Positions 1-32,233 of a stretch of DNA of 32,233 nt are shown piece after piece. Each line of letters starts with the position of its first letter. Within the stretch, counting starts at the first letter, position 1. This stretch comes from a bacterium. GTDB lineage: Bacteria > UBP14 > UBA6098 > JAFGQG01. The notes under the pieces are model-generated. The model did not search any database, had not been told where the DNA came from, and saw only the letters and a program-made list of their open reading frames with translations. Both the position numbers and the translations under genes were made by a program. Location of the stretch: positions 1 through 32,233 of the forward strand of contig JAFGGQ010000110.1 of NCBI GenBank assembly GCA_016930435.1. Direction: 5' to 3'.

Positions 1-706
1 AATAAGTGATTTAACTAATTTACCTTCAAGATTGTATATCTCTATCTTAATTCTTTGATTTGGTATTTTAACATTGTATTCGATAGTAGTTGCAGCGTTG
101 AAGGGATTGGGATAATTATTTCCTATACCATATAGATCTGGTTTTGGAGAATGTTCTTCAATTCCCGTATCTACATAATAGTATTTTGAACAGATCGGAC
201 CGTAAAAGATTATTCCGAGAGTGTCGGTTAGGCAGAATTCAATGCTGTCTCCTGGGTCAACATTAACTTTGGGATAGTATATAAATGTGTCCCCAACCTT
301 AATCATATCGTCTTCATAAGTTATGTTGTAAAGCATACTGTCTATTTCATAAAATATTTCAGTAGAGTCATAAGGCACTTCCGACAGTAGTAACTGACAA
401 TGAACAATAGTTACAGACTTCATCCCATTCATCTTCATGCATCCTATAACGCCACACCCTGTTTTTTCCGCAAACAAGCATATAATCCGGAAAAACTTCA
501 GAAATATCAATATCTCTAATTGGAGAATTGAAAGTATCAATTTCAACTATTGAGTCAATCTCAAGGGAATCAGGTTCAATTTCTACTGTATCAACAATCC
601 AAAAAGTGTCAATATATTGTGGGCCACCTGTATATACCCATTCTTGGGCTTGTGATAGACAAATTGTTAATGATAGTGAAAGTATTACCAATAATAATTT
701 GTACAT
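1..706 (-). pseudogene. Secreted protein with C-terminal PNPFN (T9SS-type) sorting domain, frameshifted, 3' end beyond window
   Basis: The gene starts at an ATG at 706 preceded by AAGGAG (spacing about 6) and opens with a signal peptide (MYKLLLVILSLSLTICLSQAQ). Its first frame runs to a stop at 368-370. A different frame is open from about 435 down to base 1 and reads as convincing protein, including QLLLSEVPYDSTEIF, then YGIGNNYPNPFNAATTIEYN and IEIYNLEGKLVKSL. That is the start of a Por/T9SS-type A sorting domain, known to route proteins through type IX-like secretion. The two halves join only if one frame change occurs near 380-420, so this is a single-base indel in the genome, a sequencing error or a decaying gene. 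The mature part (acidic, with repeated D/E-I-D-S segments) matches no family I recognise. The last few codons of the sorting domain lie outside the window. Confidence 0.7.
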
Positions 707-768
707 TGTATAACTCCTTGAGATTTTAATTTTTTCTAAACAGAAAATCTATAATCGTCGATCGTTAA

Positions 769-2343
769 TCAATTTAAATAGATAACTTTCTTTTTTATAA
801 ATTGACTGGTAGTTTCAATTTTAATAAAATAAATGCCAGAACTCAATGTTTGGCTTGGAACCCAGGTATATTTCCAATTATTTCCTATGCTACAAGGATT
901 GTGTATTGGATTAATATGATCAACCATCCCGCCTTTGATATCATAAATTTCAATAACCGAGTTAAGTTGAGTTTCAATCCTACATGAGGAGTTAAATGGA
1001 TTCGGATAAACTGAAACATAAAATTTATCTGGTTTCTGTAACAACTCTTCAATATATTCTGGATTATATTCATCAGCTCCCATATCCCAAAAGTTATCTT
1101 GTGGTCTTAAGTCCCCTTCAAAATCTTCATCAGGTGCATAAAGCACAGTATCCCACAAAGATATATAAACCGATTCTGCACCTGCATTAGTACATGGTGA
1201 ACCTTCACTTAACCTGAGTGATGAATCAGAGAATATTGGATCTGAATTTATATTACCAGGACCATATATTATTGTACCGCCATATAACGGATCTGTTTTA
1301 CATTCATTCGAGTCAACATTTGTATAACACACATAGATACTACATGCATATACAAATATTTCATTTGCTTCACTTCCAGAATTTCCAAATATGATATTAT
1401 TAAATAATAGAAGATATCGATTTCGATTATCTGATATATGTAAACCCCCTCCATCAAACCGGGCTGAATTGTAACATATTGTATTGTTAACAATTTCAGG
1501 TTCAGAATGCTCACCTATTCTAACACCTCCTGCATCATAGTGAGCATAATTAACACTTATTAAATTATTAATAATTTTTGCATCTGACTCATATAAGCAT
1601 ATTGCTCCTCCATTAAGGTGAGCTTCATTACCTACTATTACATTATTTTTTATGTGATTATTTGAATATCCTACAAATATTCCACCTCCCTCACCAGTAA
1701 CATAATTATTTGTTATTGTGTTATTAGATACAATGGCTTCAGAATGGTCTTCAATTGAAATACCACCTCCATACTGCGCCCTATTATTACTTATATAATT
1801 TTGGAATATTCTTGAATTTGTTCCATATAAAATGATTCCTCCTCCATACCGACCTTTATTATTAATGATTTTGTTATAGCTAATCTCAATTAGATCTGTA
1901 TTCCTTGCGAAAATACCACCCCCTGTATTATCTCGATATTCCCCTATAGCATTACCATACTTGATCTTGCAGTACATAAGAGAACAACCGTCTGCAGCAG
2001 TATAAAACCTTATTCCATGATGCCCACCAGTTGAATCTGTCAAATGTGTATCGATTGCAGTAAAAACTATCGAGTCGGTTTCATTACCAATAGCTCTGAA
2101 TATTGCATTATTATCAACACAGAACTTATAGTGCCCCTGAAATATCACTGAACATCCGGGCATAATTCTTAAACAGCTGTCTGTCGGTACATGTAATTCA
2201 CCGGTAACTAAATATGGTGAAGCTTCGGGGTCCCAAACTCCCCAGACTTCACCCGATACTTCGGTTTGAGCTGACAAAGTATCAAATGTAAGTAAAAATG
2301 TTAAGAATAAAAATTCAATAATCATAATTTTGCAAATTTGCAT
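769..2343 (-). CDS. Secreted right-handed parallel beta-helix protein with T9SS-type sorting domain
   Basis: A predicted extracellular protein of about 524 residues. I chose the ATG at 2343 because AGAAGGGG lies about 8 bases upstream; a GTG at 2352 is in frame but has no better site. A signal peptide (MQICKIMIIEFLFLTFLLTF...LSAQ) is followed by about seven degenerate repeats of the form NNxIxxNxAxxGGGI, typical of the pectate-lyase-like/NosD beta-helix fold, between roughly residues 120 and 340. A linker with a DPLYGG...PxFSDSSLRLSEGSPC segment, common in polymorphic beta-helix proteins, precedes the final VYPNPFNSSCRIE...GIYFIKIE sorting domain. No catalytic residues can be assigned, so a role in adhesion or polysaccharide binding or cleavage is only inferred. 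The gene begins one base after the stop of the Asp-box gene upstream, which suggests translational coupling. Confidence 0.85.
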   Translation of the reverse strand: MQICKIMIIEFLFLTFLLTFDTLSAQTEVSGEVWGVWDPEASPYLVTGELHVPTDSCLRIMPGCSVIFQGHYKFCVDNNAIFRAIGNETDSIVFTAIDTHLTDSTGGHHGIRFYTAADGCSLMYCKIKYGNAIGEYRDNTGGGIFARNTDLIEISYNKIINNKGRYGGGIILYGTNSRIFQNYISNNRAQYGGGISIEDHSEAIVSNNTITNNYVTGEGGGIFVGYSNNHIKNNVIVGNEAHLNGGAICLYESDAKIINNLISVNYAHYDAGGVRIGEHSEPEIVNNTICYNSARFDGGGLHISDNRNRYLLLFNNIIFGNSGSEANEIFVYACSIYVCYTNVDSNECKTDPLYGGTIIYGPGNINSDPIFSDSSLRLSEGSPCTNAGAESVYISLWDTVLYAPDEDFEGDLRPQDNFWDMGADEYNPEYIEELLQKPDKFYVSVYPNPFNSSCRIETQLNSVIEIYDIKGGMVDHINPIHNPCSIGNNWKYTWVPSQTLSSGIYFIKIETTSQFIKKKVIYLN

Positions 2344-2344
2344 T

Positions 2345-2869
2345 TTATACACCCCTTCTTATTGTATTTGTTGTATAAATTTCTCCTGCTTCATTTCCAA
2401 TAGAAATATTCTTAGTGCTTCCTGTTGCACCACTTGCACCATGTGATTCCCAATTGACACCATAGTCTGTGCTATATTTTCCTCTTCCTTTATAAATTTC
2501 TCCTGGAATTCTTCCTGATGAAATATCTATGTATGCATCTCCACTCTGAAAGCTCCAGCTTTCTCCAAAGTCTGAGCTGTAATATAATCCCCAGCCAGTA
2601 GTACTTTGATAAACACCACCGACAGTAGAGTCTGCAGTTATATGTGCAAATTTAATGTAACCTGTCGTATCGACATCTTTCAAAACTAAAGTCGAGCCAT
2701 AATCAGCGGAATAGTATAAGAAATTACCAGGTAATGAGTCGGAGCTAATGTCGGGTCCAACAATATAGAGCCCTCCTGGTGTTGCGTCTTTGCAGATTAT
2801 GTCTTCTGAGTAACTCAACGAAAATAAAACCAATAGTAACGTTAAAACTATTAGTGTTTTGTTTTGCAT
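2345..2869 (-). CDS. Short secreted Asp-box (BNR) repeat protein, possibly truncated
   Basis: The start is the ATG at 2869, with GGAGG five bases upstream; the longer TTG reading has no ribosome site. A signal peptide (MQNKTLIVLTLLLVLFSLSYS) is followed by three Asp-box-like turns: YYSADYGSTL, YYSSDFGESW and YSTDYGVNW. These S-x-D-x-G-x-x-W motifs mark sialidase/sortilin-type beta-propellers. At 174 residues it is far too short for a full propeller. It stops at IYTTNTIRRGV without the sorting domain its neighbours carry, so the 3' part was probably lost. The beta-helix gene begins one base after its stop. Function unknown; a surface protein or its remnant. Confidence 0.7.
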   Translation of the reverse strand: MQNKTLIVLTLLLVLFSLSYSEDIICKDATPGGLYIVGPDISSDSLPGNFLYYSADYGSTLVLKDVDTTGYIKFAHITADSTVGGVYQSTTGWGLYYSSDFGESWSFQSGDAYIDISSGRIPGEIYKGRGKYSTDYGVNWESHGASGATGSTKNISIGNEAGEIYTTNTIRRGV

Positions 2870-2929
2870 GATGTCCTCCAATTATTTTTTCTGTTAATTC
2901 TATTTCTATTAATTTTGTTTTCTCCGTAT

Positions 2930-2967
2930 CTCCGTTTCGGAGTTTATCCTGAACTTTGCCGAAGGAT
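2930..2967. repeat. Pair of adjacent short palindromes (REP-like)
   Basis: The hairpin CTCCG-TTT-CGGAG (2930-2942) is followed three bases later by ATCCT...AGGAT arms at 2946-2967 enclosing TGAACTTTGCCGA. The second resembles the TCCTGA...TCGAAGGA palindromes scattered between genes in many bacterial genomes. The element sits in the leader of the Asp-box gene. The similarity is from memory; dispersal in this genome is untested. Confidence 0.4.
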
Positions 2968-3019
2968 GGTTTATATCCCATTTTATCTCAACTCCTCACC
3001 AAAATTTACTTTAATAGCA

Positions 3020-3112
3020 TCATTTTATACATTTCATTAATGGAGCAAAAGAGATTGAAAAGGAAATGAAAATCAATACGAAGAGGATTAAATAGATTTT
3101 TATACTATTCAT
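3020..3112 (-). CDS. Small signal-peptide-like ORF (30 aa), possibly a gene remnant
   Basis: This ORF starts at an ATG with a purine-rich AAAGGGGG just upstream and encodes a Lys-containing N-terminus followed by a long hydrophobic run (IYLILFVLIFISFSISFAP), then stops. It looks like a signal peptide detached from its mature protein. It lies downstream of a promoter-like TTGACT-16-TATTTT and about 150 bases upstream of the Asp-box gene, which has its own signal peptide. Either it is a real small membrane or leader peptide, or the 5' stub of a deleted secreted-protein gene. Low confidence because it is short and the region is AT-rich. Confidence 0.3.
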   Translation of the reverse strand: MNSIKIYLILFVLIFISFSISFAPLMKCIK

Positions 3113-3158
3113 GATCCCCCTTTGAAATGATTATTTTGAAAATAATTTACGCTAATAA

Positions 3159-3186
3159 AAAATAGTAGTCCTTAGCTTGAAGTCAA
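3159..3186 (-). promoter_or_regulatory. Putative sigma-70 promoter for the AT-rich secreted-protein cluster
   Basis: On the minus strand TTGACT (3186-3181) is separated by 16 bases from TATTTT (3164-3159). This would start transcription about 40 bases before the mini-ORF and lead into the Asp-box and beta-helix genes. The 16-base spacing matches the best promoter in the window. AT-rich DNA makes chance matches likely. Confidence 0.35.
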
Positions 3187-3319
3187 GAAAATAAAAAAAG
3201 TCAACTACTAATACTCTACCAGTAATTTACCTCTCTCAAGTCACTAATAATATAAGTAAAATCGATGGTATCTTAAATTGAATTGAAAGTTAAATTTTAC
3301 AAATATTCCTATGTTGAAA

Positions 3320-3334
3320 TGGTCACTGTGACCA
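3320..3334. promoter_or_regulatory. Palindromic operator-like site TGGTCAC-T-GTGACCA
   Basis: A perfect 7-base inverted repeat around a single central T, with one further half-site-like TGACCA at 3339-3346. This is the form of a dimeric regulator operator. It lies about 135 bases upstream of the minus-strand promoter-like site and about 290 bases upstream of the plus-strand one, too far for simple occlusion of either. No regulator gene is visible nearby. Confidence 0.35.
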
Positions 3335-3368
3335 ATTTATGACCAAAATTTCCTGATTATTATCAAAT

Positions 3369-3402
3369 CCATTGGGATGGATAGAACCATCAGAATCAAT
3401 GG
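3369..3402. repeat. Nested hairpin in the intergenic spacer
   Basis: The outer arms are CCATTG (3369-3374) and CAATGG (3397-3402). The inner arms are GATGG (3376-3380) and CCATC (3387-3391) around the loop ATAGAA. There is no T-tract on either side, so it is not an intrinsic terminator. It could be a structured RNA element or a mobile-repeat scar. Confidence 0.4.
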
Positions 3403-3490
3403 ACTCATCAGAAAAGCATTACCCTATGTAGGTTTGAAACCAACTTATTGTCTATAAAGGAAATACGAAAATTGTGCGGAATAGGATTTT

Positions 3491-3505
3491 TCCCGATAGT
3501 CGGGA
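3491..3505. repeat. Short perfect inverted repeat TCCCGA-TAG-TCGGGA
   Basis: Six paired bases around TAG, preceded by T's on the plus strand and followed by CTTTACC. It is GC-rich within very AT-rich DNA, so it stands out. It may be a dispersed palindromic element; copies elsewhere in the genome cannot be checked here. Confidence 0.45.
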
Positions 3506-3626
3506 CTTTACCGTCTGAGCCAGGGTGCCATCTTTGTTTTTTCAAAAATTTATCTCAACTTACTTTAAAGCACTCCGATGTCAAGAGATAATATCTGATT
3601 AATAGTAAAAAATAACTCGAAATTAC

Positions 3627-3654
3627 TGGACAAAATGTTTTAAAATATTACATT
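3627..3654 (+). promoter_or_regulatory. Putative sigma-70 promoter for the phosphatase–lysine transaminase operon
   Basis: TGGACA (3627-3632), a 16-base spacer, then TACATT (3649-3654). Transcription would begin close to 3661, inside the perfect hairpin TCCCCA-TTTA-TGGGGA (3659-3674) that lies just before the ribosome site, so the message may carry a stem-loop at its 5' end. The -10 box matches the consensus only moderately. Confidence 0.4.
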
Positions 3655-3690
3655 AGTTTCCCCATTTATGGGGACAAAAAAGGAGTGCCA

Positions 3691-4323
3691 ATGACCACCA
3701 GATTAATCCTGGTCAGACATGGTGAAACGGAATGGAACCGACAAGGAGTTTTCAGGGGAAGGACCGATCTCTCGCTGAATGAGAACGGTTTCCGGCAATG
3801 CCAGGCTTTAGCCTATGAACTGTCAACGGAAGGCATAAACGCGGTTTACTCCGGGCCCTTGAAACGTGCGCTTCAAACCGCAGAGCTGCTCGCAGAGCCA
3901 CACCACATACCTGTGCAGATTGAAGAGGGTTTACAGAACATAAACCTGGGTGAGTGGCAAGGTTTGCTTAAGACCGAGGCAGCAAAAAAATATCCCGATC
4001 AGTGGCAGAAATGGGTCGAAGACACCGAGCACTGGCAAGTTCAGGGCGCGGAAACCTTACAGGATATCCGTAACCGGGCAATCCCCGCAGTTCATAGAAT
4101 AACGAGAGAACATCCGGATCAGGTAATAGCCCTGGTTACACATCGCTCTGTCCTGAAGATAATAATTACCACCCTATTAGGTCTGGAGAAGGGTGGATTC
4201 TGGAAGGTTTACCTGGACAATGCCTCCTACTCCATCCTGGAGTACCAGGAAAAAAATGGATTCGTGTTGATCACCCTGAACAGAACATGCCATCTTAAGG
4301 AAAAGGTAACAGAGGTATTTTAA
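3691..4323 (+). CDS. Histidine phosphatase family protein (phosphoglycerate mutase-like)
   Basis: A 210-residue cytoplasmic phosphatase of the RHG superfamily. The ATG at 3691 has AAGGAG six bases upstream; the in-frame GTG at 3685 overlaps that site and is rejected. The LVRHGETEWN motif holds the phospho-accepting His10 and Arg9. Other expected active-site residues are Arg59 (SGPLKRALQTAE), Glu88 (NLGEWQG) and the second His151 (LVTHRSVLK). Family members include alpha-ribazole phosphatase, broad phosphatases and cofactor-dependent mutases. Nothing here selects one substrate, and there are no cobalamin genes nearby. It leads the operon with the lysine transaminase (43-base gap), so a role on a metabolite of that pathway is possible but inferred. 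Confidence 0.9.
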   Translation: MTTRLILVRHGETEWNRQGVFRGRTDLSLNENGFRQCQALAYELSTEGINAVYSGPLKRALQTAELLAEPHHIPVQIEEGLQNINLGEWQGLLKTEAAKKYPDQWQKWVEDTEHWQVQGAETLQDIRNRAIPAVHRITREHPDQVIALVTHRSVLKIIITTLLGLEKGGFWKVYLDNASYSILEYQEKNGFVLITLNRTCHLKEKVTEVF

Positions 4324-4366
4324 TAACTATAAGAATTATATAAAGATCAAGAGAAGGAGTAAATGA

Positions 4367-5698
4367 ATGAAAGACCCGGGTATCGAGCCTCAAAAGGTGC
4401 ATGAGACTCTAAACAGTTATATGTTGGCTGATGGTTTTGAACTGGTTGTGGACCTTAAAAAAAGTCAGGGGATGTATATTTTTGATTCCAGGCAGAAAAA
4501 GTGGTATCTGGACTTTTTTTCCTGTTTTGCTTCTCTTCCGATCGGATTCAATCATCCCAAAATGATGGTCCCCGAATTTTTGGAAAAGCTGGCTTATGTT
4601 TCTGTGAACAAGCCTTCAAACTCCGATATTTATACAAAGGAAATGGCTGATTTTGTGGCTACCTTTGCCCGGATCGCCAAACCACCGGAATTCAAACATC
4701 TTTTTTTTATATCCGGAGGCGCTCTGGCCGTTGAAAATGCATTGAAAACCGCTTTCGACTGGAAGATCCGAAAGAATATGGCCAGGGGTATGAAGGGTGA
4801 AGTTGGAACATCCGTGATACACTTTCAGGAGAGTTTCCATGGCCGAAGCGGATATACCTTGAGCCTGACCAATACTGCTGATCCCCGCAAAACCATGTAT
4901 TTCCCGAAATTTGATTGGCCACGCGTAGTAAATCCCAAGATTGCCTTTCCCCTTAATGAAGAAAATTTAAGACGGGTAGAGGAACTGGAGCAACAGAGCT
5001 TGAATCAGATAAAGGAGGCTCTCACCCGATATGGCGATGACATTGCAGCGATCATCATTGAGCCCATTCAGGCTGAGGGTGGTGATCATCATTTCCGGCC
5101 AGAATTTTTGCAATCTCTCCGCACAATTGCTGACGAGAGCGAACTTATGCTTATCTATGATGAGATCCAGACGGGCATGGGTCTCACCGGAACCTTATGG
5201 GCATACGAACAACTCAGTCCCCCTCCTGATATTCTGGCTTTCGGCAAAAAGAGCCAGATTTGCGGAATTATGGCAACAGACAGGGTAGATGAGATCGAGG
5301 ATAACGTGTTTAAAATTTCCTCCAGGTTGAATTCCACCTGGGGTGGAAACCTGATCGACATGGTCCGCTGCCAGAAATACCTGGAGATCATGGAGGAGGA
5401 AAATCTCATCGAGAATGCCCGGGCAATGGGAGAATATCTTTTTGAAAACCTGCTTGAGGTACAGCAGGAATTTCCCGGGTCGGTTTTCAACGCCAGGGGA
5501 CGCGGCTTAATGGTTGCATTTGATATGGCTGATGACCAAATCCGAACCAAGTTTCTGGATGAAATTTATACCCGTGAACTGATACTCATAAAATGCGGAT
5601 TTAACAGTATCCGCTTCCGCCCTTCCCTGACCGTAAAGAAAGAGGACATCGATAAAGCCTTTGTGATTATCCGGGAGGCTTTACGGGCGATCAGTTGA
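4367..5698 (+). CDS. lat: L-lysine 6-transaminase (lysine epsilon-aminotransferase)
   Basis: A PLP-dependent class-III aminotransferase of 443 residues that moves the epsilon-amino group of L-lysine to 2-oxoglutarate. This gives allysine, which cyclises to piperideine-6-carboxylate, and glutamate. Family-specific stretches typical of actinobacterial Lat are clear: NKPSNSDIYT (81-90), FISGGALAVENALKTAFDWK (about 114-133), FHGRSGYTLSLTNT (157-170), YDEIQTGMGLTGT with the PLP-binding Asp265, AFGKKSQICG with the Schiff-base Lys294, and SRLNSTWGGNL (319-329). A clean AAGGAG lies seven bases before the ATG. The enzyme is known from lysine catabolism and from beta-lactam and osmolyte precursors. No aminoadipate-semialdehyde dehydrogenase, lysine cyclodeaminase-type gene or ectoine gene is in view, so the fate of the product is open. 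It is followed at 25 bases by a cupin. Confidence 0.95.
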   Translation: MKDPGIEPQKVHETLNSYMLADGFELVVDLKKSQGMYIFDSRQKKWYLDFFSCFASLPIGFNHPKMMVPEFLEKLAYVSVNKPSNSDIYTKEMADFVATFARIAKPPEFKHLFFISGGALAVENALKTAFDWKIRKNMARGMKGEVGTSVIHFQESFHGRSGYTLSLTNTADPRKTMYFPKFDWPRVVNPKIAFPLNEENLRRVEELEQQSLNQIKEALTRYGDDIAAIIIEPIQAEGGDHHFRPEFLQSLRTIADESELMLIYDEIQTGMGLTGTLWAYEQLSPPPDILAFGKKSQICGIMATDRVDEIEDNVFKISSRLNSTWGGNLIDMVRCQKYLEIMEEENLIENARAMGEYLFENLLEVQQEFPGSVFNARGRGLMVAFDMADDQIRTKFLDEIYTRELILIKCGFNSIRFRPSLTVKKEDIDKAFVIIREALRAIS

Positions 5699-5723
5699 TC
5701 ACCAAACAACCTTGTGAGGCGAG

Positions 5724-6071
5724 ATGAAAATAGCTCATTACAGCGCAGTGCCCTTAGAAGAAGTCGTTTCTGAAGATACCCGCGGGGTAAATGTCCGCTG
5801 GCTGATCTCGGAAAAGGATGAAGCCCCTAATTTTGCTATGCGCAGGTTCGTTGTGGAACAAGGAGGCAATACCCCTTTTCATGACCATCCATGGGAACAT
5901 GAAGTCTATATATTAGGAGGTTCCGGCAGCCTGATATTTGAAGGGAAAAAATACAAATTGCTGCCCGGGGTTTTTGCTTATATACCCCCGAACACAAAAC
6001 ACCAGTTCATTAATAGTGGAGAAGAAAGCCTGGAATTCCTATGCCTGGTTCCCCATCAGAAGCAAAGCTAA
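5724..6071 (+). CDS. Small single-domain cupin protein
   Basis: A 115-residue cupin-2 family protein. Cupin motif 1 is PFHDHPWEHEVYIL (His53, His55, His59/Glu60) and motif 2 is PGVFAYIPPNTKHQFIN (His93), a complete metal site. Single-domain cupins of this size act as small isomerases, dioxygenase-like enzymes or metabolite binders; the substrate cannot be read from sequence. It lies 25 bases after lat with GAGGCGAG as a plausible ribosome site, so it is probably co-transcribed and may act on a lysine-derived metabolite (inference). It converges with the minus-strand cluster that ends at 6187. Confidence 0.9.
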   Translation: MKIAHYSAVPLEEVVSEDTRGVNVRWLISEKDEAPNFAMRRFVVEQGGNTPFHDHPWEHEVYILGGSGSLIFEGKKYKLLPGVFAYIPPNTKHQFINSGEESLEFLCLVPHQKQS

Positions 6072-6186
6072 ATGAAAGAAGCCGACCTTCCCGAACGATT
6101 TAGGAGTAAACCCCGGAGTATATTCAGTTGGAGGTTGGGATGGCAAATCAGGTTTATTTTGACCTGTTCAAGAAGTTGAATACCAA

Positions 6187-6861
6187 CTATATTGAAGGCT
6201 TCAACGGGGGAGGGGTTTGATCCCCTTTGGTTATCTGAACAACTGTTTTCCCGCCTAATATATCCTGGGCTGTAACCCCAGCAGAAATGATCAGTCTTAT
6301 AGCATCCTCAATGCTGATATCCAGGGTACACACCTCATCTTCAGGGAACATCAGCATATAGCCCGAAGTGGGATTAGGAGTAGTAGGGACATATACCATC
6401 ACTGCTTTGCGGCCATCGGGAAGCAAAAGATCGGGCCGGGAGGTAATAAAACCAATGCTGTAAGCATGGGCATGAGGAAACATCACAAGGACTGGGGTTT
6501 TAAAGATCACCTTCTGTTGGGTAATAATCACATCTGAAACCTTCTGGACTGCATTATATATAGTCCGGAGAACGGGGAAGATATTGAATATTTTCTGGGC
6601 GAAATTGATAGCTTTCTTGCCTAAATAATTGCGGGTAAAAAGTCCGATCAGGAACATAACTATCAAGAATGTAATGATCCCTAAACCCGGCACTCTCGAG
6701 CCATTGGGAAAGGTTATCCATCGAGCCAGGAGATTACCCAGAAAGATATCGAGTTTCCCGAACACAAACCAGAACACCAGTAAAGAAACAAGTGCAGGCG
6801 CGGAGACCAGTATCCCGGTTACCAGGTACCCGCTAATCTTTTTGCCCAGCTTCTCCTTCAT
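6187..6861 (-). CDS. DUF502 family membrane protein
   Basis: A 224-residue integral membrane protein. I prefer the ATG at 6861, which has GGGAG just upstream; a longer start at 6891 lies deeper inside divIC. Two hydrophobic segments (GYLVTGILVSAPALVSLLVFW and GLGIITFLIVMFLIGLF) flank a short loop. They are followed by the family's soluble part with IFPVLRTIYNAVQ, VMVYVPTTPNPTSGYMLMFP and ISAGV. DUF502 proteins are widespread and functionally unassigned; the plant homologues are COV1-like. The gene overlaps the 3' end of divIC by 29 bases, so the two are translationally linked. Confidence 0.85.
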   Translation of the reverse strand: MKEKLGKKISGYLVTGILVSAPALVSLLVFWFVFGKLDIFLGNLLARWITFPNGSRVPGLGIITFLIVMFLIGLFTRNYLGKKAINFAQKIFNIFPVLRTIYNAVQKVSDVIITQQKVIFKTPVLVMFPHAHAYSIGFITSRPDLLLPDGRKAVMVYVPTTPNPTSGYMLMFPEDEVCTLDISIEDAIRLIISAGVTAQDILGGKTVVQITKGDQTPPPLKPSI

Positions 6862-7195
6862 TTTTCTCCCTGAACCGGTAAATTTTTTCATTATCTTTAG
6901 CTAATCCGTATTTTTCCCGTGCCAGCCTTTCAATATAAGTTGTATCATTCTCTAAGCGCTCAAGTTCTTTCTGTAGGGACTCCCCCTCAGCCGCCGCGTT
7001 CTCTAATTCTTCTTCTAAAGACTTTCTCAGGTTACGATAGCGGGTTACCGCAATCAAACCATTATCTCCCATCAGGATCATATAAGCAACCACGATACAA
7101 AGGAGTATCAATAAAAATTTTTTGACCCTTTTCTTAACCTCGTTACGTTTTAGGGGGTTACCCCTCAGGAACTTGAGGTGCTCTGTGTTTTCCAT
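6833..7195 (-). CDS. divIC: Septum formation initiator, DivIC/FtsB family
   Basis: A 120-residue single-pass division protein. Residues 1-24 are basic and cytoplasmic, about 25-43 form a transmembrane helix (KFLLILLCIVVAYMILMG), and about 50-85 form a coiled coil rich in Glu and Leu (LRKSLEEELENAAAEGESLQ). The family-typical ERLAREKYGLAKDNEKIYRF segment follows. FtsB/DivIC is known to join FtsL and FtsQ in the septal complex that activates cell-wall synthesis. It follows the enolase fusion by 26 bases. That is the gene order seen in many bacteria, where eno precedes ftsB/divIC. Confidence 0.92.
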   Translation of the reverse strand: MENTEHLKFLRGNPLKRNEVKKRVKKFLLILLCIVVAYMILMGDNGLIAVTRYRNLRKSLEEELENAAAEGESLQKELERLENDTTYIERLAREKYGLAKDNEKIYRFREKNEGEAGQKD

Positions 7196-7221
7196 AAGAC
7201 CATATCCCTTTTAAATAAAGG

Positions 7222-10050
7222 TCATTTTAATTTATAAACGGGCAGTTGTTCCCTGATCAATTCATAGAGGGGGACTTCCTGCCGGACTTCATCAATAATC
7301 TGTAATCCGAGGCTAAGCTGTTCAAAATTGAGTTTATCCTTCAGCACCTTTGCAAACTGGACATTATCTGAGCCTGCAGTTTCTTTAATATCATTAACTA
7401 TTTTTTGAACCAAGTCAATAATTTTCTGTTCTTCCTCAGCAGATAATTTCACTTCGTTCATTGGAATGTCCCTTCCGCACTGGTTTTCCAACTCAATGAG
7501 TTTCTCGAATCGAGTTTTTTCTTTCTGGTGTGTTGCCAGTTTTTCACTTAGGCGGTCTAAAAGTTTTGAACCGCCGTTAAAAGCGAAAACTCTGGACATG
7601 GCCTCGGTCATTTGCTCCTGCATTACCTCGCAAAGTTCCTGCCCGTGAAGGGCTCCTTTCAATCGGGCCAGGGCCAGGGACATAGAAAGTACAGCGTTCA
7701 TTCCCAGGTTGATCTTTCTTTGCATCACTTTGATATTGTCATTTTGAGTAGCATCCGGTGCGATAGTTCCCCGTTGCCTTGCCAGGTCGCACTCTATTTG
7801 CAGCATTGTCCGGTCCAGCTCCATTATTTCACCCAATTCACTGACCTTTTTTCCCAGGAAGAGTGGGGATAGGATTTTACCAACATTGTCCACAGCGTTA
7901 AGGCATCCCTTGCCATTATAGCGTTTAGCCCGGTGCCAGAGTTCCGAAAGTTCCTTATCCTTCATGGATGCAATCATATCATCGGTCACTTCCTTTTTAA
8001 ACCGGTAGGTCTTGTCGGTAACCTGCAGCTTAAAGAGTTCCGGGAATTTTTTAACGATGGGCTCTCCGGCGGGGATAATGCTGTCGATGAGGTGAATAGC
8101 CTCGTCGGTACCCGCCGAGGTACCCAATGGAGTCGCCCCTTCAAAGGTAAGCAATCTTTCATAAAACGGATCGTTAGGGATACCCACTTTCAAATCGACT
8201 GCCACGGTAGGGATGCCGGCATTAGTAGATGCTTCACGTGCCACAATGCTGGTTATCGTCAATCTTTCAATGAAATTTTTGCCTAAATTTTGGATTTCAT
8301 GATCAGAGGGTTTTTCATTATCCTTACGGGCCTGCTTACGCAGTGCTTCCTGTATAACCTTGACCACTGATTCGTACTTATAAAGGCGCTCGGAATTTGC
8401 CCCCCCGCCAGCTTTAAGCCCCAATGAATTTATTGCAAGGGCTACCTGAGCCTCAAAATCCTCAATGGGGGATTTTGACCGGTGGGACACTACAGTTTCA
8501 AGCTTCTTGCCTATTGCGGTTAAAAGAGCAAGAACTCCCTCTGTTACCGAACCGATCTGATTCAACTTGATCAGCGCTGTATTGATCAATCCCTTTTCAG
8601 CCTTTTCCTCTATGGATGAATCCTTGGTGGTGATGTTATCATCTCCAATAACATGGATCTTATCACCCATGCTTTTCATTATCAACCACCAGCCTTCATC
8701 GTCATCCTCGGCAAAACCGTCCTCGATAGAAACGATTGGTAGATCATCCTCTTCAATAGCCTTATGGTAGATTTCCAATAGCTGGTCACGTGACAGTACC
8801 GTTTTATCACTGTCCCGCCAGGCCATATAGATCCCGATTCCTTCTTCACCTGTAAGCCCTTTTTCTTCCCGGTAGGCAGTTTCAGCTTCGGATGCTGCGG
8901 GGTCCAGGGCCATTGCCACATCCTTGCCGGGTATATACCCACAGTCAAGAATGGCCTGTTTCTGCATCCTCCAAAGTCTTTGCACCGGAAGAATATCACC
9001 GGGTTCTTTCCGGATAAATGGAGCCAAACCACCCTCTGTTCCCACTCCTTTTACGATACAACCTTCGGAGTTCTCGATAATCTCCTTCAGACGGGTTTGC
9101 AGATTAACGGTCATCTCCTGGGCGTCTTCATAATTCCTGGCGCTGAGTGGGATAAACATACTCTCCTGCAGGCTGATATTACTTTCGGGGAATTCCTTTT
9201 CAGTATGGCGCCCACCCATTCCACAATTCCGGAACTCCCAGGGCACCCACTTTTCATTACCATCGGAGAGAATGACCTTCTTCATGCGGGTATAGATCAT
9301 CAGTTTTTTCACCTTTTCTACCCGGTCAACCCATTTAAAAGACCCTGCCTTACGGTCTAAACCGGCTTTTTCAGATGCTTTTTTAGCTTTTGATTCCCGT
9401 TCCCGGAATTCCCTGTATTTACCGGGATCCGCCATGAGAAAATCAAGCAGGCCCACAATCCCAATACCCAGGCAGAGCCTTCCAAGATAAACCATCACAG
9501 CTGCTTTACTGATGAGTCCGACTATCAGCAGGACAATGGCTAATGGCAGGAAAACAGACGAAAGATTCCGGCTGGCGCGTGGGCCTGCTGCTGCAACAGC
9601 AAGGTTATAGGGCGCATCAGGATGGTAATCCAGACGGTTTTTTTTAACCCCGGGAAAAGCCCCGTAAGGGATGGTAATAAACATCCGAACATACCAGAAA
9701 AACTTTTTCAAAAAACCGCTCTCAATCCTGGATTGGGCATCATCCAATAACAAGCTGCACAAGGCGTTCAGTTTCACTGCTTTAAGGTAATGCCCCATCT
9801 CGTGAATGGCGATACCGGTATGAAAGGTAATATAAAGGAAAAGCAACGAAATAATGGTCTCGGGACTGGCGAACATGAACCGAAGCACATCACCCCGATT
9901 ACTTACCTGGTTGGCGATGGATAATACCGAAGATATAAAGGCCACGTGAAAAGAAACCAGAATATGATTCGCAATAACCCACCCGGTATCCAGTGCCGCA
10001 TTACCGGGCTTTGACAACCGCCCCTTTAATTTGAAAACCAGTTTAAACAT
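7222..10050 (-). CDS. Membrane M50-like peptidase domain fused to a circularly permuted enolase
   Basis: A 942-residue fusion with GAGGT before its ATG. Residues about 25-215 form a membrane domain with an HEMGH site (His83, Glu84, His87), AAAGPRASRN (153-162) and GLLDFLMADPG (200-210, Asp203), in the order of M50 site-2 proteases. A basic linker leads to an enolase TIM barrel (about 255-570). Its residues correspond to the canonical set: His282, Glu296 (QESMFIP), Glu339 (TEGG), Mg ligands Asp383 (ALDPAASE), Glu443 (SIEDGF) and Asp470 (GDDNITTK), Lys495 (ALIKLNQIG), Arg524-Ser525 (SHRS) and Lys546. The enolase N-terminal cap comes after the barrel (about 596-805): IVAREASTNAGIPTVAVDL, PLGTSAGTDEA (Ser645 as second-Mg loop Ser), GKGCLNAVDNVGKILSPL, LGMNAVLSMSLALARLK. 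A helical tail of about 137 residues follows. It plausibly interconverts 2-phosphoglycerate and PEP at the membrane. Peptidase activity is uncertain. Confidence 0.9.
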   Translation of the reverse strand: MFKLVFKLKGRLSKPGNAALDTGWVIANHILVSFHVAFISSVLSIANQVSNRGDVLRFMFASPETIISLLFLYITFHTGIAIHEMGHYLKAVKLNALCSLLLDDAQSRIESGFLKKFFWYVRMFITIPYGAFPGVKKNRLDYHPDAPYNLAVAAAGPRASRNLSSVFLPLAIVLLIVGLISKAAVMVYLGRLCLGIGIVGLLDFLMADPGKYREFRERESKAKKASEKAGLDRKAGSFKWVDRVEKVKKLMIYTRMKKVILSDGNEKWVPWEFRNCGMGGRHTEKEFPESNISLQESMFIPLSARNYEDAQEMTVNLQTRLKEIIENSEGCIVKGVGTEGGLAPFIRKEPGDILPVQRLWRMQKQAILDCGYIPGKDVAMALDPAASEAETAYREEKGLTGEEGIGIYMAWRDSDKTVLSRDQLLEIYHKAIEEDDLPIVSIEDGFAEDDDEGWWLIMKSMGDKIHVIGDDNITTKDSSIEEKAEKGLINTALIKLNQIGSVTEGVLALLTAIGKKLETVVSHRSKSPIEDFEAQVALAINSLGLKAGGGANSERLYKYESVVKVIQEALRKQARKDNEKPSDHEIQNLGKNFIERLTITSIVAREASTNAGIPTVAVDLKVGIPNDPFYERLLTFEGATPLGTSAGTDEAIHLIDSIIPAGEPIVKKFPELFKLQVTDKTYRFKKEVTDDMIASMKDKELSELWHRAKRYNGKGCLNAVDNVGKILSPLFLGKKVSELGEIMELDRTMLQIECDLARQRGTIAPDATQNDNIKVMQRKINLGMNAVLSMSLALARLKGALHGQELCEVMQEQMTEAMSRVFAFNGGSKLLDRLSEKLATHQKEKTRFEKLIELENQCGRDIPMNEVKLSAEEEQKIIDLVQKIVNDIKETAGSDNVQFAKVLKDKLNFEQLSLGLQIIDEVRQEVPLYELIREQLPVYKLK

Positions 10051-10132
10051 TTAATTACCTCACGGGTTATATTATTTAAATACCTTATACTTTACAATCA
10101 AAAAAACAGCATTTTCTTGGAATTTAAGCTGC

Positions 10133-12322
10133 CTACAAAAGATCTGACCTTTTTCGGAGGATCCATTCGGTAGCTAAACACACAATAAACAGGATCAGGA
10201 ACAGTGGATGATCCCACATGTTCTTTTCCATTTTGACTCTGATGCTTTTTTCAGAAATCCTGATGGAATCAGATAATCCTTTTAGTCGAGAGGGTTCAAA
10301 ATAACGACCATTGGTGCGCTCCGCAAGCCTTAACAGGGTATTTTTGTCCATTCTAACGTTCTGAAATTCCAGGCTATATTCTTCTACAATGAAAATCCGG
10401 GTGCTCTTTGAAAATGGATTATCCCTGATAAATGCCTCTCCACTGAGCTGGTATTTTCCGGGAGGCAATGAGGGAATCCGGTGTTCGTATATCCCTTTTT
10501 CATATTCATCGAGGAGAATATCCAGTGGTTTAAACGCTATGGAATCGGCCTCTGATATGCGGGTTAATTTTACCTTGACAGTAGCTCCGCTAACAGCCTG
10601 GTTGTTATCATTGCGTAAAAAGCTTGTAATGTTTATCCGTTCTCCATTTTTATAAACATTCTTATCGGTCTTGAGCACAAAGGGTTCCATCTCATCTTTA
10701 ACCAGCAGCCACTGGATCAGGTTATTCATCAGTTGCTCATAAACCTGCACATCCTTCCCGAATCCTGCGGGTACAAATCCCCAGCGCCAAATGGGAAAAG
10801 CGGTAATGGAGAATATTTTTCCTGCCTTATAATTGCCGGCAACAAAAAGAGCCACTTCCCGCAATTTAGGATGGACCAGCAAGTCCTTGGCTCCTTCATC
10901 AAGTGGCCCTATCATCAGGAACCCTTCGAGTGGAGGCAATTCTAAAAATGACTGCTCCAGCGGTAAATTATCGCTGCTTTCAATATTGGTAATGGAATGA
11001 TAAAGACCCTCAATACTCAGCACGGCATTGAAATTATCCAGAGTAACCTTGTTCGTACCCTTACTCAAATGAAAGGGCAAGATATTATCCCAGTAAGGTT
11101 CCTGAGCAGAACTGAGATTGAGGTTCTCCTGAATGAAATACAGGATCGAACCGCCTTTTTCAACATAATTCTGAAATAGTTCCCCGTAATTCTTCCGGGC
11201 AAGGTCACTGATAACATTGAATAATATTATACATTCATAGCGGGATAGTTCTTCCGGTTCCGAAGGGAATACTGGCAATTGTCCTAAAATGCGGGTTTTT
11301 CCAATATTATATTCTTCAAACTCAATATTTTCATTATCAGCGATAACCCTCTTGAAAAAGGAATATTCCCAATCAAGAGCCTTGGTGACAAGGAGAATTT
11401 TACGTTTGGTTTCAAGTATCTTAACGGAGAAATATTTGCTGTTATTTTTTCGTGAAAATTCACCATCCTGGAATGGGACCGTGACCAGAAAATTCTGTAG
11501 TCCCGGCTGGTTGGACTGCACATCGAATTTTACTTCATTGAGCTCCCCTACTTCGCTGAGTTCCACCTGTTGCTTGGCAATAGTCTCCTGATTCAGGGAG
11601 ATGGTCACGTTCACCCTTTGTCCTGCCATACCCCAGCTTTCCAGATAGACCCTCACCGGGAAGGATTGTTCCTGGTAAGCAATATCGTTTGCCACCACCC
11701 TCTTTATGCCTACATCACGGGGTGCCTCCGGGTCACCTATTCCAACCGTGTAAATCGGATATTTAAGGTCTTCGGTAACTTGCAGGGGGGTAATCCCTAA
11801 ATTCGATTGTCCATCGGACAGTATCAACAGGGCTCCAATCTCCTCAGGTGTATAAACACTATTGAGGTTAAGAATGATTTCCCCCAGAGCGGTAGCATTG
11901 CGTTCGAAAGTAAGCTCTTCGAGAGGTACTAATGTATCTCCAAAAGCATAATAATCAATGGGATATTTCCCTTCCAGAGCATTTAATTCCTCTCCTTTCA
12001 GGATTTGTTCAACAGTTTCAGCTCTTTTGCCGGTATTATCCTCAATGGTCATGCTGCGGGAGTCATCAACTACAACCATGAGATGTGGCTTGATGATCTC
12101 CTTTTTAGTGCCAATAAAGAGGGGTTCGAAGATGGATAGAAAGAGGAAGAAAAAGGCGGCGATTCTCAACGCTATCAGCAGTTTCTTGCGTCCCCTGCCA
12201 AGTGGGGGATTGGTTATCCGGTAAGAAAGCACAGCCATTACCAGGGCGATCAAAAAGCACCCGATAACCAGGCCAATAAATTTTGCCTGCAGGGCTATGT
12301 CAACTGTTTCGCAACTGAACAT
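10133..12322 (-). CDS. Membrane-anchored VWA-domain protein
   Basis: A 729-residue envelope protein. Two N-terminal helices (about 13-33 and 48-70) precede a von Willebrand factor A domain with a MIDAS-like DDSRS (86-90) and LILSDGQSN (167-174). After Ig-like sheets comes a Rossmann-like segment (about 305-530, beginning RKILLVTKALDWEYSFFKRV). This resembles the amidotransferase-like fold seen in large FCB-group membrane VWA proteins, although no catalytic Cys is evident. A further beta-rich domain and a C-terminal helix (LFLILFIVCLATEWIL) end at RKRSD. The bulk therefore lies in the periplasm between two membrane anchors. Its ATG overlaps the stop of the ABC exporter by one base (TAATG), so the pair is coupled. 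Role unknown; related proteins occur with BatA/B-type or MoxR systems, absent here. Confidence 0.85.
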   Translation of the reverse strand: MFSCETVDIALQAKFIGLVIGCFLIALVMAVLSYRITNPPLGRGRKKLLIALRIAAFFFLFLSIFEPLFIGTKKEIIKPHLMVVVDDSRSMTIEDNTGKRAETVEQILKGEELNALEGKYPIDYYAFGDTLVPLEELTFERNATALGEIILNLNSVYTPEEIGALLILSDGQSNLGITPLQVTEDLKYPIYTVGIGDPEAPRDVGIKRVVANDIAYQEQSFPVRVYLESWGMAGQRVNVTISLNQETIAKQQVELSEVGELNEVKFDVQSNQPGLQNFLVTVPFQDGEFSRKNNSKYFSVKILETKRKILLVTKALDWEYSFFKRVIADNENIEFEEYNIGKTRILGQLPVFPSEPEELSRYECIILFNVISDLARKNYGELFQNYVEKGGSILYFIQENLNLSSAQEPYWDNILPFHLSKGTNKVTLDNFNAVLSIEGLYHSITNIESSDNLPLEQSFLELPPLEGFLMIGPLDEGAKDLLVHPKLREVALFVAGNYKAGKIFSITAFPIWRWGFVPAGFGKDVQVYEQLMNNLIQWLLVKDEMEPFVLKTDKNVYKNGERINITSFLRNDNNQAVSGATVKVKLTRISEADSIAFKPLDILLDEYEKGIYEHRIPSLPPGKYQLSGEAFIRDNPFSKSTRIFIVEEYSLEFQNVRMDKNTLLRLAERTNGRYFEPSRLKGLSDSIRISEKSIRVKMEKNMWDHPLFLILFIVCLATEWILRKRSDLL

Positions 12323-14478
12323 TATTTTACCGTTGCTTCCGGTGAGAAAAATTGGTCTTTGTACTGGAGTTGATATAGGTTGAAGTATAGGCCCTTTTGG
12401 GTCAGGAGTTCCTGATGGGTACCCGCTTCCCTGATCCGGCCCTTATGAATAACTATAATTTTATCGGCCTTCTGAATTGTAGAGAGCCGGTGCGCTATGA
12501 TTATGGAGGTTCGGCCTTCCATAAGGTGTTCAAGGGCTTCCTGGATCAATTGCTCGGTTTCCGTATCGATACTGGAAGTGGCTTCATCGAGCACCAGTAT
12601 CCGGGGGTCATAGGCAAGGGCACGGGCAAAAGCCAGAAGCTGCCGCTGCCCCATGGAAAGAGTAGCACCTCCCTCTTTAATCTCCTCCTGATACCCGTCC
12701 GGCAATTTATCGATAAAGGTATTGGCATTAACCAAACGCGCTACCTGCTCTAACTCATCAGGAGTGAAACCCTCGTTGTTCAAACGAATATTATGCTCGA
12801 TCGTAGTTGCAAATAGAAAGACATCCTGAAGCACTACCCCGATATGAGAGCGGAGCGAGAATTTATCCAGGTCCTTTATATCGTAGCCATCGACAAGTAT
12901 CCTTCCCTTTTGCACCTCGTAGAAACGGCTGAGAAGGTTGATAATGGTGGACTTACCGGCACCGGTAGCTCCCACGAAGGCTATTTTCTGGCCAGGTTTT
13001 ATCTTAAATGATACGTCCTTCAAAACATAATCTTCGCTTTCGTATGCAAACCACACACCCTGAAACTCGATATCACCCCTGATATTATCCAGGCGGATTG
13101 CTGATTCCGAATTCTTTATTTCGATATCCTGATCCAGAAACTGGAAGACCCTCTCCGCTGATGCCATTGAAGACTGCATGATATTATACTTCTCGCTGAT
13201 ATCCCGGATAGGGCGAAAGAACATTTCAATAAAGGCCAGGAAGGCTACCAGTGAGCCCAGCGACATAATATTCTGGACTACTTTCCCGCCTCCGTACCAT
13301 ACGATCACGGCGATGCCAAGCGCGCTCAAAATCTGGATTATCGGGGAAAATACCGCCTGAATAAACAATTGGCGAAGATTTGCCTGATAATGCTCCTCGT
13401 TGATCACTTTGAAAAAATTGAGATTTTTTGCTTCCCGAACGAAAATTTTGATTATCCTTATCCCATTAATATATTCTGCCAGAGTAGCATTGATACGGGC
13501 AATCTTAATCCGGACCACGCGAAAAGCATCCCGGACACGAATCTTGAAATAGAGGGTCACTGCTACGATCAAAGGGACAATGGCAAAACAGACCAGGGCT
13601 AACTGCCAGTTCATTACCAGCATAATCACAATAATGCCTATCAGGAGAAAAACATCCTTGAACAGGTTTATCAGAACCGAAGTGAACATTTCATTGAGAA
13701 CCTCGATATCATTGGTGGTCCTGGTAACCAGACGGCCAATAGGATTCCGGCTAAAATATGAAAGGGAAAGCTGCTGAGCGTGTTTAAATAAATTTACGCG
13801 AATATCGAACATGATCTTCTGGCCAGTATAAGTGGTCAGGTAAACATGCAGAAAACCAAGTATGAAATTAAGCAGAAGTACCCCCAGGTAAACAAAACCG
13901 ACCTTAACCACACCTTTGAGGTCCTTATTTCTGATAAGCAGAAGCTCAGTCCGGGGTATCTGCTGGAGATTATCATAAGAAACCGCATAAAGGCCCGGGC
14001 CATAGCGGAATAATTCCGGGTATTTGCCAACCGCATTTTCCAGCTTAGCGGATTGTTCTCTTGACATACCATCTGTTTCTATGATATAATATTTTTCGGT
14101 GCTTAGAATTCCCTCATCCTCTAATTTCCGGGAATCCTGAATCTCCAGTTTACCCGCATCTACGTAGTACTCCGGACCGTTAAGTATATAAATAAACTCG
14201 CTGTATTTTGAAATTATCTCCTTTTCTTGGGAACTATCTTCTCCAAACTGAAGCTTTCGGTTGTTAAAGATAATATAATTATCAATTCCTATTTTGGAAA
14301 GGTAGGGGAGAAATATATCCGCGCCGGAGGTGAGCAGTAGTACGACTATCGCTGCAAGGATGAGTTTTTTATATGGGGTGGCAAATTTAAGCAAGCGTTT
14401 CATTATCCGGGCGTCGTAAACCTTGCCCAAAGACTCCTCATCGTGGATACTCTTGCTGCCGGGCCCTTGATGTCTCAT
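12322..14478 (-). CDS. ABC exporter, fused permease–ATPase, with an extra extracytoplasmic insertion
   Basis: A 718-residue half-transporter of the MsbA/MDR type, expected to work as a dimer. Helix 1 is at about 38-60. The loop before helix 2 (about 192-212), normally short, is expanded by roughly 115 residues (about 72-190, including YYVDAGKLEIQDSRK and YYIIETDGMSREQ) on the extracytoplasmic side. Four more helices follow up to about 420. The nucleotide-binding domain has Walker A GATGAGKST (503-511), the Q-loop at Gln551, signature LSMGQ (607-611; Met replaces the usual Gly), Walker B ILVLDE (627-632) and H-loop His663. Substrate unknown: lipid, LPS-like or peptide export are all possible. 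It is the first gene of the minus-strand group ending at 6187. Confidence 0.93.
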   Translation of the reverse strand: MRHQGPGSKSIHDEESLGKVYDARIMKRLLKFATPYKKLILAAIVVLLLTSGADIFLPYLSKIGIDNYIIFNNRKLQFGEDSSQEKEIISKYSEFIYILNGPEYYVDAGKLEIQDSRKLEDEGILSTEKYYIIETDGMSREQSAKLENAVGKYPELFRYGPGLYAVSYDNLQQIPRTELLLIRNKDLKGVVKVGFVYLGVLLLNFILGFLHVYLTTYTGQKIMFDIRVNLFKHAQQLSLSYFSRNPIGRLVTRTTNDIEVLNEMFTSVLINLFKDVFLLIGIIVIMLVMNWQLALVCFAIVPLIVAVTLYFKIRVRDAFRVVRIKIARINATLAEYINGIRIIKIFVREAKNLNFFKVINEEHYQANLRQLFIQAVFSPIIQILSALGIAVIVWYGGGKVVQNIMSLGSLVAFLAFIEMFFRPIRDISEKYNIMQSSMASAERVFQFLDQDIEIKNSESAIRLDNIRGDIEFQGVWFAYESEDYVLKDVSFKIKPGQKIAFVGATGAGKSTIINLLSRFYEVQKGRILVDGYDIKDLDKFSLRSHIGVVLQDVFLFATTIEHNIRLNNEGFTPDELEQVARLVNANTFIDKLPDGYQEEIKEGGATLSMGQRQLLAFARALAYDPRILVLDEATSSIDTETEQLIQEALEHLMEGRTSIIIAHRLSTIQKADKIIVIHKGRIREAGTHQELLTQKGLYFNLYQLQYKDQFFSPEATVK

Positions 14479-14531
14479 AATTCCGCCTTAACTCACCCTT
14501 TGTCGAGTTTTGTTAAAATAGTTAAGCTTTT

Positions 14532-14559
14532 ATTTTAATTAATGTAGGACTAAATGCAA
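14532..14559 (-). promoter_or_regulatory. Putative promoter for the ABC exporter–enolase–divIC cluster
   Basis: On the minus strand TTGCAT (14559-14554), 16 bases, then TAAAAT (14537-14532), about 50 bases upstream of the exporter start at 14478. The -35 match is weak; the spacing agrees with the other promoters proposed here. Confidence 0.3.
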
Positions 14560-14571
14560 GGAAAATTTTGT

Positions 14572-14599
14572 TTGCCACAATAAATAAAGTTAGTATATT
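14572..14599 (+). promoter_or_regulatory. Putative promoter for the FG-GAP surface protein
   Basis: TTGCCA (14572-14577), a 16-base spacer, TATATT (14594-14599), about 50 bases before the ATG at 14651. The same bases also fit the Bacteroidetes-type pattern TTTG...TATATTTG (14571-14601, 19 between), so the sigma-factor class cannot be decided from this site alone. Confidence 0.5.
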
Positions 14600-14650
14600 T
14601 GGATATTATATTTTTTTAAGAAAGCATAACCGAGATTAAAGGAGCAATTC

Positions 14651-16609
14651 ATGAGATATATCTTCATTAGTGTTCTTCTGGTAATAATAAGTACAACTTC
14701 GTGGGGTATAACTCCGGACGCCGCGGGTGTATTTATACCGGACCGGGGTGCAAGTCCTATTCACCGTGCTTGTGACCTGGAGGAAATGGACGGATGGCCT
14801 CAGACCATGGGTATTTCAGGTGTTGGGCCTGGAGGCGGTTTAAAGGCTTACGACCTGGATGCAGATGGGGAATCAGAGATCATATCCGGTTCTACCGATG
14901 GCATGCTTTACGTATGGAACCTGGATGGCACACCGCAAACCGGTTTCCCGGTTTCCGTAACCGACTATATCCGGTCAGCAGTGGCCATAGGTAATATCAA
15001 CAGCACTCCCCAGCCTGAGATCATAGTTACAACCGTTAATGGACTTTTATGCGTTTACGATTACACCGGGACACTGCTGCCCGGATTCCCCCGTGAATTA
15101 GCTTCGGGTTTCACCTTTAATGCTCCCTTGCTATGGGACTTCGATAATGATGGCCAATTAGAGATTATTGCCTCCGACGATTCCCTGTATGCTATTCTGG
15201 GCGACGGTTCCGATTTCCCCGGTTTCCCGGTCAATATCAATTCCCTCTACGGCACTGTGGCAACTCCCGCTGTAGGAGATATTGACTTCGATCAGGTCGT
15301 GGAAATAGTCGTGGAAGGCTGGGATTCCCTCTTCGTATTCGATGCCTATGGCCAATTACAGGACGGTTGGCCGGTAGGATTAAGTGAGGATTATGATGGT
15401 TTTTCCTATTCCGCTCCGGTCCTGGTTGATTTCGACGGCAATGACAGCCTTGAAATTATAGCCGGCTATCATGAATCCGGTGGTGGAGACTGGGCAGGCA
15501 AAGCGGCGGTTTGGAGCTGTACCGGCGAACTCTATGACGGCTGGTGGCCGGTAAGCTTTTACGGTACCGGTAGCTGGACCTATTCCACTCCCGCAGTGGG
15601 TGATATAGACATGGATGGAGAGCCTGAATTCGTTATGACCTCCCATAACGGACGCATATCGGTGCGCAATGGCGATGGCACAAGCCCCACACCATGGCCG
15701 GTCTCTACAATCTATTATAATATGGAATGCTCCGCTGTGATTGGAGATATCAATACCGATGGGTTGCTCGAGATAGTGGTAGCTACCAATGGCGCCCATT
15801 ACTATGTGCTGGCTTTCGATACTGCCGGGATGATTCTGGATACCTTCCCACTTACATCATCCGCTGCGATGACAGTTAATACTCCCTTTATTGGCGACCT
15901 TAATGGCGATGGATATATTGAACTTATCTCCACCGGTATAGATGGAATGGTGCATCTCTGGCAATTACCTGGTGAATATGTTCCAGGTACCCTCCCCTGG
16001 CCGCAGGCTCATCATGATCCCTGGAATACCGGGTGGTATCACCCCGATCCGCCTGATTCCTTCCGGGTAGAATTCATCGGGGACGCCGCCTGGCTCTCCT
16101 GGAATGAACAATTCATCCCTGACCTGACCGGTTATAATCTATATCGCTCCTTTGATATGCAGGGATTGAATTGGACCAGGCTTAACGAGGAACCGATAAC
16201 CGGTATAGCCTTTGTGGACTCGACCCTCATCAGCGATACTTCCGCATATTACTTTATCACCGGGCTGCTTGAATCCGGGCATGAGGGGCATCGCAGCGCT
16301 ATAATCGGAACAACTATGGTTACCAGTATAACAAACCGGACACTTCCACATAATTTGGAGTTTAGCGTTTTTCCAAATCCCTTCAATTCCATTGTCACAT
16401 TTAGCATCCAGGTGGAATCAGCGGGAAATTATTTTTTACAGTTATTCGACATCAACGGCAGAGAAGTTAATTCATGGGAATTCAATCTGAATAAAGGCGC
16501 TTCGGCTACCAGGCATTGGCAACCTGATTTCGGTTCCAGCAGTCTGTATTTTTGGGAGCTAAGAGGTCCTGGTGGGCCAAAAATGGGAAAGTTAGTTTAC
16601 CTTAAATAA
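14651..16609 (+). CDS. Secreted FG-GAP/VCBS repeat protein with T9SS-type sorting domain
   Basis: A 652-residue extracellular protein with AAAGGAG seven bases before the ATG. The signal peptide (about 1-19, ending TTSWG) is followed by about seven repeats, to about residue 450, that pair an acidic D-x-D-x-D-G-x-x-E-I-I turn (DLDADGESEII, DFDNDGQLEII, DIDMDGEPEFV, DLNGDGYIELI) with strands such as GMLYVWNLDG and GFPV. This is the integrin-like FG-GAP beta-propeller with Ca-binding loops. A fibronectin-III-like domain follows (about 470-555; WLSWNEQFIPDLTGYNLYRS). The last 80 residues form the sorting domain (FSVFPNPFNSIVTFS...FDINGREVNSW...KLVYLK). No enzyme motif was seen; adhesion or cell-surface binding is inferred. 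Confidence 0.92.
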   Translation: MRYIFISVLLVIISTTSWGITPDAAGVFIPDRGASPIHRACDLEEMDGWPQTMGISGVGPGGGLKAYDLDADGESEIISGSTDGMLYVWNLDGTPQTGFPVSVTDYIRSAVAIGNINSTPQPEIIVTTVNGLLCVYDYTGTLLPGFPRELASGFTFNAPLLWDFDNDGQLEIIASDDSLYAILGDGSDFPGFPVNINSLYGTVATPAVGDIDFDQVVEIVVEGWDSLFVFDAYGQLQDGWPVGLSEDYDGFSYSAPVLVDFDGNDSLEIIAGYHESGGGDWAGKAAVWSCTGELYDGWWPVSFYGTGSWTYSTPAVGDIDMDGEPEFVMTSHNGRISVRNGDGTSPTPWPVSTIYYNMECSAVIGDINTDGLLEIVVATNGAHYYVLAFDTAGMILDTFPLTSSAAMTVNTPFIGDLNGDGYIELISTGIDGMVHLWQLPGEYVPGTLPWPQAHHDPWNTGWYHPDPPDSFRVEFIGDAAWLSWNEQFIPDLTGYNLYRSFDMQGLNWTRLNEEPITGIAFVDSTLISDTSAYYFITGLLESGHEGHRSAIIGTTMVTSITNRTLPHNLEFSVFPNPFNSIVTFSIQVESAGNYFLQLFDINGREVNSWEFNLNKGASATRHWQPDFGSSSLYFWELRGPGGPKMGKLVYLK

Positions 16610-16826
16610 TATACTTTGTCAACTGTTTTAGATTATTGTATGCAGTTGGTGGTATAATAATTTTAAGAAACCGGTTCTGTTTATAATATACTTTTTTGGA
16701 ATTCGGCAAGCCTATGAGTGCAGAAACCGTTATATTTAAAAAGTCGTTTGCAAATCCGGTTTTTTAGGTATTCTGCAGACTTCCCTTCGATTCAGACAGG
16801 CAGCATTTTGGGGGTTTATATTCGGT

Positions 16827-17294
16827 TTATTTCTGGGCTAAAGACTCTTTAAATTTAATCAGTCGTTTTTCCAGGTTTTGATCGTTAAGTGCCAGGATTT
16901 CGGCGGCGAGTACCGCGGCATTCCGGGCCCCCCATTTACCGATACCCATTGTAGCTACAGGCACTCCAGCTGGCATTTGGCATATTGACATAAGGGCATC
17001 TACGCCGTTCAGGGGCCCGGCCGGGATCGGTACCCCGATCACCGGTAAAGTGGTCAAACTGGATGCTACCCCGGGGAGGTGTGCGGCCAGTCCTGCCATT
17101 GCAATGATCACCTGATAGCCGGCTTCCCGGGCGGTGGACACGAATTCCCGCAAACCCGCTGGATTCTTATGCGCAGAGATCACCCGAGTCTCATAACCCA
17201 GTTCAAAATCAGCCAGCCACTGCTCCGTTTCCTGAGCCAGCGGGAGGTCAGATTTGCTTCCTACCAAAATGGCTACTTGTGTTCTCTTATTCAT
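16827..17294 (-). CDS. purE: N5-carboxyaminoimidazole ribonucleotide mutase PurE
   Basis: A 155-residue PurE that converts N5-CAIR to CAIR in purine synthesis. It has the phosphate-binding GSKSDLP near the N-terminus, SAHKNP in place of the common SAHRTP loop (catalytic His kept), AGLAAHLPGV where class I enzymes have AGGAAHLPG, and a PAGPLNGVDALMSICQMPAGVPVATM segment. The LAAHLPG loop favours the class I mutase over the class II carboxylase, although SAHK is seen in class II enzymes. Two adjacent ATGs (17297 and 17294) lie inside the 3' end of purD, and no clear ribosome site precedes them, so translation is probably coupled. No PurK is in the window. Confidence 0.93.
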   Translation of the reverse strand: MNKRTQVAILVGSKSDLPLAQETEQWLADFELGYETRVISAHKNPAGLREFVSTAREAGYQVIIAMAGLAAHLPGVASSLTTLPVIGVPIPAGPLNGVDALMSICQMPAGVPVATMGIGKWGARNAAVLAAEILALNDQNLEKRLIKFKESLAQK

Positions 17295-18579
17295 CATCTA
17301 TGTTGATCATGGTTAAATATTGCTGCCCGATATCGGTCCGATACGAGGCCTTCTCAAAGGTTACCTCGTCCACCGCCTGATAGGCTTTATTCACTGCTTT
17401 CTCGAAGCTGTCACCCAAAGCGGTTACCCCTAATACCCGGCCGCCGTCGGTGACCACTTTATTGCCGCGGGTGGCAGTCCCCGCATGAAAAATATACGTT
17501 TCCCGGGGAATCCGGTTACTTTCCAATCCCTCGATGGGAAAACCCTTTTTATAACGCTTGGGATAACCTCCGGAGGCCATCACAACGCAGACACATTTCT
17601 TGTTTTTCTTCCACAAAATATCGGCCTCATCAAGGCGTTCATTAATAACATATAGCATAATCTCCGCTAAATCAGAATCCAGCATGGGCATCAATACCTG
17701 GGTTTCGGGGTCGCCGAAACGGCAGTTGAATTCCAGCACCTTGGGACCCCTGTCAGTTAACATTAAACCGGCATATAGTATTCCCCTGAAAACGTAGCCC
17801 ATCTCCCTCAATCCATCGACGGTGGGCTGCATTACCAGTGAAATTATGTTTTTCATCATCCGTTCATTGATAGTTGGCACCGGGCCGAGGGCTCCCATCC
17901 CGCCGGTATTGGGACCCTGTCCATCATTATAAATCCGTTTATAGTCCTGAACGGGGATCATGGGAATAACCGTTTTCCCATCGGTAAAGCCCAAAATAGA
18001 AACCTCCGGACCCTCCAGGTACTCCTCGATCAGCACCCGGCGGCCGGCCTCTCCCCAGGCCCTTTCAATCATCATCTTCCCCACCGTGTCCCTGGCTTCA
18101 TCCTTGCTATTGGCAATTATGCTTCCCTTTCCGGAAGCCAGCCCATCAGTCTTGATAACCAAGGGGGGTTCATGCTCATTGACAAATTTCAGCGCGGCAT
18201 CGGCGTTATCGAATGTACAATAGCTGGCAGTCGGAATATGGTATTTTTTCATGAAGTCCTTGGCGAATATCTTACTGCTTTCGATCTGGGCTGCCTCCTG
18301 GGTGGGTCCAAAAATATCAAGATGACGGTCCATAAAGTAATTAACTACGCCATCGGCAAGGGGTTGTTCCGGCCCTACAATAGTAAGGTCAATGCCTTTT
18401 TTCTCCGCAAATTTGACCAGCCCATGAAAATCATTCATGGGAATGTCGATGCATTCTGCGAGGGTAGCAATCCCGGCATTGCCGGGGGCAACATAAATAT
18501 CCGAGACATATTCGCTGGACTTAAGTTTCCATACAAGGGCATGCTCCCGGCCACCACCGCCAATTACAAGTATCTTCAT
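17287..18579 (-). CDS. purD: Phosphoribosylamine–glycine ligase (GARS)
   Basis: A 430-residue ATP-grasp enzyme joining phosphoribosylamine and glycine, step two of purine synthesis. Visible signatures are MKILVIGGGGREHALVWKL at the start, the YVAPGNAGI loop, GPEQPLADG, KTDGLASGKG in the ATP-grasp domain (Thr and Ser replace commoner Ala residues), PVQDYKRIYNDGQGPNTGGMG, LEFNCRFGDPETQ with the metal-binding residues, and a C-terminal VTALGDSFEKAVNKAYQAV domain. Length is normal for the family. GAGAGGAA sits just before the ATG. It follows mazG by 23 bases and overlaps purE by 8-11 bases, so all three are likely one transcript. Confidence 0.97.
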   Translation of the reverse strand: MKILVIGGGGREHALVWKLKSSEYVSDIYVAPGNAGIATLAECIDIPMNDFHGLVKFAEKKGIDLTIVGPEQPLADGVVNYFMDRHLDIFGPTQEAAQIESSKIFAKDFMKKYHIPTASYCTFDNADAALKFVNEHEPPLVIKTDGLASGKGSIIANSKDEARDTVGKMMIERAWGEAGRRVLIEEYLEGPEVSILGFTDGKTVIPMIPVQDYKRIYNDGQGPNTGGMGALGPVPTINERMMKNIISLVMQPTVDGLREMGYVFRGILYAGLMLTDRGPKVLEFNCRFGDPETQVLMPMLDSDLAEIMLYVINERLDEADILWKKNKKCVCVVMASGGYPKRYKKGFPIEGLESNRIPRETYIFHAGTATRGNKVVTDGGRVLGVTALGDSFEKAVNKAYQAVDEVTFEKASYRTDIGQQYLTMINIDDE

Positions 18580-18602
18580 GGTTCCTCTCTTTATATCAAA
18601 AA

Positions 18603-19388
18603 TTATATGTTTTTCTTTTTAGCTTCATCCCAAATAGCGTCCATCTGGGTTAAAGTAGCTCCTTTTAAACCTTCTTCCCCCTTAAGCTTCTGCTCAATAT
18701 AACGGAATCGCTTGCGGAATTTATCGATAGTGGCACGTAAAGCCATCTCGGAGCTGATATTCATGAAACGGCCAAAATTGGTTATTGCAAAAAGCAAGTC
18801 CCCTAATTCCTCCTGCTGATGAACCTTATCCCCTTCCCTGATACTCATTTCCAGTTCGGCTAATTCCTCCTTGATCTTATCCATTACCTGCATGGAATTA
18901 TCCCAATCGAACCCCACCCTCGAAGCCCTTTCCTGGATTCTCTGGGCGACAAGCAATGCGGGCATTTTATCGGGTACCCCATCCAAAATAGAAGCCTTCA
19001 CATCCTTCTCCTCCCGTTCAGCGAGCTTTATCTTTTCCCAGTTCTGAAGCACCTCTGCAGAAGTAGATACCTCAGTAGTACCGAATACATGGGGATGCCG
19101 TTTGATAATCTTCTGGCTAATCGATTCGATCACATCTTCAATGCCAAACTGCTGCTCCTCCCTGGCCATTTGAGCAAAAAAAACTATATGGAGCAAAATA
19201 TCACCCAACTCCTCCCTCAGACTCTGGTAATCGTTTTTATCGACGGCTTCAATAGCCTCATAAACCTCTTCTATGAGGTAGGGTTTCATTGAGTGGTAAT
19301 CCTGTTCACGGTCCCAGGGACACCCATTTTCCCCCCGTAATTTCTCCACAATCTCTACAAACCGGGCAAATTTTCGACCACATTCCAT
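18603..19388 (-). CDS. mazG: Nucleoside triphosphate pyrophosphohydrolase MazG
   Basis: A 261-residue two-domain MazG that hydrolyses (d)NTPs to monophosphates and pyrophosphate, a house-cleaning role. The first domain has LRGENGCPWDREQ (about 18-29) and the metal-binding EE-x2-E...E-x2-D set (Glu40, Glu41, Glu44, Glu60, Asp63). The second domain repeats a degenerate version around LAELEMSIREGDKVHQQEELGDLLFAI. The start has only a weak upstream AAAG. It is the first gene of the purine-linked group mazG-purD-purE, consistent with a nucleotide-pool function. Confidence 0.95.
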   Translation of the reverse strand: MECGRKFARFVEIVEKLRGENGCPWDREQDYHSMKPYLIEEVYEAIEAVDKNDYQSLREELGDILLHIVFFAQMAREEQQFGIEDVIESISQKIIKRHPHVFGTTEVSTSAEVLQNWEKIKLAEREEKDVKASILDGVPDKMPALLVAQRIQERASRVGFDWDNSMQVMDKIKEELAELEMSIREGDKVHQQEELGDLLFAITNFGRFMNISSEMALRATIDKFRKRFRYIEQKLKGEEGLKGATLTQMDAIWDEAKKKNI

Positions 19389-19519
19389 CTTTGATCATCA
19401 ACCAATCAGCAATTGTAATAAATAAACCACATCGGGAATAGCCTGTTATCCCGAATGATCATTTTCCAAGAAAATTTGGAAAACTAATACTAAAAGGAGG
19501 GAGAATATACTCATGATTC

Positions 19520-19564
19520 GCCGCTGATAGGATACATAAACCTATGTTACTATTAATCAGCGGC
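19520..19564. repeat. Long-loop inverted repeat with inner hairpin downstream of rpmE
   Basis: Perfect 9-base arms GCCGCTGAT (19520-19528) and ATCAGCGGC (19556-19564) enclose 27 bases that contain a second hairpin, ACATA-AACC-TATGT. It follows the L31 gene by about 10 bases on the minus strand but lacks a T-run, so it is not a standard terminator. It may be a 3' mRNA-stabilising structure or part of a small RNA. Confidence 0.45.
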
Positions 19565-19574
19565 ATACCCGGCA

Positions 19575-19808
19575 TTATTTTTTCTCCTTAATAGCCTCCC
19601 GAACACTTTCCTTGATATTATACTTTTTCTTAAACTTCTCAACCCGACCCGCAGTATCCAGTAATTTCTGCTTGCCGGTGAAGAAGGGGTGACATGCCGA
19701 GCAAACTTCTACCCTGATCTCTTCTTTGGTAGAACCTACCTCCCAGGTATTTCCACAAGCACAGGTTACCTTCGCTTGATGATACTTAGGATGAATGTCC
19801 TTTTTCAT
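19575..19808 (-). CDS. rpmE: 50S ribosomal protein L31
   Basis: A 77-residue L31 of the zinc-binding (C+) type. It starts [10 protein letters not shown], has the CxC...CxxC zinc set (Cys16, Cys18, Cys36, Cys39) and the [23 protein letters not shown] core. GGAG lies eight bases before the ATG. It follows the TonB receptor by only 39 bases, an unusual neighbour for a ribosomal gene. I see no convincing separate promoter in the gap, so it may be co-transcribed or have a cryptic promoter inside the receptor gene. A short Lys/Glu-rich extension ([12 protein letters not shown]) ends the protein. Confidence 0.97.
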
Positions 19809-19847
19809 TTTAATACTCCGTTATAGTATGATTTTTCTTATTTCCTA

Positions 19848-22007
19848 TTAAAAACTTGCTGTAACTGATATATCATAGGTTCGGGGTTCTGCCATGGTTC
19901 TTTCAACAACCAGGTAATTATACTCAAATAGGTTTTTGACCTGTGTATTGACAGTAAAATTACCCAATTTAAACTTATGGCCTACATTAAATAATTTAAC
20001 CGGAACCCGCGGATCTCCGGTAAATAAACCGACTTTCTCCAGCAAACTGACATAATAATAGCTCACGTTAAACTGTCCGAAGCTGGAATAATCGATTCCC
20101 ATGGCAAGGTTAACGGTATGTTCGGGGCGGTAGGCCAGAGGCTCTCCATTAGATAGATCCTTAGCCTCGGTATAGACATAACTAATGCTGGGGCTGAACA
20201 TCCCGTAACTGGTATGTGCTGAGAAATCTACACCCCTGATCCGTGCCTTGTCGAGATTCGCGAACTTGGCGATCCCTTCTGTGGCGTCAATGATTTGAGC
20301 CTCGATCATATCCTCATATTCGTTCCAGAAAAAGGCCAGATCAAGATAGTGATTTTTGTATATGTAGTTAACTCCAAATTCAATCGACTGAGCGGCCTCA
20401 GGATTAAGCTGGGGATTAGGCTGAACCTCAATAACCCCGCTAAGAGTAGTTTCGGTAAAGAGTTCGGCAATGGTAGGTGTACGGAATCCCATCCCCCCTG
20501 AACCACGGAAGGTTATATTATTGTTTAAATGATATACCAGCCCTAATTTAGGAGTTAATTGCCACCATTTAGACTGATTACCCACATAGGAATAATCATA
20601 TCGAACCCCACCCGTGATCACAAGGGGATGCAGGTAGGAGATCTCGTCCTGTAGAAATAGCGCGCCCCCCATTCCAAACCTCTTGTCAAAAATCTTGGAA
20701 TTCACATTTGAATAATACCCTTCAATACCAAATACAATCGAGTTGTTATCGTACTGGTAAAAGTTGAATTGTGAATCTACCCCCAACTTCCCACTGGCTG
20801 AATAATCCTTTTCTTTGCCATTCATAAAATCCTGAAACCAGCGGGTGTACATATAGTGCACTTTCATGGTGTAAAACAGGTTCTTTTCAAATAACTTCCG
20901 GTTAAATTTCAGGTAAGTATTAAACTTTCCGGAATAAACCCGGTCATCCAGCCGGCGGGGGTCCACTTCATAAGGACTGTTCTGATCAATCCACATGAAC
21001 CAGCAGCCCCGGTCCTCATAAGCAATATTATAGAAAAGGGTTAGATTGGTTTCCGGGGAATGCTCGTAGTGGAATTTACCCATAGAAGAGCCCCGGACAA
21101 AATCATCTGCCTGCTTGTAACCATCTGACATCTTTTCATTGAAGGAAAGCATCATCTGGGTTTTCCCTACCTTGCGGGAGTGCTCCAGTCCAAAATGATG
21201 GTAAAGCTGCAGTCTGTCAGTCCATTTCCATTCATCATAATAGGGTTTATCGTACATACCCAGCATCATGGTAGCGCTGTAGGAAGGCTTATAATCACCT
21301 TCTTTGGTAATGATATTGATCACCCCGCCCATTGCATTGGAGCCATAGAGCGCTGAACCAGCCGATTTGACCACTTCCACCCTCTCGATCTGCTGAATAG
21401 GCAAGCTATCCCACTTTATTTCACCGGTATCACCGGCAAGGGCGGGTACTCCATCAATTAAAAGCAGAACCCGGGTCCCGGCACCATAGGCATAGCCGCT
21501 GGAATTCCGAATGCTTACCTGGCTGTCATACATGGATACACCAGCAATGTTTTTCATCAGATCTTCCATAGTGATGGCATTATTTACATTCAGTTCATCG
21601 GCCTGAGCGACAGTTACGCTTACCGGAGACTCCTGAAGCTTTTGCTCCTTCTTGCTGGCCGTAATAATAACCGGTTCACCCTGAATACTTACTTCTTTTA
21701 AATAAATCTTTAATTCCTTCTCATCTTCCTCGTTCTTCAGGGTAGCCATCTTAATGGTACTCTCATAACCCATCATGGAGATGCGGACCTCATGCTTCCC
21801 CTTGGGAAGATTGGGGATAAAAAAGAATCCATCAAGATCGGTTGAGCCACCTTGCTTCGTGCCGGTAACTATGATATTAGCCCCGATAAGCGGCTCTCCG
21901 GTATGCTGATTGATAACCTGGCCCCGGATTACCGCTCCAAATAGAGAAGAAGTACAGATTAGTAAAAATAACATTATAACTACTAAAATATTATGATCCT
22001 TCAACAT
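19848..22007 (-). CDS. TonB-dependent outer-membrane receptor
   Basis: A 719-residue receptor with GGGAGG seven bases before its ATG. A signal peptide (to about residue 24) leads into a carboxypeptidase-D-regulatory-like domain (about 26-105; VINQHTGEPLIGANIIVTGTKQGGSTDLDGFF). A TonB-box-like EPVIITASK precedes the plug (about 120-235; MEDLMKNIAGV, VLLLIDGVPALAG, IERVEVVKSAGSALYGSNAMGGVINIITK). The remaining 480 residues are amphipathic strands with the 22-strand barrel pattern, ending in an aromatic residue (VTASF). The plug resembles CirA/BtuB-type receptors; the ligand (metal chelate, vitamin or peptide) is not evident. It lies 17 bases after a small lipoprotein gene, its probable partner in ligand capture (inference). 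Confidence 0.93.
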   Translation of the reverse strand: MLKDHNILVVIMLFLLICTSSLFGAVIRGQVINQHTGEPLIGANIIVTGTKQGGSTDLDGFFFIPNLPKGKHEVRISMMGYESTIKMATLKNEEDEKELKIYLKEVSIQGEPVIITASKKEQKLQESPVSVTVAQADELNVNNAITMEDLMKNIAGVSMYDSQVSIRNSSGYAYGAGTRVLLLIDGVPALAGDTGEIKWDSLPIQQIERVEVVKSAGSALYGSNAMGGVINIITKEGDYKPSYSATMMLGMYDKPYYDEWKWTDRLQLYHHFGLEHSRKVGKTQMMLSFNEKMSDGYKQADDFVRGSSMGKFHYEHSPETNLTLFYNIAYEDRGCWFMWIDQNSPYEVDPRRLDDRVYSGKFNTYLKFNRKLFEKNLFYTMKVHYMYTRWFQDFMNGKEKDYSASGKLGVDSQFNFYQYDNNSIVFGIEGYYSNVNSKIFDKRFGMGGALFLQDEISYLHPLVITGGVRYDYSYVGNQSKWWQLTPKLGLVYHLNNNITFRGSGGMGFRTPTIAELFTETTLSGVIEVQPNPQLNPEAAQSIEFGVNYIYKNHYLDLAFFWNEYEDMIEAQIIDATEGIAKFANLDKARIRGVDFSAHTSYGMFSPSISYVYTEAKDLSNGEPLAYRPEHTVNLAMGIDYSSFGQFNVSYYYVSLLEKVGLFTGDPRVPVKLFNVGHKFKLGNFTVNTQVKNLFEYNYLVVERTMAEPRTYDISVTASF

Positions 22008-22024
22008 TAGTCAACCTCCCGGTA

Positions 22025-22621
22025 TTAATAACTTACCGCTTTTTCCTGATTCTCAATAATTGCAGCAAGACTGTCCAGATCAACGGTCATATCAATATTT
22101 TTAGTCAACCTTTCCGGTTCAACCACAACCTGCCCATACTCTGATGAATCACCATAAGCATAATAACTGGCCATAACATATTTACCCAGATTTGCAAAAT
22201 CAGGGCTTTGCGGAACTGCCAGAAAGAAGATCCAGTTATATTCCCCAGGTTCAAGAGGGGCGATAGTATAGTCCACTTTTACTGTGCAATTCTCACAACC
22301 AACAGCGGGATAGAGAGTATCCAGGTTAAAAGGACTGAAATTATCCCCAGCGGTATCGTATAATGCAATGATATAGAATAAATTCATTTCATCCAGTGGA
22401 ACTGAATTTTTCAGCGCAGCAGGTGCAAAAAGATATCCCACCCCGGGAAAATTCAGTATATCTGTGGGTTCCAGCCAGCTTCCCGTAAAGGTAATGGTCC
22501 CGGTGATCCCGGTACTCTCATCAATTGGCCCCAAACCATGGTCAATTTTGCAATTAACAAACAAAAATATTAAAAATAAGGTTAGCGTGATTAGTATCAT
22601 GTTCTTTTTCATAATCATCAT
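22025..22621 (-). CDS. Small predicted lipoprotein, unknown function
   Basis: About 198 residues. Several ATGs are possible; I use the one at 22621, preceded by TAGGATG that overlaps the upstream stop (22612 is also plausible). The N-terminus is a lipoprotein signal (LITLTLFLIFLFVNC, lipidated Cys followed by KIDHG). The mature part is beta-rich and acidic, with CENC and a APLEPGEYNWIFFLAVPQSPDF segment that suggests an Ig-like domain. I do not recognise a family. It lies between the MEMO1-AMMECR1 lipoprotein and a TonB receptor, so it is probably an envelope accessory of that uptake system. Confidence 0.75.
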   Translation of the reverse strand: MMIMKKNMILITLTLFLIFLFVNCKIDHGLGPIDESTGITGTITFTGSWLEPTDILNFPGVGYLFAPAALKNSVPLDEMNLFYIIALYDTAGDNFSPFNLDTLYPAVGCENCTVKVDYTIAPLEPGEYNWIFFLAVPQSPDFANLGKYVMASYYAYGDSSEYGQVVVEPERLTKNIDMTVDLDSLAAIIENQEKAVSY

Positions 22622-22630
22622 TATCACATC

Positions 22631-24199
22631 CTATTTAAGTCCAAACTCATTTTCCGAAAACTTTACTACCGTATAAACATAAAGTTCCGTATCCGGGTTC
22701 TTATATGCATCTGGTGACAGACCGGCTTTCTGGCTGCACAGCTGTCGGAGGAACTGGTCCCGGTCCCAGCCGGTTTCGGTAGCAACCTGGGGCAAAAAAG
22801 TCCCTGAACTATTTCCCTTTCTGACCAGTACTCCATGTTTACCCATCTCTATCCGGCTATAATCACTTACCTTTTGCAACGGGGAGAGTACCGAGATCTC
22901 AATTTCGATATTCTCCAGCTCATCTTCGATCACCGGCCGGAAGCGGGGATCCCTTGTAGCGGCAGAGATAGCCCGGCTGATAACCGATTGGTAAAGAGGT
23001 TGTGTAGCTACCATCTCACCGATACAGCCCCGCAGGTCTCCATTTTCCTTCAAGGTGACAAAAACCGCGCCATCCTCGACCAATTTCGGGTTGTCCGGCA
23101 CCGGCTCATCCAGAATCCGCCCTTCCCGAACAAAACCATCAATACTGCGGCGTGCTAAACCCAGCAGATAAACCTTCTCCTCTTCGGTCAGGCTGTATTC
23201 AGACTCGGACTCTATACTGTCCGACTTCTGATTACCGGCGTCATCAATCTGGGCAAAGGCAACCGCGCAATAACCTACTACGCGCGCTTTTTCTCCGATA
23301 GGGACATCACCAGAGTTGGCATATTTTAAAAGAACAGCTCTTGAATTTGGCTTTGCCTGGGCTAAATTCATCAGGGTTATTACCCCACCAATCCCACAAT
23401 ACTCTACTCTCCCACTCCTTATCCCACTTATCAAAGCCTCGGTATCAAGAGCAGTGGTATATCCAATCGCCCTTCTGTCCATTTCCACCGCTACATCGTA
23501 GGGATGGTAATGGGACATATCTGAGCTTGCAATATAAATAAGTTTATACTCTTTGTCAAGCTTTTTCAGGGCATTAGTAAGGATATCGACGTGTTCAGAG
23601 CTCTGGCTTCCAAATAAAATGGGCACTATCTTTATGTTATTACCCAATATATACTGTAAAAAGGGGATCTCCGCTTCCAGAGAATGTTCCGGAATGTGAG
23701 GTTCCCTGTCAAATTTAAAAACCGGGTCAAAATCAAGCAGCTTTTGGGCTACCTCCTCGTCCACCCTGACAACTCCCAGGGGGGTTCGGAATCCACCTTC
23801 CGCCCAAACCGCTATGGAGTTACTGGCTACCCTGTGGCAGGCCCCGATCAAAACATAGGTATATTCACGGTATTTTTCTACATCACGTGCCAGCAGTTTA
23901 AAGCCATGGGCGGCCACTCCGCCGGAATATACAAATCCGGCATGAGGGGAAACTAAACCCCATAAATCGCCCTCTAAAGGTATATCCTCTGTCTCCATGA
24001 AAACGCTGTCCAGAAATGCCTTTAACGCCTCACTATCTGCGGGATACCACATGCCGGACACGGCTGGTTTTCGAATATTATCCATAGATAACCCCTCCTC
24101 GCTTTCTTTATCCGATCCTCCCTTGGTATTCCCCTTCTCGCTGCACCCCCAAAGAAGAAAGATCACCAGGATCAATGATGTTATTCTTTTAAAGTCCAT
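22631..24199 (-). CDS. MEMO1–AMMECR1 fusion (AmmeMemoRadiSam proteins B and A) with lipoprotein signal
   Basis: About 522 residues from the ATG at 24199, which has AGGATG six bases upstream; longer starts overlap the previous gene. Residues 1-19 form a lipoprotein signal (MDFKRITSLILVIFLLWGC). A MEMO1 domain follows (about 40-320) with SPHAGFVYSGGVAAHGF, GACHRV, EHSLEAEIPFLQ, SSDMSHY and EYCGIGG. These carry the three His and the Cys that line the MEMO active-site-like pocket related to extradiol dioxygenases. An AMMECR1 domain occupies the C-terminal third (FVTLKENGDLRGCIGEM, ISAATRDPRFRPV, FLPQVATETGWDRDQFL). The usual third partner, a radical SAM enzyme, is not in the window. Membrane anchoring is unusual, as family members are generally cytoplasmic. 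The gene sits in the operon of the polytopic synthase-like protein and the TonB receptor. Confidence 0.92.
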   Translation of the reverse strand: MDFKRITSLILVIFLLWGCSEKGNTKGGSDKESEEGLSMDNIRKPAVSGMWYPADSEALKAFLDSVFMETEDIPLEGDLWGLVSPHAGFVYSGGVAAHGFKLLARDVEKYREYTYVLIGACHRVASNSIAVWAEGGFRTPLGVVRVDEEVAQKLLDFDPVFKFDREPHIPEHSLEAEIPFLQYILGNNIKIVPILFGSQSSEHVDILTNALKKLDKEYKLIYIASSDMSHYHPYDVAVEMDRRAIGYTTALDTEALISGIRSGRVEYCGIGGVITLMNLAQAKPNSRAVLLKYANSGDVPIGEKARVVGYCAVAFAQIDDAGNQKSDSIESESEYSLTEEEKVYLLGLARRSIDGFVREGRILDEPVPDNPKLVEDGAVFVTLKENGDLRGCIGEMVATQPLYQSVISRAISAATRDPRFRPVIEDELENIEIEISVLSPLQKVSDYSRIEMGKHGVLVRKGNSSGTFLPQVATETGWDRDQFLRQLCSQKAGLSPDAYKNPDTELYVYTVVKFSENEFGLK

Positions 24200-24210
24200 A
24201 ATCATCCTAT

Positions 24211-26379
24211 TTAAATCCATATCGGCATAGCCAATATCAAAATGATCAGCCAGAGTATCAGCGAGCCCGTAATTCCCATTAAAGGGATGAAGATTATACC
24301 GGTTAATACCGCGCCCATTGCAGCGCCCAGGCTATCCAGCCCAAATACTATGCCGCCGGCATTAACAGTGGAGGGGAACCGGCTTTCGAACCAACGCACA
24401 CCCAGGGGGAATAACATCCCGGTCAAGGTGCCGGCAATCAGTTGTAAAGCCATAAAACATAACGTCCCACTGATATAACCCAACCGCTGATACAATGACG
24501 TCCACTTAAAGAGAAAGAGCATTATCAATACAAATATAATCCATAAAAGGGACCATAACCGAAAGAAGATAAACCGCTCTTTATTCCTGGTGAGATTTGC
24601 CCCGGTAACTAATCCCAGCATAAATACACTGGTTAAAACGCCCACTAACCAGTATAGATAGCCAAACAGTGCCTGGAATAAGTAAAGTACAATTAACTCA
24701 GTAAGTATCCCTCCTAATCCACCAACAATAATTAATACAATAGTCCCTAAATTTTTGTTAAATATATATCTATTTAATAGTTTGACAAGTAAAAAAACGG
24801 TCAAAAAGAATATCAGCCAGTGTTCCAGCCGGAGGAGTTTCAGTTTTTTCAATAAAACTCCGCCACCGGTTAATTTAAACCATTCCTGAAGACCAATATA
24901 ATAGGCAATTGGAGAGAAATCGCGGTTGACTATCAACTTCTCCCTGGCATCTTTGATCAACATGCTCTCCAGGTTATTCTGCCGGAAAGGGTCGAGGAAA
25001 TAAGCCAATACCTCGCGGTTTAAATAGCGGTTTCTAATACCCCTTTCCTCCAGCCGGGCATTAAGGAGATCAGGGTCCAGCTCCAGGGGACTTCGAGGTG
25101 AAGCAAAAAACAAAAGGCCATTGTCCATTTGAACCAGCCGGACATGTATAAATACATTCTGAAGGGCCTCCCTGACTGAATTCACCATAACCTGCTCCTC
25201 ACTGGAAATATAATTTACTCCTACATTCAGTTGAAAGGCAAAAATACCATCGTAATCCAGTCTCCCTTTTATTTCCTGGAAAAATTCCAGGGTATAGAAG
25301 CGGTTCATAAAACCCGATTGGGGATTAGGCAACAGGAGCATAATCACCTCGAAGTTCCGATTACTTTTTTTGATCCAGAAACGCGCATCGGAATACTCTA
25401 CATCCACACGTGGCTCGTTCATCGCCCGTTCTACTTTCGGGAAAAAAGGACGTGTAACCTCAAGGATTCGGGGATCTACTTCCAGGTAGGTTATACTCCG
25501 GGGATGATGCTGAAGGGCTACACCTACAGCTCCCTCGTAGATTCCACCTACGAGCAATACCCTTTCAGGCCCCGGATGAGCCAGCAAACATAGATTAACC
25601 AATGATTCGAGATAGACCGTATCTGCAGTCGCGGCTACCAGACTCCCATTTTCAAATAGGTACTGCTCACCCTGGCGGGATAACACCAATATCTTGCCAT
25701 ACCGGGATTCATAGGACTGGCTCTCATAACCTTTCCAATAGAGTTTATCCATTACGCCGGAAAGTGATTGAGCATTCATAGCAAGCAACATCAAAAGAGA
25801 GGTTAATATTACTGAAGTTATCTTTACCGGGGTCCGGGCGGTAAAGATCCAGATTATCCCCAGGAAAGTCCCGATCATAATGAAGCTATGTACCGGCGGG
25901 ATACGGGCTACCATTATCAGGCTTAGGATACCCCCCAGTACTGCGCCCAGCGCTTCAAAAATATAAACTGTTGATGCTTTTAAACCCGAACTTCGTGCTT
26001 TCCTGCAGAGTTGCCCGAAAAAAGTACCCGCTAATATACCGAAAGGCACCAAAGCCAGCAATAATAATAGGATTATCCGCCAGAAATCCCATAACCGACC
26101 GGGATGAACCTGTAGTATTGATCCCAATAGCTTTATCCAGAAGAATGAAAAGGGAAGGGAAAACGCCAAAGCCACCTGGACTAATCCCAAATTCCGAAAC
26201 CGGGAAAAAATTCCGCTGCCGGCAGCATATAGCACCAACCAGAAGAAGAAGAACAAAGCTACCACCAGCTCATTAGAGCGAAGCAGAGCGATACTCTCCC
26301 GCAGCAGAAAAACCTGGCTGTAAAGACTGGCAAATCCCAGAGACCAGCTCCACAGTTTAATGCGGCTTCGGTCGTTCAT
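24211..26379 (-). CDS. Polytopic membrane protein with central spermidine-synthase-like domain
   Basis: 722 residues in three parts. About six hydrophobic helices occupy residues 1-215. A spermidine/spermine-synthase-like Rossmann domain follows (about 220-510). A second set of about seven helices runs from 525 to 722. The whole resembles the fused MFS/spermidine synthase family. In the Rossmann part the SAM-binding loop reads LLVGGIYEGAVGVALQHHP rather than GGGDGG, YLEVDPRILE and YSDARFWI are kept, and the gate-keeping Asp motif is replaced by LLLPNPQSGFMNRFYT, so polyamine synthesis is doubtful. A perfect-consensus promoter lies just upstream, making this the first gene of the five-gene run down to rpmE. 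Substrate unknown. Confidence 0.87.
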   Translation of the reverse strand: MNDRSRIKLWSWSLGFASLYSQVFLLRESIALLRSNELVVALFFFFWLVLYAAGSGIFSRFRNLGLVQVALAFSLPFSFFWIKLLGSILQVHPGRLWDFWRIILLLLLALVPFGILAGTFFGQLCRKARSSGLKASTVYIFEALGAVLGGILSLIMVARIPPVHSFIMIGTFLGIIWIFTARTPVKITSVILTSLLMLLAMNAQSLSGVMDKLYWKGYESQSYESRYGKILVLSRQGEQYLFENGSLVAATADTVYLESLVNLCLLAHPGPERVLLVGGIYEGAVGVALQHHPRSITYLEVDPRILEVTRPFFPKVERAMNEPRVDVEYSDARFWIKKSNRNFEVIMLLLPNPQSGFMNRFYTLEFFQEIKGRLDYDGIFAFQLNVGVNYISSEEQVMVNSVREALQNVFIHVRLVQMDNGLLFFASPRSPLELDPDLLNARLEERGIRNRYLNREVLAYFLDPFRQNNLESMLIKDAREKLIVNRDFSPIAYYIGLQEWFKLTGGGVLLKKLKLLRLEHWLIFFLTVFLLVKLLNRYIFNKNLGTIVLIIVGGLGGILTELIVLYLFQALFGYLYWLVGVLTSVFMLGLVTGANLTRNKERFIFFRLWSLLWIIFVLIMLFLFKWTSLYQRLGYISGTLCFMALQLIAGTLTGMLFPLGVRWFESRFPSTVNAGGIVFGLDSLGAAMGAVLTGIIFIPLMGITGSLILWLIILILAMPIWI

Positions 26380-26416
26380 AATTTAAAATAATACTGTTAA
26401 TTCTCTTTCTATTTCT

Positions 26417-26444
26417 ATTATATCATTTTTTTAATGGTTGTCAA
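26417..26444 (-). promoter_or_regulatory. Perfect-consensus sigma-70 promoter
   Basis: On the minus strand TTGACA (26444-26439), a 16-base spacer, TATAAT (26422-26417). Both hexamers match the housekeeping consensus exactly. It lies about 38 bases upstream of the membrane synthase-like gene and would drive the operon to the TonB receptor and possibly rpmE. It occupies the divergent gap with galT. Confidence 0.8.
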
Positions 26445-26521
26445 ATCCTGATCAGAAAAATATACCCTTGCATTAAGACCGGGATCACCCTATTTTAAAT
26501 CTTAAGGAATAAAGAGTGAAA

Positions 26522-27526
26522 ATGTCCCAGATACGGTACGACATATTTCAGGATCGGTGGGTAATATTGGCACCTGAACGCCATCACCGGCCCCATAGCT
26601 ATTCGGACGAGATACCACCCGACTCCGGTACCTGCCCCTTTTGCGAGGGGAATGAAACCCTGACCCCGCCGGAGGTATATGCCATCAGACCACCGGATAC
26701 GCAGCCGGATAGCCCGGGCTGGGAAATACGGGTAATCCCCAATAAGTTTTCTGCTATCTCACCGAATAACAACCAGGTACCAGAATGTTCACCAGATACG
26801 CTCTGCCTGCCAGGAACCGGGGTTCACGAACTGATCATCGAAACCCCGGAACACTCCCGGAAAATCTCCCAAATGCCCATAGCTAGATTAGAACAGATAC
26901 TAAAAGTCTATCAATCCCGCCTGACCGCAATATACAGCTTACCATTTATAAAATATGTTCAGGTCTTCAAAAATTACGCAAGGACCGGCGGGGCTTCGCT
27001 GAGTCATCCCCATACACAGTTAATGGGCATTCCATACATCCCTGCAGCTCTACGGCAAGAACTGAAGGCATCCGGGCAGCATTACCGTAAAACCAGCAAT
27101 TGCCTGTTCTGTAATACCATCCAAACCGAACTCCAAAAAGACCTCAGGATCCCCTTCCAAACCCCCGAATTCGTTGTTCTGATGCCCTTCGCCAGCCGAT
27201 TCCCATACGAATGCTGGATACTCCCCAGAGAACATCACCATGATTTCCTTCAGACTCCCCCTGAAAAAATATCCCGATTGGCTGAAATCCTTAAAAAATT
27301 GTTTCAGAACCTGGAGCAAATACTGGGCAATTTTCCCTATAACCTGATCCTTCACAGCCTAAATAAAAATGCGCTGCCAGATAAGCCCGTTGACAGAACC
27401 TATCACTGGCACTTTGAACTTTTACCCCGGATCACCCATATCGGCGGATTCGAATGCGCAACCGGTTCCTTTATCAATCAAGCCCTGCCTGAAGAAACCT
27501 GCCTTAAATTCAAAAATTTACCCTGA
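26522..27526 (+). CDS. galT: Galactose-1-phosphate uridylyltransferase
   Basis: A 334-residue Leloir-pathway enzyme exchanging UMP between UDP-glucose and galactose-1-phosphate. The start could be the ATG at 26522 (AAAGAG close upstream) or the GTG at 26516 (AAGGA seven bases upstream). Zinc-site cysteines are CPFC (38-41) and a second CLFC (194-197). GGASLSHPHTQLMG holds the HPH motif with the uridylylated His164. YHWHFELLPR near the C-terminus is the second HIT-like signature. No galK or galE neighbours are present. A plus-strand promoter is only weakly visible: TTGTCA (26438) with 17 bases to TATACC overlaps the divergent promoter. Related nucleotidyltransferases such as ADP-glucose phosphorylase are a less likely alternative. 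Confidence 0.93.
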   Translation: MSQIRYDIFQDRWVILAPERHHRPHSYSDEIPPDSGTCPFCEGNETLTPPEVYAIRPPDTQPDSPGWEIRVIPNKFSAISPNNNQVPECSPDTLCLPGTGVHELIIETPEHSRKISQMPIARLEQILKVYQSRLTAIYSLPFIKYVQVFKNYARTGGASLSHPHTQLMGIPYIPAALRQELKASGQHYRKTSNCLFCNTIQTELQKDLRIPFQTPEFVVLMPFASRFPYECWILPREHHHDFLQTPPEKISRLAEILKKLFQNLEQILGNFPYNLILHSLNKNALPDKPVDRTYHWHFELLPRITHIGGFECATGSFINQALPEETCLKFKNLP

Positions 27527-27535
27527 TTACTTGGA

Positions 27536-28708
27536 TTATGGTTTGGAAGGCAATGGAATTAACCTTAATTGACCATCCCCGGATAGTATCACCCGGACAC
27601 GAACCGGGCTTCTAAGTGCGGAATCACCAGGACTCGCCACAAACACTTTCGGTTCACTCAAAACTGCTTCTTGACCGGCAAGGGTTTCCGACTCCGATAT
27701 TTTTCCTTTACCGTCATCAGATAATGCAACATCTTCATCATAAAGAAGCATGCTTTTTTTCTGCTGGACAATTTCGACCCGCTCCTCAGCGGAAGCCATC
27801 ACAGGGTAATCCCTTTCAGCAGCTTCTGACAGATCTTCCCTCCCCTTCATTGCCATTTGTGGCTGAGGGGCCTCCATTTTAGCTATCTCGTCAGCCCCCA
27901 AATCCGGCTCGGTAGGCCTGAAACGAGCCCATAATTCACGGTTAATCAATAAGCTGGTCACCCTTTCCGCAGGGAAATCATCATCCTGAACCTTAATCAA
28001 ATCGGCGATTACATCCTGCCCCGGCAGGGATTCTCCGGCAAGCAAACGCAACAATTCCGGGGAAACCTCCAGAATCCCAACGTAAATATTGTCCAGCTGT
28101 TCCGATGTTTGCGCCTGGTAATCCGCCAATATCCGGGGCCGGTTGGGCGCTGAACGGTACTCTAACTGCAGATCCGTAAAACTCTCCGCTATATATGAGA
28201 TTATTACTATAGCAATAAGCAGACAGATTATCACCGTCCCCGCAAAGACCTCAGCAAGCTTCCACCCCCTGATGTTAGGATAAAATTGAGCCACCCATTC
28301 CTTAACTGAAAATACTAAACCCGGAGAGGGGCCGCCAACCTGATTAATCAAACCCTGCGGGGTACCCCTCAAGCCTGCTTTCTGATCATAAACGGCAGAA
28401 CGAACCGCAAAAAGCTTATCAAGACATTGCGGACAGCTCAGTAAATGACCAGCTATCTCCTTTTCTTCTGCAGCCTGCAGTTTATTTTCCAGAAAAGCAC
28501 CCAGAAGCTCCTCATCCGGACAAGCATCTATGCTATTATCCCCGGATAATGGTTTTATAACCAGGGATTGTTTAAGCTCATCAAGAAACTTCACCTTTTC
28601 GGAGCAGCGGGTGCAATGGCCCAGATGATCACGAAAAGCAGCGTTCTCCTTCTCGCCCAACAAGCCGTCCAGATACTTTAAAATAGTAATGTATGAAGCG
28701 CATTTCAT
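27536..28708 (-). CDS. Transmembrane anti-sigma factor with two zinc fingers
   Basis: A 390-residue protein from the ATG at 28708; an in-frame GTG at 28720 is possible. Two zf-HC2 modules lie at the N-terminus: Cys3...His28-x3-Cys32-x2-Cys35 and Cys63...His88-x3-Cys92-x2-Cys95, the zinc-binding anti-sigma fold that holds ECF sigma factors. One transmembrane helix (about 152-173) separates them from a 215-residue extracytoplasmic part that is acidic and Met/Ala/Glu-rich, with no recognised domain, ending RVRVILSGDGQLRLIPLPSKP. It follows the sigma-factor gene by about 30 bases, the usual pairing for envelope-stress control. Two stacked zinc fingers are less common than one. It converges on galT with only 9 bases between. 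Confidence 0.87.
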   Translation of the reverse strand: MKCASYITILKYLDGLLGEKENAAFRDHLGHCTRCSEKVKFLDELKQSLVIKPLSGDNSIDACPDEELLGAFLENKLQAAEEKEIAGHLLSCPQCLDKLFAVRSAVYDQKAGLRGTPQGLINQVGGPSPGLVFSVKEWVAQFYPNIRGWKLAEVFAGTVIICLLIAIVIISYIAESFTDLQLEYRSAPNRPRILADYQAQTSEQLDNIYVGILEVSPELLRLLAGESLPGQDVIADLIKVQDDDFPAERVTSLLINRELWARFRPTEPDLGADEIAKMEAPQPQMAMKGREDLSEAAERDYPVMASAEERVEIVQQKKSMLLYDEDVALSDDGKGKISESETLAGQEAVLSEPKVFVASPGDSALRSPVRVRVILSGDGQLRLIPLPSKP

Positions 28709-28738
28709 GTCTATTTTCACCGTATATATACGACGGAA

Positions 28739-29548
28739 TTAATCCATTTTTTCAAACAGATATTTTAGCTTTTTTAATGCCTTTTCAATCTCATAGTAGA
28801 GCCTTTTGGGATTTTTAACGCCCAGCTTTCCGGCAATCTCAGGCACAGGCATATCCTTATAAAAACGGAGTACTAAAAGGGTTCGCTGTTCAAAGCTTAG
28901 CTGTCTCAGTGCCCTTCTCATTATCTGCAAATGCTTAATCTTCCGGGTTTCATTATCCCTTTGTATCAGCTCTTCCTGCGGATCGGCTGGAGAGATCGGG
29001 TCCACCGGCGACTCAATAAACAATGCATCCAGAGCAACCTCCCGGTCTCCCGCACCCTCCGAAACATAACGCTCCCTCAACGCTGAACCAAGATTCGCTT
29101 CAAGATTATCCAGTGTCATTTTCACTGCTGAATATTCAGCTTCCGGAAATTCGTTGCGGAGAACATCGAAAAGCTCGAAAGAATCGAAGTAGCCATCACG
29201 GTAGTATAATATAAATACCCTCTGTTCTAAAAGCGAAAGGTTTTGGACATATTTCGGGAGATTCCGCCGGCCATACTGCGATCGATAATAATCGGTTATC
29301 AGGTTCCGAACCACAACCGTCAGCCAGGTGGAGAATTTGCACCGGAAACCAAACCCGGAATAATCCTTTTCCCGTAGATGTGACATTACAAAAAGGTAAA
29401 TGTCAGGCACCAGGTCCCTTTCACCCGGGGTGGGTTTAACCTCATAGTAGATGGTTGAATAGACCAGATCGGAATATTTTTCCACAAGGGCAGTCCAGCC
29501 CTTCACGGATCTCGAGGTCAATAGCGATACAATTTTCTTATCGGTCAT
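28739..29548 (-). CDS. ECF-like RNA polymerase sigma factor
   Basis: About 269 residues from the ATG at 29548 (MTDKKIVSLLTSRSVKGW). A longer TTG reading to 29605 would place the start on a promoter-like -35 box, so I reject it, although 29548 has no clear ribosome site. Region 2 spans about residues 16-95 (ALVEKYSDLVYSTIYYEV...FSTWLTVVVRNLITDYYRS). Region 4 is at about 210-265 (LRQLSFEQRTLLVLRFYKDMPVPEIAGKLGV, a helix-turn-helix). The linker of over 100 residues is longer than in typical ECF factors and holds an extra region-4-like segment (LSLLEQRVFILYYRDGYFDSFELFDVL). It is paired with the downstream anti-sigma factor; target promoters are unknown. Confidence 0.88.
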   Translation of the reverse strand: MTDKKIVSLLTSRSVKGWTALVEKYSDLVYSTIYYEVKPTPGERDLVPDIYLFVMSHLREKDYSGFGFRCKFSTWLTVVVRNLITDYYRSQYGRRNLPKYVQNLSLLEQRVFILYYRDGYFDSFELFDVLRNEFPEAEYSAVKMTLDNLEANLGSALRERYVSEGAGDREVALDALFIESPVDPISPADPQEELIQRDNETRKIKHLQIMRRALRQLSFEQRTLLVLRFYKDMPVPEIAGKLGVKNPKRLYYEIEKALKKLKYLFEKMD

Positions 29549-29577
29549 ATTCAGTGCAGGTGAATAATTATGATGTA

Positions 29578-29605
29578 AATTTAAAGAGGGGCGCCTGAAA
29601 GTCAA
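29578..29605 (-). promoter_or_regulatory. Putative promoter of the sigma/anti-sigma pair
   Basis: On the minus strand TTGACT (29605-29600), 16 bases, TAAATT (29583-29578), placing the transcript start about 20-25 bases before the ATG at 29548. It fits the 16-base spacing seen at other sites. Autoregulated ECF genes usually have a different, factor-specific promoter; none was recognised. Confidence 0.4.
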
Positions 29606-29645
29606 TTAATAATTTTGTATCTAATTCAATCATTTGATTTTAAGT

Positions 29646-29679
29646 AAAAAAACTCCCGGAGGCGGGAAACCCCCGGGAG
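29646..29679 (-). terminator. Strong intrinsic terminator of the large surface-protein gene
   Basis: On the minus strand CTCCCGG (29679-29673) pairs with CCGGGAG (29659-29653), with an inner GGG-TTTCCC pairing in the loop, followed at once by seven T's (29652-29646). It lies 30 bases after the stop codon at 29709. Confidence 0.9.
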
Positions 29680-29708
29680 ATCAATTTTAGTATTACTTGC
29701 TCTTAAAC

Positions 29709-32233
29709 CTAATTCGCGCTATAAGCGATCATCACCCAGTCACTGCCATTCCACATAAGCATCAGAGTTTCATTATTTCTAATAGTAATATCATTGTTAT
29801 TGTCTAATTCAACATTACTGGCAGGTTGGTTATTTTGATCTCTAATGCTTACAAAATTTGCATCGCTATTTCCCACGAGGATGAGGATCTGGCCGGTGTA
29901 ACTTCCGTCGGCGATTGCCGCGGAAACGCCTGCGCTGCCCAGTGTTACCGGTCCGGCGGCTCCTGCAATCAGGATGTGTGATGAACCGGGGGTCAGTGTG
30001 GCGTTAGCGGCTAATGCGGTCTGGGTTGTTTGCTGCAGGGCGAAGAGTTCACCAATGCTAATGTCGCCATCTACGAGCAGGTTATTGTCACCGGGATCCG
30101 AATCCCCGCCGATATGCACACCGCCATTAACGGCCAGCGCGGCACCGGGAGTTGAGGTGCCAATACCTACATCGCCATCGGCCTGGATACGCAGCCGCTC
30201 TATATCGTGAGTAGCAAGAATAAGATCGCTTTCCTGGAATGTCCCGATCCCCAAATTTCTGGGGCCGCCTCCACCAAGGGTATTTGTGAATATATAGGCA
30301 GTCGTATTCCGGGTTTGACCGAACAGCAAAGCATTATTATTATCACCGGGCATGGAGAAAGCCAGGTAATCGTCATTAGGCGAGAACACTGCAAAGCGAA
30401 AATCCGCTGAGATGCCGGTGCTATTGTTCCTCATTTCCACTCCGGCAAAGCCATTGACATTGTCAGCGATGAGGAGAGTGGGCTGTACCATCTCCGGCGC
30501 GCCGTACCCGCCGAGGTCCAGCAGCGCATTAGGACTGGTAGTACCGATACCGACAGCGCCATCAGGCTGGATATGGAAGATCCCATCCTGCGCTTGAGTA
30601 AGCCCGATATGGAAGTCTGAATTACCCGCCGTGGCAAGGTTCCGTACACCGATATACCAATCTTCGGATTGTCCCTGGATCTGGATGAATTCATCGGTGC
30701 CGTCATAATCCGTAGATCCGCCGCCGAATAGGGCGTCGCCGCGCACTTCCAGGTTCTGGGCGGGTGCATCGGTTCCGATACCCAGGTTGCCATCAATTAT
30801 CACATCGCCACCGGTCTCTACTATGAGGGAGTTGTAACCGAACTTGATTGGATTATCGCTTTCGAAGCGTGTAGTATCGCCATCATCATAGATAATGAAG
30901 CTATCGGCGCAGGTGGCGTCTCGGCCGATGATCCGTTCGCCGCATTCAAGAAGCAGTGAGCCTTCAATGCCTCCCGCGAGAGCAGCGTAGTTGGCGGAAT
31001 CGGCGAATAAGGCGTATAAAGCGCTGTCCGCATCAGCGGCATGAGCAGCATCAAGGGCATAGCCTGAATTATCGGCCCAATCAGCGCTGTCGGCCTGAAA
31101 AGCGAACCAGGCATAAGCTACAGTATCGGTACTTTGGTAATAAAAACCCAGCGTATCCCAGTCGAGGCAGGCATTTACGCTGTCGCAGGGTATGCGCCAT
31201 ACAAAGTTAGCGGTATCCGCATAAACCGCATAACCCGCCGAATCGGCCCAGTTCACGCTGTCAACATTGCCCCAGTAAACCTGACTGCCATCGGACAGCA
31301 GAGCGTCACCCGCATTGCCCAGGCTGAAACCGTCATGCAGTCCGGCATTAAGAACTATATCATCCATAAAGGTATGAACGCCATTATTGGTGTAACCAAG
31401 CAGGGCGGAACCGGTAACATTCCCGCCGGCATAATCCGCGGTATAGGTTACTGCCGAACCGCAGGTCACATCCCCAAGAACAAAGAGGTTCTGAAGCGAA
31501 TTGGGGGTAAGAGGAGTCGCCCCGTTGTTAAGGTCGGCAGAGGGTCCACCACCGAAGTTCAGAAAATAGCAGGTAGAAGCGGTGAAGAAGCCTCCAACTG
31601 ATTGGATGATGGGGCCTCCAGGATTCGTACCCTCCACGCTTACCGAACTCAGAACAAGCTGACCGCCGCTCTGGAATACCGCAAGATTGCCGGGAACGAT
31701 TGACCGGATAGTGCCGTTGACCAGCGATACCTGCCCTGAGTTCACACTCAGAGAAGGAGCAGATCCGGTAGATTCCCAGATCGTCAGATTATAGCCCTGA
31801 AGATCACCATTGGCTACTATGGGGGCATAACTGTGAACATCTATCAGGCTGGAGGTGCCATTCAAGATCAGAACATCCTGAAGCGTAACATCCTGCAATT
31901 GCTGGTTGCCGCCGCTCATGGTTATCGCGCCGTTGATCACGGTCTTTCCGATACCGTTTCCGTAGAGGCTGACCCGAGCAGGTACCACGAAGCTCTCGTT
32001 AAAGGTACCGGCAGCTACCCAGATTTTGTCTCCGGGAACTGCGGCGGCACAGGCCTGGCTAATCGTCTGAAAAGGATTGGTGATGGAACCGTCACGAACC
32101 CCCGTTACCGGTTTGGTGGGCATAACGAAGAGTATGCTTTCGATATACTCGGAGGGAATATTGCTGATATCGCTCCAGTCAACCGCACCGGCCGAATCGG
32201 CGAATAAGGCGTATAAAGCGCTGTCCGCATCGG
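29709..32233 (-). CDS. Large repetitive surface protein (beta-helix plus tail-fibre-like repeats), 5' end beyond window
   Basis: A minus-strand frame open from the right edge to the stop at 29709; an internal ATG at 32123 is not the true start because the frame continues upstream (DADSALYALFADSAG...DWSDISNIPSEYIESILFVMP). At least 840 residues are visible. After that repeat comes a right-handed beta-helix opening (GSITNPFQTISQACAAAVPGD, then WVAAGTFNESFVVPARVSLYGNG). Then come ADSA/YADTANF-type repeats (WADSAGYAVYADTANFVW, DADSALYALFADSANYA). A region rich in NLGIGTDAP/VGIGTTSP turns, typical of tail fibres and S74-type surface proteins, follows. The C-terminus is VELDNNNDITIRNNETLMLMWNGSDWVMIAYSAN. 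I see no S74 peptidase His/Ser pair and no PNPFN domain, so its export route is unclear. Likely an adhesin or fibre; it ends at a strong terminator. Confidence 0.82.
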   Translation of the reverse strand, partial: DADSALYALFADSAGAVDWSDISNIPSEYIESILFVMPTKPVTGVRDGSITNPFQTISQACAAAVPGDKIWVAAGTFNESFVVPARVSLYGNGIGKTVINGAITMSGGNQQLQDVTLQDVLILNGTSSLIDVHSYAPIVANGDLQGYNLTIWESTGSAPSLSVNSGQVSLVNGTIRSIVPGNLAVFQSGGQLVLSSVSVEGTNPGGPIIQSVGGFFTASTCYFLNFGGGPSADLNNGATPLTPNSLQNLFVLGDVTCGSAVTYTADYAGGNVTGSALLGYTNNGVHTFMDDIVLNAGLHDGFSLGNAGDALLSDGSQVYWGNVDSVNWADSAGYAVYADTANFVWRIPCDSVNACLDWDTLGFYYQSTDTVAYAWFAFQADSADWADNSGYALDAAHAADADSALYALFADSANYAALAGGIEGSLLLECGERIIGRDATCADSFIIYDDGDTTRFESDNPIKFGYNSLIVETGGDVIIDGNLGIGTDAPAQNLEVRGDALFGGGSTDYDGTDEFIQIQGQSEDWYIGVRNLATAGNSDFHIGLTQAQDGIFHIQPDGAVGIGTTSPNALLDLGGYGAPEMVQPTLLIADNVNGFAGVEMRNNSTGISADFRFAVFSPNDDYLAFSMPGDNNNALLFGQTRNTTAYIFTNTLGGGGPRNLGIGTFQESDLILATHDIERLRIQADGDVGIGTSTPGAALAVNGGVHIGGDSDPGDNNLLVDGDISIGELFALQQTTQTALAANATLTPGSSHILIAGAAGPVTLGSAGVSAAIADGSYTGQILILVGNSDANFVSIRDQNNQPASNVELDNNNDITIRNNETLMLMWNGSDWVMIAYSAN
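30997..31034. repeat. 38-bp direct repeat, copy 1 (inside the surface-protein gene)
   Basis: Identical at all 38 positions to 32194-32231, 1197 bases (399 codons) away and in the same frame. It encodes the ADSALYALFADS-type unit. The identity suggests recent duplication or gene conversion within the gene. Confidence 0.9.
32194..32231. repeat. 38-bp direct repeat, copy 2
   Basis: Second copy of the 38-base repeat, ending two bases before the window edge, so further copies may lie beyond it. Confidence 0.9.

What the first reader, a model, noticed from the sequence alone, without database searches (positions are those of the whole stretch)
7636..9288. A circularly permuted enolase: barrel first, capping domain second
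In every enolase I know, the alpha/beta cap (REILDSRGNPTVE, SGASTG, GANAILGVSLA) precedes the TIM barrel. Here the barrel (residues about 255-570) comes first, and the cap (about 596-805: IVAREASTNAGIPTVAVDL, PLGTSAGTDEA, LGMNAVLSMSLALA) follows through a charged linker. The catalytic set is intact. Barrel residues correspond to E. coli His159, Glu168, Glu209, Asp246, Glu290, Asp317, Lys342, Arg371, Ser372 and Lys393. Spacings from the Glu290 equivalent onward are identical: 27 to the Asp ligand, 25 to the Lys, 29 to the Arg, 22 to the last Lys. The cap keeps the Mg-binding loop Ser (Ser645). Domain swap with retained chemistry points to a genuine permutant.
Basis: partly seen in the sequence, partly recalled or inferred. 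Interest (0 to 1): 0.95.

Follow-up and report, generated by a model that had tools for sequence, protein, structure and literature searches.

The report
Membrane-anchored, circularly permuted enolase
This bacterium carries, besides its ordinary enolase, a second enolase whose two halves are encoded in swapped order and joined to a membrane domain, with every known catalytic residue kept; the same architecture occurs in at least seven genomes from three distant bacterial groups, so it is a real protein family and, as far as I could find, an undescribed one.

Summary
ORF 7222-10050(-), 942 aa, matches the enolase barrel (PF00113, residues 272-574, E 3e-47) and then the enolase N-domain (PF03952, residues 694-808, E 2e-11), in reversed order. 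All enolase metal, acid/base and substrate residues are in place (H282, E296, E339, D383, E443, D470, K495, R524, S525, K546 and loop S645). Predicted folds agree: residues 265-559 superpose on enolase chain residues 142-415 (Z 30), and the separately folded cap on residues 1-137 (Z 12.9). The break is therefore exactly at the cap/barrel junction. It is not an assembly join: the same order occurs in independent assemblies from three groups, and all seven form one branch apart from 34 canonical enolases (support 100/98). It also missed that in two relatives the chain continues into a dikinase-like ATP-grasp/phosphohistidine module, and that a third has a dikinase-like gene next door. The host has an ordinary enolase as well. 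Best reading: an accessory, membrane-tethered, catalytically competent permuted enolase. Activity and cellular role are inferred, not shown.

The parts
7222..10050 (-). Whole ORF, 942 aa plus stop: membrane domain, enolase barrel, enolase cap, helical tail; GAGG ribosome-binding-like site at 10058-10061
9367..9993 (-). M50-like membrane domain, residues 20-228, several predicted transmembrane helices
   Evidence: Pfam M50 E 0.006, below gathering cut-off; 6 of 7 members match M50, best E 3e-4; hydropathy
9790..9804 (-). HEMGH (residues 83-87), HExxH zinc-protease-like motif; kept in 6 of 7 members, lost in G203
8341..9270 (-). Enolase TIM barrel, residues 261-570, with H282, Q295, E296, E339, D383, E443, D470, K495, H523, R524, S525, K546
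   Evidence: PF00113 E 3.4e-47; superposes on enolase chain residues 142-415, Z 30.2, rmsd 2.2 over 265
8266..8340 (-). Linker joining old C-terminus to old N-terminus, residues 571-595; the least conserved stretch (16-50% identity)
7609..8265 (-). Enolase cap (N-domain), residues 596-814: AREASTNAGIPTV, PLGTSAG (S645), RYNGKG, NLGMNAVL
   Evidence: PF03952 E 1.8e-11; superposes on enolase chain residues 1-137, Z 12.9, rmsd 2.1 over 115
   Evidence: absent from canonical enolases and from G203
7225..7608 (-). C-terminal helical extension, residues 815-942, ending VPLYELIREQLPVYKLK
   Evidence: helices at pLDDT 80-96; 35-41% identity among close relatives
6833..7195 (-). Next gene: FtsB/DivIC-like septum protein; neighbour of permuted or ordinary eno in L028 and L029 too
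   Evidence: PF04977 E 6e-18

Best explanation
The gene encodes an accessory enolase that is a natural circular permutant. Compared with ordinary enolase the chain is cut in the loop between cap and barrel, the old C-terminus is linked by about 25 variable residues to the old N-terminus, and the new N-terminus is attached to a polytopic M50-like membrane domain. Barrel and cap are predicted to fold back into one ordinary enolase active site (two Mg ions on D383/E443/D470, base K495, acid E339, loop S645, phosphate/carboxylate contacts R524, S525, K546, H282) that interconverts 2-phosphoglycerate and phosphoenolpyruvate at the inner membrane, beside the soluble housekeeping enolase. Shown: domain order, residue identity, conservation, single branch in the tree, fold of both halves. 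Inferred: one closed active site, enolase activity, membrane location, and that the membrane domain serves to place PEP production locally.
For: Profiles in reversed order over their cut-offs. All catalytic positions identical in window, L028, L029 and the very divergent G203 member at only about 30% barrel identity to E. coli. AF2 pTM 0.71 with barrel, cap and tail at pLDDT mostly 75-95. Same architecture in L028, L029, G011, G222 and G387, and with the membrane domain as a separate gene in G203. Synonymous change saturated while dN is 0.12-0.14 in the barrel and 0.27-0.29 in the cap: purifying selection. One branch, support 100/98. Ordinary enolase also in G000, G001, G011, G222 and G203.
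Against: No activity data. The NCBIfam equivalog for enolase scores 203 against a cut-off of 300. The universal GETED after SHRS is replaced by KSP(I/N)xD, and DSRG by TNAG, so substrate or regulation could differ. Cap/barrel closure could not be measured because no coordinates were available; the argument rests on pTM. The AF2 alignments included canonical cap and barrel pieces, so the folds are partly steered by the proposed homology. The membrane domain is predicted at low confidence (pLDDT under 50).
Confidence: 0.75

Rival explanations
1. A permuted enolase-fold protein that has moved to another reaction: same enolate chemistry on a different 2-phospho-acid or related substrate, working with the dikinase-like module seen in relatives (ATP-grasp plus phosphohistidine).
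For: Loss of the GETED and DSRG motifs, a long cap insert, long branch to canonical enolases, coexistence with an ordinary enolase, fusion or adjacency to a PPDK-like module lacking the PEP barrel.
Against: All substrate-contact residues specific to enolase (H159, S372, K393, R371 equivalents) are kept, also in G203; no dikinase-like partner found next to the gene in the Cloacimonadota group, only the ordinary PPDK.
Confidence: 0.17
2. A catalytically dead or weak enolase domain used as a PEP/2-PG sensor that controls the M50-like membrane protease (or the reverse).
For: HExxH and a second acidic motif kept in 6 of 7 members; fusion to a membrane domain.
Against: Full catalytic set kept, which a pure sensor would not need; the G203 member has lost HExxH yet keeps the enolase residues.
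Confidence: 0.07
3. Assembly artefact or fusion of two broken enolase pieces.
For: The two named relatives (L028, L029) are metagenome-assembled genomes, and the others are draft assemblies in many contigs.
Against: Seven genomes, at least three independent assemblies with the same junction, uninterrupted frames, strong constraint on both sides of the junction; sequence far from the host's own enolase (31% identity in the barrel).
Confidence: 0.01

Closest known systems
Enolase (phosphopyruvate hydratase, EC 4.2.1.11; PF03952 + PF00113)
   Same: Barrel and cap fold, two-metal site, all acid/base and substrate residues
   Different: Domain order reversed, membrane domain at the N-terminus, cap insert, helical tail, GETED and DSRG motifs changed, about 30% identity
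Peptidase family M50 (site-2 protease type)
   Same: HExxH, AAAGP-type motif, several transmembrane helices; 6 of 7 members give weak M50 matches
   Different: Below Pfam's cut-off; no PDB relative by profile; HExxH lost in G203
Pyruvate phosphate dikinase, ATP-grasp and phosphohistidine domains (relatives only)
   Same: G387 C-terminal part matches PPDK 13-342 at E 1e-53, up to residue 521 in one chain; TSH phosphohistidine motif kept
   Different: No PEP/pyruvate-binding barrel found; fused behind a permuted enolase; not present in the window protein

Membership tests
Enolase (EC 4.2.1.11) | C-terminal TIM barrel of enolase (PF00113) | tested here: met
   161.6 bits against cut-off 21.5; Z 30
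Enolase (EC 4.2.1.11) | Enolase N-domain/cap (PF03952) | tested here: met
   44.7 bits against cut-off 35; Z 12.9 to chain residues 1-137
Enolase (EC 4.2.1.11) | Cap precedes barrel in the chain | tested here: not met
   Barrel 261-570 precedes cap 596-814
Enolase (EC 4.2.1.11) | Catalytic and ligand residues | tested here: met
   All E. coli positions identical
Enolase (EC 4.2.1.11) | NCBIfam equivalog TIGR01060 cut-off | tested here: not met
   203.4 bits against 300
Enolase (EC 4.2.1.11) | 2-PG to PEP activity | not testable with these tools
   needs an assay
Peptidase M50 | HExxH in a transmembrane segment | tested here: met
   HEMGH 83-87 at the end of a hydrophobic segment, kept in 6 of 7
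Peptidase M50 | Pfam PF02163 gathering score | tested here: not met
   16.6 bits against 27.2
Peptidase M50 | Proteolytic activity | not testable with these tools
   needs an assay

The most novel reading that the evidence does not exclude
A distinct, rare membrane-bound system in which a permuted enolase is physically coupled to a dikinase-like ATP-grasp/phosphohistidine module (fused in G222 and G387, possibly adjacent in G203) and a membrane M50-like domain, passing PEP or a phosphoryl group to an unknown acceptor at the membrane.
Probability: 0.25. Interest if true: 0.88.

Novelty: new variant of a known kind. Interest (0 to 1): 0.75.

Why it matters
Enolase is among the most conserved enzymes of central metabolism, and its cap-then-barrel order is normally taken as fixed. 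I know of no natural circular permutant of it, and none turned up in the open-access full text searched (subscription journals not held). A natural permutant with the active site kept would show directly that folding and catalysis of this fold do not need the universal chain order. Its ties to a membrane domain and, in other groups, to a dikinase-like module point to localised PEP chemistry that can be tested.

Tried and rejected
Assembly artefact: rejected, see conservation. Recent tandem duplication of the host's enolase: rejected, since the permuted proteins branch apart from all 34 canonical enolases including those of the same class, although in L028 an ordinary eno lies directly downstream. 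Viral origin: a viral-contig scan with the family alignment found no relative; the best plasmid matches cover only the barrel and are ordinary enolases, none covers 80% of the query. Anti-phage system: no credible PADLOC match. PPDK partner in the window's group: only the ordinary 881 aa PPDK, none in the window. G039's 1125 aa dikinase-like protein: no enolase-like gene recognised next to it. G349 weak hit: an RND-type transporter by eye, chance. A profile search of the membrane domain against PDB sequences gave nothing. A profile comparison of A5 with A1 was uninformative, as they share sequences. Two Pfam scans failed on wrong coordinates, so the G387 domain statement rests on the PDB comparison; G011's cap beyond residue 663 is seen only as a separate contig piece.

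Full report
What is there. The window's minus strand carries one uninterrupted frame, 7222-10050, of 942 codons, preceded by a GAGG motif. Pfam finds the enolase barrel at residues 272-574 (E 3.4e-47) and then the enolase N-domain at 694-808 with a second stretch (E 1.8e-11), both above their curated cut-offs and in reversed order. PDB sequence comparison matches the barrel to residues about 136-420 of solved enolases, with weak local matches of the cap further downstream in the query.

Residues 1-230 are a membrane domain with an HEMGH motif, remotely like peptidase family M50: E 0.006, below Pfam's cut-off; six of seven family members match M50 weakly, best E 3e-4. After the cap comes a family-specific helical extension to residue 942. 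The genome also holds an ordinary enolase on another contig.

It is real and old. Two independent public assemblies, L028 (942 aa, 64% identity) and L029 (a Candidatus Cloacimonadota bacterium, 913 aa, 67-68%), have the same architecture. G011, in the same class, has the first 635 residues at about 50% identity at a contig end, including the start of the cap, and a further cap piece on another contig. In a sample of 386 genomes the membrane domain or the permuted junction was seen only in these, in G222 and its relative G387, and in G203, which share only the domain with the window's genome. A search with G203's own junction and cap found no further member in 290 genomes. In G222 and G387 the frame continues for about 1200 residues, ending in PPDK-like ATP-grasp and phosphohistidine domains without a PEP barrel. 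In G203 three neighbouring genes encode a weakly PPDK-like protein, the membrane domain without HExxH, and the permuted enolase.

Residue test. Placing each permuted protein's cap before its barrel and aligning with E. coli enolase and the ordinary enolases of the window's genome and of L028 shows identity at H159, Q167, E168, E209, D246, E290, D291, D317, K342, H370, R371, S372, K393 and the loop Ser42 in window, L028, L029 and G203. Barrel identity to E. coli is about 30%, cap identity 32-36% (27% in both for G203). The GETED motif after SHRS and the DSRG motif of the cap are replaced by family-specific sequences. Between window, L028 and L029 synonymous change is saturated while dN is 0.12-0.14 in the barrel and 0.27-0.29 in the cap; the linker 571-595 is the least conserved part.

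Tree. Seven permuted and 34 canonical enolases separate on one branch with support 100/98; G203's branch is very long, so its exact place is unsure. One origin of the permutation is not ruled out and is the simplest reading. The permuted proteins are not close to the ordinary enolases of their own class, so a recent duplication is excluded.

Fold. AF2 on the 942 aa protein, with family members and canonical cap and barrel pieces as separate rows, gave pLDDT 74 and pTM 0.71; the first 160 residues are poorly predicted. Residues 265-559 superpose on enolase chain residues 142-415 (Z 30.2, rmsd 2.2 over 265). The cap folded alone superposes, residues 7-223 of 351, on enolase residues 1-137 (Z 12.9, rmsd 2.1 over 115). 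The two ranges meet at the cap/barrel junction, as a circular permutation requires. A pTM of 0.71 with a quarter of the chain unplaced implies that barrel and cap are confidently packed; this is inference, as no coordinates or PAE were available. The canonical rows in the alignments steer the folds towards enolase to some degree.

Mechanism. Shown: order, residues, conservation, fold of both halves. Inferred: one closed active site, 2-PG/PEP chemistry, membrane tethering with the enolase domain on one side of the inner membrane, and an accessory role beside the soluble enolase. The neighbouring FtsB-like gene (and FtsW-like in L029) may only reflect the eno-ftsB neighbourhood that I recall from many bacteria. 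L028 shows permuted gene, ordinary eno, ftsB in a row, so synteny alone is no evidence for a cell-wall role. No ordinary enolase was found in G387 or in L029's 1.4 Mb genome, which may be incompleteness.

Known or new. No paper on a natural circularly permuted enolase was found in the open-access full text searched. It works like an enolase by every residue I could test, but it fails the family's usual chain order and the NCBIfam cut-off. I file it as a permuted variant of the enolase family, not as an ordinary member.

Noticed in passing
L039 (G222:C85) 4964-11239 and L048 (G387:C36) 6559-12801: About 2080-2092 aa proteins: M50-like domain, permuted enolase, long helical-looking region, PPDK-like ATP-grasp and phosphohistidine domain without the PEP barrel.
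   Followed up: partly
L040 (G203:C81) 1899-7131: Three adjacent genes: weakly PPDK-like protein, M50-like membrane protein without HExxH, and a divergent permuted enolase.
   Followed up: partly
L028 4601-9300: Permuted enolase, ordinary enolase and FtsB-like gene in a row; in the window the permuted gene sits directly before ftsB and the ordinary enolase is on another contig.
   Followed up: partly
window 22631-24220 (-): One ORF joins a Memo-like domain and an AMMECR1 domain.
   Followed up: no
window 24211-26379 (-): 722 aa protein in which only residues 255-413 match spermidine synthase; the rest is unassigned.
   Followed up: no
G387 and G402 (genome of L029): No ordinary enolase found beside the permuted one; may be incompleteness, but would be notable if true.
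   Followed up: no

Follow-up and report, generated by a model that had tools for sequence, protein, structure and literature searches.

The 32,233-nucleotide stretch of bacterial DNA analysed here (contig JAFGGQ010000110.1; the window) carries a single, uninterrupted open reading frame of 942 codons whose predicted product joins a membrane domain resembling M50/site-2-type metalloproteases to an enolase in which the order of the two domains is swapped. We mildly favor a reading of this product as a membrane protein that would combine an intact site-2-like protease centre with a working, circularly permuted enolase. Since all fused forms retain the active-site residues of both parts, both catalytic centres are probably functional, and the protein is probably a working membrane enzyme. 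The features on which our analysis relies are the following.

10058 to 10061, minus strand: GAGG, a Shine-Dalgarno-like site in the upstream sequence, 7 nucleotides 5' of the ATG.
7222 to 10050, minus strand: the whole gene (M50-like domain plus circularly permuted enolase, 942 amino acids), an architecture common to genomes G001, G061, G224, G389 and the contig-split G011.
9361 to 9993, minus strand: M50/site-2-protease-like membrane domain, residues 20-230.
9790 to 9804, minus strand: HEMGH, residues 83-87, putative zinc site; H83, E84, G86 and H87 invariant in the six fused members.
9580 to 9594, minus strand: AAAGP motif, residues 153-157; A154, A155, G156 and P157 invariant in the six fused members.
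9421 to 9450, minus strand: LLDFLMADPG, residues 201-210, with D203 as putative third zinc ligand; L201, D203, A207, D208, P209 and G210 invariant.
8320 to 9273, minus strand: enolase TIM barrel, residues about 260-577, from the Pfam match, active-site columns and fold.
7597 to 8268, minus strand: enolase N-domain placed after the barrel, residues about 595-818, from the Pfam match, the re-ordered alignment and active-site columns.
7225 to 7596, minus strand: variable helical C-terminal extension, residues 819-942.
6833 to 7195, minus strand: DivIC/FtsB-like neighbour (Pfam PF04977), 26 nucleotides downstream of the gene.

In ordinary enolases, the N-domain precedes the barrel. The window protein matches Pfam Enolase_C (PF00113) at residues 272-574 (E 3.4e-47; 161.6 bits against a cut-off of 21.5) ahead of Enolase_N (PF03952) at residues 694-808 (E 1.8e-11; 44.7 bits against a cut-off of 35), and its enolase is therefore circularly permuted; the same order was found in all family members that we scanned. 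The preliminary description of this DNA had recognised a glycolytic enolase module. An enolase is indeed present, but with its N-domain on the C-terminal side of the barrel. Consistent with a permutation, the eno model TIGR01060 aligns to the native order in two separate stretches (203.4 bits) and to the re-ordered enolase in a single unbroken stretch (model positions 38-415; 215.6 bits). Both scores lie under the equivalog cut-off of 300 bits for this model, and the permuted enolase is therefore to be seen as a divergent family member and not as a proven functional orthologue. When re-ordered, the permuted enolases share 31-35% identity with four canonical enolases over about 420 aligned positions, and the barrel in the full-length structural model matches enolases at Z 11-12.6. 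The C-terminal extension had been put forward as a third, helical module; it is better described as a variable appendage, given that it shows 36-40% identity among the relatives and is nearly absent in G011.

The catalytic positions were taken from the established active site of yeast enolase, where they are S39, H159, E168, E211, D246, E295, D320, K345, H373, R374, S375 and K396. All 12 are kept in each of the seven permuted enolases. In the window protein, the barrel contributes H282, E296, E339, D383, E443, D470, K495, H523, R524, S525 and K546, and the N-domain contributes S645, the equivalent of Ser39. The window enolase thus shares with the canonical phosphopyruvate hydratase (PF03952 plus PF00113; TIGR01060) both domains, the complete set of checked active-site residues and the barrel fold, but differs from it in the swapped domain order, the attachment of a membrane domain, the insertions within its N-domain and the sub-equivalog score. 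Judged from its sequence, the permuted enolase, with barrel first and N-domain second, is likely to be active and would still interconvert 2-phosphoglycerate and PEP.

Four carriers of the fusion also possess a canonical enolase, and the permuted copy is therefore not simply the housekeeping enzyme in these bacteria. The canonical eno gene lies directly after the fusion gene in G001, after a gene fragment in G459 and after a tail fragment in G464; in the window genome and in G011 it is found on a separate contig. The presence of a canonical enzyme in four carriers would fit an enolase domain that binds 2-phosphoglycerate or PEP mainly to regulate the protease, much as CBS domains do on other site-2 proteases. 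A precedent exists in SpoIVFB, a site-2 protease whose ATP-binding CBS domain has been proposed to control the protease, although this domain is not strictly required in vivo (PMC6242693). We regard such a purely sensory role as quite unlikely, because E339 and K495, which are catalytic, show a conservation as strict as that of the ligand-binding residues and because the permuted copy of G061 is the only Enolase_C match in this 1.4-Mb Cloacimonadota MAG. This assembly is possibly incomplete, and a loss of the canonical eno gene from G061 is not proven.

Residues 20-230 of the window protein suggest a divergent intramembrane metalloprotease domain of the M50/site-2 type, with the residues of the zinc site kept. 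The motifs HEMGH, AAAGP and LLDFLMADPG are located where the preliminary description had placed them, and the conservation that it asked about for His83, Glu84, His87 and Asp203 holds throughout: none of the six fused members deviates at the HExxH residues or the distal Asp, and their membrane domains share 45-61% identity with that of the window protein. Peptidase_M50 (PF02163) is matched by the window protein at residues 74-229 with an E-value of 0.006, below the Pfam cut-off (16.4-17.2 bits against a gathering score of 27.2 bits). It is nevertheless the sole Pfam family matched by all six members, in each case weakly and sub-threshold (best E 1.3e-4), and about 100-155 residues of the profile are covered in every one of them, so that the similarity extends well beyond HExxH as had been proposed. 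A chance occurrence of HExxH is ruled out by this profile similarity together with the motifs that are invariant across the homologues. Structural comparisons based on AlphaFold models of medium confidence (pLDDT 67-68) place the S2P protease of Methanocaldococcus jannaschii (3b4r) at the top, weakly in Foldseek (E 0.58; model pLDDT 67) and likewise first in VIA-align (Z 7.3; rmsd 8.6 over 138 residues; model pLDDT 67), a ranking that is no more than suggestive of a site-2-protease fold; a profile search of the PDB, using the membrane domain as query, gave no matches. With M. jannaschii S2P and SpoIVFB the window protein shares the HExxH, AAGP-like and LD motifs in identical order, and with SpoIVFB also the attachment of a soluble domain. 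It differs from the M50/site-2 proteases in having LLDFLMADPG without an NPDG/LDGG sequence, in its sub-threshold sequence match and in carrying an enolase in place of a CBS or PDZ domain.

We lean slightly toward protease activity of the M50-like domain. The membrane part might instead be a retired protease fold that serves only as an anchor, tethering an active permuted enolase for a local supply of PEP at the membrane. The weak Pfam M50 scores are in keeping with such an anchor, as is genome G205, in which an M50-like protein that lacks HExxH adjoins a permuted enolase whose active-site residues are complete. The membrane part can therefore persist without the protease motif, and an anchor remains a candidate role in a part of the family at least. 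We consider the anchor reading unlikely, as HExxH and D203 would be needless for a mere anchor and yet are invariant in six of six fused members at the degree of domain divergence given above.

As judged from sequence comparisons, the fusion of an enolase to an M50-like domain is real and occurs in several phyla. Full-length homologues with identical domain order are encoded by G001 (record JAFGQG010000166.1, locus L033; 64% identity), by G061 (Cloacimonadota MAG, record JACNJR010000006.1, locus L034, positions 4971-7712; 67%), and by G224 (locus L063; 51%) and G389 (locus L088; 50%), the latter two representing one further phylum. The covalent union described for the window protein is consequently present in at least four additional genomes, and in five when G011 is counted, where two contig ends each carry a part of the gene. 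Two genomes of the same phylum as G061, G459 and G464, contribute only a C-terminal fragment located at the edge of a contig; in G464 this fragment is just a tail of 61 residues. The fusion is intact in four other genomes; in the distant relative G205 the parts are separate neighbouring genes. A sequencing or assembly join is ruled out by the recurrence of the fusion in independent genomes. Within the window's class, which comprises all genomes of its phylum that were searched, 3 of 17 genomes possess the fusion gene. A profile of the membrane domain, run against 386 sampled genomes, gave five matches, four to the fusion family and one to the G205 relative. Our search of plasmids returned partial matches only; these extended over roughly one third of the query, none covered 80%, and the top ones were annotated as eno. 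Both domains are under purifying selection (dN/dS 0.20 and 0.18, G224 versus G389).

In a phylogenetic tree, the permuted enolases form one clade (support 100/97) separate from 30 canonical enolases; G205 sits on a very long branch within this tree, and its placement is unsure. A recent duplication of the neighbouring eno gene finds no support, as the permuted clade lies deep in the tree. The permuted enolase of the window groups with the Cloacimonadota copy (99/91) and not with that of G001, a member of the window's own family, and this grouping points to a transfer of the permuted enolase gene between phyla.

Some relatives extend the architecture further. G224 and G389 encode giant proteins of 2216 amino acids (L063, 2962-9612, minus strand) and 2080 amino acids (L088, 3560-9802, minus strand), respectively, in which the M50-like domain and the permuted enolase are followed, after several hundred residues, by parts of pyruvate, phosphate dikinase (PPDK), namely the ATP-binding part (PF01326) and the phospho-histidine part of PEP-utilising enzymes (PF00391). 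The PEP/pyruvate barrel of PPDK was not matched in either giant. Overlapping open reading frames on the same strand of G205 (L110, 1896-7110, minus strand) encode a PPDK-like protein, the M50-like protein and the unfused permuted enolase, and the match of the first of these to PPDK is confined to positions 19-508 of 865. The PPDK-like part, the M50-like part and the permuted enolase are thus associated in two arrangements, fused in the giants and as adjacent genes in G205. These relatives differ from PPDK itself in the unmatched PEP/pyruvate barrel and in the joining or adjacency of its remaining parts to a permuted enolase and an M50-like protein. The PPDK parts are a feature of G224, G389 and G205 and are absent from the window protein. 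We rejected the G205 gene as specific kin of the PPDK part of the giants, as the similarity between them is insignificant even though both match PPDK; since the two are not demonstrably close, one old system and a repeated association are both possible.

Such fused and adjacent arrangements would be expected if ancestral PPDK-like ATP-binding and phospho-histidine parts acted jointly with the M50-like domain and the permuted enolase on PEP chemistry, with the window protein as a reduced form of this station for phosphotransfer or one that works with an unlinked partner. We deem this very unlikely. A PPDK-like part was found neither in nor beside the fusion gene in the window, G001 and G061; the PPDK_N proteins of the window genome, of 881 and 864 amino acids, are encoded elsewhere, on other contigs; and the PPDK parts of G205 and the giants cannot be tied closely to each other.

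The fusion gene is part of a run of genes on the same strand that encode an ABC transporter, a 729-residue protein, the fusion protein, the DivIC-like protein and a DUF502 protein. By inspection, a comparable small reading frame lies after the fused gene in G061 (L034), where it is DivIC-like, and after the fused gene and eno in G001 (L033). The 729-residue membrane protein immediately upstream (10133-12322, minus strand) has a weak MG2 match only, and G001 encodes a similar protein that is likewise upstream of its fusion gene. Elsewhere in the window, positions 22631-24220 (minus strand) encode a single 529-residue protein in which an AMMECR1 domain comes after a Memo domain. A stretch at 27536-29605 (minus strand), 17 kb from the fusion gene, contains a sigma-70-like factor (28739-29605) followed by a putative anti-sigma factor with N-terminal repeats rich in CxxC. 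PADLOC gave no match to anti-phage defence genes.

Taken together, these data lend themselves to a model in which a protein of the cytoplasmic membrane would possess two intact catalytic centres, its N-terminal, divergent M50/site-2-type domain holding the permuted enolase at the membrane. The enolase would face the cytosol, as we infer from the charged stretch that comes after the final hydrophobic segment. Binding of ligands to the enolase might in addition control the protease, a speculative step, drawn by analogy, that we hold to be somewhat doubtful. Doubtful, too, is the broader proposal of a new class of membrane enzyme, in which the coupling of a natural enolase permutant to a site-2-type protease would let the 2-phosphoglycerate/PEP state of glycolysis directly set intramembrane proteolysis; its fuller form would add the ATP-binding and phospho-histidine part of PPDK without the PEP barrel and would bring PEP chemistry, phosphoryl transfer and proteolysis together at the membrane.

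In the open-access literature, with subscription papers outside the scope of our search, we found no report of an enolase that is circularly permuted in nature or joined to a site-2-type domain; nor did the open-access literature yield anything relevant on enolase fusions or membrane anchors. This agrees with the earlier suggestion that the architecture is undescribed. The component folds, enolase and M50, are both known; what appears to be new is the permuted form of enolase and the joining of this form to an M50-like domain.

Enolase is among the most conserved enzymes. Its permutation constitutes a natural experiment, in which the order of barrel and N-domain has been swapped while the active site built by both is fully kept. 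Relatives with PPDK parts point to a role of the assembly in PEP chemistry at the membrane. Should both halves of the protein prove functional, uncultured bacteria from several phyla would have a membrane protease that is directly and physically connected to the flux of central carbon metabolism.

Follow-up and report, generated by a model that had tools for sequence, protein, structure and literature searches.

A lipobox-bearing MEMO–AMMECR1 fusion as the probable AmmeMemo half of an exported AmmeMemoRadiSam system, with a putative second start

The MEMO–AMMECR1 fusion described here is, on balance, best read as the AmmeMemo half (components A and B) of an exported AmmeMemoRadiSam system, acting in a short envelope pathway and encoded by a gene that would be translated from two starts. 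Conservation of MEMO1 and AMMECR1 extends from archaea to humans, and both are tied to disease; to our knowledge, they are still without a known reaction, and we know of no activity for any member of AmmeMemoRadiSam. With a version confined to the envelope, the possible substrates narrow to the contents of that compartment, and there are two further partner proteins to consider. Should the exported radical SAM enzyme work outside, the assumption that such enzymes are confined to the cytoplasm would be broken, and the source of SAM and electrons would come into question. The dual-start gene, in turn, would let the supply of two compartments from a single bacterial gene be tested directly. The families themselves are known. 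As far as our searches go, neither the dual start nor an exported form serving two compartments has been described: the phrase 'periplasmic radical SAM' retrieved no paper, and no description of an exported AmmeMemo system was found in the literature searched, most subscription journals lying outside its coverage.

The fusion lies on the minus strand of the window, the whole 32,233-nt stretch of DNA analysed, which belongs to the genome referred to here as G000; 17 genomes of its phylum were compared. The longest possible open reading frame covers 22631-24220 (minus strand, 529 aa). Met8, at 24199, has the best Shine-Dalgarno pairing among the upstream starts (dG -4.0, versus -1.5 for Met1) and is also the start called in the first-pass annotation. 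The features of the gene are as follows.

22631..24199, minus strand: MEMO–AMMECR1 fusion, lipoprotein form, starting at Met8 (open reading frame, domain matches, AF2 model)
24146..24199, minus strand: signal peptide of the fusion, MDFKRITSLILVIFLLWG (sequence; leader conserved across the phylum)
24143..24154, minus strand: lipobox LWGC, with the Cys codon at 24143-24145 (sequence)
23264..24067, minus strand: MEMO domain, with ligand codons for H93 at 23942-23944, H129 at 23834-23836 and C275 at 23396-23398 (Pfam, alignment)
22658..23161, minus strand: AMMECR1 domain with the LRGCIG motif (Pfam)

Both domains are matched by Pfam (Memo, E 6.9e-57, residues 52-319; AMMECR1, E 5.2e-54, residues 355-521) and exceed the NCBIfam cut-offs (AmmeMemoSam_B TIGR04336, 254.4 bits against 26; AmmeMemoSam_A TIGR04335, 180 bits against 99). 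The leader, MDFKRITSLILVIFLLWGC, is composed of an n-region, an h-region and a Cys, and its LLWGC, in which the Cys closes the h-region, qualifies as a lipobox. The leader and both domain matches thus bear out the earlier description of fused MEMO and AMMECR1 domains behind the lipobox LLWGC. An AF2 model (mean pLDDT 90.1) was confident for both domains and placed a disordered linker of low pLDDT at residues 28-41. To judge from its sequence, the fusion is very probably exported.

An active copy of the fusion, as opposed to the divergent copy described below, was present in 13 of the 17 phylum genomes, and all 13 retain the leader (the G003 copy, split over contig pieces C34 and C136, was counted once). 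The leader ends in Gly-Cys in 10 copies and in Phe-Cys in two (G001, G002); the Cys is lost in one (G005), although the hydrophobic stretch is retained there. This conservation argues that the leader is not due to chance. Among named bacteria, a contig scan turned up 30 related loci (Omnitrophota, Cloacimonadota, Poribacteria, Patescibacteria groups and others), and nearly all begin with a signal sequence or anchor, for example those in Omnitrophota, Cloacimonadota and Poribacteria; L083, from a Bacteroidales MAG, encodes a plain cytoplasmic fusion. A mis-called start as the origin of the leader was ruled out, as the leader is retained in other phyla and the Omnitrophota and Cloacimonadota sequences have no Met at the MEMO boundary. 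In a Poribacteria MAG (L086:6913-9304), a MEMO–AMMECR1 lipoprotein adjoins a stand-alone MEMO gene.

A divergent second exported MEMO–AMMECR1 copy occurs in 15 of the 17 phylum genomes, and the His, His, Cys triad is absent from every divergent window-phylum copy in the aligned set. The second copy of the own genome (G000:C1, L002/L044) was considered as a cytoplasmic partner and rejected, having a signal sequence of its own and having lost all MEMO ligands. At L044:8808-10322 and its equivalents, the exported protein with the ruined MEMO pocket stands in a surface-protein cluster. Downstream of it, the loci examined encode an M23 peptidase (cluster 2) and, as clusters 1 and 3, two large secreted proteins containing Ig/fn3 and T9SS-tail-like domains. 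The L044-type copy is thus a predicted pseudoenzyme within this cluster.

In the active fusion, H93, H129 and C275 align with H49, H81 and C244 of human MEMO1, and the pocket residues D234/H237 are also conserved, in agreement with the first reading of the pocket as kept. Human MEMO1 is described as cytosolic and as binding Fe and Cu via H49, H81 and C244 in the accessible part of PMC11081632. The closest solved folds to the fusion model were archaeal AMMECR1 proteins and human MEMO1, followed by aminophenol and DOPA extradiol dioxygenases. The fusion shares with human MEMO1 (PDB 3bcz, 7kq8, 7l5c) the fold (TM-score 0.81-0.83 by target) and the metal ligands, but it is only ~21% identical, bacterial, fused to AMMECR1 and exported. 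The AMMECR1 proteins PH0010, MM0484 and ST0229 (1vaj, 1zq7, 1wsc) were 34-41% identical across the domain in the fold match and were also matched by sequence; unlike the fusion, the solved archaeal chains are single domains of ~200-230 residues without a MEMO part.

The neighbours named at first pass, a polytopic membrane protein, a lipoprotein-like protein and a TonB receptor, are all present.

24211..26379, minus strand: P0002, seven TM segments, a SpeE-like domain (~204-520, predicted periplasmic) and seven further TM segments (Pfam, hydropathy)
22025..22627, minus strand: P0003, small lipoprotein-like protein without a Pfam match, beside the fusion only in G000 and G011
19848..22007, minus strand: P0004, TonB-dependent receptor, beside the fusion only in G000 and G011

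P0002 lies upstream of the fusion, overlaps its open reading frame by 10 nt, and combines about 13 to 14 TM segments with a Spermine_synth domain (PF01564, passing the Pfam threshold). The positive-inside rule places its N-terminus inside and the SpeE-like domain outside. Among the 11 homologues shown, five to eight TM segments precede the domain, and five proteins with seven show a clear positive-inside asymmetry (for example, 12 versus 4 Lys/Arg); P0002 itself was counted with six in this set because its weak first helix fell under the threshold, and with seven in a separate analysis. Its AF2 model was of low confidence (mean pLDDT 54, 3 sequences), so seven helices on each side are only consistent with the hydropathy count. 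The SpeE-like domain resembles fused MFS/spermidine synthase proteins and polyamine aminopropyltransferases (NF037959, PF01564). However, P0002 misses all NCBIfam cut-offs, including those of the curated SpeE models (TIGR00417, 79 bits against 249.55; NF037959, 29 bits against 40), and its domain is inserted between seven and seven TM segments and predicted to be periplasmic. An LPNP sequence sits at what we take to be the position of the SpeE catalytic Asp motif.

P0002-like genes were found in 14 of the 17 phylum genomes, and SpeE-like homologues are also present in the four genomes without an active fusion. Such a gene adjoins the fusion in G000 and G011, lies ~7 kb downstream in G013, G014 and G016, and is found between the exported radical SAM gene and the fusion in Cloacimonadota L061. 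Among relatives with a flank of at least 4 kb, a SpeE-like gene lay within 5 kb of 10/19 exported and 0/20 cytoplasmic radical SAM copies (p 1.5e-4). Here L085 and L103, exported by rule, were reassigned as cytoplasmic for mis-set starts (the rule-based count was 10/20 versus 0/19), L211 and L213, with a SpeE-like gene adjacent, were excluded for short flanks, and L215-L218, four further Tat-type copies missed by the motif, were not counted. DsbD_2 (CcdA-type) proteins were encoded near five exported and no cytoplasmic radical SAM copies, and Tat-bearing DUF362 proteins near two and none, respectively; in L201 (G028) the exported radical SAM, SpeE-like, DsbD_2 and fusion genes all occur together. 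None of the 12 exported radical SAM genes of the window phylum lay near the fusion or had a SpeE-like, DsbD_2 or DUF362 neighbour; this, like the SpeE-like homologues in genomes without an active fusion, counts against the proposed module. Recurrence with the same membrane protein had been set beforehand as a test of a functional module, and it was observed both beside the fusion (G000, G011, L061) and beside the exported radical SAM gene (10/19). The SpeE-like protein is therefore likely to be part of the module. As a separate observation, the fusion in L033, L035 and L042 (G013, G016 and G014) is followed by genes for a UbiA prenyltransferase, a TPR protein and a DUF3857/transglutaminase protein (Pfam for L033 only), a possible link to isoprenoids.

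All three AmmeMemoRadiSam families (TIGR04335/04336/04337) score over cut-off in the own genome. Unlike the usual system, A and B are fused and exported behind a lipobox, the radical SAM component occurs in an exported and a cytoplasmic form, neither adjoining the fusion, and there is a SpeE-like membrane partner. G000 has two TIGR04337 copies over cut-off, at 413.6 and 318.2 bits. One copy, C130, has a long N-terminal extension that contains a hydrophobic segment (signal or anchor); the other, C139, is unextended and begins directly before the first Cys. Both are on contigs other than that of the fusion, so the three AmmeMemoRadiSam genes are not clustered in G000; they are clustered in L061, L067-L069, L073, L076 and L201. 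TIGR04337 was present in 15 of the 17 phylum genomes, and the 13 genomes with an active fusion included 12 with an extended copy, 11 with an unextended copy and 10 with both. Of the 29 genomes reached via the named loci, 26 carry the family, no TIGR04337 match being found in G021, G034 and G045. These are Parcubacteria/Falkowbacteria-labelled MAGs with MEMO/AMMECR1 (L064, L077 and L088, respectively); in L064 and L077 the fusion is lipoprotein-like and might work without the radical SAM protein, as in eukaryotes.

Exported radical SAM copies have 40-89 residues including a hydrophobic stretch before the first Cys, compared with 14-25 residues in most cytoplasmic copies. CxxxCxxC is conserved in 37/37 exported copies, and 53 conserved columns are common to exported and cytoplasmic copies. 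A tree of 71 copies united all 37 exported sequences in one clade of 41 rows that includes four signal-less members (support 88/95), and the 12 exported copies of the window phylum formed one branch inside it (99/95). G019, G020 and G038 have an exported fusion, yet their exported-clade radical SAM protein is without a signal. A draw of 117 genomes from Omnitrophota, the phylum of G044, yielded TIGR04337 in 91; among the 29 best-scoring loci, not a fair sample, 12 were classed as exported by rule, with L253 doubtful (probably a mis-set start). Searched against the PDB, the exported radical SAM protein of the own genome gave no match at 0.01.

The extended radical SAM proteins of relatives bear Tat-like signals in 12 genomes (10 RR, 1 RK, 1 RG) and Sec-type signals otherwise; G028, which bears both types, was counted as Tat. 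TatC was found in 0/17 phylum genomes and 19/29 relatives, with 11/14 control genomes positive. Hence the twin-arginine motif and TatC occur together in 12 relatives and not in the TatC-less window phylum. TatC accompanied 12/12 Tat-type genomes versus 3/20 genomes with only non-Tat exported copies (p 2e-6), and among relatives alone 12/12 versus 3/8 (p 0.0036), the genomes not being independent in either comparison. In L204 (G027) and L205 (G042), tatC is the gene adjoining the Tat-exported radical SAM gene. As with Tat-exported Fe-S proteins, the radical SAM protein of these relatives is an Fe-S enzyme with a twin-arginine signal; it differs in being a radical SAM enzyme. We know of no SAM, strong reductant or Fe-S assembly in the periplasm, and Sec-type export of an Fe-S enzyme, hard to explain, counts against the export reading. 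Nevertheless, the radical SAM protein is quite probably exported, a point that the first-pass annotation had not foreseen. In the accessible part of PMC10924467, 'radical SAM' occurs once only, for a neighbouring gene and not for a Tat substrate.

A further point unforeseen at first pass was a putative second start within the fusion gene.

24092..24100, minus strand: internal Shine-Dalgarno-like run, GAGGAGGGG, 6 nt 5' of the internal ATG (dG -12.3)
24083..24085, minus strand: internal ATG (Met46), putative start of a cytoplasmic form, 22631-24085 (13/13 conservation, pairing energy)

In the AF2 model, Met46 sits where the low-pLDDT linker ends. All 13 active copies carry an in-frame Met at the MEMO boundary behind a G-rich Shine-Dalgarno-like run, with anti-Shine-Dalgarno pairing of -8.4 to -13.1 kcal/mol (mean -11.8). 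By comparison, 131 other internal ATGs of the active copies and L060 had a mean dG of -2.85, and the best upstream start a mean of -6.6 over 12 genomes, as the G007 and G003 copies are cut at contig ends. Synonymous-codon shuffles reached the internal-start pairing with p 0.013-0.204 per genome (combined p 4.5e-5, the genomes being related), showing that part of the signal stems from the K/E/G-rich linker. As a control, 75 other signal-bearing, non-polytopic proteins from the same loci were inspected; 27 of them had an in-frame ATG within the equivalent region, and one had a pairing of -8 or lower. A conserved internal start with a strong Shine-Dalgarno sequence in 13/13 active copies versus 1/75 control genes implies a second, cytoplasmic product. 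The genes for exported radical SAM proteins, whose cytoplasmic twin is encoded separately, show no such conserved internal start.

L060 (G017), which falls outside both the window clade and Omnitrophota in the MEMO tree, shows the same arrangement (dG -15.4). Neither the 13 active-copy genomes nor the rest of the phylum yielded an intact MEMO gene separate from the fusion, whereas one is present in 17/29 relatives (in G022 as two contig-end fragments, counted once), and 14 of these genes form a clade of their own (support 100/100). Among genomes with an exported fusion, the internal start and a separate MEMO gene were mutually exclusive: 0/14 with the internal start had a separate MEMO gene versus 17/27 others (p 1e-4, with genomes not independent), the latter being the 29 relatives minus G017, which has the internal start, and G040, whose fusion is cytoplasmic. 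Counter-cases to a reading of one gene for two compartments are G004 (98% complete), in which the internal start is present and a cytoplasmic radical SAM protein was not found, and G030 and G033, which have a cytoplasmic radical SAM protein but neither a separate MEMO gene nor the internal start. The conserved internal start, the lack of a separate MEMO gene in the phylum and the mutual exclusion suggest one gene for two compartments, and two products from the fusion gene are probable on these sequence patterns. Most likely, the gene of this phylum would supply the exported radical SAM enzyme with a lipoprotein and the cytoplasmic enzyme with a form that stays in the cytoplasm, whereas two MEMO genes are used in most relatives. 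Relatives in which the protein starts after the signal sequence had earlier been named as a refutation of export; a second start indeed lies exactly there, but the leader is conserved as well.

Each of the two starts might also be the only one in use. The internal Shine-Dalgarno sequence is the stronger in most genomes (means -11.8 versus -6.6; in the window -12.3 versus -4.0), and the lipobox Cys is lost in G005, as would be expected if the phylum used the internal start alone and made an ordinary AmmeMemo protein of the cytoplasm, the upstream extension going unused. This is quite improbable, however, given that the leaders are in frame, hydrophobic and Cys-ended in 12/13 copies, that relatives without the internal Met have only an exported form, and that the exported radical SAM protein is retained in 12/13 genomes. 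Conversely, the protein might be a lipoprotein only, with the internal ATG and its GAGG run arising as a by-product of a K/E/G-rich tether. The modest per-genome p values of the synonymous shuffles fit this explanation, as does G004, which has the site and no detected cytoplasmic radical SAM protein. We nevertheless consider it unlikely in view of the 13/13 versus 1/75 contrast with control genes, the recurrence of the arrangement in L060/G017, separate on the tree, and the lack of a separate cytoplasmic MEMO gene in the active-copy genomes.

The conserved leader, the exported radical SAM protein and the recurring SpeE-like membrane partner together favour the envelope version of AmmeMemoRadiSam suggested at first pass. 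We infer that the lipoprotein, the exported radical SAM enzyme and the SpeE-like domain would face the periplasm and act together as a short pathway. The radical SAM enzyme would make a radical product in the periplasm, its clusters pre-loaded where it travels by Tat, and the Fe(II)-His/His/Cys site of MEMO together with AMMECR1 would process this product. The SpeE-like domain would supply or consume a SAM-type substrate, and the DsbD_2/CcdA-type membrane protein, alongside in some relatives, might serve to import electrons. A modified small molecule or lipid of the envelope is the probable product; naming an isoprenoid or quinone would be guesswork. Memo contexts in the PCAD-Memo superfamily (Burroughs and colleagues, 2019) are reportedly linked to nucleotide bases and isoprenoids. 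That superfamily study is cited as Burroughs et al. 2019 in the accessible part of PMC7159879. The specific chemistry as proposed is rather doubtful. The more far-reaching reading, with radical SAM chemistry outside the cytoplasmic membrane, a full envelope line beside its cytoplasmic twin, a periplasmic SAM-type pool and, in this phylum, one gene with two starts, is tentative.

A simpler arrangement would have the exported-clade radical SAM protein merely anchored, with the enzyme on the cytoplasmic side and no radical chemistry outside. It would agree with SAM not being known in the periplasm, and several N-terminal segments in the window phylum are without a clear cleavage site. However, the positive charge lies on the N-terminal side, the Tat motifs track TatC, the Omnitrophota and Cloacimonadota proteins have cleavable-looking Sec signals, and the partner proteins are exported, all of which makes simple anchoring unlikely. 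The fusion could instead be an envelope metal chaperone for reduced copper or iron supplied via the TonB receptor. Its MEMO metal ligands are intact, the same residues bind Fe and Cu in human MEMO1 (PMC11081632, accessible part), and the receptor is encoded two genes downstream. But P0003 and P0004 follow the fusion in only 2/13 active-copy genomes (the L040 fusion ORF was dropped by the gene-calling rule in this comparison), and the recurring partners, a radical SAM enzyme and a SpeE-like membrane protein, point to enzymology, so that a chaperone is very unlikely. A metal-delivery operon with the TonB receptor was rejected on the same 2/13 count, and the earlier proposal that the receptor delivers iron or copper rests on nothing recurring. 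Being beside the fusion only in G000 and G011, P0004 is probably not part of the module.

Elsewhere in the window, 7222-10050 (minus strand) encodes a 942 aa protein with a permuted enolase order, Enolase_C (272-574) preceding Enolase_N (694-808). The own genome also has a normal enolase (C145); a 944 aa open frame in G011 and a 642 aa frame in G013 are further occurrences of the long form.
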